From Anthopleura xanthogrammica (lineage: Eukaryota; Cnidaria; Anthozoa; Actiniaria; Actiniidae), in NCBI GenBank assembly GCA_964019055.1, contig OZ025217.1:6748557-6812556 (forward strand): a stretch of 64,000 nucleotides of DNA. The letters are read 5' to 3'. This document shows positions 1 to 64,000 of this stretch, in pieces. Both the position numbers and the translations under genes were made by a program. The number at the start of each line of letters is the position of its first letter. Position 1 is the stretch's first letter. A model generated the notes under the pieces. That model was not told where the DNA came from, ran no database searches, and worked only from the letters and a program-made list of their open reading frames with translations.

Positions 1-1031
1 GGCTTCTCAAGCTTAGATGTGTTTGGAAAAACGTGGCTGTACAAGGACTTTGGTACAATGTTTGTTTCAGCTCCTGAGTCTATTTTGCATGTGACTGTTG
101 TTTGACCTCCCCTTGGGTTGGGAGCTACCTTGATACACAGTAAGGCTTTCTCTTTACACGTGACAGTGTTCACACTCAGGGGTGTTGCTTCAATTGGACC
201 CATAAACACAGCAGGATCAGTAAGACAAGATTCACTAGTATTGGCTGCAGGTTCGGCCTCGACTTCATGCACATTTTGCTTCTTTTTCTTTGCAAAACAA
301 ACATTTGCAAAGTGTCCAGTTTTCTTGCAAAAATGGCATTTAGCACTCTTGGCTGGGCACTTGTCACGTGCATGTGGGCCTCGTCCACAACCAAAACATG
401 ATTTTTGCATTGTTTCTGTACTAGATGGTTTATTATCTGACGTACTTGTTTTCCTTGGTACGTATTTCTTAACTGTGTTTACTGTTGTCTTATCCATCAG
501 TTTGAGTTGTGTATCAGCAGACTCTTCTGCCTTAGCCAGGTCTCTAGCCCTCTGGAACGTAAGTGAGTTACCTTCTTTCAAGCATTCTCTTCTGACACGT
601 TGAGGATTCATTCCAAATATCAGGAAGTCTCGGAGAAATCTCTCCTGGTGCGCTGTGGGGTAGTTTGCCTCTTTTATAAGTAGTCTCAACTTTGCAATGT
701 ACCCTTCCAATGAAAGTGTTCTTTGTTTGATGTTATACAACTCCCACGCAGCGATTAGCTCATGTGGCTTTACAAAATTCTCGAACCTGTCGAAGTAGTT
801 TTTTAGGTACTTTTGCTTGTCCTCAGACAGATCCCAGCTATTGAACAACTCCAGGCCTCTTTCTCCTGACCAGTATAGTAGATATTTGCATTTAATTGGC
901 TCTTCCAATTTGATAAGCGGTCCACTGAATAACAGTTCGCACTGTTGCTTCCATATCTTGAATCAGTTGTACAATCCTTCGCCTGAAGACCAGTCCATAA
1001 CAGGTCCTTTGTTGATTTGGTTGGCGGCCAT
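1..1031 (-). pseudogene. Ty3/gypsy retrotransposon gag-protease, 5' part
   Basis: Read on the minus strand from an ATG at 1031, one frame stays open to the window edge except for a TGA at 965-963 (codon 23). The product is a gag polyprotein running into a protease. Two CCHC zinc knuckles of spacing CX2CX4HX4C are encoded at about 402-361 and 339-298; these bind the element RNA in gag proteins. An aspartic protease start with the motif DSGAETN follows near 85-65. Reverse transcriptase and integrase would lie beyond the left edge. The LTR and primer-binding site just upstream (1142-1301) fit the same element. The early TGA means this copy cannot make full-length gag unless the codon is read through. 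Confidence 0.85.
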
Positions 1032-1141
1032 GTTTCGATCGAGCTCGGACGGATGACTTTTCTCCTCGCTTTTCTCTCAATTACACCAGTGAAACGGCGT
1101 GAAACTAATCCTTGTCTGTAGTTAGAGTAGTTAAATCCTTG

Positions 1142-1159
1142 ATCCCACTTCTGACACCA
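1142..1159 (-). other. Retroelement primer-binding site, tRNA-Leu type
   Basis: The plus strand reads ATCCCACTTCTGACACCA. This is the 3' end of an animal tRNA-Leu (CAG type, from memory) including the CCA tail. On the element's minus strand it is therefore an 18-nt primer-binding site, directly adjoining the LTR end, as in LTR retrotransposons. Confidence 0.75.
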
Positions 1160-1301
1160 TGTAAACATATCGAGGATACTCTTGAAAACTGTTTTTATTT
1201 AACTACTCAAACATGGCACAACATGGCTGACCTTAACTATGTGCTCGACCTAGTCCTAATGAGCATGCTCACAAAATACACAGGGAGCCCATTCCTTTAC
1301 A
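1160..1301 (-). repeat. Short LTR (5' LTR of the gypsy element)
   Basis: The 142-bp segment begins TGTAAA and ends TTTACA, a short terminal inverted repeat typical of LTRs, and it directly abuts the primer-binding site. An AATAAA-like signal lies inside on the minus strand. The partner LTR is outside the window. The outer boundary is inferred from the terminal inverted repeat; the sequence next to it (GTAGC) is the presumed target duplication. Confidence 0.65.
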
Positions 1302-1550
1302 GTAGCTTTCTTGTGTGTGTGTATTTGTGGTCGTAGCTTTCTTGTGTTTGGGTGTATTTGTGGTCATAGCTTTCTTGTGTTTGGGTGTATTTGTGGTCAT
1401 AGCTTTCTTGGGTATGGGTGTATTTGTGGTCGTAGCTTTCTTGGGTATGGGTGTATTTGTGGTCGTAGCTGTCATGTGTGTGGTTGTATTTGTGGTCGTA
1501 GCTGTCTTGTGTGTGAGTGTAGTTGTGGTTGTAGCTTTCTTGTTGGATGA
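1302..1550. repeat. 33-bp minisatellite, about 7 copies
   Basis: The repeated unit is a variant of gtagctttcttgtgtttggg followed by tgtatttgtggtc, 33 bp long. Being a multiple of three it keeps several frames open: two plus-strand frames give hydrophobic 11-residue repeats and one minus frame gives Thr/Asn/Lys-rich repeats. No exon signals or start context make any of these a convincing protein. The gypsy LTR borders the array on the left, inside a unit. Confidence 0.8.
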
Positions 1551-2416
1551 CAGTGGCACATTCTTCACCAGCTGGTTTTCAAGCCAGTAAAAATTTTCTC
1601 CAACCTAAGAAATATATAAAGGTGAATTAAACATTATTATACCCTGATTCAATCTAACTACTTTTCTTTACTTCAATTCATATCTACCTTAATTTCATGG
1701 AAGAACTTCTTTCTGTTTGGTAAACCCAAAGGAATATATTCTTTACACACCGGATAAGAAGATTGTAATGCTAGCTTTACATAATCACCTGAAATGAATT
1801 AAAATTCATATTATAAACATAGAAGATTTAGAGTACAAGAAAAGTAAAGTTATAGGAACATATTGAGGTGTAGCCAAATATTTTATTCCTTTCTTTTTTG
1901 ATCGAGTTCTCCACATCTTTCAGAGATCTAACAATTAAGCTCCGTAAGTTATTATTTTATTAATATTGCTGTTTTTCAACATTTAGTCCAAGCCAGTGTC
2001 CCTGTGCGTTGAAATCAAAATGCTTGCTAGCCAGAAAATTAAATAAGCATATATTTTAAATGTTTTATAATATTATATATAGATTCAATTTAATGACATA
2101 CCATCTTGTTTTGAATGCCTTAGGTATGATGCTCTTCCAATTTTTGATGCCCCATGCATAACACAAAGGATCTCACTTTAAAAATATATATATATAAATT
2201 TTACGAAGATTGGGTCAGCTCATTTCACTGTAGTACATAAATTAAGTGCAGGATATCAATAATATATGCCAGCATGTTTGATCTATATCATATATAATGC
2301 ATGATGATTATATAAGGTCAATAATGCCCATAACAGCTAGAATAATAACATAAGACGACTGCAGGCCTTAATCATGGTCATGTGTTTACTATTGTTCTGA
2401 TAATATAAAATGATAC
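1551..2416. other. AT-rich spacer without recognised gene
   Basis: I see only AT-rich sequence with TA runs. No coding frame, repeat family or RNA gene could be supported. Confidence 0.5.
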
Positions 2417-2908
2417 TTATGAAGGACAAAAGTTGAAGCCAGTTTCTTCATCATCACTAGTGCTATGGCCACCTATCATTAGATGGTCTTTGACTATATC
2501 AGCAAGGGCTGTTATTTTGCCATCCTTTGGCCTTTCACAGGCATCATTTTTGTATTTCTTGAGCTAAAAGGCAGAAAAGGATTGTTAACTAATACAAAAG
2601 AAAAATTTACAGTCCCCACTATATAGTATAGAGTGCCAGGTTTTTAATATGTAGGTTTTTACATCTTAATTTTAGTGTGCCTCAGCCTTCAGGGATCGGA
2701 CCACAGAACCAGAAATGCTATAACCACTGAGCCACCGTGGCTCCCAATTATTTATATATACTGATGTAGAAAATATTACCTGCTTAGCACGTTTCCAATG
2801 AATTGTGTTCTTAATCATGTTTTGCCTATATCTTAGGCTCTCAGCCAATCGTTTCCTTATTTCTCTCTTATTCTCTTGGCTATCTAGCTCTGGCAGGGCA
2901 GTGGGTAT
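2417..2908 (-). CDS. Two 3' exons of an unrecognised gene
   Basis: Exon 2780-2908 (129 nt) follows a TTTTAG acceptor and ends CAG before a GTAATA donor. It encodes a basic helical segment including IRKRLAESLRYRQNM. Exon 2417-2563 follows another TTTTAG acceptor, is in the same phase, and ends with TAA after an acidic Ser/Asp/Glu stretch. The 216-bp intron between them carries a SINE. The protein family is not recognised. A possible upstream exon at 3192-3308 (ending VEKMFKHEVHF..) and another at about 3716-4060 (LLSLLKSNPGLIAKII, then Ser/Asp-rich) may belong to the same gene, but their phases do not join simply, so the full structure is uncertain. Confidence 0.4.
2660..2745 (-). repeat. tRNA-derived SINE fragment
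   Basis: On the minus strand, from 2745 downwards, the sequence contains TGGCTCAGTGG (a pol III A box) and, about 30 nt later, GGTCCGATCC (a B box). This is the spacing and order of tRNA-derived SINE heads. Pairing into a full tRNA cloverleaf was not convincing, so it is called a SINE rather than a tRNA gene. Confidence 0.5.
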
Positions 2909-3683
2909 CTAAAATCAATAAAATATGGTGTACAGGAATATGAAAAAATAGGTAGGCTATGTATATGTATACGTAGGGGTCGATAACCAATTTGAAATGA
3001 CAGAGTGATTGTAATAGCCAAATAGCCAAAAAAGGAAACATTCGAAATGAGATCTACCATTAACCTCTGTTTAAGTCTACTAAATATTTCATCGGATTGA
3101 GTAGACCATTCTGGTTTTTTTTTCTTACCACCTTATTAGTAGCTGTGTGCATATGGACTTGGATAATACAAGTCAGCTAGCATAGTGTTAGCTAGGTTTC
3201 TCGAAAATGAACTTCATGTTTAAACATTTTTTCCACTTGTTTGGGTGGGATTTCGCTCAATAACGGAGGCTCTTCCCAAACACCAGCAATCCTTGCACTT
3301 TCTTTCAAGGTATACTGAAATAGGCAGTTTATAAAGTAAAAAGCAAATAAAATATCATATGAAATTAAAAAGTGTATATAAAAAGTGTTTTGGCGCCAAA
3401 CACAATACGTGATTATGCATGAAAATGAGTGGTAAAAATATAAGCTAAATTTGTCACCGTACAGCACTGTGGTGATTTTCAATATATCTTTGTCTTACTT
3501 AATTGACACTTAATTTGTTTGATCGATCGATCGCGACCGGTGATCATAGTGTGGTGACCCATACTAGAATTCCTTTGTCTTAAGCTATGCCGCAAAAATG
3601 CGATATCTCGAGCTTGCATCGAATCTTCATTTGTAATACACTGTAAATGTTAAATGATCTGAGATCTAGTTAACGGGTTACTG

Positions 3684-4106
3684 TTAAGTAATTAAAAATA
3701 AAATAAGCTTACTCATGCTGAAGGTCTGCTGTGCTTTTGTTGCTTTGCCATTGTGTTTGGACAAAAGTTCATTTGCTGCATATCTTTGGGTCTGACAGTT
3801 GGAAGGTTGGGAGCTTGAATCGTGATCATGAGGAGAATCTTGGAAACTTTCCTTAGAATGATCTTTGGTACTGGCGTCATCTTTGTCCTGACCAGGATCA
3901 TCGAGTTTCTGTTGTTCATTGCTGGATAATTCGGTTTCAGACGTGGTCGACTTTGATGCTTCTTGAATTATTTTAGCAATCAAGCCTGGATTGCTCTTGA
4001 GCAAGGAGAGAAGTTTGGCTTCGCTAATCCTTGGTTTGTCATGGTTATGATAAAAATTAAAGATTAAGTCACTTAGAAAAGCTACCAGCAGAGAATTACT
4101 ACACAA
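3684..4106 (-). CDS. Possible exon, Ser/Asp-rich unrecognised protein
   Basis: The open frame encodes a short helical part (AKLLSLLKSNPGLIAKII) followed by a polar Ser/Thr/Asp/Gln-rich tail. A GTAAGC donor follows ATGA near 3712, so the coding exon probably ends there. The acceptor is not clear. The family is unknown. It lies just downstream (minus sense) of a MITE at 4223-4400. Confidence 0.3.
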   Translation of the reverse strand: MCSNSLLVAFLSDLIFNFYHNHDKPRISEAKLLSLLKSNPGLIAKIIQEASKSTTSETELSSNEQQKLDDPGQDKDDASTKDHSKESFQDSPHDHDSSSQPSNCQTQRYAANELLSKHNGKATKAQQTFSMSKLILFLIT

Positions 4107-4222
4107 CGAGTAGGAGTATACGATCGATGTTACAACTATATTTGCTTTTTCAATTCAATTCAACATTACAAATCAAATTGCATTGGACTATTGGACTATT
4201 TCACGTGAACGACCATGTGAAG

Positions 4223-4400
4223 CACAGGGAGCCCAATCACTACTTAATAACTAGTTCATAAATTATTAAAAAAGAGATGGATCTGAGATTGAATGAACAG
4301 TGCATAATGATGTTCATGTTAACAACTTTATATTTGATCATTAATTCTCCCTCAGCTTAAACTTAAACCGGCCCTATTAATTGTGATTGGGCTCCCTGTG
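4223..4400. mobile_element. MITE with CACAGGGAGCCC terminal repeats
   Basis: The 178-bp element starts CACAGGGAGCCCAATCAC and ends with the exact reverse complement GTGATTGGGCTCCCTGTG (18 bp, no mismatch). The interior is AT-rich and non-coding. I could not identify a target duplication. The CACAGGG ends match those of the foldback element at 9490-10604. Confidence 0.75.
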
Positions 4401-4847
4401 ACGAATAGTTACCTTTGCTGCCAGGCCTTCTTGTAATTTGAACACTAGCCAGCTAGGTCGCGTCAAAAGACAGGGGGGGGGGGGGGAAATATAAGCACCG
4501 AGGACCTAGAGCCTGAATATTCTCGTGATGTGATGCCTTATTTTATTCAACATCTACGTGCAAAAAGGAACGCACATCAAAGAAAGAGAAGTGTATATCA
4601 GATATGACTGGTAGCAATGAGGTGAAATTTACTATTTAAACATGAAATACTTGTAAGATATTTATCACAAATGAATTTCATATGTTCACAGATCGCATAA
4701 TCTTTCTGTTATAAGCAAACATACAAACAACTCAGTAAAATCGCGATCGACTTATAGTAAAACGTGTAGCGCCTGCTATAGACAATATATTGACGTCATT
4801 GCTTTAGCCTCTTTACATAGTTATATATCTAGTTCACAATGTAAAAT

Positions 4848-7418
4848 CTAATTTGAAAGGATTTCGATATGCTCTTCGTCAGTCAGCTCAAGTGGGTTTG
4901 ACGCTGACACTGCTAACAAGTACATTATTGCGCTGCTGGGACAAACAGTTGCTTTTGAGGTGTTAAGTTGGAATGTGTGCCTGCATCCACTACCAATTCT
5001 GTCGTAGTAGAATCCACGAATGACTTGACTCCCACGAGGAAACATGATTCCGCTCCAAGGATCAGTTATATCCTTCCTCGCCTTGTAGCAGCCAGAGCTC
5101 GTTACTTTAATCAAATAGTAACACTCTCCTTCCTCGTCTGTTTTCACAGCTACAACAGAATCTTTTCCTACGAGGTCTGCAAGTGTCTCCTCTGGTGTAT
5201 CTTGGGTTGATTCTTGTTGTTCTTGCTGGTTTTCTGGTTTTAATGTAACAACTTTCAGTGGTCCTGTTATCGCTGTGTTTTCACATTTATCAGACTGCAT
5301 GTTGAGACAGGCGTCACGAGAATAGCATGAGAGTTCCCTGGTACTTACACTTTTTGGAGTTTCGCCCAACTGAACCTGGTGTATTTTCCTAATACCGATA
5401 ACTCGCCTAAATCGTCGAGACGTAAGTTTGGGAGCAGACTCTATGTATCTAAACACTCTTCTCTTGGAATGCGACCTAGCTGATGGTTTAGACAGATTAC
5501 TTGCAGCAAAATTGAACAGATCTCTTGCACTTTGCATGACTATGGAACGTGAGAGCATAGTTGCCGAATCCACTTTTCTCTTTACCAATCCGCCAGCAGC
5601 ATCTTGGGGCCCCTTAGCGTGAGCTGTCTCAAAAAAATTTCGATATGTCTGGCACCCTATGTCTTCAGTAGAATAACTTAGATCACCAAGGGTGTGTCGA
5701 CATTTATATTGGCTAGCACATCCGTCTGTAAACTCATGCATGCAGATGATCAACTTTACAATCAATGTCATTGAGGTACTGCATCATTAATCTTCTTACT
5801 TCTCTGACAAAATGAGCGTCGTGAGTTCGGTCGGATGTGACAAAGAATTCTTCAGTAAGAAGACCAGGTTGATCCTCATCAGAGGCTTCTTCCTCTGCTT
5901 CTTCTGTCTCAGTCCTGTGTCGGTGTATAATTGTTACGTGTAGAGTAACTTCCTCTCGATCAAAATACGTTGCCTGAGGCTCCTCAAATAAGGTACATCG
6001 GTAGTTTTCAGAGAAATCGTGCACGGCTATGATGTGACCAGGTGGTAAATTTTCTCTCAAGGTGTCATACTGTAAACGCTGCCAGTTGGCTCTTAACTGG
6101 TGTGCTGGAAAGGACTCAAGCCTTGAGAGCATATATGAGAACATTTCCTTTGGTGTAGTAACCTTTGTGATTAACATTAGCATCGGAATTCCATTGTTAC
6201 TTTAAACAGGTTTCTCATTTCTACGTGCGAGCGACAGCAACAGGTTTGACGATCCTTTGGTCTTGCGTAGCAAACAAAGTAGGGTCGGAGACTTTCAAAG
6301 GTTCTCTGGCACATTTTATACTTGGCAAGGTCTTATCGTGATGACGCGTATTGACGGAATTCCTCATAAACTTCAGTCTGGCTCTTTTCAAGAATTAGAG
6401 TTGCATGTTCTTCGTAAGTCTTGGGTCCTATTCGTTTCTTTGTGACATCGTTCTTGTTACCAGTGGGTCGGGATGCTACCTTCTTCAGCTCATTGGAAAT
6501 AATATTACGCGCAGTCGTGGGAGTGGCCACCAAGGAGGTACTTTTATCAGCTAGACACTTGCGTTTCAGTGCAGAACCACGGGTAATTCGCTTCCGGTTG
6601 ATAGAAAGGCGCTTTGCGACCTTGGATTTTGACTTCTTAATAGAAGAGGTACTTACAGCAGCACCTATAGCCTGCATGGCCGCCCTAGACTCTTTGCTGC
6701 GACCTGCTTTCAAGACTTGTAATGATTCCTGGATGTTGTTGGTTATCTCATTTTCAATCTGCTGCTGGTCTCCATTCACAATTCCATGAGCGACTAGAGC
6801 CTGTTTCGTTTCATGATCCAAGGTTTTAATGTAAGTTGCAATTTGTTCAACTCTCTTGTTCTGTTCTTTTTCCTCTCCACTTCTCAGTCGTTTCACTGAT
6901 CGCCGTCTCTGTTTATATGAAATGATTAATAAATAGACAGCATTAATCTTAATGCAACACAGTGTATGTGTGAAAGTAAAATATCATAACATAAACATAA
7001 TCGAACAAACGCAACAATAGAAAACACATGTACACAATATCAATTGTATTCAACGAACCTGTTCACGGTGCCTAAATGCTGGTTGTTGCTCGAGCTCGAC
7101 TTCCACTGTCTTTGGCTTGGCTGTGTCTGCGCTTTTTTTTTTCTTCTCCCGTCTCCATTTCGTCACCTTCTCCCTGTTTTTTCTTTTCCTGTTCTCCTCA
7201 GACTCTCTAATCTTCTCCTTCTTTCTCTTCACCCAAAGTCTCTGATATTCCTTACGTGAACTTGTTTTTTTGCCTTCTTTGTCCTCATTATTCACACGCC
7301 GTCGTATTTTACGAGATTGTTTCTCCTTTTCCTGCTTTTGCTTTTCAAAATTGAGCTTATTTCTATAAGATTTTTCTGCTTCTTTCTTTGCAGCATATAA
7401 TTCTTGCTTCGAGACCAT
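4848..7418 (-). pseudogene. Broken DDE-like transposase gene, two exons
   Basis: Exon 1 (7418-7059, 120 codons) begins at an ATG and encodes a Lys/Arg/Glu-rich coiled coil. A GTTCGT donor and an acceptor before 6908 join it in phase to exon 2. Exon 2 encodes a basic linker, a Cys-rich segment (CCCRSHVEM), HDFSENYRC near 6030, an acidic hinge, THDAHFV near 5808, FTDGCASQYK near 5730 and TAHAKGPQDAAGGLVKR near 5600. I recall this order of signatures from a family of animal transposase-like proteins with an RNase H-like core; the formal superfamily is not certain. The copy is dead: a TAA at 6335-6333 and two frame changes, near 6185 and 5760, break the frame. Confidence 0.6.
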
Positions 7419-8680
7419 GCTGCAAAGACTACCTCACTCAACAACATTCATGGGCTCGAGAATGCGCTTGCAAGCATGCAGTTATTTGTCGAGAAAAATT
7501 ATCACTTTTTAAATCCATACCTTCTAAATATTTCACGCGCTATTCTTATCTTAATGCTTGTTTCTTTTTAACAAGTTATCGAGTCATTCACAAATATTCA
7601 CAAAATTTCAAGCCCTTATGAAGCAGCAACAAAAAATCTAAAGTAACCTTTTTGAATTAAAAAAACAGGAGTAAGCACGCATCCGATAAAAAAACTTTGA
7701 TTTCTAGAGACAAAACATCCCGATTTCTTTCAAAAAAGCAGCAAAGAACTTGTTTACCATAGATAAGCTATCGTGGACTTACATGTCTGTAAAATATTCT
7801 TTGCTCTTCTGAAAAATAGCCTTAACAGTCCCTTACATTTTTTTTCACAAAGCTATAACATATGCAAATGAGATTTCGCTTGTCGAAAATAAGTCAGCAA
7901 ACTTCCAACTACAATTATCCATTTACCTTTAGAGCTAGACTAGTTGATTTGGTAGCATTATATCAAACAATTAAACGACAAATGCATCCTAAAGTGATAT
8001 AGAAATCAAGGCTTTGTAACTAGAAGAAATACCCTAAATACGAAATGTTGACAAAAAATTATTGTATGTTTTGTACGTGTCGAATTTCTAAACAGAAAAC
8101 TTCAATTGTACACTGTTCCCGATCATTAAGGTCGATCAGCATCAAATCTACACCAAAATGTCTGGAATAAAGTATAATTTATATTCTATGGAAATTTTAC
8201 GATTTATAGATCAGTTTTCATAACTTATTTTGAATAAATATAAGTGGTATTAGAAATATACGCTACATGGTTACACAAAGTCGTGAGAAAGAAAATCATC
8301 CAAATCAAATGTATTCGAATCTCCTTTACTGATTTACTTCGACTACTGTATAGCTATGTGGCATATATACGGACTGATAATCGTATCTTGTGGTAAAAGA
8401 CCGCTATTTAGGTGCAATTTTACAATACGCGCTAATGTTAGCTAATAAATGTGACGGGTTACATGCAAATTCGCACTGCGCTTCATTTCTATTTATTAAC
8501 ATTTAATATAGAAATTATACAGATCTAACTATATTCTTTTACCTATAGTAAAACATATCCTCCTTCTTCACCATAAATAGAAAAAATCGTATTTTAGAAG
8601 CGTGTTGCTGCTAATAACAAATATTTATCTTGAACAAATTGCCGAATTTGGTATGCGTTTCACGTCATTGCTTTCAGTCA
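7419..8680. other. Spacer without recognised gene
   Basis: This is AT-rich sequence of about 1.26 kb. No sustained coding frame, terminal inverted repeat or tandem repeat was seen. Confidence 0.5.
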
Positions 8681-11600
8681 TATGTACTTGCAATGTTTGT
8701 CATGGCAAGACTACACAAACCACAACTGTGATAGTGCATCATTTGGAGACTTTTTGACAATCACAAGAATTATTATCAAGTCATGAAGATGATCCATCAA
8801 ATCCCGATATTCCTAGATCTAAGAAACCAAAGCAAGAAGAACATATTTCTGATAACTCGTCCTCTGATTCTAGTGATGAAGATGAGGAGAAGAAAACTCA
8901 AGTTTCATCTTTGTCTCCCGATCAAGAAGATAAGCTTAATATAGATAGTGACATTGATAACCAAACATTGGCATCGCTGGACAGTGTAGTACATGAGACC
9001 ACTGATAATGAAGACACTGATCATGATAAATTATTCTCAAGTTCTGAATACAATGGTGACACTACAAGTGACAGCGAGTCTGAAAGCGAAAGTATTTTGA
9101 ATGAAAATGAAGATATTTATTCAAGCGAAAAGGCTTTGCTTCTTATATACCAAGGAAGTAATGTAACTGTGCTCCAAGCTCTGGCTGGGTACTTTTCGTG
9201 GTTCACTGAACACCCGTCGATGAGCAAAAGCGCTTTAACAAACCTCTTACTTTTGAACAAAAGGATCTTACCTAACCCAAACAATCTGCCAAAATCTTAT
9301 GAAGAAGCACATTCCTTTATAAGACCATTTTTATCTCCAGCTAAAGTGTACCATGTCTGTCCAAATGACTGTATTCTTTTTCGTAAAACCAGCCATGGAG
9401 ATTACTCAAAATTGACATCTTGTCCTGACTGTGGATCTGCCAGGTATACACCAAGCAAAATCCCAGTCAGAACATTTCACTACTATCCACACAGGGAACC
9501 CGGCTTCGATACGTAGGCTTTAAAATATGTATGACAATATTAATTTATTGACGGGTTCCCTGTGTATTTAGCTCAATGAACAAGAGCGTACAAATGTCGC
9601 GGGTTTCCTGTGGTGTAAAATGAAACGTCAACGGCCGTTATCATTCTGTAACCGGATAGACCTCAACGACCATAATCATTCTGTAACCAGATAGCGGATT
9701 AACGTAATAGCGTAACGCACTCGTTTAGTAACAGTCAAGTAGAGAGAAGGGATGAAACTAAATCGGGTAGTCAATTAAAAACCCCTGAAAGAAGGATTTG
9801 GAAAATTCGTTTATTGACAAAACCAATACCAAACGACGTCTTAATAAATAAACTTTATGATAGGGCATATTTTTAGCTCAAAGTAAAAACTGCTTAGAAA
9901 TAAAACGGCGCTTTCTAAACGCTTTAAGAGTATGTGCATTGCCAGTTGATGGGACCGCTTGGCTTCCGGCTCTTCGATTTTTCTTTGGTTTTCTTTATCA
10001 GACACATCTGTATTTGAAATATACATCTGAATGATTCTGGATGATGCAATAGCAGCCCCTTGCTTTACTTGGAAGTTTCTTAAAAGCCTAAATTGAAATG
10101 CTGATATTAGAATTTTTTTGAAAAATCAACGGTCGACATCTAAATGAGTCAAAGCAACAGTTACTTACCATATCGTAAAATTTAAATTGTTGTTGCCAGT
10201 GAATTTCGTAGATTTCATAGGCTGGGCATTATTGGAAACATTTTCCAAGACGTTTTCCCTACTACCAGCACTCAACATTATCATACGCTACATAGCAAAT
10301 TCAATTATAAGGTGGTCCCATCAACTGACGGTGCTCATGTAACGATAAAACTGGCTAAGTTTCATCCATTCTCTCTACTTGACTATTACTAAACGAGTGC
10401 GTTACACTATTACGTTAATCCGCTATCCGGTTACAGAATGATTATGGTCGTTGAGGTCTATCCGGTTACGGAATGATCACGGCCGTTGAGGTTTCAATTT
10501 ACACCACAGGAAACCCGCGACATTTGTACGCTCTTGTTCATTGAGCTAAATACACAGGGAACCCGTCAATATTGTCACTACGTATCGAAGCCAGGTTCCC
10601 TGTGCTATCCACTGGGTCCACGATGGAAGAGGATGTATGGAAATGCAACCATCTCTGAGCTACTTCAACAGCACAAACATGGTGAAAAGAATTCTAAAAT
10701 CACTGATGTCCAAAATAGTGCAGCATGGAAAACTGCATTTTCTGGTAATGATCCAAGGAGCATAATGTTGCAGCTTTCAACTGATGGGGTAAATCCTTTC
10801 AGCTCCAACACAGTTTCACACTCGATGTGGCCACAATGTTGAATTTACCCAGGAATGTACGCAACTTGTTTGGAAATATGATGTTAGCAGGAATCATTCC
10901 AGCCCAGAAAGGAGGAGGTGAACCACTTTCACTCAATCCGTATTTAGAAGTAGTTGTGGATGAACTTCTGGAACTCTCTGGAGCTACTTTTTATGATAGC
11001 TTGTCAAATTGTTCATTTGATTTCAAAGCTAAAATATTTAATTTTATTCTTGATTTTCCTGGCCTGGGCAAGATCTTTCATGCAGCTGGACCAACAGCTT
11101 TGCAGGCATGCATATGGTGTGATTTGTTGTGGCATTTTTTGATCTTTTTACTGGAAAAGGAGATTCACTCAAAGTCAGGAATGCAGAAAAAGATTTTGGT
11201 CGCTTCAAAGGAAGCTGGGCGGAAATAAAAGGTATTTACATGTCAATTGAAAAAAAGATTGTTGCCCAAGACTTTGAGCTAGGGCCGCTTGGCTAAGCAT
11301 CTAAGCATGTCATGATTGGTCGGTTCGTGCACACAACGGAAACCTGGACTTACCTATACAATAACCTTACAGCGGGTTCAGACAGTGCTGTTAAACGCTA
11401 AATCTGAATCTCCTGTATTTATTGTCTCAGACTTTTAAATTTTGATCCAATTTCAGACTCGAAAGAGAAGACAGTTTTGCCTCCAGCACCTTTTCTTTTG
11501 TCAAGAAAGAAACTTAAAATTGCTGATAGCCGAGCAAAGAGTATCATTGTCCCATCTGGGTATGGATGGAAGCCTTTTCCCATCTTTACCAAGAAAACGT

Positions 11601-12925
11601 ACTTGAAGTCTCATGACTGGAAGCAGGTATGTTCTTTTTAACATTGTTGCTTCACTGTCAATAATACACAATATTTCACAGTGAAACCCTAAAACACTGA
11701 TCATCTACTATACCCCAATATCCATTGTACACATCTTCATTTACAGCTTGCTGTTGATGGAACCTTAAAGTTTTGCCTAAGAGGTCTTCTTGGTGAATGC
11801 CAACACCGAACTTTCTTTGAACTTCTTGATGTCTTCACAAAGATGTGTAATGATGTTCAAGACCCAAAGGAGCTGGACAGCATCCAAATGGATACCAACA
11901 TTGTTTTAGCGAAGGTTGAAAGGGACTTCCCTGTGAGCATTCAGGTAAAGGATGATATGTAATTATATATGTCCTTCACCCATATACACCTACATTTCAA
12001 TATATATTTTAAAATACATACAATAGAAACCACTTAGCACCATTTGCATAATTATATATAAAGGCTACTATGATTTAACTTACAGTGTGTTACTATCATT
12101 ATTTTAGACAATAACCTTGCACATCCTCCACCACTTTGTAGATGGAATAAAGCTGTATGGACCTGTTCATAGCTGGTGGATGTACAGCTATGAAAGATTC
12201 AACAGTTGGATCTGTCAGCGTGTCCAGAGCAGAAGATATCCTGCTGCAACAGTCATGGAGACATACAAGGTTCATGTGACACTGGATTTTTATGTAAAAA
12301 TAGACCAGAGCATGCAGAAACATGTTCATGAATTTTTTAAGCTGATGGAGAACTAGAAACTAAAATATGTATTATGGACAATTAGAAATCATTTCTGTAA
12401 GTCTAAAATTGTGTTTGTGTGTTTTAGATATTTGATTGGGTTCAGTTCATGCGGCTTTCTGGTCAGCTTCAATTCTTATAGACTGGCCAAGAGAATGTCC
12501 AAGATACATTTTCCAGAAGTGTTTACCATTATACATTATCAGAAGATGAGGAAACTACATTGCAGAATTTTGGCTTTGAAGTACAGCCCAATGGGTTTGT
12601 AAAATCACTTTCCTTAAAGAAAGTATGCAGTAAGACTTGAAAGGTTTCCATCCTGAAGTCAGGTGAAGTTGCATTTCTTACTAGTGGTGCAGTAGGTGTT
12701 GTGAAGCATTTTTTGTCAACACCACAAGGCTCCCATGACAATTACGTGTATGTGACATTGAATGTTTTCAATAACTTATTGGAGGACAGACAGAGTGGCT
12801 TGCTGTACGTCCACAAGCCAGATTATACCAACCAAACTGTTCACACAGCAAGTCTTACAGGCATGTGCATAACTGCTCCAGATGATAACCGGGAAGATAT
12901 CTTGTGGGTACTTAATGCTTTAAGA
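8681..12925 (+). pseudogene. CACTA/En-Spm-like transposase (Transposase_21 and DUF4218 type), broken
   Basis: The 5' exon begins with a Cys-rich segment (CNVCHGK, about 8687) and an acidic stretch. It then carries CPNDCILFRK and the zinc pattern LTSCPDCGSARYT, read to 9489. After an inserted foldback element the same frame resumes at 10605 with GPRWKRMYGN, LSTDGVNPFSS and, in a shifted frame, LNLPRNVRNLFGNM. Later exons are 11457-11626, 11747-11944 and 12108-12269, then about 12428-12925. Exon 12108-12269 encodes the DUF4218-like segment LYGPVHSWWMYSYERF. This order is that of Transposase_21/DUF4218 proteins of CACTA-like transposons. A TGA near 8754, a frameshift near 10830 and stops in the last exon make it non-functional. 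Confidence 0.7.
9490..10604. mobile_element. Foldback DNA transposon with about 280-bp arms
   Basis: The element begins CACAGGGAACC and ends GGTTCCCTGTG. Its arms (9490 to about 9765 and about 10360 to 10604) are inverted copies of each other with few mismatches. The CACAGGGAACCC motif recurs inside each arm as inner copies (about 9549 and 9597, mirrored near 10500 and 10550). The middle 500-600 bp is not convincingly coding. The sequence CTATCCA is duplicated exactly at 9483-9489 and 10605-10611. It splits the CACTA-like transposase exon, which reads in the same frame on both sides. Confidence 0.85.
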
Positions 12926-13010
12926 GTGTATTATTTTAATTTCTAATTGCAAATTCAATTACAAATTCATTTTAACTTGTGGATTGCAAAGACATGAAGT
13001 GAACAACTTT

Positions 13011-13274
13011 AAAGTGCATATGACATGACATTTGTTTTTGTTGTTTTTAGAAGTACTGTATGATAGGTGCTGGATTTGATTGCAATATCAAAATCACGAT
13101 TAAAAGAACCCTGAACCATTTTTGAATGGTGGTATAGGGTAACCGTTGCAAACAAAATGACGTCACAAGGCATAGTCACATTATAATTAGTCGTGATTTT
13201 GATATCGCAATTGAATTCAGCACCTATCATACTTCTAGAAACAACGAAAACAAATTTCATGTGATATGCACTTT
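13011..13274. mobile_element. TA-flanked MITE
   Basis: The ends are inverted copies (AAGTGCATATGACATG on the left, CATGTGATATGCACTT on the right) flanked by TA, as in mariner/Tc1-type MITEs. Inner arms also pair (ATAGGTGCTGGATTTGAT with its complement near 13222). It is non-coding. Confidence 0.65.
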
Positions 13275-13775
13275 ATGAAAATTTGTCTATTAGAAAAATA
13301 TGTTTCTGCAGCCACACATCAGTATTCTGCTAATCATGTATAGATATCTGGACAGATTAGCTCAGGAGCACATATTAGTACACTTGCATTTTGTTTGAGT
13401 TGAGTTCTATTATAAAAATTTGAGAGAATATGACAAGGTCTTCTAGAATATATATATACATGGATGCTTCATGTATTGAGGTAATGTTATTTGTAATTTG
13501 AATTATAAACTAAATAGATTATGACCTTATTCCAATCCTCTTGTGCAATGCTGTATTGCAATTGTAACAGTAAATACAGGCAAACTTTAATTAAAGGGTT
13601 ATGAGCTCATTTTGCATCATAATTTTTATAAACCTCACAGTTTCTGAGTACTATAAAATAAATATGTACACTAATAATGGCGATTGAGTACTGTGCATTT
13701 AATATTACAATGCAAAGACTGCTCATCATAACTTATAATACAGACACATATTAATTCTGGGTGATTATCTTTTTT

Positions 13776-14090
13776 ACATGCATGTGAAATTTTGATATAA
13801 ATCTCATATGATGCATTTCACATGCTTTTGATATGGCTCACTATTATTCACATGATGTGAAATTTTGATTCAAATTTTCACCCACCATTTCACATGGTCT
13901 TGCAAGAGGTTCAATTATTCACATGCATATGAATTTTTGTTTTTAGATTTTCACATATTTTTTCACATGATTGTGGTAAAGGATGACTTTTTCACATGCG
14001 TGTGAAACTTTTCTATGATATTTCACATGAAAAAATTCACATGCTATTTCACATGTAGAAAGTTTTCACATACTTTTCATATACGTTTCA
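13776..14090. repeat. Cluster of TTCACATG / CATGTGAA motifs
   Basis: About 300 bp contain nine TTCACATG motifs and several reverse complements, many arranged as back-to-back palindromes (for example TTCACATGCGTGTGAA). Spacing is irregular (roughly 12-50 bp), so it is not a simple tandem repeat. CACATG is an E-box form; any regulatory role is inference. Confidence 0.6.
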
Positions 14091-14833
14091 CTTATAATTC
14101 ACACATTCCCTCCCAATAGTGAGATGTTGCAGGTACAACAGATGTAGATGTGACAGGTGGGACAGATGCAGATGTGGCAAAGGATGAAACAAATACAGAT
14201 GACCAGTAAGCTATTTGCCTGGCAGCTTCCAAAGCATGGCCAGGATGGCAGGACTCTTGCAGTGCGTTTGGCTGCAGTGTTGATAAATGCTCCATCTGTA
14301 CATTGACAGTACGTATTGTTGTCAGGACATTCCTGCTGTGGTAAGATAAGATGGAGTTGCCACATTCCCCACTGTATTGGTTGGAAGATATGAGTGAAAT
14401 ATTGAGCTTGTTTTCTCGGAGTTTTCAATAAAACTATCAAGAGTAGCAATTGCTCCATTTTCAAAGATCTCTTGCACTTCGGGTTTGCTTCGTAATACTT
14501 GTATCACAGACTTGAGCTCAGTTTCCTTTGAAAAAATAGAAACAACGCTAATAATTAGACATGTAATGAAAGTTCTAAAATTTAAACATTAATGAAAAGT
14601 TAACTAATGAAGACTATATAAGGTCTCATAGCATTTTCATCAACACAATTTTTCGACTGGATTAAAGATATTAATCCTCTAATCCTCTAAAATCTTTAAT
14701 TCAGTCCAATATCTACCTCAAAAATGTAATTTTTCTAGTTTATTTCTTTGATTGACAACCGTCGAAATGCTAGTTGGCAAACGGGATATCAAACATTGGG
14801 GTTCGAACTTCAACAACAATGGTTGTAAAAGTC

Positions 14834-15936
14834 ATAACCTGAGTATCAGGCTCTAGGGGAAGGGCTGGGGAGAAGGGGAAGAGAGGAAAGGAGAGCCTGA
14901 CACAAACACATATCGACCGTTGTGTTCGCGTCCGAATTCCGGACTTTGCGGTAATTGGGTAAGAGGACAAAAGAATCTAATCTAATCTTATATAGCTCTT
15001 CACAGCTCCACTCCAACACTCTCGTTGATACCGGATAACCTACGAAAACCTGAGGGAACAACAATTATGAGGATAAATTTTCAAAAAAAGATATTAAAAT
15101 TTACTGACTCTAGTATTATTTCATATATAACGAGTCTAAGACATTTTCAAGATTTGAAATCACTGATTTGAAGAGACCGCGAAGTATTATAATTTTTGGA
15201 GAAGTTCCCCAAGATTAAGCTTTGCCGTTCGTCAGATTCTTCAGTTACTGGAAGGTTCATTAAGCTAGAAATATGGTCCTCAACAATGCTACATTCCTCC
15301 GATGGGCAGCTTGGTGTGTCGGAGAACAACTGCTTCTTCGAAGTAGGAGAATTTTCATTGCTAGCCACCTTCGCTTTCAAGCGCTTCGATTGCGGTGTTA
15401 TTCCAGTTGGTGTTCGGGACGCAGGCAAACGCTTGTACGCTATTGCTTGTGGAGTGTGTGCTGTGGAAGTAGAACTCTGAAAAACACTTCCAATTTCTGA
15501 ATATGACTTCCAGCAGTTAACAATCTTTCGCGCACATCTCTTACATACGGGACCTCTCTCGTCTTGAGCTCGTAAGAGCTGACTCAAAATGACGGCTTTA
15601 CTACCAAATGACGAGCAATATTCTTTGTTTGACGGTTGATGCACAAATCCATACTTAGTTTGTAGATTTTCTCGATATAAACAGCAATTATTTTTGACCG
15701 CTCTCGACATTTCACGTGTACTATAAACAGCGCACAATTTCCATGTTTTGACAGTTGTCACTTCATCTCCAAACCGGAAGTGAATGGGATTGGTCAATAT
15801 TGTGAGGGCGTATCAGAAATCTAAAAGGGGCGGAAGGCGGCTCGATATGTGTTTGTGTCAGGCTCTCCTTTCCCCTCTCCACTCCCCCTTCCCTCCCTCT
15901 CCCCGCTTGGAGATCCTGATACTCAGGTTATGAAAG
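14834..15936. mobile_element. 1.1-kb TIR element carrying an ORF
   Basis: The ends are inverted copies: CATAACCTGAGTATCAGG on the left and CCTGATACTCAGGTTATG on the right. Pairing continues through purine-rich stretches to about 14915 and 15840 (CCTGACACAAACACATATCGA on the left). AAAGT flanks both ends (14829-14833 and 15937-15941), giving a 5-bp target duplication. It lies in an intron of the minus-strand gene and contains the ORF at 15147-15797. Confidence 0.7.
15147..15797 (-). CDS. Cys-rich protein of unknown function inside a TIR element
   Basis: The ORF is 216 codons. The N-terminal half has paired cysteines (CCLYREN, CKRCARKIVNCW) that could form a zinc-binding module. The C-terminal half is Ser/Thr/Lys-rich and probably disordered. 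It is in the orientation of the host gene around it and lies entirely between the terminal repeats at 14834 and 15936. A short additional frame at 15064-14963 may be a downstream exon. No transposase motif was seen, so it may be a captured gene fragment. The family is not recognised. Confidence 0.4.
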   Translation of the reverse strand: MTNPIHFRFGDEVTTVKTWKLCAVYSTREMSRAVKNNCCLYRENLQTKYGFVHQPSNKEYCSSFGSKAVILSQLLRAQDERGPVCKRCARKIVNCWKSYSEIGSVFQSSTSTAHTPQAIAYKRLPASRTPTGITPQSKRLKAKVASNENSPTSKKQLFSDTPSCPSEECSIVEDHISSLMNLPVTEESDERQSLILGNFSKNYNTSRSLQISDFKS

Positions 15937-18746
15937 TCATGCCTTCAAGCAACTTTAGTTTATTCACTTACCTCCTGTTCTGTATCATCACTGGACCATC
16001 CATTATCATCTGAATCCAACTGTGAGGCACTCTCTTTCAATTTATAACCTGTAAACTGGATAACTAAATTTGCCAGTTTATTCTAGATACAACAGATACT
16101 ATTTTCATAGGCAGGGTTAAAAAAAGGAAAACTGAAACTGTATTTCTTTACTGGGTTTGTCTGGCAAACCAAAAATCCAGCTGACATCTAACTTGACCTA
16201 AACAATAAGCCCCACTAAGTTTGACTTGACGCCTACCTTAACAGATCCTCTTTGATAGCCAGACACCAAGGCTTACAGCGCGACACGCAAAGGGATTTTA
16301 TACACCTTATTCGGTAAAATCAGACAACTTCACATAAAATGTGTCTGTTTAAAGTACAAACTCCCGTGCATAGAAGTATGCGAATACATTAAATGTGGTC
16401 AATAATGCTGTAATACTGAAAATAAATTTGAACTCTGTATCTCTTTACTGTGAGTTTGACTGGCAAACATGCATCTACTGAAAACAGCTTATACTCTTGA
16501 TAACCAACAGCATAATTATGTACTTCTAATGCAGCTTTAACTGAGAAAAAGGTGGAACTCTGTATTTCCTAACCGAGTTTGAATTACAAACAACTAACAA
16601 AAAATCTTAGGTTTAGCTAAACGACAAGCCCTAACTGACTGAAGAGATAATCTTTCTGAACAGTAGATAACATGATATGAACTTCTGTTGGAACCATAAC
16701 TAAACCTGGTCTAATGTAGGGATGCCTTGGCTGTATGCAGCCAAGGTCACAATGATAATACCTATTTTGCTCCACAGACACATGTTGGATTCTATCCTTA
16801 ACGTATACATCTTTTTCCTTATGTTGCATGACAACACCCAAAAATGGCGGGCCTAGGGGGTCGCGGAATTCAAATGGGCACCCGGCGCATTTTTTAATAC
16901 GATTATTTAGTGGGTGAAGCACTAAAGGGTTAGTGTTTTGCCATGGTTGCCTTGTCGGTTGATATATCGGTACTTGAGTTTGGATTCTCCTCACAGCCAT
17001 GTTATCACTTTGGACTCCGGAGGTGGATGTAGACCCAATCTGGTGTACAGTATACATGTTACCACTTTGGACTCTGGGGGTGGATGTAGACCCAAAAGCT
17101 GCTCCAGTTGTTTGACATCTTTCAGCACATTCGTCGACCAAATACCAAGACTCACTGGCGTAACTTCCCCCCAAGATATTTTATGGAGACTGTAATGCCT
17201 TCATTTGATTTACGGGCTGAAACCAGCAAAACCAGCTCCAAGCTTTCTCTTCTCCCATCCTGAATTTTGCAAAACTCAGTGGACGTACTGCTTGGTTTTT
17301 TGGTTGTCCACCCATTTGGACAGGCGCTGGAAAGGGACTCCAACAAAGTTTCGTCGTCAATCATAGTATTTCTCGTCTTGCGGAATGCAAGATTGCTATA
17401 TCCATATTTCCGTTAATCGTTATAAACTGCAAGGCGCCCCGTTATCACTTTTTCATGCCACAGTTCATTGACTAATTTGCCAACTGTTAAATTTGTTAAG
17501 TTAAAAGGCAAATTATTTTTTTGAGTTTCGTATAACTCCATAACACTTTCTGTTGCGACCAACGACCCCTCCTTGTATTCCAAAACATCCTGCATCCTGA
17601 AACAATAAACGTAAGAAATGATCAATATTGACGTCGGTCTCTTAGAATTAATTCCAGACGAAATTTAAACAAATACGATGCAAAATTGAAAATTAAAAGG
17701 CATACTCTAAAGGTAAATATATTTTTTAGAAATGCTGATGAGCATCTTGACAATAGAATACTTGCTAATGCTTACCAATATTTAGCAGATAGGGAATAGC
17801 TATAGCCGTGCTGCCTCTTAGGAAGTTGAACATCACAAGTCTCCTCAGCAAAAAGCCGTTTACTAGATTTTGAGAGCATAGTCGTATCGCAATGACTATC
17901 CATTGAAGCTATGCTGCTTCAGCTGCTGTAATCAAATTCAAAACAAGAATGCCGGGGCGAAGTGATGAAAAAGCGAGAAAAAGAAGTGAGAAAAAAGCGA
18001 CTGCGAACGTACAAGCACGTGCGAATTGGGTGCATTGATGCGTAATGCGACCAAAAGTCCGGTCTTATTTCCGGTAACATTTGGCCTGTCCCCTCCCTAC
18101 TACGTGTATGTTTTGTATTTTTCGCCGAATATTTTTCTTGACTTTTAGCTGTATTGAATTTCCGCGCATAGCCACGGCTTGCTTTTCGAATTTCAAAAAA
18201 TTATTTCTTGGCATCTTGTAGACAAAAAAAATTCTCTAAAGCTTCAAATTAGAGGAAATTTATTGGAGAATTGATTTCTAGGGCTAAATTTTCCGGTACG
18301 TTTTTTGTTGTGGAGATATGGAGGGTCGGTGTAAAAATTTGGAGGCGCTGTTTCATACCTTCCCATAATATATACATAGGGAGAGCGAAGCAAATTTTCA
18401 AACAGCTCAAAACCCCTCAAAAACACAATTTCATGCCAATATTTCATCACCAAAGTGTTCCTCAACTACCAAGTCTTTCTGAAAGCATATTTTCAAACCA
18501 TATGAAATTTTAATATATAATTCACTCACTGAAGCTAATGACGTCACAACCCACTAATTCTGCGCATGGGCTACCTGTGGATTAACGTGTTAAATCGCAC
18601 ACAATTACACAAACAAAATTAAAGAACAAGCAGATGCTAAGGCCTCTTAGGTAAAGTTCCGACGACCCCTGGGTACTATTGAGCAACTTCGCCATTTTGT
18701 CGCGAAGGAATCAGAAAGAAGAACACAGACATACACACAGACAGAC

Positions 18747-18747
18747 A

Positions 18748-18823
<76 letters not shown>
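18747..18823. repeat. (CA)n microsatellite
   Basis: About 77 bp of nearly perfect CA dinucleotide repeat, preceded by ACAG units. Confidence 0.95.
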
Positions 18824-18824
<1 letters not shown>

Positions 18825-19017
18825 CTCAACCTCCTTCCCTAGCTTGGGTCCGAATACCTATTTTTGTTTGAATTAATTCTTGCACATTTTGCCTGAATTT
18901 ATTCTTACATACTTTCACATTTACTAAGAAATCTACCAAAATGAATTTTGTATCCAACCGATGTGGTTAAGTAAATCAAGCAAATCTTTTCACCCTAGTA
19001 TAAAGTGCATTTTTATT

Positions 19018-19241
19018 TGACCTATTTTTAGTCACATTTCTGGGAAATGTTAGTCACGCAAGCTCACGTTCCAGGAAACCTAAAAACGCTACGTTTAATT
19101 TTTCTCGTACATTCGTGTGTTTTCATATTATCTAATGAAATCAAAACAATTTTCAATTACAAGGTTTCGGAATTTGGTGACAAAATAGTGTCAATTGCTT
19201 TAAAAGTTCTTGGGAGCGACCATACAGAATCTGTAGACTGT
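19018..19241 (+). repeat. Interspersed repeat copy 1, left half
   Basis: This stretch (CACATTTCTGGGAAATGTTAG onward) aligns with the copies at 43580 and 47241. The copy is cut by the Academ-like transposon and resumes at 26371 to about 26520. The last three bases TGT are repeated after the transposon. Confidence 0.7.
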
Positions 19242-19838
19242 TAGTCGAGGCGAGAATCTGAAAAAGGGCTCAAAATAGGCGCTACGTAGCACCCCCACTA
19301 CACAAAAGGTTTGACAACGGATTTTGATAGCAAAATACCTATACTTTATCGTAAAAGCAGTTATGATAGCGAATTATGGGGTCTTAGAGCCGCTATGCTA
19401 TGATTTTAAGGGGGGTGGGGGATAGTTTGAATTAGCATAACCGAACATGCCCTTGATTGAAGCCAAAACAAAAAAAAATAGTTATCTTCTTTACTACCTT
19501 TTCGAATTGTTTGAAAATTGAACAGCTCATGTGACACAATGAGCTAAACACTTTTGAGTGATTTTTTCTTGAATTATTTGGGTTACCATGGCAACGGAAA
19601 GCCTGAGAAAAAGAACAAGCTTCCTAAGTGAATTAAAGTACGACACAGAATAAAAAAAATTGATTATTTTATGAAAAAATATGGCATAGGTACAATTGAA
19701 AAAGGTTTATTTATTTTTAATGTCTAAAAACAACAATAAATTTTTTTATTAAAATCCGGAAGTAATTTATTCTGACGTCACGAAATGTAAATCCCAGGAT
19801 GCATTACGCTCTTAACATTGTCGTCCGCCATCTTGAAG

Positions 19839-22800
19839 ATGCCAAAAGGTAAGTTTTTAGTACTCTCTTACTTTTGGAATAAAAATGTATGAAAATAAGA
19901 GAAAATTAACTTATTTTCCTTTTTATTGGTAGCTTTTGTTTTAATTTAACCCTTTTATTTGATTAACTTAAATAAAACATGCGTTTTGTGGATATATATG
20001 GTCTGTAAGTACAACATGATGATTCTTCGATTAGGAATTCATCACCGTCTTAAGCCAGAAGTTGACTTCTTATTAAGCTTTCTTTTAATTTTCTGAAGTA
20101 TTTCTTTAATTCAGATTTACATGTGTGATATAGCTGAAATAAATTGTAAACATTAAGCTTTTTCGACTTCATTTCATAAGGAGCCCGGCACCTTTTGAAT
20201 AACTAACTTAATAAATGACAAACAAACTCAATAAACTTAGTTTGTTATTGCTTTCAATAGTGAAAAAAATATTTCTGATACACGTTGTGCAGTGTATAAT
20301 ACAAATGGTGATTTGTAAAATGCTGTTGATACAATATATTGTCTGGTATCCTATTTATCACCGGATAAACCAAGCACAGAGATTAAAAAAGTATAAAAGT
20401 TTGACAATTTTTCGGCATTAATGTTTTGCTTTGTTGATGCATTTATTTAGTGACCCAAAATTGAGTAGATTTCATTTAAAACCACGTAATCAATTATTTT
20501 GCCTATAGGCGTGGCTCGTAACGATGACCAATGTGGAGACGTGCCAGGGCCTTTGCCTAGTAAACGAACAAAGACAGATCAAGGATGTGAAAGCCGCACC
20601 TCTCGATCCAAGGCTACAAAGATCAACTGGTCTTTGTGTATGTTTTGCCAAAAAATCAAGCATAAAGGTGTTAAGACACTAATTAACGTGTCAAGCTTTG
20701 ATGCTTGCAAATCTATAGTTGCGGCCGCCGAAGCAAGAGCTGATTTGGATTTTATTACGAATATCAGAGAGCTGGATCTCATCGCCGTGGAGGCAAAATA
20801 TCAGAGCGCCTGCAGAGCAAGTTATGTGAGCAAATCAAACCTGAAGCGTCAAACATTCAAAGACGAAGACGAGAAGGAAGAATGCATATACGAAAAGTCA
20901 TTCAAGGAGCTCTTAACAGAAATAGATAACGAAATCACAGCTGGCAAGGCGTTTGAAATGACTTTCTTACTTGAGCGGTATAAAGAAAAACTTTCTTTAA
21001 ACGGTGTGCCATCTCCAGCTTATAGAAGCGAAAAACTGAAAAAACGATTGAGCAATTACTTTGGTAATTCAATTGTGTTCCACAAGCCGCCAGACCCATC
21101 GAAACCAGAACTTATTTACTCCAGCAGCATTTCCGTAAAGAGTCTCATCAACGCTGCAGTTAGTACTGCAAAGGCTGATGATTACCTTAGTTGTAGCTAC
21201 TCCCCAGAGGAAAAAGATGATGCGGAAGCTGAGAAGCTGAAGGTTCTATTTGAAGCGGCTCAGATTTTAAAAGAAGATATAAAGAAAAGTAAAGGCATTT
21301 GCATACGACCACTTTCAGTTGATGATATTACGTTAGAAAGGGGCAGGAGTGTGGTTCCTGATAGTTTGTACCATTTTCTTCAGTGGTTTGTGTCGCAACA
21401 AGAATATCACGAGTCTGATAAACCCGCCGCAACATGCAAAAGCCAAGAAGATGAAAGGAGAATTTTGATGCTAGGTCAAGACATGGTACACACATCTACG
21501 CGCACGCGACTCAAAACCCCTAAACATGTTGGACTTGGCATCACTATACATCACCTAACAGGCTCGAAGCAGCTTATTACACTGCTTAACAAAATGGGGC
21601 ATTGTTGCTCCTACAACGACGTAGAAATTATCAACACAGGTCTTGCTAGAGAAATCAGTGCAAGGTCAGAACAGCTTGGTGTCATCGTTCCGTCAAACCT
21701 ATCTCCTGGTGTCTTTTTGCAGTTTGCGGCAGACAACAATGATTTGAATGAGGAGACGTTGGATGGTAAGCGCACTACGCATGCCACGACAATAGTTGGC
21801 TATCAAAGAAAAGCATTTGGCCCAAAGCTACCCTTGCAGTCCAAAGCTGATCACTCCTCAAAAAGAAGATCTCTGGAGGCACCCCTTTCTTCTCAAGCTA
21901 TTCATGATTTTGGAGTGCGTAGCCGAAGGCCCGCTGTTACATCTTACCGAGGAAAGTTAAAAGAATCTGGTAATTTTTCCAAAGATGCACCCAATATTGA
22001 TAACAGAGACTTCGCTTGGTTCCTCCTCAGACTAAACAAAAACAGTGCACTTCTGTCAACCAGCGATGACATCACCGAAGATAAGCAAACCACACCTAGT
22101 TGGAGCGCGTTCAACGCTATTACCTCTGTAGCTGTAACTGCACCGTGCACCAATATTGGCTACTGTCCCATGATTCCAGGACCCGCCACCGAGTACAGCA
22201 CTATTTATACTGTTATGAAAGCCGTACAAGATATGAGTGTAAGCCTCGGCCAAACGAACAGTGTAGTCACATTTGATTTAGCCATATATACCAAGGCCAA
22301 AGAAATTCAATGGCGTCGTCCTGATGAATTTCAAAACCTGACGATCCGTATGGGCGGTTTCCATATAGCTCTGAATTTCTTGTCTGTGATAGGCAAAAAA
22401 TTCGAAGAAAGCGGAATAGAAGATTTACTAGTTGAATCTGGGTTGTATGGCACTTCTTCAACGTTAGCCCTCCTTAAAGGAAAGTCGTATAACCGTGGTG
22501 TCCGTGCTCATAAGCTGATCATGGAGGCACTATTGAGACTGCAGTGGCGAGCATTTTGTCGGTGGTTAGAAAAGAAAAAGGATGAGCAGCAACTTGAAAC
22601 AATAAACGTGGATCAGGTCCAAATGAACATGACCCAGTACAAAAACAAAGTAGCCACTGATGCAGTACAAGCAAAAGATGCGTTCGATGATCTTTGCAAA
22701 TCTGTTGATGACCTCTACCATCTATTTCAACGATTTAAGGTAGAGTCCCGATCTCAGATGTTCAAGTTCTGGGACAGCTATATCAACATGGTTTTCGTAC

Positions 22801-25307
22801 TCTTGCGATTCATTAAAGCTGAACGGGAAGCAAACTGGGAACTTCACCTACAGTCTACAGCTGAGATGTTACCACACTTTTTCTCGATGGACCGAACCAA
22901 CTATTCAAGATGGTTTCCAGTATATCTGGCAGATATGCTTCAACTGGGAAAGACTGCTCCAGAGGTTCATAGAGAGTTCCTCGAGGGTAATCACGCAGTC
23001 AGCAGATCGCAGCAACCATTTAGTCAGATTTGGACGGATATGGCTTTGGAGCAGAGCGTAAACCGTGATTCAAAGACTAAAGGGGGGATCGTCGGGATAT
23101 CGCAGAAGGAGGGTGCCCTAGAAAAATGGTTTTTGACTGCCCATGAACGAGCAGCCGTAACAACTACAACCAAGGAGATGTGTGGAGTTCGAACTGATGG
23201 AACGATGTCGGTACATAAAGAAAGAGGTTCACTTCGGATGAAAAGAGATGAAGATGATGTGAAGAAGCTGGTATCAACGCTAGAGTCTGTCATGGTTAAC
23301 CCATTCGAAGGACATGACACCACACTTCCATTATCGAACTTGGCAACTGGTGTCGTAATGCCAACAGATATGGCTTCCAGACTCCTCAGTGCAGAGAAGA
23401 TTGGAGCGACAGAGATGAATTCCTTCGTTAGCAAGAGGCTCAACACAAATACTGTGGGATTTTGGGATACGCTGCCCAAAATAAAGATCCAGACTTTTGC
23501 AAGTTTGACTAAGAAGGTGCAAGCAAGGGCGTCAGACGAGAAGATAATAACGATAAATGCAGATCGAAGCCTGTTTGCTCGTCTTTTGGTCGCCTCTAAC
23601 ACAAGGAACATTGATTTACGTGAAGTACTAAAGTATGAGCTTTCTTCGGTTCCTTGTGCATTAGCTCACCCAGACGGTACACTGAGGAAGAGCAACAAAA
23701 GTGTCCTACTATCTGTGCTTGAAGGGTTCGTTGATGTCTTGCCGAGACTGCCACACGATGACGAAGAGCCAATAACAGCCAAAATCATTGATGGGATGGG
23801 TTTGGTACAAATGACAAAGACAGCTGGAGCACGAACGTTTGGAGAGATGGCCGATCGCTACTTCAAGAAAATCACGGGAAATCTTGGAATTGATAACTGC
23901 AGTCGCGTTGATGTTGTTTTTGACAGATACGACAAGACAGACTCCATAAAAGAAAGTGAACGCATAAGAAGAGGTTCTGCATCTGGATATGAAATCAAAA
24001 TCACTGGTCCAAGTACACCTGTTCCTAAGAACTGGAACGCCTACATTGCAAACCCAGTCAACAAGATGAACCTTCAACATTTTCTTAGTGAAACATGGAC
24101 GAAAATGGGGAAGAAATCGCTGATGTTTGGTCATCAACTAGTCTTCGCTGGATGTTTTGCGAACCCACAAGATGTCCTGATTGTCGAAAGTGGCACAGCA
24201 AGATCTCTTCATCAGCTGGTATCTGACCAAGAGGAGGCTGATACTAGGATGATGTTGCATGCGGAAGACTGCTCCCTCCAACACAGAAGAATAGTGGTGC
24301 ATTCCCCTGATACAGACGTATTAGTTCTCGCAACTTATGTGTTTTCTTCACTATCTTGCGACGAAATGTGGATGAGAACAGGTGTTAAAGACAAGCTACG
24401 ATTCATTCCTATCCATACGCTGAAACAGAAACTTGGTTCTCTTCTATGCAGCCTACTGCCTACATTCCATGCGCTAACAGGGTGTGATACTACAAGTGGA
24501 CCCTACTTCATCGGCAAGAAAAAAGCTTGGAAAGTACTGACAGATCACCAGGACAAGTTTGCAGCATTAACAAACTTTGGAGAAGGTACACCATTGTCAC
24601 CAGATCTATCAGCTGCTGCAGAGCAATACCTTTGCTCCATCTATTCCACTGCACCGCGGGCTGGAATAACTGCTAATGATGTTAGGTGAGTTACTTGTCT
24701 TTTAATTATTGACTGAAAAATACATATACTAAACTGCTTACTTTTTAAATGAATGTTCGGTAGATATTGGATGTTCTGCCAGAAGAAACAACGTAACGAA
24801 GGACTTCCACCGACTTCCAACAGCATACAGCATCACATTCAGCGAGCAAACTACCAAACAATGGTATGGAAGCGATGTCTTCAATCAATGCAAGAGCTTC
24901 CCTCGCCCATTGAGAACGGATGGAAAATATCCGACGGCATGATCCAACCAGTCTTGATGTCCAAAGATCCTGCACCAGAGGGACTCGTGGAGCTAACTGT
25001 CTGCAGATGCGATAAGTCGTCATGCAAGTCCAATCGTCTCTGCGTTTGTTACAATAACGAGATGGCATGCACTGAAGCATGTGGATGTATGGGCGATGAG
25101 AGCTGCCAGAATCCACACACCTCACAAGTCAGTAATGATGACAATGAAAGTGATGAAGACAATAGTGATGACGATAGTTGTGACGACGGCGACAGTGACG
25201 ATGGCAACAGTGATGACGATAAGGGTAATGACGACAGTGATGACGACGGGAGTGATGGCTACGACAGCCAGGACAGTAGTGAAGAAGAGTTGTCCAGCGA
25301 GATCTGA
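19839..25307 (+). CDS. Academ-like transposase, intact, three exons
   Basis: Exon 1 (19839-19848) supplies ATGCCAAAAG. Introns 19849-20508 and 24686-24763 have GTAAG/GTGAG donors and AG acceptors. The exons total 4,731 nt, exactly 1,577 codons with the stop. I prefer this start to an ATG overlapping the exon 2 acceptor. Visible parts: an N-terminal CxxC (CMFCQK, about residue 47); DDE-like candidates D412 (AADNND), D593 (TFDLAIY) and E646 or E676; EEADTR at 1245-1250; SPDTDV at 1269-1274; and ALTGCDTTS around D1330. The last three resemble the acidic motifs of PIN/XPG-type nucleases. A CXC-like cysteine cluster lies at about 1475-1512 and a Ser/Asp tail ends the protein. It should excise and insert its own element. 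No stop or frameshift was found. Confidence 0.75.
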
Positions 25308-25559
25308 TTCCTTCCAGCTGATATTAGGTAGCTTTAGATTTGACTACGAGTACGAGATTGACTAAAACATTATTCCTTTTAAACTATGCTACTACAGAAT
25401 GATAGTTGTCCTTACATTGGTTTAACTGTTGTTTTAGAAATGTGTTGTACCAAGATGAGGGCGACAGCAAGCATATAGTGAAATATATTTCAAGACAAAA
25501 TCTCGTCATCGTACTCAAATTCGTACTCGTAGTCCAATCTAAATGTCCTCCAATTTTGA

Positions 25560-25591
25560 AGAATTTTGAATTTTGAATTTTGAATTTTGAA
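25560..25591. repeat. GAATTTT short tandem repeat
   Basis: Four to five tandem GAATTTT units lie in the 3' region of the Academ-like element, after the gene. Confidence 0.8.
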
Positions 25592-26370
25592 CACTTTGAA
25601 GACGTTGCTAAAAATCAGTCGTTACCATGGTTACCAAGACTACTTAACAGTAACATCATTTCCTCAAGTTTCAACAATCGAACTTTCATTATTTAAAACA
25701 ATATGGTTTTACAAAGTTCCCATTAAATGTGGAGTCGGAGAAACTGACTTAAACACCAAATATATAAGATTTGGGCAAGTAATTAAGGTAATGTTTAGTA
25801 ATTTAGTATTCATTCAATAAGTAATTTAGGTTTGTTGTACTTGCAATCAATTGCTAAAGTAAACTTTTTTCTGCATAATTTCATATGTAAGTCTTTTTCT
25901 TGCATGTTTTCTTAGCATGAATATTTATACTTTGCTTTAGAGAGTTTGAAACTCATTTTTGTCTCCCCAAAAACTCGAAATGTACGATTCTTTCGTTAAA
26001 ACCTCTAAAAATCCTTTTACCTAGCAACCGTTGCCATGGTTACATTAATTATTCATCAATTTCATCTGATCATTTAACACTCGTCAAACTACACAAGCTC
26101 TTAAATTTTCAAATTATAAACTTAAGTATTTCAAAAGATATTAATTTTTCTAATCCCTTAGTCCTCGTTATATTGTCGGATTTGAGCATTCCAAGTGGAC
26201 CCCACCCCCCCAAAAAATCGCGACCTAGCATCTTTGGTACCCCACAATTTGTTAGTAAAATAGGGCTGGCAGCTTTCTAGGGTCAACTGTCCATCATAAT
26301 CCGTTGTCAAACCTTTTGTGTGATGGGGGTGCTACGTTGCCACTATTTTCGGGGATTTTCGCCTCGACTA

Positions 26371-26520
26371 TGTGCTTGATTTGATATTGGCATCGCAGAA
26401 GTATTTTACACGCCTACTAATTCTCAGAAATTTGAAGAAACGTCTATAACATAATTAAATCACCGACGTAAGAAATATATTCTTCACCAAATGGGCCAGG
26501 TATGTATTCAATTTAGCAAA
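26371..26520 (+). repeat. Interspersed repeat copy 1, right half
   Basis: The sequence resumes the repeat interrupted at 19241 (GCAGAAGTATTTTACAC and onward). It matches the copies near 43845 and 47505, ending near CCAGGTATGT. Confidence 0.65.
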
Positions 26521-26851
26521 TTATTTTTCTCATCCAATATATTACTATTAAAAATGAGCTTTGAGTATCCTGATAGAATGTGGTCAAGGTTTTCTTCCTG
26601 TTTTAGCAAGGATGGGTATTTTTATTAAAACAACGAACATGCACATACTAATATATAAAGTTAGGGATATTATTATTCACAAACCCTTGACACCCTGCCG
26701 TCACATACGTTGTTTATTTATAGTCATGTTAGCCATGGCTTGGCGACGGTAAAGAATTTTAACGCTCAGCGCACATAGCCCAAATATATAAATTCCGACA
26801 CTTACTTTATTGGATGCGTTTTATTGTATAATAATAATATAGATTAGAAGG

Positions 26852-27271
26852 AATCACTAAACCCGTGAAACAAAAATTACTTGTTTACAGTCAAACTAAG
26901 AAAACCGTGAACACCTAAAATATGTCTGGAATGTTTATTTAGACCGTTGCTTTTAAAAAAGATGTTTCCCACCACCATGAAAAGAGTTTGTTTTGAATCC
27001 TTCTGTCGTGTATCCGTCTGTCTTGAATAGAAATCTCTAATTTCACGAGAATAAAACTAAAATACGAAGTTTGAAACTTTTAAACGGGAAAAAACTTTGC
27101 GTGACCGCGCTGTGATCAAACACATAAACATTCCAAGCATAAATAAGCATATTTTAGGTGTTCACGGTTTTCTTAGTTTGACTGTAAAATGTGTAAAAGT
27201 CAAATAGACACAAAAGAAAACAAGCTACTAAAGTGAATTAGTCTAATATCTATTTCACGGGTTTAGTGATT
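26852..27271. mobile_element. MITE, 420 bp
   Basis: The ends are inverted copies (AATCACTAAACCCGTGAAA and TTTCACGGGTTTAGTGATT). A second inverted pair inside (AAACTAAGAAAACCGTGAAC and its complement near 27160) extends the foldback. No coding frame is present and the target duplication is unclear. Confidence 0.7.
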
Positions 27272-28508
27272 TCACTTGTTACTCTATTTACTAACCACTT
27301 GAATTCATCGCCTTATTCGCTTACTGATTTTAATCTGATTCTTATTGAACAAGTCCTCAAATGCCAACAATAGTGCGAATAGTCCCGAATACCGGCAAAT
27401 ACTAAATACCAATACATAGTTGAGTAACATTTCTTGTTATTGTAAGTACTCCAAGGAGTCGCAGAGGCCTCGGATTTGTATACCAATCTAGTAAAGTTCT
27501 TTTGAATAAAATGTAATTCATATTAATATGAATATGTATACCATAAAATGCAAAACAGGTTGATTCGTGAACATAATAAAATATATATGTTTGATATAAA
27601 CTGTCTGGCTGTCACATAAAACTATTTGTATGATAACAAGTAATTATTGCTACAGCCTTCATAATCTTTGATCAAAACATTGCTGGTCGTAGAATAGGTT
27701 TGAACCCGGTTATGTAGGCTAATGAAAACGTAGACGAAATATAATTTTGGTATTGCATGACGTGTTCATTGGCATGAAAAGTAGTACAAGTACAATCGGT
27801 AAGAATGCTGGTTTAGCCAGAGTAGCCAGCATTATGCCGAAAAAATGCTAGCCTATGTTCGACTTGACAGGCTTCACAGGTATGAGTATGTTGAATACAT
27901 ACATTATTTAGTGACATAATACGCTAACTGAAAAATGCTAAAAAGGCTTTATAAGCTTGCTTCAATAGGTATGCTTTTAGGGTGTTCTTGAAAAGTTTTT
28001 TGCTAGTCGTCAAGCTACAAACTTTATTGGCTATTTGTAGAGTTGCAACGAAGTTTTTTGGCTTCTTAAACCTCTTTGTATCTTGAGAAAAAAATTTCTG
28101 GGCGTTTGATTTCTGTGTAAGACTTTCGTGATATATGTATATTTTAGTTTGGATCTTCTAGAAATAAAAAATAAATAAAATACTGTAGATTTGTGGTTCA
28201 GATTTTCAAAATTGGTCTCAACTTAAAGCTGGTTTAGAGCAATATTGGAACAATACATGCTGTTTTTAAAAAAATCACCGTTAAATTTCCTTTATGGGGT
28301 ATTTGTAGAGTTGGAGTGAAATTTCCTGTTTTAAATCTTGATGTATGTGTACTGGCCGTATTAAATACAAGATAATTCGCTACAGAATCTAGTGACTGTG
28401 TGGTCTTTCTGTGAGTCTTCAATTAGTGGTTTGTAATTTTTTTCTTTTCTTTTTTTTTTTTTACATGTTTGTTTGTACGTTTGTTATCGTTTTGATATTA
28501 TTTTCCAG
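27272..28508. other. AT-rich spacer upstream of the mini-exon gene
   Basis: No coding exon with convincing splice signals was found. The first exon(s) and any signal peptide of the mini-exon gene should lie here or further upstream, but I could not locate them. Confidence 0.4.
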
Positions 28509-31500
28509 CTCAATTGTTGTAAAGAAAGAAGCGATAGTGAAAACAAATACACGGTAAGAAGAAGAATCTGTTACGTTCCTTCTGTAGAAAGTCAATAGTT
28601 TCAAAACCTGTTTACAAAATTTTTATCTAGAGAAAAACAAGAAATGATCATTTATGGCAGGACCGATACCATGAACAGGTTAGTACTGTCCAGTAATAAT
28701 TTAAAGGTAGCAAGGTAGCTTTCTCCCTTTTAAATTAACTGGTCCGGCCGGCAAGTCCCGACTTATGGAAAGCGCCCTACGTTTGCACGAGAGAAGTGTA
28801 ACGAGAAATAAGAGCCGTAATCCAATCGGTATTCAAAGTACAATTCCTTATATATTTCTTTAGAGTTCATCATATGGTAGTAAAAAGGTTGGACAACGAC
28901 TTGACAGGATTGGTGCCAAGGTGTGTTTATTTCTATGCTATATGCTATTGTTAATTTATTTCTTTAGATCACGTCAACGGGTAGTGTAAAAACTGGATAT
29001 CACCAACCTGACAGGATTGGCGCCCAGGTATGTTGTTTATATTTTTACTATAGAATACTTGCGATTTGGGACTTGCCAGAAAATTGCGGGGGGAAGGGGG
29101 TGAAAAAGGGGGAGGGTCATAACTTTTTGAGCTCCTGGAAAGGGGGGTCCAATTAAATTTGTGCTCATGCAGATGCAGCGACAGCGACATCTCATTTTAA
29201 GAAGTAATGTATCAATCAAAACGTCTCAGAAGAATTTGTTGTAAATGCCCAGTTCCACTACCATCACTATGTATAATTCTGAGCATCATCGTAACAGTGT
29301 TATTGACATCATCATCACCATAGCGCCATTCTTATTCATTGTAAAGGCCAGATATTACTTGATATCAAAGAAAGACACTGTATAATGTCTATATATATTA
29401 GGGGGAGGATCAATATATTATAGGTGAAGCCCCAAAGGATAGAGAGCTTCATTACCATAGCCAGGGATCAAAACATTTTCAACGCTCAATCGAAAATCTC
29501 CATACTCCCTTCCCCCCAACCCCCGCTAATTTCTAATGATAAAATTATTCTTTCAAATCTTTTAAATCTTTGCAATTTTTTTTCAATTTTCGTTATTATT
29601 TCCTTAGAGCTCATCATCTGGTAGTGTAAAAGCTGGATATTACCAACCTTACAGTATTGGCACCCAGGTGTGTTTTTTCGTTTTTGTTTACAATAGAATC
29701 ATTGCCATTATTAAAAAAAAAAAATCCATTTTATTTTTTTACTTTCAGAATTCATTATCTGGTAGTGTAAAAGTTGCACATCACCAACCTCACAGTATTG
29801 GCGCACAGGTGTGCTTTTTACTTGTTTACTATTAATTCAATGCGATTATTGAAATATTTCTTTATAAATTAATGTATTTATTCCTTTAGAGTTCATTATC
29901 TGGTAGTGTAAAAGCTAGACATCAGCAACCTAACAGGATTAGCGCCCAGGTGTGCTTTTTACTTGTTTACTATTAATTCAATGCGATTATTGAAATATTT
30001 CTTTATAAATTAATGTATTTATTCCTTTAGAGTTCATTATCTGGTAGTGTAAAAGCTGAACAACACACAGTTGACTGTATTGGCGCCCAGGTGTGTTGTT
30101 TACTTGTTTACTATTAATTCATTGCGATTATTGAAATTTTTTTTTTTCTAATTAATCTAATTATTCCTTTAGAGTTTATCATCTGGTAGTGTAAAAGCTG
30201 GACATCAGCAACCTAACAGGATTGGCGCCCAGGTCTGTTGTTTACTTGTTTACTATGGAATCATTGCCATCGTTAAAAAAAGTATTTTTTCTCAATTTAT
30301 TATTTCTTTCTTTTAGAGTTCATCATCTGGTAGTGTAAAAGCTGGACATCAGCAACCTCACAGGATTACCGCCCAGGTGTGTTGTTTACTTGTTTACTAT
30401 AGAATCATTGCCATTATTAAAATATTTTTTTTCTCAATTTATTTTTTATTTCTTTAAGAGTTTATCATCTGGTAGTGTAAAAGCTGGACATCAGCAACCT
30501 TACAGGATTAGCGCCCAGGTGTGTTGTTTACTTGTTTACTATAAATTCATTGCGATTATTGAAAAAAAAAAATTTAAATTAATGTATTTATTCCTTTAGA
30601 GTTCATTTTCTGGTAGTGTAAAAGCTGAACAATACACAGCTGACTGGATTGGCGCCCAGGTGTGTTGTTTACTTGTTTACTTGTTTACTATAGAATCATT
30701 GCCATTATTTAAAAAAAAAATTTCTCAATTTATTTTTTATTTCTTTTAGAGTTTATCATCTGGTAGTGTAAAAGCTGAACAATACACAGCTGACTGGATT
30801 GGCGCCCAGGTGTGTTGTTTACTTGTTTACTATAGAATCATTGCCATTATTTTAAAAAAAAATGTCTCAATTTATTTTTTATTTCTTTTAGAGTTTATCA
30901 TCTGGTAGTGTAAAAGCTGAACAATACACAGCTGACTGGATTGGCGCCCAGGTGTGTTGTTTACTTGTTTACTATAGAATCATTGCCATTATTTTTTTTT
31001 TTTAATTTTCTCAATTTATTATTTCTTTCTTTTAGAGTTCATCATCTGGTAGTGTAAAAGCTGGACATCAGCAACCTAACAGGATTGGCGCCCAGGTGTG
31101 TTGTTTATTTGTTTACTATAGAATCATTGCTATTATTTTTAATTTTTTTTAATTTTCTCAATTTATTATTTCTTTCTTTTAGAGTTTATCATCTGGCAGT
31201 GTAAAAGCTGGACATCAGCAACCTTACAGGATTACCGCCCAGGTGTGTTGTTTACTTGTTTACTATGGAATCATTGCTATTATTACTATTTTTTTCATAT
31301 TTTGTATTTATTTCATTAGAGCTTATCATCTGGCAGTGTAAAAGCTGGATATCAGCAACCTAACAGGATTACCGCCCAGGTGTGTTGTTTACTTGTTTAC
31401 TATGGAATCATTGCTATTATTACTATTTTTTTCATATTTTGTATTTATTTCATTAGAGCTTATCATCTGGCAGTGTAAAAGCTGGATATCAGCAACCTAA

Positions 31501-34500
31501 CAGGATTACCGCCCAGGTGTGTTGTTTACTTGTTTACTATGGAATCATTGCTATTATTACTATTTTTTTCATATTTTGTATTTATTTCATTAGAGCTTAT
31601 CATCTGGCAGTGTAAAAGCTGGTCATCAGCAACCTCACAGGATTACCGCCCAGGTGTGTTGTTTACTTGTTTACTATGGAATCATTGCTATTATTACTAT
31701 TTTGTTCATATTTTGTATTTATTTCATTAGAGCTTATCATCTGGTAGTGTAAAAGCTGGATATTACCAATCTGAAAGGATTGGCGCTCAGGTTTTTTTTG
31801 GAATTCTTTCCCATGAAATCATTATGATCATTTTAATATTTATTTTTTAGAGCTCATCATCTGGTAGTGTAAAAATCATGGAACAATGTCAAAAATTCGT
31901 CTAACGTAAAAAATTGCGCACTATTGCTACGGTGTAGATCAAACGATAGCTAGATCGAGTGGCCGACCAATAATGCCAATATTATGAAATGTATATGTGA
32001 TCGTACCATACTGAATGGACTCAGAAAAAATTCTGAGCCCCAGATGGGAATGCCAGTATTGCTACTTCTTTTACAAATTTTTGACAAATGATGGATAACT
32101 TTATGTTTAATTCAGATTTTAATAGCTCGTGAAAAAGATTTAAAACTATATTTGTCCTTACTATCTTCCTAAAAAGGTGTTGAGATTCCGATTCAATATA
32201 CAATTATATAGTCTGTCAACCCAGTTGAATATATATGCTTTTCCCCAAGGTGTTTTGCGACCAAAAGTTCAAAGACCTTGTATTCATGTGTTACCAGAAC
32301 TCTTTTTAAAACTAAAAATATATTTACTTCAGGCACGACTCCCTTCCTCACATGTACAGTCTCGAAGACCAAGCCGCAAAGCCCGTAGGCAGGTAAAATA
32401 TATAATGAACAATTAATTAATTAATTTGACCTCTAAAAATACCCTAAAAATTCGAAAAAATTATCTTTTTGAACCTCGTCAGATATTGACTTGCGTTTAT
32501 TATTTTAGTTCTGTGATTGTAATTATAAAATATTACCATCTTCATGATGATCGTGATATTTGACTTCTCTTTCTAGTTAGTGTCAGTGTTATTGATATTA
32601 TTATTATTATTATTATTATTACTGATTATTGTTATCTATTTATTTATTTATTTATTTATTTATATATTATCAAGATAACGTTGTATCACTACACCACAAA
32701 ACGAAATGCCATGAAAATCAGAAGCGAAAAATTAGTCCGAGGATCCGATCCTTCGACAACTGCCTTTCAGTATCGTCGCTATGGTGACGGTAAGTTATCC
32801 AACATTACTTTTTTTTTCTACATAATTTTTACATTTTACATTACTATTTAATTTTTTAACATACTTCCTACATTTTAAATCATTTTATATATTTAAGTAT
32901 ATTCTTATTTACAAATCAAAATTTTTTGACATCATCCATCATTACTATAATTTAAAGTGCCTATGACACATCTGACAATATTCTCAGTATAGATTCACAG
33001 GGAGCCAACAGCCACTGTTAGAATCAGTGATCGCACGAGCTTGGCGACGTTTCCTGATTGGTTGCAGTTCAAGTCTGAATAAATTATCAGCTGCTAACGT
33101 TGCTAGCGTAGAATATAATGACAAGGGATGAAACTTTAATCGGACCCCTCGAATAAAATTGCCTTAAAAAATTCGTGAAATGTTTTTTAATCTTTAAAAC
33201 TCAAAATCCCGATGCTTGGAAAGGTTGTCTAACGTTCTGTGTGGACAGAAAAAATCAGCATGGACTTATGTCTTGAAAAAATGGCAACAAATTAAAAGCT
33301 TGTTTTCGTTTTATCTGCGCCTCGAGTAAGGGGGGACGGAAATGAAATGGAGTCTTATAAATTTGACAGGTGGTCATCAAAATCGATGTATTTACTTCCG
33401 TTGTGCATCTATAATAACTTTCTCTGCATCTGTTATAAGCTTACTTTCGGGAATTTTCTTCAAAATACCGCCAAACTACTAAACATTACTTTCATTGAAT
33501 AAGAAGTGGATTGTGATGTGATGGAATTGTAAGTAGTTGAGATATTTTCTTATCAAAATACGGGTTCTTACTTATTACTCGGCAACCATTTGGAATCAGA
33601 AATTCATGCTTGAACCAAAATATATGCTAGTAAAGAATACATATTATTTTATTCCCTTGTTCAGATCAACAGCGTGCTATCGACCAAGCGCTAGGTAAGG
33701 GCCATAATTTGAGTTGGAAAGAGCTTTCTTCTCTCTTGCATTTCCAAGAGTGTATCTTAGAACGTACTCTCTGGCAGTCCGGCAAAAGCTTCCTAATAAA
33801 CTCTCCCTAAGTCTTCAACAGTAAAGCGATTCTCCCCATCGAAAAGAATTTTTGCTCGTTCTTATTTTGTACGGCTTTCACACACATAAATGCCCCAGGC
33901 ACTTGGAAGTAATTCTTGATAAGCCTAAAGAATTAAATAATTAAAAAAATACTGTATTGATGTTTTACTCTAAGACTTAGTACCGCAGCTTAAACGGAGC
34001 ACGCTCACTTCCGCTTCCGTCCCCCCTTACTCGAGGCGCAGATATGACCAGAAATCTTGAAGATGACTAAGAGTCAGTACTGTTCGACTCTAATCTGACG
34101 GACACAATTTGTGCTATATGGGGGTTTTCTTTCTATGACGTATTTGTAGATATGATTAAAACTGATCTGTGAACATGATTGATAACTTTGTTGTTACTGT
34201 GCTTTATGCTATAGATATTTACAATTCCTTTTTCATCTTCCAGGTGTCTATTTCACCTCTTTGTCACCAGAACTACCACCAGACAAGTTAGCCCTGAATA
34301 ACTTTACGAACCGTGGTAATTGTATATATGGAACAGGTCTCTATAGGAAAATTCATTATGTTGTAAGAATTAATTTTGATAACCATGAAGTGAAAAAGAT
34401 AAATGTTCCCCACAGAGACGTTTACTTGTACAAAGGTAGTATTGATTTGACACAATACGAAGGGCGATACAAAATTTATGAGAACCAAAAATGTCCAATG

Positions 34501-34509
34501 AGGTACTAG
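28509..34509 (+). CDS. Mini-exon repeat protein with C-terminal HYD1-like ADP-ribosyltransferase domain (5' incomplete)
   Basis: All visible exons join in phase 0: 28509-28553 (45 nt), 28631-28678 (48 nt), then 57- and 60-nt mini-exons from 28864 to 31790, a basic 60-nt exon at 32333-32392 (Arg/Ser-rich), 32675-32789, and 34244-34509 with a TAG stop. Each mini-exon encodes a 20-residue repeat of the form SxxSGSVKAG..QP.RIGAQ. The last two exons encode LYHYTTKRNAMKI and, across the splice, RYGDGVYFTSLSP. These resemble the start of HYD1-type ADP-ribosyltransferase toxin domains (Tox-ART-HYD1, from memory), which modify proteins using NAD. The enzyme activity is inferred, not shown. The start exon was not found. 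The final intron carries a MITE (33314-34042). Confidence 0.65.
28864..31870 (+). repeat. Tandem mini-exon array 1 (18 intact, 1 truncated)
   Basis: Mini-exon starts are 28864 (57 nt), 28968, 29608, 29749, 29890, 30031, 30173, 30317, 30459, 30600, 30750, 30892, 31036, 31183, 31320, 31457, 31594 and 31731 (60 nt each). Each is preceded by a pyrimidine-rich tract ending AG and followed by a GT donor, mostly CAG/GTGTGTT. Introns are about 77-90 bp, apart from a 580-bp intron after 29027. The last four units repeat at exactly 137 bp. A degenerate copy starts at 31851 and runs into a stop without a donor. All intact copies are open in the same phase. Variants fall into classes such as GHQQP, EQYTADW and GYYQS. 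Confidence 0.9.
29490..29545 (+). repeat. Short dispersed repeat also seen at 37808
   Basis: CATTTTCAACGCTCAAT followed by AAATCTCCA and a C-rich run occurs here in an intron and again at about 37808-37860. The element type is unknown. Confidence 0.4.
32594..32663. repeat. (TTA)n and (TTTA)n microsatellites
   Basis: Adjoining trinucleotide and tetranucleotide runs lie in the intron immediately upstream of the exon at 32675. Confidence 0.9.
33314..34042. mobile_element. TA-flanked MITE in the last intron of the ART gene
   Basis: The ends are inverted copies (TCTGCGCCTCGAGTAAGG and CCTTACTCGAGGCGCAGA, extended by GGGGACGGAA), with TA on both sides. It is 729 bp and has no convincing coding frame. 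Confidence 0.7.
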
Positions 34510-35550
34510 AAATGCCAGAAATATTAGAAGTAATAGACGACTATCACCAATTGCAACATGCACACACTATAGTATTCGTTAATACAGAAAAACATAGCTA
34601 GTACAACAACAACAATTATTTTATTTTGTACCCAGAATTGTAACTATACAATAAATATTTACAAAATATGATAATTAATTTGAAATGATAAAGGTACTGG
34701 CCCTAAAAAAATATCTTAAAAGCTAAAGTTCAGTTAGTACCAAATAACAGGTATTGATTTAGAAAGAGTAGATTGGGCTTATACAATTTTCTAGGAAAAA
34801 TTCAGCACACAACAAATTAGCACACATGCACACACACACACACGAATGCTATTATTTTTGAAACATAAATAACTAGTATTAAAGCTAGTTAGAGCTACGT
34901 AAATTTATATAAAATTATGATGTATGTAATTAGTTATTAACCTGAACAACGTGTAATAAAAAATATATATAGTGGTTTTTATATAATAGAAGAGTTATTC
35001 AGTAGTCACTATATAGCTTGTGCAGGGGCTCGAGAAAATATTCAAGTCCACCTGACAGTCCACCTGTTTATATATGATTCTCATTTTTGGTGTAACAAAA
35101 ACTAAGTGAATGGCTATATGAAAAACGAGATGAATGGATAAGAAAGGGAAAGGAATATACAGTTTTATATTTAAACTGAAAACTGCATTCTGCTTGTTAT
35201 TCTCTACACCATTGCTGGACTTATTTTTATTGATGCGCGTGCGGCAAACACTACAATCTTGGACAAAATGGTTGAGAATCTCTAAGGTTTGGGAGGATAT
35301 CTTGTGTAATACACAGTTAAATTCCCTTACGATGACCTCTTCCCCCAAAACAAGAACGGTTTTTTCGAAAAAAATGTTCTGGGGGGGGGGGGATCTAATT
35401 CAGATACCATCTTATAAGGAAAACTATTTTCTTGATATGATCAAAAATTCCCAATTATTTTTGTCCAAGATCGTACCTAGCGCGCGTTTTATTGCCCTAA
35501 AAATTTTGCATGTGACATAACTTAGTGAGAACACACTATATAATACAGAC

Positions 35551-35671
35551 TAGGGCCCGGTTGAGACGTCGAACTCCACATGTGCAATGTAATGCAAATG
35601 AGCAAAACCTTTTGTTTGAGTTCATTTGCATTAGATTCGGCACGTGAAATTCGACGTCTAAACCGGGTCTA
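35551..35671. mobile_element. Palindromic MITE, about 120 bp
   Basis: TAGGGCCCGGTTGAGACGTC at the left pairs with GACGTCTAAACCGGGTCTA at the right, and an inner ATGCAAATGA motif pairs with its complement. The TA at each end fits a 2-bp duplication. Confidence 0.65.
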
Positions 35672-36511
35672 AGTATCTGTTGGTTCAGATGGAATCCTTG
35701 TGGTCTTAAGTTAACTAAATTTACCTTGATTTCATGGCGAATAATTTTCTACCTATAATAGCACCGAACAACCCAGAATCAACTCGTTTTTTGAATGATT
35801 TAGAGCGCTCGGATAATAACGTATATTTCTGAACAATATTATAGGTACCAAAACCGATTTTTTTGAAAGGTAATATTTGCTATGCAATTACCCTGATTGG
35901 CAGAGGTTTTCTAATTTCTCACCTCTAACGAGAAGGAAAGGAAACCTCTGCTTGGGCTGCCTGTGGTTAGATAGCAAAGCAATAAAATCCCTTTCCTTGC
36001 TTTCTCATGCCTGCCATGAAGTGATGGTGCAAAACCTCTATCAAGGTTAATTGACCTCTTGGGCTTCTTATGCAAATATTTACACTCGAAAGAATCAACT
36101 CCCAAGAGTGGATCACATGGGCTGAAATGGGCACAATAAACAACGAAGCTAAAGAGGTCTATTCATATAAATTCAAACAGTTCAGCGAACATAAGACGAG
36201 AAGGATCCCATCCGAAACTGCATGTATGGTCTGGTAAGCCTAAGAATCCAGTTTTGGTCTAGTAATGCTCTATTTTCTGGACTAAAAATCCTCTAGTTTC
36301 TACCTATTATGACAATGACCAACCCTAATTCGATCTGAGCCGTGCTCCGTGGTCAGAAATGAGTCGTATGGCGGCTGCCGAAGGCGCCTTCGTATGCCTT
36401 CGACTCGACCACGTTGAGCTGCGTCCTTCGCAATTCAACTCTTCAGCTGCAAGCAAGGATGATTAGCCCCTCCAATTTATTTATTTATGACAATGTTTTA
36501 TTTATTACCAG

Positions 36512-36655
36512 TAGACCCCTTGCACTAATTCCCAGCCTGGGGGTCAAAACAATGAAAAATATTAACATCACAAAAGATTTCAATCCTCAAGAGAAGGGAG
36601 TTCTTTTGTTTTGACTCCCAGGTTGGGAATTAGTGCAAGAGGCCTATATTTATTA
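36512..36655. mobile_element. Small MITE with TTGCACTAATTCCCA arms
   Basis: CTTGCACTAATTCCCAGCCT on the left pairs with the inverted copy near 36618-36650 (GGTTGGGAATTAGTGCAAGA). The arms are about 37 bp and the interior is short and non-coding. Confidence 0.7.
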
Positions 36656-36841
36656 TTTACATAATATACAAAGAAACGTCCATATCAAAAATTGTGTTAA
36701 AAACGAATAGGCAAAGTGCATCAAAGCTCACAAAGCACTCTGGGAAACCGAGTCCTGCAAAAATGAAACATGAAAATCAAAGGAAATATCAGAAATTAAT
36801 CTGTTATTTTCGTCTATTGAAATACTTACTTTTCCATAGAA

Positions 36842-37800
36842 AATGTCGAAGGAAAAATTGTCAGATGAATGTTTAGAGAAGGCCAAAATTGTAAGGACTC
36901 GGTTTCCTATCATGCTTTGTACTAGAAATTCGAGCTCGTGCACATTGGCTATTGGCCATAAGTAGTGTTTACAACATGTGCGGCCGTGTTGTATTGGATA
37001 TGCAAACGCGAGCCGGAAAAACCACTTATCACATTCACTTTTAATGAAGGTACTGATTTCTGAAGAACAGATTTCAAAAGCAGTGCAAGTGCGTAGGCAC
37101 CCCCCCCCCCCCCCGAGTTTTCGCAAAACTACCGGGACATCAGTAAGAGCACAATGTTATCGCAGCATGAACAAAATGGAAGAGCCCCACAAGCTTTCTG
37201 TTGTGTTTGAAAAAAACCAGAGCCCTCGTATTGACTCTTATCGTTGTAGGTGTGCTGCTGGTAAGGAGCTATGCCATCATGTCATAGGTCTATTCTATGC
37301 CTTGGGAGCACTACCAGAAGTATGGAATGAAAAGTGTACCTCCAATTATCTCAAAAACATCGAGACCACAGACTTGGCATATTCCTAACAGAATAGATGG
37401 AGTAGAGCCACGAGCTGTCTTAGATGTGGTCATTCAAAAGTCCCAAAAAGTCATCTAAGCCACCAAAGAAAAAACGTCGAGTCTGCGGTGTAAGAAGCAC
37501 TATTTTCAAACCATTTAAACAGTCCCTTTATTCTGTTGACCTACCCAGGACTCTCAGACCAGCATTTGAGTTAATGGCTCCTATACCAGAATATGGCCAA
37601 ATCCTGTGGAAAATGTAACAATGAGTCAATCCAAGTTTGGCTTAGTTCCCCAAGGATCTGTGATATCCTACCAACAACCTCTGTCAGTTAAGCAGTCAAA
37701 CCTGGATCCAAGTATCCCTTCATCTGTATTTGACCTTCCTGATCTTTTTTCGGACAAGCCCAAGAGGAGGGTCAGGAAATTTCATCCCATTGCAAGGGGG
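36842..37800 (+). pseudogene. SWIM zinc-finger gene fragment
   Basis: An ATG at 36842 opens a frame for 41 codons (MSKEKLSDECLEK). The frame that continues near 36978-37388 encodes a SWIM-type zinc-binding pattern, YRCRCAAGKELCHHVIGLFYAL (C-x-C, then C-x-H) around 37240-37310. A Lys/Pro-rich region and a Ser/Pro-rich region (SQSKFGLVPQGSVISYQQP) follow in shifting frames to 37800. SWIM fingers occur in several transposon-encoded proteins, which is the likely origin. Several stops and frame changes and a C13 run near 37100 break it. Confidence 0.5.
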
Positions 37801-40707
37801 TAAATCATTTTCAACGCTCAATTTCAAATCTCCACTCCCCACCCCTGACTCCCCACCCATCTCTGTCAAGTCCCTAAAGAAAGACAATGTCAGCTACCTA
37901 AATAAGGTAAACTCCGACTAAACACGAGAAACCGGGCTTCCTGTGTTACAGTATGTTAAGCTGTAGCCACTGATCAGTGTGCGATCGGAGTTTCCACATC
38001 TCACACAGCAAACTATTCGAATTATTATTCTTTCGACGAATTTGAACAACAGGGACCGTGGATAAAACGAAAAGATCGAGCCTGAGCTTACGTAGCTTGC
38101 ACGCAAATGTTATCATGAACTGTTGACCTAAAAGACATAAACATGTCATGCAATTCACACAATCCAAGCTCACAATTTATCACAACACAGCTTGTAAACT
38201 ATATGAAACATAAAGTATACTTCAGGTAAGCTCAAAATCCAGTGTTTTTCGACTTTATGTGTAAACATTACTGATTTTTCGCATTTGATAGTAGTGTCAC
38301 TCTAGTCACGTAATCCGTGAAGACAGCTAATTTTTTGATGACATGCTTGGTCGTTTCGCGTTCTAAACTTTCCTGATTTTATTTGTCCAAAAATTGTATT
38401 TCAAAAAAGTATAAAATATAAGTCAGCCTGCATATAAGTATTGCTCTTTTCAGTGGATATAATTTTATGAGCCCAGTCCATGTATCAATCGAGATATCAT
38501 CCCTCGAAGTGTCAAAATAGAGAAAATTCTAGAAAATATTCATTTTTTGAGCTAAATTGCACGAAAAACATCTCCAATAGTTAGTATTACCTACTTTTTA
38601 TAGCTATGGTCTAATTATTTGATTTTGAATTGTTTTTACGTTCTATGAAAGGTTTTAGTGATGCATAGTGAATTCGCCCTTCAAAGCCGCTGGTGAGCCG
38701 AGAAATTGAATTTTATTTTTTATAGCGAAAATAAATTATGTAATGAACCTTTAAGAACTTCAGTATGAACAAATTATCCAAATCTTCATTCTGAGCAATG
38801 AAAGCATTTTCATTTTTCCCGTCCTAGACACGTACGTACACATAAAGCAAGTTGTTAACTTGAACTATTATTTTTTATTATTAGAGCAAGCGCATTGAAA
38901 CCGTGAAATTGATTCGAAATTGATACTTGCAGGTGGTGCCTGTTGGTCACTGTCGCTCGGCCGGAGCATCCATTACACGGGGACACATACACAAGAGACC
39001 CTTGTGATCATTGCCAGAAATATTGGACATTGTCAGCGGTGTTACGCATGAATGAAAATGAAGTGGTTTTCTAGGGGGAAAATATAACTACATGGTTTCC
39101 AAGCACATATTTATATTCAACTATGATGTTAGTAAAACAATTCTTGCCAAAAAATAGTTACTTGACAATCAAAAGAACAACTATTATTTTTCTGTTGATA
39201 AGCCTCACCACAGGAAGCCCATGAAGGACAAGAAACAAGTTTCAAACGTAAATCGTTACTTTAAGCTTCCTTATTGTATCTCAGCAGTCAATAGGAGCTT
39301 GTAAAAACAAAATGGCGATATTTAGGGGGTTTTGAAGCTGTTTAGAGCAGTTCTATGTGGTTTCTTGTCATTTTTAACTGAAAACTACGAGCTAACAACG
39401 CGTCGAATCGCTTAAAATTTAACCTAACTTCAAGCTTCTTGGGAACCTACATTCTGAAGGCATGCTGTCTATTTTGAGCGGTTTTGGATTTATTAAACAC
39501 TCGTTTGGTGATATCGAGGTGGAGCTCTTTTACTTTTAAATTTTTTCGAGCTCAAATAAGACGATTTTGGGGTCAAGTGTGGCCAGATTTATAGACGATG
39601 TATGGAATCTAGAGCTTTCGAAGCCTTTCGAAGGCAAGTAGTCCGGGAACCAATATGTCGCATGATTCAATGATCATTTTACGCTTACTTAGTAGCTTGT
39701 AGGATGGGTTGTTTGTCGCGATGTGGAGCTCAGAGTAAATAAAACCCTATTCGCCGTAAATAGAGGAAGCTCTATATTCCCCATACATTTCCTATAAGAC
39801 TCGGCGGCTATTTTGTAAGCTGAAACGCATCATTGCGCATGTATGAGCAGGCTCATGTCCCATATTTCTGGCAATGTGTTCACTTTGTTCTTTGTGTGGT
39901 GGATGCTCTGGATGAGTGATAGTGACTAATTGTCACTACATGGCTACTACTTGTTTGTGTCTTGTTTTGCATTTGTTTCAATGGTTTTAATGCGTTTGCT
40001 CTATTATTATTTTATTACTCATTGTAACTTCTCAATTATTAATTATTTATCTTATTATATAAACATGTTATGTACAGTTGATGTGATATTTTACAATTTT
40101 TATCAACTAATAAAGATGTAGATGTAGATGTTAGTCGATATTTACAGACACCTGCTTCTAAATATTCACCGCTATTCACTTCGCCTTTGGTGAATAATTG
40201 TTAAATATTTTCACGCTAAAGTAAGGCTAACCCTGATGAATGATCAAGGAATACACTTTTGACTTGAATGGATACTTCTCTGGATAGATGATAATTTATT
40301 GTTCTTTTTCGCTTTTCAGCTTCAATTGAAAAGTAAGAACGAATGAGTCTTACGTCAATACTAGTCATGCATGTTGTTTTTATCGCAATCGCCTCTAATT
40401 TCATACTCTGATGAGTACTGCTTTAAAGGATTTTCAGATTAAAATTATGCTGTCAGTTTCTTTCACCCATAAATTTACCAAAATAGGTTGTGTCCAACCG
40501 AAAAGGTTGAATAAAGTAAGCTAATCTTTTCACCCCAGTGTATTTCTTTATTTATCGGCTACGATTTTATTACTCGGGGTTCCTGTGGAACCACCGAGTC
40601 TTAAAATGCAGGCCGTTCTTCGTCGTATTTGGTCGCCAAAAGGGCGGTCATAGTCCCAGGCGTTCCTAGCTGAGTCGCTGGGAACTGGGGGTGAGAATCA
40701 TAACCGC
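37801..40707. other. Spacer with one inverted-repeat element
   Basis: There is no supported coding gene. At 39013-39033 CATTGCCAGAAATATTGG is mirrored near 39858-39880 (CCATATTTCTGGCAATG), which may bound an element of about 870 bp. Confidence 0.4.
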
Positions 40708-41289
40708 ATGCTAATGATCTCCTTCTGCTTCGGTTCGTCGTACTATAAACTTTACGGAATTCTGTGTCGTATAAAGATATCTTTGGAAAGTGCTATGTCA
40801 TATAATACGATCATCCCACATACAAATGGACTCGCCATTCGTGGTAGGCCCACACTAAAAGATGTAGAGGCTTTTCGGAACGGGTCGGTCCACGAATCTT
40901 ATAGCTCGAAAGCGTTGAAATCTCTGAAAAGAAATGAACTATATTTGAGCACAAACCTCGAAAAGACTGACAAAACTATGACTAGTAAGCTTAACTCAAC
41001 AGAAAACTATGACGCTGAAATCAACTTCTCGGAAGTTGAGAAAAACGAAAATCTCCTTGAGCAGAACTTCGAAGATGAAGCAAACAACAAGCAAATCGCC
41101 ATATTGGATAAAGAGTATACTCAGCGAAGTGATTTGGAAAGTAAATATCTAAGTTTAACTTTCTTGTTAAATATCCTGATTCATTTGTTTGTTTTTGTTT
41201 TATTCAATAGTCGTAAAATACGATTTGATTTTGCACAAATAATCATTTGTATTATCGTACAAGCGATTGTGAATATTGGTTTGTACTAA
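40708..41289 (+). CDS. Possible membrane protein, unrecognised
   Basis: This is an open frame of 193 codons. An internal ATG at 40795 (MSYNTIIPHTNG) is an equally likely start. The middle is charged and probably coiled coil. Two hydrophobic segments close the protein, around residues 147-163 and 172-190 (FAQIIICIIVQAIVNIG), suggesting a C-terminal hairpin in the membrane. It lies 400 bp upstream of the 2A/protease ORF in the same orientation and could be part of the same element. The family is unknown. Confidence 0.35.
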   Translation: MLMISFCFGSSYYKLYGILCRIKISLESAMSYNTIIPHTNGLAIRGRPTLKDVEAFRNGSVHESYSSKALKSLKRNELYLSTNLEKTDKTMTSKLNSTENYDAEINFSEVEKNENLLEQNFEDEANNKQIAILDKEYTQRSDLESKYLSLTFLLNILIHLFVFVLFNSRKIRFDFAQIIICIIVQAIVNIGLY

Positions 41290-41690
41290 ATATGGACTTG
41301 CACGTGCTTAGTAGAAGACGTGGTAAATACTCTTGGTGACTGTGACATACTAGAAAAAGTTACTCATTTTACAAATGTACATGAACATAATGATGTTTTA
41401 GTGTCAATAAAGGTACAAGAATTCAGATCTCGTTATGCAAAGTATGTATTTCATAATTGTAGTCGTGTTGTAGTGATTGTCATGGCTTTCGACGTGATCG
41501 TGAACCAAGCAGGATACCAGTGAACAGATTAAAACGTGTCTTTCAGAAAAACAGAAAACTACGGACTTAGGTATGCAGAAGTTTAAGTAAAAACACGCCT
41601 AAGTCATCGAAAGTTCATCGTGTTATTAAAAATATTGCAACGAGAAAGAAAAGTACACAGTACAAAACAGGTATCCGATTCGTACAAAAA

Positions 41691-42893
41691 ATGAGAAGGA
41701 AACCAATATTTAGAACAAGAAAAGTTAACTCTTCAATGAGATATGTTTACAATCCCAGTACAAATAAATATAGGAATAAATATCTCAAATACGTAAGGTG
41801 GTTTTCGTGTAATTTCTCATATAGCGAGTATAAGGGTTTAGATCATAAAAGCAACTGTGCAAATTACAAGCTTTGTAATGATATAGAGAAAAACCCAGGT
41901 CCTGTCACCCACCATGTTGATGCTAGTAAAACAGTAAGTGCAGCATATAGTCAAGGGGATGTTGTTATATTTGGACAAAATGCAGGGCAACAATGTGTGG
42001 CAATGAGTTTATGTGCTTTAATATATCACCAAATGAAAGGGATAACCAACCCTGATGACTTGAAAGAAATCATGCATATTGGGAATCAATTGTATAGCAG
42101 TTTGTCACAGCTTGCACGACAATCGTTTTTACTGCTAACAGAATTACCAGCAATGCTTACAGTGTCAGAGGAAAATTACCAGCTAGATTACAGTGAAAGT
42201 TATACTGGTGATGTTCATGGTGAGTCTACCATTGAAGGATATCAATACCGCATGGGCATGAAAAGAGCTTTTGAATCATTGCTAACAGAACAATACAGCT
42301 CATTTATTCTAACAGTTGGTTGTATTGCTGTCGGTATTATTTACTGTACTGATAATGGCCATTTTAAAGTGTTTGACTCTCATGCTAGAGATGTTTATGG
42401 TAAGAGTCATCCTCAAGGGACATGTGTATTATTAGATATATCATCTATAGAGAATTTAGTGCAATACTTTCAAGGTTTATATGGAGCAACTGATCTTTAT
42501 GAATTAAAAGGTCTAAAAATTACAAAATATGACATTGCAACAAGCAACAGTGTAAAAGACATAACTACACCAGATCAACACAACTGTTCCAAAGAGCAAT
42601 GTTTTGCAACAGCTCTTTATTCAATATGTTACTCAATCATTTCACCTTGTAGTTACTGGAACTCAAATACTTTAGATGCAATCATTAAAAATGGATCTCA
42701 GCTTCACAATACAATAGATAATGAAACTTGTTTAACACCTGTTGAACTTGACAGTGTTAACATTTTTGGCACTAACATAAATGTAAACATTAATGAGATA
42801 AGTCACAGAGAACTACATAATTCAACTGAAAGCAGGATATCTTTACAGACCTTGATTTTAAGGAACCACAGTGGAAAAACAGGATTTTTATGA
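41691..42893 (+). CDS. 2A peptide plus tandem UL36/C76-like cysteine-protease modules
   Basis: The 400-codon ORF starts with a basic region, then carries [10 protein letters not shown], ending at residue 71. This fits the 2A ribosome-skipping consensus DxExNPGP, so translation would separate the products between G70 and P71. Downstream lies a module with [13 protein letters not shown] (candidate Cys102) and KVFDSHARD (candidate Asp229/His231), the pattern of UL36/C76-like papain-fold proteases. A second partial module ([14 protein letters not shown]) begins near residue 304 and is cut off by the stop. The basic frame continues upstream to about 41520 but has a TAG near 41567. Such proteases are known in cellular and transposon genes. 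The role here is inferred: deubiquitinase-like, or an element-encoded protein. Confidence 0.55.
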
Positions 42894-43579
42894 TGGACTT
42901 CAAGTTGTTACCGTATAATTTGTATTTATCAACAAAATAAAAATAAAAGTCTCGCGTACCACAAAGGAAATGGGCTTCCAACCATCGAAATTATGTATGA
43001 TTAACAGCTTCACGCCTGCATGCAGTGAACTGGATTCTCTGTGCTTTGACGTTTTTGTCCACAGGGAGCCCAACTTACATAATAGTAAAAATATGAACGC
43101 TACTGATATCTGACACTAAGCTGCCCCCGCTTTGATTTATTACCTTTTAAACATGCTGGAAAATACGTTTACTTGTCTTAAATAGAGACTGAGATGAAAT
43201 ATTAGAGAAGGAAAGTATACCCTCTTCAGTCAGTTACCAAATACCGACATCCTTTCCCTTCTCCCTCCCCACTTCCCAGTCCACTTCCCTTCCTCTCCGG
43301 TAAGCTGATAAAAATGATGTAATTATAATATACAGTAGAGAAAAAATCGAAAAATTATTTTATCTCCATTGGCCGTTTTACTATCGGGGACGCTTTAAAA
43401 TTTGAACAAAAGATTTTGCTACGGAAAAAAAACATTCTTCATACAGCGTTACCAAAAATTTTAAAAACATCACAGCCCATGTAGGGTATCGCCACCACGC
43501 AAATCACGTGGTCACGCGTTTTTGCCCCGTCCTCCCTTAACGAAACCCGAGTTAACGCTTCATTAGCGTCTAGTTCACT

Positions 43580-44380
43580 TTATTATTGATATTATCTTTT
43601 TAATTCACATTTCTAAGAAATGTAGGTCACGCAAGCGTATGTTCCAGGAAATCTAACAACGTTACACTTATTTATTTTTCCTTCTAGATTCGTATGTTGT
43701 CTTTCCTAATGAAAATTCGAAATTTTTCAACTACAAGGAGTTTCGGATCGGAGTTTTGGGACAAAATAGTAGAAATCGCTTTTTAAATTCTTGATAGCAA
43801 CCAAACAGTATCCGTAGGAGATTGTGCCTGACGTTGGCAGCTCAGAAGTATTTTACACAAATACTACTTCGTGTAGATTTGAAGAAACTTCGATAACATA
43901 ATCGAATCACCGACATAATATTGATATCATTTTCCAAATGGAACAGGTATGTCATAAACTTAGCAAATTTCCCTTTAATTCTCATGCAATGTACTATTTA
44001 AAATAAGTTTTATTCATACTGTTAAGAAATTGCTGCTACGGACGGATAACGAGAGAAACACATAGATCCAGCAAACTGCTTCAAAAATTATCTTATTTAA
44101 CCTTTGAATGTTGCATTTATGAGTGCCAAAGCCGGTAAATCGGAAAACTCTATACGTAACAAACTGATATTCACTGGTTATTATAAAATATTTGCTCATT
44201 AATATATGATTATTCTCAATAGCATTATGCACTCAATGTAAATATCTGGAGTTTATTCAGTCATATTTGATGTTTATCTTGTTTGACCCTGGAGAAGGTC
44301 ACGACAATTTTTAACGTTCGGGGTCTTCTAAAATTTCGCCATTTGAATAGCCCAAAAATTTTATTTCCCATTTAGCAATT
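43580..44380 (+). repeat. Interspersed repeat copy 2
   Basis: This 801-bp segment is nearly identical to 47241-47948 apart from a deletion of about 93 bp in the latter. It is also similar to the sequence flanking the Academ-like element. It contains no supported ORF and shows the pre-insertion state of the Academ target. Confidence 0.8.
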
Positions 44381-44661
44381 TGCACTGGGTTAAAAAGTGG
44401 ATTTACAGCAGTGATAAATATTAAGTAAATATTGAGCAAATGCCATATTTGCTCATGTTTGTCAAACTTTGCTCAAAAGCAAAATTGATTTTTGAATAAT
44501 GTTTACCTATGGTAGTAAAGATGGTAAATGCCACATTATCGCCTGATTTTCTAATCCATGCAAAGTTCTTGTGCAGTTACTCATTTGAGATCGATTAACA
44601 TACCTAGCAAATATGTTGCAAATTTATAATTTGTCAAACGTTTGTGGGGGTAGGAAATTTG

Positions 44662-44790
44662 ATAAAAGAAATAGATTTGCATTGCATTTACTTGGGTAGC
44701 AAATTTGATCAATGAATGATAATCGCATTGCATTTACTTGGGTAGCAAATTTGATCAATGAATGATAATCGCATTGCATGTACTTTTGTA
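44662..44790. repeat. Tandem repeat, unit about 46 bp
   Basis: GCATTGCATTTACTTGGGTA with the following GCAAATTTGATCAATGAATG is repeated two to three times. Confidence 0.7.
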
Positions 44791-46194
44791 GTAATAGATT
44801 TGCACTGCATGTATTATTTGTAATATATAGATTTAGGCACTGCCTAAAAGCGGAGCTCCCATAAATAGTATATTTAGTGCTAAAAACGTGACAATTGTGT
44901 GACGCGGCATAACGCTGGTTATAGCGTTACCACTTCGTTTGATTTTACCAGAATCAAGGAGGAAAAACTAAAAGAAAAACCATTATTTTAAGCCTTCAAA
45001 AGCATAAGAAAACTTTTCAATTCGAAGAAAAATAATTATTGATTGTAGAACATATGAATACATGTATAGAACAAAGGATTTTATTCAGCAAATCCTAGTA
45101 ATCAAAGTTGTAAGTTTTTTAGGTGGAAAGTGAACTACACTGAAAATTGTCGAAAAAGATTACTGATAAGCTTAAGCTTACATTCACTTGAACTTCACAT
45201 GTAAAAAGAGACATATTCATTAATGCAAGACAATAATTTTTTTTGTTAGTAAGTTGGTCTTTGAAAAGTTTTTTTTTCAGATTTATTCTTAACTTTATTA
45301 TCGAGCGAAATATCTTACAAAAACATAAGCTTATCCATAAAAAAAAACAAGCTCATCATTTTTGCGATTCTGTTATAGTAATAGCTGGAAAAGCCCGATA
45401 AATAGCAAATGTTTGGTGTGATATGTATTCCTTTTTCATATTTCATTCAACATTAAAATAAATTATCTATAAAAATGTCAAAATATTCATATGATTATGA
45501 AACTGGAATCTTGTTTTGACTTCGCGTGAGGCTCGCTGGCCGTCAAATATATTTTTTCAAAGAACTAAGTCTTTTTTACTAAGTCTTAGCCTTTTTTCTT
45601 GAAATGGGATCAAAAACAAAAGATCAAAGCTTCAAATATCGCTTTTTTGGTTCACAAGTAATGAAGAAAAAGATGATAAAAATCTAGAATGCAGTAAAAA
45701 CGACAAACTATCCAAGTTTTTCTGACAATGTTTGCCGAACTAACGTCCTTGGCTTGTCTGAGAGTTTCTCCAGCTAGTTTACACATTTCTTGTCGATTTT
45801 TTACGAAATATTAGTTAAAATTAATGAATTTACCTTCTATGAAGTGTTTTCTACGGAACTGAAATATCATTCTTGCAGTATAATCAGGTTTTTCTGGTCT
45901 ACAGGCCACTTTTTCTCTCACTGAAGTTTCAGTCACGAAACTTCATCTAATCGTAAGATTAAGAATCTTCCCTCGCTTTCCCTCGCTAAATCTTCTTTAG
46001 CAAGTCGCTAAAGTCGAAAAATTGTTTTTGTTCACTTTAAGACAGACATGACTTCGACTAAACGTATTTTTCGCATTGCAAAAATAAGAAAAAATACTTC
46101 TTGATCCATCTTTGACTACATTATTGCAATTTTTCTGTGCATTTGTGAGTAAGCAAAGCGCGCGGGAACCCTGTGCAAAGTGGTACACGGACGG

Positions 46195-46293
46195 ACGTAT
46201 GTATGTATGTATGTATGTATGTATGTACGTACGTATGTATGTATGTATGTATGTATGTATGTATGTATGTATGTATGTATGTATGTATGTATG
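46195..46293. repeat. (GTAT)n microsatellite
   Basis: About 100 bp of ATGT/GTAT tetranucleotide repeat with a GTACGTACG interruption, within the left arm of the large foldback. Open frames across it are artefacts of the repeat. Confidence 0.95.
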
Positions 46294-46516
46294 GACAAGA
46301 TGATGACGTAATCAAGCCATGAAAAATCAACTCGATGGGTTACCATTTTTTCTTAAGTATGGTGCTCCGCTATTACATTCGTATACACTGTAACATCTTC
46401 ATTTTTATTACAAACCAGAATTTACCTATCTTTACATTCCTACAAAAAGGTATTTAAAAACTTACAAAAAAAAAAAAAACAAGATAGGCTTTATTATAAT
46501 ACAGTGTTATATCTTA

Positions 46517-47129
46517 TTACAACAATGCAAAGGCCGGAGCATCCTCAGGTGCAAGGCGTGTAGATGGGGGACCTGTTCTTCTATTCATGGCCATACTTAC
46601 ACTCCTTGCACTCTTTCTCCTTTTTGTCTTTCTGTCAAGACTCTGCATCAAATCATCAAGCTCTTGACTCCTCCAAGTCAGTTTACTAACACAGAGTATT
46701 TTGTTTTTAACTAAAATGTCTTCATTGTCTGAGTTAGAATCATCATTAGATGATTCTGGATCAGACATCGAATTCTCCGATGACATATATTGCACATCCA
46801 TAATGCTGATGTACTTTTCCTTCTCTTCTTGCGGAATTGAAGTGGACTTCATCAGTGCTGCTGTTCTATTTATCTTTTTCTGCAAATAAAGCGTGAATAC
46901 TTATAAGTAAAAACTTTTTTAAGATAAGATAACTTAATGACTTTGATTATCCTCTTTTTGTTTTCCTTGATTACAATATTCCTAACATACCAGTCCTGTC
47001 AACCAAATAGCATTAAAATGTATACTGATGTACATACTGTATTTTGTCTTTTTAAAACCTCTTCGTCTTTTTTCAATTCCTTTAACTTGTCTTGCCTTTT
47101 TTTCGTCCTAAAATGGACTCTCATTGCAG
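46517..47129 (-). CDS. Gene fragment (two 3' exons), unrecognised
   Basis: Exon 47129-47038 follows an AACAG acceptor, encodes a basic helix (KKRQDKLKELKKDEEVLKRQ) and ends at a GTATGT donor. Exon 46879-46517 joins in phase, encodes an acidic Ser/Asp stretch and then a basic tail (SLDRKTKRRKSARSVSMAMN), and ends with a stop. The fragment lies between the arms of the large foldback transposon, so it may be a captured host or transposon gene piece. No domain was recognised. Confidence 0.4.
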
Positions 47130-47240
47130 CTGTTTATTGAAAATGTAAAAACAAATGTTACATATTAGTGACATTATACTAATATCAATTCACCTGACAC
47201 TAAAGTAGTTTACTTCTTTGGGCGACCCATAATAAAAAAA

Positions 47241-47948
47241 TTATTATTGATATTATCTTTTTAATTCACATTTCTAAGAAATGTAGGTCACGCAAGCGTA
47301 TGTTCCAGGAAATCTAACAACGTTACACTTATTTGTTTTTCCTTCTAGATTCGTATGTTGTCTTTCCTAATGAAAATTCGAAATTTTTCAACTACAAGGA
47401 GTTTCGGATCGGAGTTTTGGGACAAAATAGTAGAAATCGCTTTTTAAATTCTTGATAGCAACCAAACAGTATCCGTAGGAGATTTTGCCTGACGTTGGCA
47501 GCTCAGAAGTATTTTACACAAATACTACTTCGTGTAGATTTGAAGAAACTTCGATAACATAATCGAATCACCGACATAATATTGATATCATTTTCCAAAT
47601 GGAACAGGTATGTCATAAACTTAGCAAATTTCCATTTATTTCTCATGCAATGTATTATTTAAAATAAGTTTTATTCGTACTGTTAAGAAATTGCTGCTAC
47701 GGACGGATAACGAGAGAAACACATAGATCCAGCAAACTGCTTCAAAAATTATCTTATTTAACCTTTGAATGTTGCATTTATGAGTGCCAAAGCCGGTAAA
47801 TCGGAAAACTCTATACGTAACAAACTGATATTCACTGTTTATTATAAAATATTTGCCTGGAGAAGGTCACGACAATTTTTAACGTTCGGGGTCTTCTAAA
47901 ATTTCGCCATTTGAATAGCCCAAAAATTTTATTTCCCATTTAGCAATT
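47241..47948 (+). repeat. Interspersed repeat copy 3
   Basis: Nearly identical to copy 2 at 43580-44380 with one deletion near 47855. It lies inside the large foldback transposon. Confidence 0.8.
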
Positions 47949-48134
47949 CAAGAAGAAACAATGCTCTTTCACTTGGATATAGTTTTTTATTATATGAAAT
48001 AGAATGTGATATTGAGTGACATCAAAATGATAAAATTGATATCCCCACTCCCAGCAGTGGCCAGTGGGGATACGATTTATATCAACACTGGTGGTGTCAA
48101 ATTTCGACTTTTTGCTCAGCAAGCCTCAAATTCT

Positions 48135-48315
48135 CCATTATTTTTCATTGAAGATTTCATATAATAAACAGAATATTACATGGCCGCTTGGAGATACGAA
48201 TTTTATCTTCTCGTGCTGATATTATCTTTCACTCGTTCGCTGCGCTCACTCGTGAGAGATAATATCAACACTCGAAGATAAAATTCGTATCTCCGCGCGA
48301 CCATGTAATATCCTC
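48135..48315. repeat. Palindromic MITE-like hairpin
   Basis: ATTACATGG..GGAGATACGAATTTTATCTTC is mirrored by its inverse near 48290-48312, with a centre reading CGTTCGCTGCGCTCACTCG. It can fold into a long hairpin and is non-coding. Confidence 0.7.
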
Positions 48316-48837
48316 TATAAACCATCTAGTCATATGCCGGCGTGAGATTTTGGCCGTTAAAGTTAGGTAATATTTACATATGACAAATGACCGCAAAATA
48401 TTTATTATTGAAAAATCTCAAAAATATTTTTGCAAGGTATTTAAATAAAACTCACTGAGATTATTTTTTAACATGTTTTTTTTTTCAGAAACGCAATTAT
48501 TGATGACATTTTTTTTCGGTTTTTTTCTGAAATTTGCTCGATGTACAGTATGGTAATGTGCCCTGAAACCCGCTTGAGACGGGCAAACAGGGGGGAAAAA
48601 ACATATCTCCCAAAACAATAATCAGAACGAGTTCAAAATCATACCAATAGTTATAGCTTATCTATACCTACATACTGACAAAGTTTGGAGGATTTCGTTG
48701 TTTTCGTAATTTGCACGACTTCGGGCGAGATTTACAGACACTTGCTCTTAAAAAGGCCCGCGCGAGCGTAGCACCATACTTAAGAAAAAATGATTTTTCA
48801 TGGCTTGATTACGTCATTCTGTTGTCCATACATACGG

Positions 48838-51800
48838 TGCAGGGGGGGTTGGACACAGCGCGGGAAGGATCAAGGGACGAAACGTTAATTTTAATTCATT
48901 TGCTCCTGGACGTCGAGAAGTGAAGAGCTCCCAACGGTTTGAAACTTGATGTAAACAAACAAAGGACATAAGAATATCAAAAGTTTATGAGAAACGGGAA
49001 GTTAATTAGTATAGGAAATCGCACGACCTCGAGTACAATTTGGAAATTAATAGGTACGAGTAACGTTTTGAAAGTTCTTGTAATTGCACGAGCCTTTAGG
49101 CGAGTGCAATTAAAGAACTTTCAAAACATTACGAGTGCCTATTAATTTCAAATTGTACGAGAAGGTCGTGCGATTTTTTATTTATAGTTCACTCGACAAA
49201 ATTTTATAAAACATGCGAAGCGAAGGCATTTATTCATCTTCATTGCCTTTGCTATAACCGACTCTTCTCCAAAAAAGCTAAGTCAAGAACAGCATAGAAA
49301 GTGTTAACGTTGCTGTAAAACCTTTTTAAATTAGTATTTTATGTATGATTTGAACTACAAAATACTAGGAAAAATTTTTACATCTCAAGTAAAAAGCCAT
49401 TTTAATGCATGTTTACAACTATTGAATGACAGTACTGACAGCTAAACAACGAATCAGGAAGCGACTTTTCTTTGAAAACGTACTTTGTGAAAACTAAGCG
49501 AAAGTTGAGAGTTTACAGTTCGCTAATTTAAGTTTTTTTCCTCTTAGCATTTGCTAATAACTGCAAAAACACAATTTCAAAAATACTTTCTTTGAAAACA
49601 AGTTAGCTGGACAACATCAAAAGGGATAAAAGCGACAAATATGTCGTTCAAGTTAAAAGTTTTGAAGTACAGCTTGCCGTGAACGAGTCGCCAGTGATCA
49701 GACCATGTGCTTTGGATATTATTCCCTCCTGTAGCTTGAAGAATTTCGCTGCTATTTTCTTTGAATGGTGAATTATCTGAAGATTTTATTATTTCAAGAC
49801 TGGATTGACAACTTAGGATCAATTAACTTGTGATAAATAGCTGAATTCGTCTCTGAACAACTACTCGACAGTTTGCCGGTAAGATTTGATCTTAACTATT
49901 TTCAAAACAAAAAACGAGCCTCTACTCGATGTGTTTTTTCGCTAAACGGAAAGAAATTTGCTTTAAAACTATTGTTAGCTGTTTTCTACATATTGTACAA
50001 TTATTGTAGATGTGGTGTTGAATATATTTTTCGAGAAGACCACAGAAGACAACAGGTAGTAAAACGAGAACATTCAAAACTCCAACTCAAATTGTTTGGC
50101 GAAAACTAGAAAGAAAAAACGACTATCTACTACAAAACATGATTTATTACGTCTTGAATTTGTCTAGTTATCATAATTTGAGGCCTTACTATGTGTGTAT
50201 TAAACAGTTTTCTGAAATTTTTGCATTTAATCTATAAAACACTTATTTTTTTGGGAATTTCACTCATTTCACTGGGGAAATTTGCCGCTTTTGGCCGTGT
50301 TTCCATAGCGACCTAATTGGTACTCCCGCGGAGTACCAATTAACGCTCTAATTGTACTCCTCTAGACCAATCAGAATCGAGTAATTTTGTCGTGCGTACT
50401 ATAAGCTACATTATATATCATATACAAAATTTGGAATTTATTGAATAAAATTCAAAACTAAATAAAGCAAATTATTTGTAGCCGAGTCTTACAAACTACC
50501 GAGTTTTTCATCCGAAAATCTTTCAGCTCAAATGATTGTTAGGATGCCTAATATCTTAAAGTAATTCAGCTTTTAACAAGGAAATAACTGATTCTGATCC
50601 TTTTGGCAACGGAATGCTGGAAAATTATACTAAGGTTTTTAAAGGAATCGACTAAAATAATATATATGAATTGAAATTTCAAAACTTTAGAAAAATGCCG
50701 GTGTAATTGAGTTGTCAAGCAAGCGCAGATTGATAGAAGTCAAGAAACTAAAACTTATATGACACGAAAATAAAGTACTAAAAAAGTTTTTTATTTATTG
50801 CAAGAAAACTCTGTTTAAAAAATATCAGAAAACTACTTGCCTGTTCGTAAAATTACCCAAATTTTCGGCAGCAGACTCTGAAAGCCCTGCAAGTGTCACC
50901 ACAGATCGTAGGTAAAAATTGAAAAACAAAACAAACATGAAATCTCTAAAAAGCAAAGTGTAATACGAAAATTAAATAATATAGAAACAATAAAAAAAAA
51001 GAAAATATAGCTGCCTATTCTGATCATAAAAATGTCTGTAGTTCAGTGAAAAACAGTATCGCTTAATTAATCGTGAAAACCTTGGCCCTGTCTACATATT
51101 AACCAATGTGAACAATCAAAATATCAAGCTTTCCCCCAAAAAAATGATCAAAAAAAAATAAATTAAATATAAGAGTATAAATAGAATATTATTAAAGTAT
51201 TTATTGGTTTACAACATCTAAAACTAGTTATAGAATTCCATCCTTTTTCGAAAGCAAAATAGTATTTTCAACTCGTAATGAAGAAGTAGAATGCCTCTGA
51301 TTTCGCTGTTAATAATAATATACTTTTCTTTTTTTTTTGGTCTTTTTTCCCCACAAAGCAAAAAACTTAAATAAAATATTGTTTTAGAAGAACTTTTTTC
51401 AATTACAATGAAGAAAAAGAAAAAGAATAAAAAGGCGCCCATTTGGAGCATCGAATAGGTTCACTCTTCGAACAGCAAGTGCATGCAAAGTTAAAAGACA
51501 ACAGTGAGATGTCAACTTTTATCTCACCAATTTCACCTTGACAAGCTTAATTTTTTTACACAAATAGGTACTGTACCTGTGGTGTATTTGCATGATGATA
51601 AACTGATATTATTTCGACATTTATCCGACCAAAGTGGTACAACACTATAAAATTTTCCTCGTCAAATATTGGAAGAACTGAGTTACCTGCTATACGAAAG
51701 CTAGCTCAAGAAAGGCTTCATTATGGGTCTTTATATCTTAAAAAGTACTGGGGAACCCTGGGGAGCGTTCATACCACATGAAAGGTACTTTCCTCCTTTA

Positions 51801-52163
51801 CATTTTGTTATAGTTTCAATACGAGATCCTTATATTTCAAGAGTAAACTACAGAAGTGTGAAGCAAGCAGTTTTAGACAAAAGGACTCGAGATCAAAATT
51901 AACACACGGCAATGAATGACGATAAAAAACTGATAAGCAAGATTTTTAAGCAAAACTTCTATAACACCTTCAATATAACATACACTTTAATCCTACGAAA
52001 TTTCATTCCTAAAAAAAACAAATGCTATAAAACCTACTAACTTTAGTACTTGCCTTCTCAGTTCTCTCTGCCATTTTTGTTTTTCCCTCTCTCAAAATAG
52101 AGGGTTCTGATTGGTCAGTTTTCACTACCGTGATGCTTCGCGCGCTGTGTCCAACCCCCTGCA
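48838..52163. mobile_element. 3.3-kb TIR element nested in the foldback's right arm
   Basis: The left end TGCAGGGGG..TTGGACACAGCGCG is inverted at the right end (CGCGCTGTGTCCAACCCCCT, then GCA). TACGG is duplicated at 48833-48837 and 52164-52168. Removing it restores the right arm relative to the left arm. The interior is AT-rich with a hairpin at about 49018-49180. I found no transposase frame. Confidence 0.75.
49018..49182. repeat. Palindromic hairpin sequence
   Basis: AAATCGCACGACCTCGAGTA near the start is mirrored near the end (GAGAAGGTCGTGCGATTT). The arms continue through TTTTGAAAGTTCTT and its complement around a short GC-richer loop. A similar motif (TTGTCGTGCG) recurs near 50388. 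Confidence 0.7.
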
Positions 52164-53181
52164 TACGGCGTGTACCACTATGCACAGGGTTCCAGCGCGC
52201 TTTGCTTACTCACAAATGCACAGAAAAAAATCGCAACGCAATAATGTAGTCAAAGATAGATCAAGAAGTATTTTTTCTTATTTTTGCAATACGAAAAATA
52301 CTTCTTATCGAAGTCATGTCTGTCTTAAAGTGAACAAAAACAATTTTTCGACTTTAGCGACTTGCTAAAGAAGATTTAGCGAGAGAAGATTCTTAATCTT
52401 ACGATGAAGTTTCGTGACTGAAACCTCAGAGAGAGAAAAAGTGGTCGGTAGACCAGAAAAACCTGATTACACTGCAAGAATAATATTTCAGTCCGTAGAA
52501 AACACTTCATAGAAGGTAAATTGATTAATGTTAACTAATAATATTTCGTAAAAAATCGACAAAAAATCTGTAAACTAGCTGCAGAAACTCTCGACAAGCC
52601 AAGGACGTTGCTTCGGCAAACATTGTCAGAAAAAACTTGGATAGTTTTTTGTCGTTTTTACTGCATTTTACATTTTTATCATCTTTTTCTTCATTACTTG
52701 TGAACCAGTAAAGCAATATTTTAAGCTTTGAATTTTTGTTTTTGATCCAATTTCAAGTAAAAAGGCTAAGACTTAGTAAAAAGACTTAGTTCTTTGAAAA
52801 AATATATTTGACGGCCAGCGAACCTAACGCGAGGAATTCTGATGTCAAAACAAGATTCCATATTTCATGATGCTATGTATATGTTAAAGAAAATTTATCT
52901 TAATGCTGTCATGAATGAAATATGAAAAAGGAATACATATTACACCAAATATTCGCTATTTATCGGGCTTTCCCAGCTATTATTATTACACAATCGCAAA
53001 AATGATGAGTTTTTTTTTTTTTTTTTTATGGATAAGCTTATGTTTTTGTAAGATATTTCGTTCGAGATTAAAGTTAAGATTAAATCTGAAAGAAACTTTT
53101 CAAAAACCAATTTCTAACAAAGAAAATTATTATCTTGCATTAATGGATATGTCTCTTGTTACATGTGAAGTTCAAGTGAAT

Positions 53182-53182
<1 letters not shown>

Positions 53183-53218
<36 letters not shown>
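53183..53218. repeat. (AAT)n microsatellite
   Basis: About 12 AAT units in the right arm of the large foldback. Confidence 0.9.
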
Positions 53219-53219
<1 letters not shown>

Positions 53220-53552
53220 CTTTAATAGCTAACTCCTCGTGAGGCTTTTCAGAAGCTATTTGTAATAGACAAATAGACATGAGAAGAAAGGCGTAATAAG
53301 ATAACCTAGGTTAAATAAAGAAAACTACTTAATAAATATTATTGTATTAAACTAATTGACAAACACAAGTTACAAATTGCTCTGAGCATGCAAGTAATCC
53401 TTTAATAAATTGCTTCCTTTAAAAAGGGGGGCTTGTGAAAGAGGAGGGCTTAATAGAGGATTTACGGTATATACCATTTATGGGAGCTCCTCCTTTAGGC
53501 AGTGCCTAAATCTATACATTATCTTTTATCTAATCTTCATCTATTTATTTAG

Positions 53553-56500
53553 AGCTTTTTATCTGGTCGTTCAAGACCTGTAAATAAGCGACTTGACAGT
53601 ACTGTCGCCCAGGTGTGTCATTTACTTTTTTTTAGTATAAAATCATTATCATATTATTTTTTATCTAATTTTCATGTATTTATTTAGGGCTATTTATCTG
53701 GTCGTTCAACACCGGTAAGTCATAGACTTGACAGTGCTGTTGCCCAGGTGTGTCATTTACTTTTTTTTAGTATAAAATCATTATCATATTATTTTTTATC
53801 TAATTTTCATGTATTTATTTAGGGCTATTTATCTGGTCGTTCAACACCGGTAAGTCATAGACTTGACAGTACTGTCGCCCAGGTGTGTCATTTACTTTTT
53901 TTTTAGTATAAAATCATTATCATATTATTTTTTATCTAATTTTCATGTATTTATTTAGGGCTATTTATCTGGTCGTTCAACACCGGTAAGTCATAGACTT
54001 GACAGTGCTGTTGCCCAGATGTGTCATTTACTGTTTTAGTATGAAGTCATTATTATAGAGTGGTTTTCATTAACCCATTTATTATATCCATTTTGAAATC
54101 ACTAGCAAATCCTGTAATCTGATTGGCTCTCAGTAGATTGATTCAAGCACGAATCGCACTATTTTGAGTCCGAATCGCACTATTTTGAGTCGGAATCGCA
54201 TCTTTTTGTCAGCATCTCAATGCAGCACTAGAAAAGGTAACCAATCAGATTACAGGATTGTATGTAATCAGCCAATCAGATTACAGCAAATAAGGAACAT
54301 AAAATGTAGCTTTTTTCAAGTTTGACTGCAATTTTTTGTTACAAAAAGAAACAAAATGGATGATTTTAACAGCTACTTACACAAATTTAGTGTCTATCTA
54401 GTATGATTTCCAAATGGATATAATAAAGTGATAATTGAACTTCGTGTCGTGCAATTTTGGTCTGATATCAAACTTGCGATTACAAATCACACTCCCGCTA
54501 CGCGGTCGTGTGATTTTGTTATCGCGCGTTTGATATCAGACCAAATTGCACTCTACTTAGTTCAATTACCATTATGAAACACACTTTAGCGTAATACGCT
54601 TTATTACACTTTATGTTTTGTGAAAAGTCCATACCAGAAGTACAACTAATTCACTGAAATGTTTGCATTTAAATATATTTTTATTAACGTAACTATGCAT
54701 TGTTTTTATTTCATCAATACAAAATTCAGCTGTGACTTTTTACATGTAATTTTCACCGGAAAACTCACAACAAACTGAATAAACTGAATACCTGTGAAAA
54801 ATATGATGATAATAATTAATGACCGAAAGATTCTATGAAATGTAGTTTCTGAGCGATAGTTGATAACATTTATATAATTCTACATGCTTTCAATTCTATT
54901 TGTACCCAGTTGAAATGCATATGTACTTTAATACTAAATTTGAATTTGTAGCTTTGTGTTTTATAATTATTTGTTCAATAGCACTATTACACTTTATTAC
55001 TCTTTACCTATTACACCTTGTTTCACGGGTTAATGAAAACCACTCTATTACCTGTTATCTAATTCCTACCTATTTATTTAGAGCTCATTATCTGGTCGTT
55101 CAAGATCGGTTAAACAGCAACTTGACAGTACTGTCGCCAAGGTAGTATAATTCACTGTTTTACTATAAAATCATTATTACACTATCTTTTATCTAATTTT
55201 GATCTATTTATTTAGGGCTATTTATCTGGTCGTTCAAGATCGGTAAGTCATAGACTTGACAGTACTGTTGCCCAGATGTGTCATTAACTGTTTTACTATA
55301 AAATCATTATTATATTACCTTTTATCTGATTTTCATCTATTTATTTATTTAGAGCTCATTATCTGGTCGTTCAACATCGGTTAATCAGCGACAAAACAGT
55401 ACTGGCGACCAGGTGTGTAATTTGCTGTTTTACTATAACATCATTATTACACTATCTTTTATCTAATTCTCTTTCACCATACTACACATTATGCCCTTAT
55501 TATGCGTACTTTCTTGCGCATGCGCAAAGCCCACATTCCAAAGAAACCACTGTTATGCAAATAGCAAACAGGTATATAATGTGAATGCCGGACAGACCAG
55601 GCCTCTCCTTTCTTTGTGCCAGCGCACAAGGTAAGCTCACGTTCCTTGCTCGTTTTACTTGATACAAATTTTGTAAACGAGTTGTCTATTAAACGGGACT
55701 TTGTTCCTATGTCTTTATATTTCTCAGCACATTTGCCTGATGAAAAATGTCGAAGACTACCGAAGAGCCTCTCATTGCAGATAATACGGTTAATCCTGAT
55801 GATTTGTCGCTTCTACAAGATGAACATCCATCCTTGTCGACCGAGCTGTTCACAAAAGAGTCGCTGTCCTTCCTACAACAGAGATTAGGAATAGACTCCA
55901 TCGTGTCGGCGATAAATGATTTGTCTAACCTCGTAAAGAGATCTCAAGACGTTAAGGATGATGAACCATCACCTAAACGTGCTCGACTGAGCTATGATCC
56001 GAGTGCCTCACTCGGCGATTTGGCAAGCGATATATTATCTGACGACGCCGAATCTGAACTCCCGCCTTCAGTGTTCGATGATCAAGAGAATAAAGGTCCA
56101 AAAATTAAAAAAGAAGCTTTGGCGAAACGAATAAACGAATCGTTTACTACTAAACCTATTGAAGACAAGATGAAGCCTCTGCTTCAGAAATATCACACGC
56201 CCGAGAATTGTGAACTCTTGTGCGTGCCACGGGTGAATTCACCTTTGTGGAATGAGCTTCCACACCAAGCAAAATCTGTGGACCTTGGCGTCCAAGAAAT
56301 ACAAAAGATGATTGTTAAAACTGGTCAAGTTTTAGTGTCTCTGGCTGAATCAGCCATAAAGGCCAAAAAGGAGAAAGAGCTCCTTGACCCACAATAGTTC
56401 CTTGGAGCCCTTTCTGATGCTCTGGCATTCATTGGGAATGCCGGTTTTCAGACATCACTTAAGCGGCGAGATTTGCTAAAGGCTTCTCTAAGCAAAGACT

Positions 56501-59500
56501 ACCAGTCTTTATGCTCCGCTTCTGCTCCAGTTACAACTCATCTCTTCGGAGATGATTTGTCTAAGAAAGTAGATGATATCGCCAAGGCGAACAGAATTGC
56601 CGTCAGGATTACCAAGAACCCTGATACTCGAGCAAGTGGTGGAACTAGGAACCGCAACCGCCAAGGACAAGGCTCTCAGGCTTTTTTGTCCTCAAAGCCG
56701 GGCTCAGCCCGGCGCAACAACAATTACAACAGATTCAATCAGAGCCGCTCGACGCCTCGTTACGAGAAAAAGCAGTCAACAGAGTCAGACACTGCTGCTC
56801 AGAAACACAAGTAAATGCTGTAAGTGTTTCTCCCTTTGCTGGTCATCGTCCACGAATGGTCTAAGATCACCACAGACCCTTGGATTTTACAATCTATCCA
56901 AGGCTATCGTCTTGAATTCGAGACAAAACCACGGCAATTTCGTCGTCCGGTCTCCCGACCTCTTTCTGACTCAGATCACGCTTTAATTGCCTCTGAGGTC
57001 GAAAAATTGCTGTCTAAACGAGTGATCGTTAAAACGAACCACCTTTCAGATGAGTTTATCTCAAATTTATTCTTGGTTCCCAAAAAGACAGGTGATCTCA
57101 GACCAGTCATCAATCTTAAGCCACTTAATAAGTTTGTTCGTACTATCCATTTTAAGATGGAAAGTATAGATTATGTCAAGCATTTGTTGCACCCAGGAGA
57201 ATTTATGGCAACTATTGACTTAAAAGATGCTTATTTTAGCATCCCTATTCATCCCAATGACCGGAAATATTTACGGTTTGCTTGGGAACACTCACTTTAC
57301 GAGTTTACATGTCTCCCGTTTGGGTATAAACTAGCCCCTCGTACATTTACCAAAATACTCAAACCCGTCTATGCAGCCTTGAGATTCCGAGGCATTAGGG
57401 TTGTATTTTATATTGACGACACTTTGGTGATTTTCTCGGGTTCGTCATCGATTCAGAATCCATGACTCTATCGCTCCCTGAGAGTAAGATTGACAAGATT
57501 GTCTCTCATTGTAAACGCCTTTTATTGAACCCCGCTCCTACCGTTCGCGAGGTTGCCCAAGTTTCGGGACTCTTAGTTTCCGAAACTCTTCTATCGCTCC
57601 ACCGAATTGTGCAAATCTGAGCTGATATCGCGTGGCGCTTCGTTTGAAGACCCATATCCACTGAGTGCCCAAGCACGCGCTGATCTCCAGTGGGTGATCC
57701 ATAACATTGTCGATCATAATAGTCTAGCCCTTATTTCCTCCTCACCCGATATCACTATAGCATGTGACGCTAGCAATTTGGGCTGGGGAGCGCGTTGTAC
57801 TACACGTAACACAGGTGCTTTGTGGTCTCTAACCGAATCCACTCATCACATTAATTATCTCGAAACACTAGCTGCGTTTTTCGCTCTGAAATGTTTTGTT
57901 AAAAAGAATTACGCAACGCTCATGTCCAGCTACAAATCGATAATACGACGGCTGTTTATTATATTAACAACATGCATGGGTGGAATTCATTCCCCCGCTC
58001 TTAACAAGCTATCAAGAGATATCTGGGAATGGTGTATAGCCCAAAATCTAATGCTCAGTGCCGTCCATGTTGCGGGTATTCATAATGAAACGGCCGACTT
58101 TAACTCTCGCCACTTTAATGACAGAACGGAATGGAGTCTCCATCCTACTGTCTTTAAGGTGGCTTCCTATAGTATTTTTCAGACATACCTTTCATTTTCA
58201 TTTGGCTTATTCATAGTCTTAACTTATACCTATATACTTGATTTTTGGACCAGTTATAGAGCTAAGATGAAATTTTAAAATGATGTTTATTTTATCTTGA
58301 TTGACGTTACCTTGGCAACGATAAACAAATATTGTTGAAATTGGTTTTTATCGAATAACTCTAAAACTCGATGAGACCTAGACAAGCGGCAAACGACATC
58401 ATCAACTTCAAGCTATTGCAAAACGATTCCAACTATCTTAAAGAAAATTAATCTGTTAGATTTCAAGTAATTCGCCGAAATATTCTAAAGCCGTGATTTT
58501 CGCACATTGAAAGTTACGGCGGCCCAAGAGATACTCAGAAAAACCGAATTACTATTAAAATACTCCAAAACAAACCCTTCCTAATACACTAAAAGTTAAT
58601 TCTCTTTCAAACCAGAGATTTTTTTCCTTGCGTAAATATTTTGATAAATTTTACCTGGCTAACATGTTCAAATTGCTGCCAGAATAACTTTCAAACGAAT
58701 GCATATTTTTGCTCGATATAATAGGAGTGTATTTATTTATTTATATTTGAATTAATTAACATCATTTTAAAATTTCATCTTAGCTCTATAACTGGTCCAA
58801 AAATCAAGTATATAGGTATAAGTTAAGACTATGAATAAGCCAAATGAAAATGAAAGGTATGGTCTGAAAAATACTATAGGAAGCCACCTTAAGTGGTTGT
58901 CACAGGCAACGTTCGATCCAGATATAGATCTTTTTGCCTCGTGCCTAAATGCCAAAGTGCTTCGTTTTGTGTCGTGGTCACCAGACCCCTCGGCTTTTGC
59001 GTCTGACGCATTTTCTCAAGTTTGGGGAGATTTTAATGCGTACGCCTTTCCTCCTTTCAGCCTTATTCCAATTGAAGAGAGACAAGGTCCAACGTGCGTT
59101 ACTCGTAACCCCCGTGTGGCCTTCCCAGTCATGGTATCCCACTCTTCTGGAAATGGCCACAGCTCGGCCATTTCTTCTGCCCAGGTGGCCAAATGTGCTG
59201 ATCCTGCGTCACAACGACCAACTTCATCCTCTCCGAGATCAGCTTCAACTGACTGGTTGGACTGTGTCAGGCAACAGCTCGTTGACCAAGGCATTTCAAA
59301 GGACTCTGCCGACATTATCTGCCAGTCCTGGTCCCAGGGTACCTGCAAGCAATACAGTTCAGCCTGGCACTCCTGGGTTAGCTGGTGCGGTGCTAGGTCA
59401 CTAGTCTTGATCTATTTCAAGCACCTGTAACAGCATTTCTAGATTTCCTCCATGATGTGTCCAAACAAGGCAAAGCTTACAGTACCGTGAATACGTATCG

Positions 59501-62500
59501 GTCAGCGGTTTCGTCAGTACTGGAGGTTGTTGCTGGTCGCAAGCTTGGTTCCCATATTCTAGTCACCCGTTTTATGAAAGGTGTGTTTATGGCTAAGCCT
59601 CCGCAGCCCAAGTACAGAGACACATGGGACGTTCGCGTAGTAACCGAGTATCTCAAACACCTGTCTCCCTATTCTGGTCTAAAGCTGAAAGAGTTGACTG
59701 TCAAGGTGGCGACATTAACTGCCCTGGCTAGTGCCCAGAGGTGTCAGTCGCTTCAGAAGCTCATTCTAGAAAACATGACAGTTTATGAAAACAAGATTGT
59801 ATTTGTTATCAAAGACCGTATTAAGACATCTCGACCAGGAAAGACCTTTCCGAACGTCGAGATTGCTAGTTTTGTTGAAGATATCAACTTGTGCCCACGT
59901 GCACACATTTTGCATTCTATTGCTCAAACTGAAGCCTATAGAACCCGAGGAAAGGGATCAACTAATCAATTATTCATTTCATTTTGCAAGCCCCATAAGG
60001 CAGTTAGTTCATGTACTATAGCCCGTTGGCTAAAGACTGTGCTTCAACAAGCATCTATTGACACATCTATTTATAAGGCCCATAGTTTCCGCGCTGCGGT
60101 TACCTCAGCAGCCCTTCTTAAAGGAGCTTCCCTCTCGGACATCCTTAAACTAGCTGACTGGTCCGCGGAAAGCACATTTAATAGGTTTTACAATAAGCCT
60201 ATTGTAGCTTTAAGCAAGCCCGTGGGTGCTGTTGTGCTATCCTAATTTTGCCAATAAAGATAATGAGTAATCCAAACTGAGGGAACTCCATTATTTTATT
60301 GCCATTTGGCATCGTGTCTTTAAACACGCACAATAAGAGCATAATGTGTAGTATGGTGAAAGAGAATTGAAGATTAGACAAGAGGTAGACTTACCTTGAA
60401 GGATAATTGTAATTCTCTGAGCCATATGGAACATTATGACCTTATTTTCCCACCCGGGTTATAGCATGATACATGACTTCCCAACCCTTAACCAGTGTTA
60501 CGATGCCAAATGTCCTTGTTTTGTTCTGTTTTAATCTTCACATAAGAAAGGAGAGGCTTGGTCTGTCCGGCATTCACATTATATACCTGTTTGCTATTTG
60601 CATAACAATGGTTTCTTTGGAATGTGGGCTTTGCGCATGCGCAAGAAAGTACGCATAATAAGGTCATAATGTTCCATATGGCTCAGAGAATTACAATTAT
60701 CCTTCAAGGTAAGTCTACCTCTTGTCTAATCTTCAATTTTCATGTATTTATTTAGAGCTTTTTATCTGGTCGTTCAACACCGGTAAGTCATAGACTTGAC
60801 AGTACTGTTGGCCAGGTGTGTCATTTTCTGTTTTACTATAAAACCATTATTATATTACCTTTTATCTAATTTTCATCTATCTATTTAGAGCTCATTATCT
60901 GGTCGTTCAACATCGATTAATCAGCGACTTAACAGTACTGTTGCCCAGGTGTGTCGTTTACCGTTTTACTATAAAATCATCATTATATTATTTTTTATCT
61001 GATTTTCATGTATTTATTTAGAGCTTTTTATCTGGTCGTTCAAGACCTTTAAGTCAGCGACTTGACACTACTTTCGCCCAGGTGTGTCATTAGCTGTTTT
61101 ACTATAAAATCATCATTATATTATTTTTTATCTGATTTTCATGTATTTATTTAGAGCTTTTTATCTGGTCGTTCAAGACCTTTAAGTCAGCGACTTGACA
61201 CTACTTTCGCCCAGGTGTGTCATTAGCTGTTTTACTATAAAACCATTATTATATTACCTTTTATCTAATTTTCATCTATTTATTTAGAGCTCATTATCTA
61301 GTCGTCCAAGACCGGTAAATCACCGACTTGACAGTGGTGGCATCCAGGTTTGTAATTTACTGTTTTACTATAAAATCATTATTACACTATCTTTTATCTA
61401 ATTTTCATGTATTTAATTAGAGCTTTTTATCTGGTCGCCTAAGACCGGTAAATAAGCGACTTGACAGTACTGGCGCCCAGGTGTATAATTCACTGTTTTA
61501 CTATAAAATCATTATTACACTATCTTTTATCTAATTTTCATGTATTTATTTAGAGCTTTTTATCTGGTCGCATAAGACCGGTAAATAAGCGACTTGACAG
61601 TACTGTCGCCCAGGTGTGTCATTTAACTTTTTTCTCGTATGAAATCATTAATATATTATTTTTTTATCTAATTTTCATGTATTTATTTAGGGCTATTTAT
61701 CTGGTCGTTCAACACCGGTAAGTCATAGACTTGACAGTACTGTCGCACAGATGTGTCATTTACTGTTTTACCATAAAATCATTTTTATATTACCTTTATC
61801 TAATTTTCATCTATTTATTTAGAGCTCATTATCTGGTCGTTCAACATCGGTTAATCAGCGACTTAACAGTACTGGTGCCCAGGTGTGTAATTTACTGTTT
61901 TACTATAAAATCATTATTACACTATCTTTTATCTAATTTTCATGTATTTATTTAGAGCTTTTTATCTGGTCGCCTAAGACCGGTAAATAAGCGACTTGAC
62001 AGTACTGGCGCCCAGGTGTATAATTCACTGTTTTACTATAAAATCATTATTACACTATCTTTTATCTAATTTTCATGTATTTATTTAGAGCTTTTTATCT
62101 GGTCGCATAAGACCGGTAAATAAGCGACTTGACAGTACTGTCGCCCAAGTGTGTCATTTACTTTTTTTTAGTATGAAATCATTAATATATTATTTTTTTA
62201 TCTAATTTTCATGTATTTATTTAGGGCTATTTATCTGGTCGTTCAACACCGGTAAGTCATAGACTTGACAGTACTGTCGCACAGATGTGTCATTTACTGT
62301 TTTACCATAAAATCATTTTTATATTACCTTTATCTTATTTTCATCTATTTATTTAGAGCTCATTATCTGGTCGTTCAACATCGGTTAATCAGCGACTTAA
62401 CAGTACTGGTGCCCAGGTGTGTAATTTACTGTTTTACTATAAAATCATTATTACACTATCTTTTATCTAATTTTCATCTATTTATTTAGAGCTTTTTATC

Positions 62501-63881
62501 TGGTCGCCTAAGACCGGTAAATAAGCGACTTGACAGTACTGGCGCCCAGGTGTATAATTCACTGTTTTACTATAAAATCATTATTACACTATCTTTTATC
62601 TAATTTTCATGTATTTATTTAGAGCTTTTTATCTGGTCGTTCAACACCGGTAAGTCATAGACTTGACAGTACTGTTGGCCAGGTGTGTCATTTTCTGTTT
62701 TACTATAAAACCATTATTATATTACCTTTTATCTAATTTTCATCTATCTATTTAGAGCTCATTATCTGGTCGTTCAACATCGATTAATCAGCGACTTAAC
62801 AGTACTGGCGCCCAGGTGTGTAATTTACTGTTTTACTATAAAATCATTATTACACTATCTTTTATCTAATTTTCATGTATTTATTTAGGGCTATTTATCT
62901 GGTCGTTCTACACCGGTAAGTCATAGACTTGACAGTACTGTTGCCCAGGTGTGTCGTTTACCGTTTTACTATAAAATCATCATTATATTATTTTTTATCT
63001 GATTTTCATGTATTTATTTAGAGCTTTTTATCTGGTCGTTCAAGACCTTTAAGTCAGCGACTTGACACTACTTTCGCCCAGGTGTGTCATTAGCTGTTTT
63101 ACTATAAAACCATTATTATATTACCTTTTATCTAATTTTCATCTATTTATTTAGAGCTCATTATCTAGTCGTCCAAAACCGGTAAATCACCGACTTGACA
63201 GTGGTGGCATCCAGGTTTGTAATTTACTGTTTTACTATAAAATCATTATTACACTATCTTTTATCTAATTTTCATGTATTTATTTAGAGTTTTTTATCTG
63301 GTCGCATAAGACCGGTAAATAAGCGACTTGACAGTACTGGCGCCCAGGTGTATAATTCACTGTTTTACTATAAAATCATTATTACACTATCTTTTATCTA
63401 ATTTTCATGTATTTATTTAGAGCTTTTTATCTGGTCGCATAAGACCGGTAAATAAGCGACTTGACAGTACTGTCGCCCAAGTGTGTCATTTACTTTTTTT
63501 TAGTATGAAATCATTAATATATTATTTTTTTATCTAATTTTCATGTATTTATTTAGGGCTATTTATCTGGTCGTTCAACACCGGTAAGTCATAGACTTGA
63601 CAGTACTGTCGCACGGATGTGTCATTTACTGTTTTACTATAAAATCATTATTATATTACCTTTATCTTATTTTCATCTATTTATTTAGAGCTCATTATCT
63701 GGTCGTTCAACATCGGTTAATCAGCGACTTAACAGTACTGGTGCCCAGGTGTGTAATTTACTGTTTTACTATAAAATCATTATTACACTATCTTTTATCT
63801 AATTTTCATCTATTTATTTAGAGTTTTTTATCTGGTCGTTCAAGACCGGTAAGTCATAGACTTGACAGTACTGTCGCACAG
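53553..63881 (+). CDS. Tandem mini-exon array 2 (31 copies) of a repeat-protein gene, both ends missing
   Basis: Each 60-nt exon follows a TTTAG acceptor and encodes a 20-residue repeat of the form S.LSGRSRPVN.RLDSTVAQ. Exon starts: 53553, 53688, 53823, 53959, 55082, 55216, 55353, 60756, 60889, 61022, 61155, 61288, 61421, 61554, 61691, 61823, 61956, 62089, 62225, 62357, 62490, 62623, 62756, 62889, 63022, 63155, 63288, 63421, 63557, 63689 and 63822. Introns are about 73-76 bp. Exon length, phase and the SG...RLD/RI.AQ pattern match array 1, so the arrays are paralogous. First and last exons lie outside the array, the latter probably beyond the window. Insertions at 54057 and 55469 sit in introns. 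Six copies have AT in place of the GT donor. Confidence 0.75.
54057..55047. mobile_element. TA-flanked MITE within an array 2 intron
   Basis: GAGTGGTTTTCATTAACCC on the left is mirrored as GGGTTAATGAAAACCACTC on the right, with TA on both sides. The interior contains a second palindrome (about 54440-54560, centred on CCCGCTACGCGG) and CCGAATCGCACTATTTTGAG repeats. It is non-coding. Confidence 0.75.
55747..56814 (+). pseudogene. DIRS gag-like ORF, interrupted by one TAG
   Basis: The frame from the ATG at 55747 is acidic at its N-terminus and has a Lys-rich middle. It meets TAG at 56395-56397 and continues in the same frame to TAA at 56812, ending in an Arg/Asn/Ser-rich nucleic-acid-binding tail. 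It precedes RT in the same frame, as in other DIRS elements. The single stop makes a shortened product likely. Confidence 0.6.
56824..57465 (+). pseudogene. DIRS reverse transcriptase, 3'-deleted
   Basis: The frame holds LFLVPKKTGDLRPVINL, then ATIDLKDAYFSIPIH (the first catalytic Asp) and FYIDDTLVI (the YxDD catalytic box). Just after that box the sequence jumps to a segment normally found well downstream (GFVIDSES in another frame), so an internal deletion near 57430 removed part of the palm/thumb. The copy is therefore inactive. Confidence 0.75.
57607..59430 (+). pseudogene. DIRS RNase H and downstream region, split by a MITE
   Basis: The frame at 57607-58158 contains ITIACDASNLGWGA and INYLETLAAFFALK (RNase H catalytic Asp and Glu) and HNETADFNSR. 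Near 57900-57970 the frame is disturbed. After the TTAA MITE the same type of sequence resumes at about 58891 (LSQATFDPDIDLFAS, then SDAFSQVWGDFNAYAFPPFS). The region removes RNA from the hybrid in active elements; here it is broken. Confidence 0.6.
58159..58890. mobile_element. TTAA-specific MITE inside the DIRS element
   Basis: GGTGGCTTCCTATAGTATTT and its inverse form the ends, with arms of about 125 bp nearly identical in inverse orientation. TTAA flanks both sides, as for piggyBac- or Kolobok-type transposition. The interior is non-coding. Confidence 0.8.
59457..60245 (+). CDS. DIRS tyrosine recombinase
   Basis: The 262-codon ORF has the order expected of the phage-integrase fold: an N-terminal SAM-like part (YSTVNTYRSAVSSVL), the first catalytic Arg in ASAQRCQSLQKL, the HxxR box in HSFRAAVTSAAL, and the nucleophile Tyr in FNRFYNKP. 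The enzyme would integrate a circular DNA copy. This frame appears intact, unlike RT. The segment upstream (to about 59430) is in another frame, so the N-terminus may be longer in active relatives. Confidence 0.75.
   Translation: MSKQGKAYSTVNTYRSAVSSVLEVVAGRKLGSHILVTRFMKGVFMAKPPQPKYRDTWDVRVVTEYLKHLSPYSGLKLKELTVKVATLTALASAQRCQSLQKLILENMTVYENKIVFVIKDRIKTSRPGKTFPNVEIASFVEDINLCPRAHILHSIAQTEAYRTRGKGSTNQLFISFCKPHKAVSSCTIARWLKTVLQQASIDTSIYKAHSFRAAVTSAALLKGASLSDILKLADWSAESTFNRFYNKPIVALSKPVGAVVLS
60338..60440. repeat. DIRS internal complementary region
   Basis: GCATAATGTGTAGTATGGTG here is the reverse complement of the element's left end near 55473-55495. The adjoining CAAGAGGTAGACTTACCTTG and onward is the reverse complement of the right end near 60660-60740. 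Matching both outer ends in this way is diagnostic of DIRS elements. Confidence 0.8.
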
Positions 63882-63927
63882 ATGTGTCATTTACTGTTTT
63901 ACACTCTATTTTAGGGATAATTTATGG

Positions 63928-63945
63928 TGGTGTTGGTGTTGGTGT

Positions 63946-64000
<55 letters not shown>
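63928..64000. repeat. (GAT)n microsatellite at the window edge
   Basis: GGTGTTGGTGTTG units pass into a pure GAT run that continues to the end of the window, directly after the last visible mini-exon. Confidence 0.95.

Follow-up and report, generated by a model that had tools for sequence, protein, structure and literature searches.

The question raised by this locus is what is made from a chain of near-identical mini-exons lying ahead of an ADP-ribosyltransferase (ART)-like domain, and whether the number of repeats in the product is a matter of splicing. The window (the whole stretch of DNA analysed, 64,000 nucleotides, C12:6748557-6812556) belongs to a eukaryote assembly of 289.8 Mb in 125 contigs. 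In the reading preferred here, given about an even chance on sequence grounds, the mini-exon repeats would separate a predicted membrane anchor from an ART-like domain predicted to be intracellular, with the repeat number likely set by splicing. The exons of the gene concerned (gene 1) are as follows.

26491-26499, plus strand: exon 1, putative first coding exon, ATGGGCCAG followed by GTATGT, reading MGQ, phase 0
28509-28553, plus strand: exon 2, 45 nt, phase 0, LNCCKERSDSENKYT, placed by splice sites and frame
28631-28678, plus strand: exon 3, 48 nt, phase 0, RKTRNDHLWQDRYHEQ
28864-28920, plus strand: mini-exon 1 (m1), 57 nt, phase 0
28968-29027, plus strand: mini-exon 2 (m2), 60 nt, phase 0
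29608-31790, plus strand: mini-exons 3-18 (m3-m18), 16 of 60 nt, phase 0; starts of m3-m10 at 29608, 29749, 29890, 30031, 30173, 30317, 30459 and 30600, of m11-m18 at 30750, 30892, 31036, 31183, 31320, 31457, 31594 and 31731
32333-32392, plus strand: linker exon, 60 nt, phase 0, ARLPSSHVQSRRPSRKARRQ
32675-32789, plus strand: ART exon A, ITLYHYT...RRYGDG, phase 0 in and phase 1 out, with the His
34244-34509, plus strand: ART exon B, GVYFTS...RDVYLY... to TAG at 34509, with the Tyr and Arg-Asp

The array (28864-31790, plus strand) consists of 18 mini-exons, 17 of 60 nt and one of 57 nt, all open, in phase 0 and bordered by AG/GT. The initial annotation had listed 18 mini-exons with their own splice sites, all of 60 nt; sites and phase hold for every one, the length for all except m1. 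The consensus is SxSSGSVKAGHQQPxRIxAQ, a 20-residue repeat; a second unit type, marked by EQ[HY]T[VA]D at its centre, accounts for four mini-exons. TRF reports a 137-bp unit repeated 15.7 times at 29575-31792 (score 2294). In 28860-31800, a set rule ([CT]AG, then 60 open nt with AG at the end, then GT) gave 16 matches; 200 mononucleotide shuffles gave 0.035 matches on average and never more than one, and the pattern far exceeds chance. When the gene 1 unit type was searched genome-wide with at most three mismatches, all 15 matches fell inside its own array (control, 0). A decayed 19th unit was spotted by eye at about 31852. The flanking exons of 45, 48 and 60 nt were likewise found to be in phase 0, as annotated. 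Since phase 0 is shared by all exons from exon 2 to the linker exon, every combination of them keeps the frame, which bears out the earlier statement that mini-exons can be skipped or included without a frameshift.

Joined in full, the coding sequence comes to 1620 nt (539 codons and a stop), of which the mini-exons supply 1077 nt. Its frame is open to the TAG, the junction of ART exons A and B reads in frame (...RRYGDGVYFTS...), and the domain passes the Pfam cut-off for PF15633, so the chain would splice in phase into an ART-HYD1-like domain as had been proposed; that transcripts join these exons is predicted from sequence. Exon 3 tentatively resembles RNLDLEWQKLQ of the Actinia tenebrosa protein P0023, and the linker exon resembles the basic pre-ART linker of P0023 and of a paralogue, gene 3 (both by eye). 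A possible exon of 30 nt and phase 1 between ART exons A and B (about 33665-33694, by eye) was rejected: it would split GxGVYFT, which is continuous in relatives.

The start of the gene was placed by conserved copies. The segment 26387-26553 shares 78% identity with 47495-47664, and its part 26387-26522 shares 79% with 43834-43969; ATGG(GC/AA)CAG followed by GTATGT is common to all three. We infer that these are start exons, reading MGQ in gene 1 and MEQ in a second array gene (gene 2), and the first exon, which the initial annotation had proposed to locate, would be 26491-26499. This reading fits the short array-free relatives, Montipora P0018 (MGKITLYHYT...) and Actinia tenebrosa P0020 (MSKITLYHYT...): exon 1 spliced directly to ART exon A would read MGQITLYHYT..., so the array appears to sit within the ancestral first intron. 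A loose start-exon pattern gave six matches in total in two paralogue regions, L039 and L040, with candidates for MGDK (two) and MSK (one) upstream of paralogues in L040.

The spliced domain scores 30.9 bits against PF15633 (Tox-ART-HYD1; cut-off 25), over profile positions 1-42 of 97 only, and ART is its sole Pfam domain. Taken singly, exon A scores 19.3 bits and exon B gives no match; the profile search suggested earlier for the product of 34244-34509 thus failed for that exon alone and succeeded for the spliced domain. For the relative P0003 (58% identical), the predicted model (pLDDT 88.3) aligns best with ART-superfamily folds, in line with the fold expected of the C-terminal exons, although Foldseek gave no match at E <= 0.001; the domain is predicted to have the ADP-ribosyltransferase fold of Tox-ART-HYD1. 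Searches of PDB by sequence gave weak matches only (PARP10 at E 1.5-1.8); for five proteins, NCBIfam gave weak matches far below the cut-offs, and PADLOC nothing. A profile search for relatives matched 165 proteins; among the matches listed, the nearest named relatives are from Actinostola and Actinia, by which the genome is most likely that of a sea anemone. The family has at least 11 loci in this genome, counted by exon B alone. Alignment A1 (10 rows) takes in 8 of 11 loci and leaves out C12:4496839 (open), C12:4511380 (exon B, rearranged start) and the C10 locus; alignment A2 holds 45 hand-picked, mostly longer rows, drawn from five proteins and the 120 best of the 165 matches. The signature residues of Tox-ART-HYD1, in the excerpted text of PMC3482391, are H, [RK], [FY] and [DE]; in A2, H is conserved in 42/42 and Y in 45/45, and [RK] was not placed. 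Asp115, the putative catalytic acid, is present in 10/10 rows of A1 and in only 19/45 rows of A2, which makes catalysis unsure.

A second array gene, gene 2, begins in the window and ends past it.

43834-43969, plus strand: duplicate gene-2-type first exon, ATGGAACAG followed by GTATGT, reading MEQ; it is part of a 616-bp stretch sharing 98.9% identity with 47241-47856
47495-47664, plus strand: putative first exon region of gene 2, ATGGAACAG followed by GTATGT, reading MEQ
53553-55412, plus strand: gene 2 array, part one, 7 units of 60 nt
60756-63881, plus strand: gene 2 array, part two, 24 units of 60 nt
about 66960-67074 and 70648-70904 (numbered as in L005), past the window end: gene 2 ART exons, open

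All 31 units are open and carry a related repeat of the SFLSGRSRPVNKRLDSTVAQ type; between the two parts lies a retroelement that carries reverse transcriptase and a recombinase of the phage-integrase type. Of 30 genome-wide matches to the gene 2 unit type (at most three mismatches), 29 lie in its own array and one, with three mismatches, on C15 (control, 1).

That cells make use of the freedom to skip mini-exons is put, from the exon structure, at a little short of an even chance. The best-surviving alternative, quite possible though held with less confidence than that, is a spacer of fixed length: all 18 mini-exons would always be included, the exon structure being a by-product of tandem duplication of exon plus intron, as in the genes for collagen, elastin or titin PEVK, and repeat number would change only over evolution. 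The mini-exon donors of gene 1 are indeed uniform and strong, matching the U1 consensus at 6-8 of 9 positions (7-8 in 17/18 units; 7-8 in the other exons), and mean exon identity, 0.84 within each array and 0.64 between the two, shows a homogenisation that fits unequal exchange. The gene 2 donors sit less easily with constant inclusion: GT ends 25/31 units and AT the remaining six, and an internal in-frame GTAAGT after codon 9, which would yield a 27-nt exon, occurs in 11/31 units, including all six that end in AT (P 6e-4, treating the units as independent although they are not). This is a hint of variable exon use and no proof.

A further alternative denies that the arrays are coding: they would be a non-coding intronic minisatellite, with open frames inherited from one old exon, and only the short protein MGQITLYHYT... 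would be made. The product that skips every unit does share the architecture of P0018 and P0020, no full-length relative with repeats was found among 7990 candidates scored, and the unit at about 31852 has decayed. (Twelve matches of the full-length search, to DUF4097-type Pfam domains, were judged chance.) Yet no stop was seen over both arrays, against about 6.4 expected (7.4 with pseudocounts) by a tree-based count at intron rates (NJ tree, Fitch states; a rough method), P about 0.002. The count covers 43 of 47 units (15/16 of gene 1, m1 and m2 not counted; 28/31 of gene 2), the last unit per array and two gene 2 units preceding long introns having been dropped from the substitution counts. 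In addition, all 47 units (m3-m18 and gene 2) reach the 60-nt homologous end with no change of length, while the array introns vary (six lengths per array; seven gap patterns in gene 1 and six in gene 2), and AG/GT sites are kept in 18/18 gene 1 units. The reading frame of the units is under constraint, and the minisatellite is improbable.

The type of selection on the residues is another matter. Replacement and silent changes in gene 1 number 49/6 (expected 50.3/13.9, p 0.051, leaning to excess replacement) and in gene 2 48/18 (expected 64.9/13.4, p 0.033, leaning to a replacement deficit); naive pairwise dN/dS is 0.206/0.123 over 17 units and 0.184/0.216 over 31. Since the two arrays lean opposite ways, positive selection was rejected and diversifying selection is not claimed; the 'recognition region' once suggested for the repeats is left without direct support by these weak and opposite tests. 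No RNA structure was found in one unit (z 1.41), and Rfam gave nothing over 26000-35000.

If the repeats are coding, the N-terminus decides where the spacer is held. Hydrophobic internal exons were scanned for in 25300-28900 and ATG-first hydrophobic exons in 25300-28860; the latter scan, which runs the signal-peptide check proposed earlier, found no in-frame signal peptide, and the gene most likely starts with MGQ joined to LNCC. An ATG at 28465 (MFVCTFVIVLILF...) was rejected as a T-rich intron tail in another frame, with phase 2 out and a stop in the second mini-exon (by eye). A hydrophobic phase-0 candidate exon, 28427-28474 (WFVIFFFSFFFFTCLF), was noticed just 5' of exon 2; it would reduce the intron ahead of exon 2 to 34 nt, resembles the T-rich acceptor tract, and was set aside as a possible exon. 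N-myristoylation follows the pattern M-G-{not EDRKHPFYW}-x-x-[STAGCN], with a nearby Cys for dual acylation. MGQLNCC, the product start if exon 1 joins exon 2, matches this pattern, has two cysteines and is acylation-like; the MEQ of gene 2 does not match.

The weakest alternative, left open by the initial annotation, is a stalk protein that is secreted or displayed at the cell surface, with its ADP-ribosyltransferase effector head outside the cell. It is very improbable, for although the domain family takes its name from bacterial toxins (excerpted text of PMC3482391) and the Clytia relative P0089 begins with a signal-like segment (by eye), gene 1 has no in-frame signal peptide in 25300-28860, its first exon is conserved as MGQ/MEQ, and the sole hydrophobic ATG reading exits its exon in the wrong phase.

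Support for an intracellular, anchored domain comes from the paralogue gene 3.

C12:6.868 Mb (L038 7291-7413): gene 3 anchor exon, ITIIVVIIIVFALRW...ERNKIVKERK

Of its residues, 33 match the N-terminal part of P0023 (MDQIILAIIAVIIFIVAW...) at E 6e-5, and further candidate exons of gene 3 resemble the middle part of P0023 (VATERRPDTDLNQEWLNLLLLQ) and its basic linker (by eye). The predicted model of P0023 has a helix at residues 2-22, a second helix, low-confidence stretches and then the ART domain. Gene 3 and P0023 are predicted to have an N-terminal transmembrane anchor where gene 1 has MGQLNCC; a basic stretch follows the helix and, by the positive-inside rule, the enzyme would lie in the cytosol. 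In the tree, genes 1 and 2 pair (98/95), gene 3 pairs with P0023 (100/100), and these four group with two JGI proteins (90/80). No mini-exon array was found in gene 3 between anchor exon and ART exon A, nor at eight other ART loci in the upstream parts covered (L039, L040, short flanks). The gene 1 protein would, somewhat more probably than otherwise, be a cytosolic membrane-tethered enzyme. Doubt comes from gene 2, which starts with MEQ (no myristoylation) and for which no anchor exon was found, and from exon 2 being single-copy, with no second genomic copy at DNA level.

For the anchored spacer of splice-set length, the following order of events is proposed. An ancestral gene would have joined a tiny start exon (M-x-K/Q) directly to the two-exon ART-HYD1 domain; in one lineage, anchor and linker exons would have been gained inside the phase-0 first intron; and a single linker exon, together with its intron, would then have been multiplied by tandem duplication in genes 1 and 2. 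Products could range from MGQITLYHYT... (no unit kept) to 539 residues (all kept). The gene 1 protein may be anchored by N-myristoylation of Gly2 and palmitoylation of Cys6/Cys7. The spacer would be a flexible leash determining how far from the membrane the enzyme can reach, basic because the unit charges sum to +19 in gene 1 (m2-m18) and +62 in gene 2, and the ART domain would act on targets close to the membrane. Acidic (EQYTADW) versus basic (GHQQPNR) units, and in gene 2 a choice of 60 or 27 nt, could add further states. In its full form the proposal is a splice-programmable leash: each transcript would draw on as many as 18 frame-neutral mini-exons in gene 1, or 31 in gene 2, and in this way fix its membrane distance and linker charge. 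That form is speculative and rather unlikely. Should the mini-exons be used selectively, a single gene would supply a signalling enzyme with a graded series of tethers, a natural experiment on how linker length governs enzyme reach at the membrane. Even with constant splicing, the neighbouring arrays of 18 and 31 units show the birth and homogenisation of exon arrays, with a probable order from ART-only to anchored ART to anchored ART with an array.

Among known systems, genes for collagen, elastin and titin PEVK encode repeats by tandem small in-frame exons; they differ from gene 1 in encoding structural proteins, with other repeats. The exons of typical schistosome micro-exon genes (MEGs) are smaller than 60 nt. 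The cnidarian ART-HYD1 proteins P0018, P0020, P0023 and Exaiptasia P0076 share the domain, P0023 also the order anchor-linker-ART, and none of the four has 20-residue repeats. In the excerpted text of PMC4350168, the coding region of schistosome MEGs is largely made of very small symmetric exons, giving many in-frame splice forms; MEG products carry signal peptides, MEGs appear restricted to platyhelminths, and VAL-6 is a VAL gene of partly MEG-like structure. Gene 1 is alike in that most of its coding region (1077/1620 nt) consists of small symmetric phase-0 exons; it differs in having no signal peptide (25300-28860), in its host, most likely a cnidarian, in exons that are 60-nt tandem copies and in a folded part that is an ART-like domain. 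By the same excerpts, the initial view that this is not a described gene design is overstated, small symmetric tandem exons being already described even on a folded domain (VAL-6). TNNT3 (fast skeletal troponin T), as excerpted from PMC2447309, has alternatively spliced exons 4-8 near its 5' end, mostly of one phase class, a run comparable to that of gene 1, although these are not 18 near-identical tandem copies and the product is not an enzyme; tandem exon duplications are described as a general phenomenon (PMC9013439, in excerpt).

With regard to the domain, Tox-ART-HYD1 is recorded for bacterial phyla in the excerpted text of PMC3482391, where cnidaria have HYD2 and not HYD1. Bacterial members such as Tre(Tu) (7zhm/7zhl) share the Pfam family and the predicted fold, whereas they are secretion-delivered toxin modules with immunity proteins and the present family is an intron-bearing animal one of at least 11 loci (PMC3482391 and PMC10469887, in excerpt). 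The secretion or trafficking domain and adjacent immunity gene of bacterial polymorphic toxins were not found: gene 1 is an intron-bearing animal gene whose spliced domain matches ART alone in Pfam (neighbours being the nine ORFs checked). By titles and abstract openings among the literature matches listed, neither a cnidarian HYD1-type ART nor an ART with a mini-exon array was seen, which does not prove their absence from print. Tandem symmetric mini-exons are a known design, and their combination with an ART-like domain appears to be new; if the mini-exons are spliced selectively, a MEG-like design said to appear platyhelminth-restricted (PMC4350168, in excerpt) would extend to another animal lineage and reach an enzyme family met chiefly in bacterial conflict.

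An in-frame GTAAGT donor is present inside the unit, after codon 9, in 11 of the 31 mini-exon units of 60 nt of gene 2, the downstream second gene (window 53688–63822). The internal GTAAGT was found in all six gene-2 units that lack the end donor, the GT after codon 20. A second copy of the inferred first exon of this gene (the MEQ start exon) is carried by a 616-bp duplication (window 43580–44195 and 47241–47856, 98.9% identical). By eye, the intron between the ART exons of gene 2, past the window end, holds a transposable-element-like stretch at about 67500–69400 (window coordinates).

Other repeats in the window are an inverted repeat of about 1 kb (45178–46189 and 52169–53185, 88% identical) and a minisatellite at 1302–1543 (7.4 copies; 33-bp period, a multiple of three). 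An ORF at 41691–42890, perhaps of mobile-element origin, contains a Herpes_teg_N domain (E 8e-10) and, by eye, a 2A-like DIEKNPGP motif. Outside the window, a satellite of about 84 copies of 79-bp units lies upstream of the paralogue gene 3 (20–7088 of the stretch L038), and in the ART paralogue at C12:4511380 (L016; 4.44–4.51 Mb cluster) the start of exon B is rearranged.

Within an intron of the gene-2 array lies a retroelement (window 55500–60700), by which the array is split into 7 and 24 units. Both RVT_1 and a phage-integrase-type recombinase exceeded their cut-offs, and an RNase H-like match was weak; judged from these parts, the element is DIRS/Ngaro-like.
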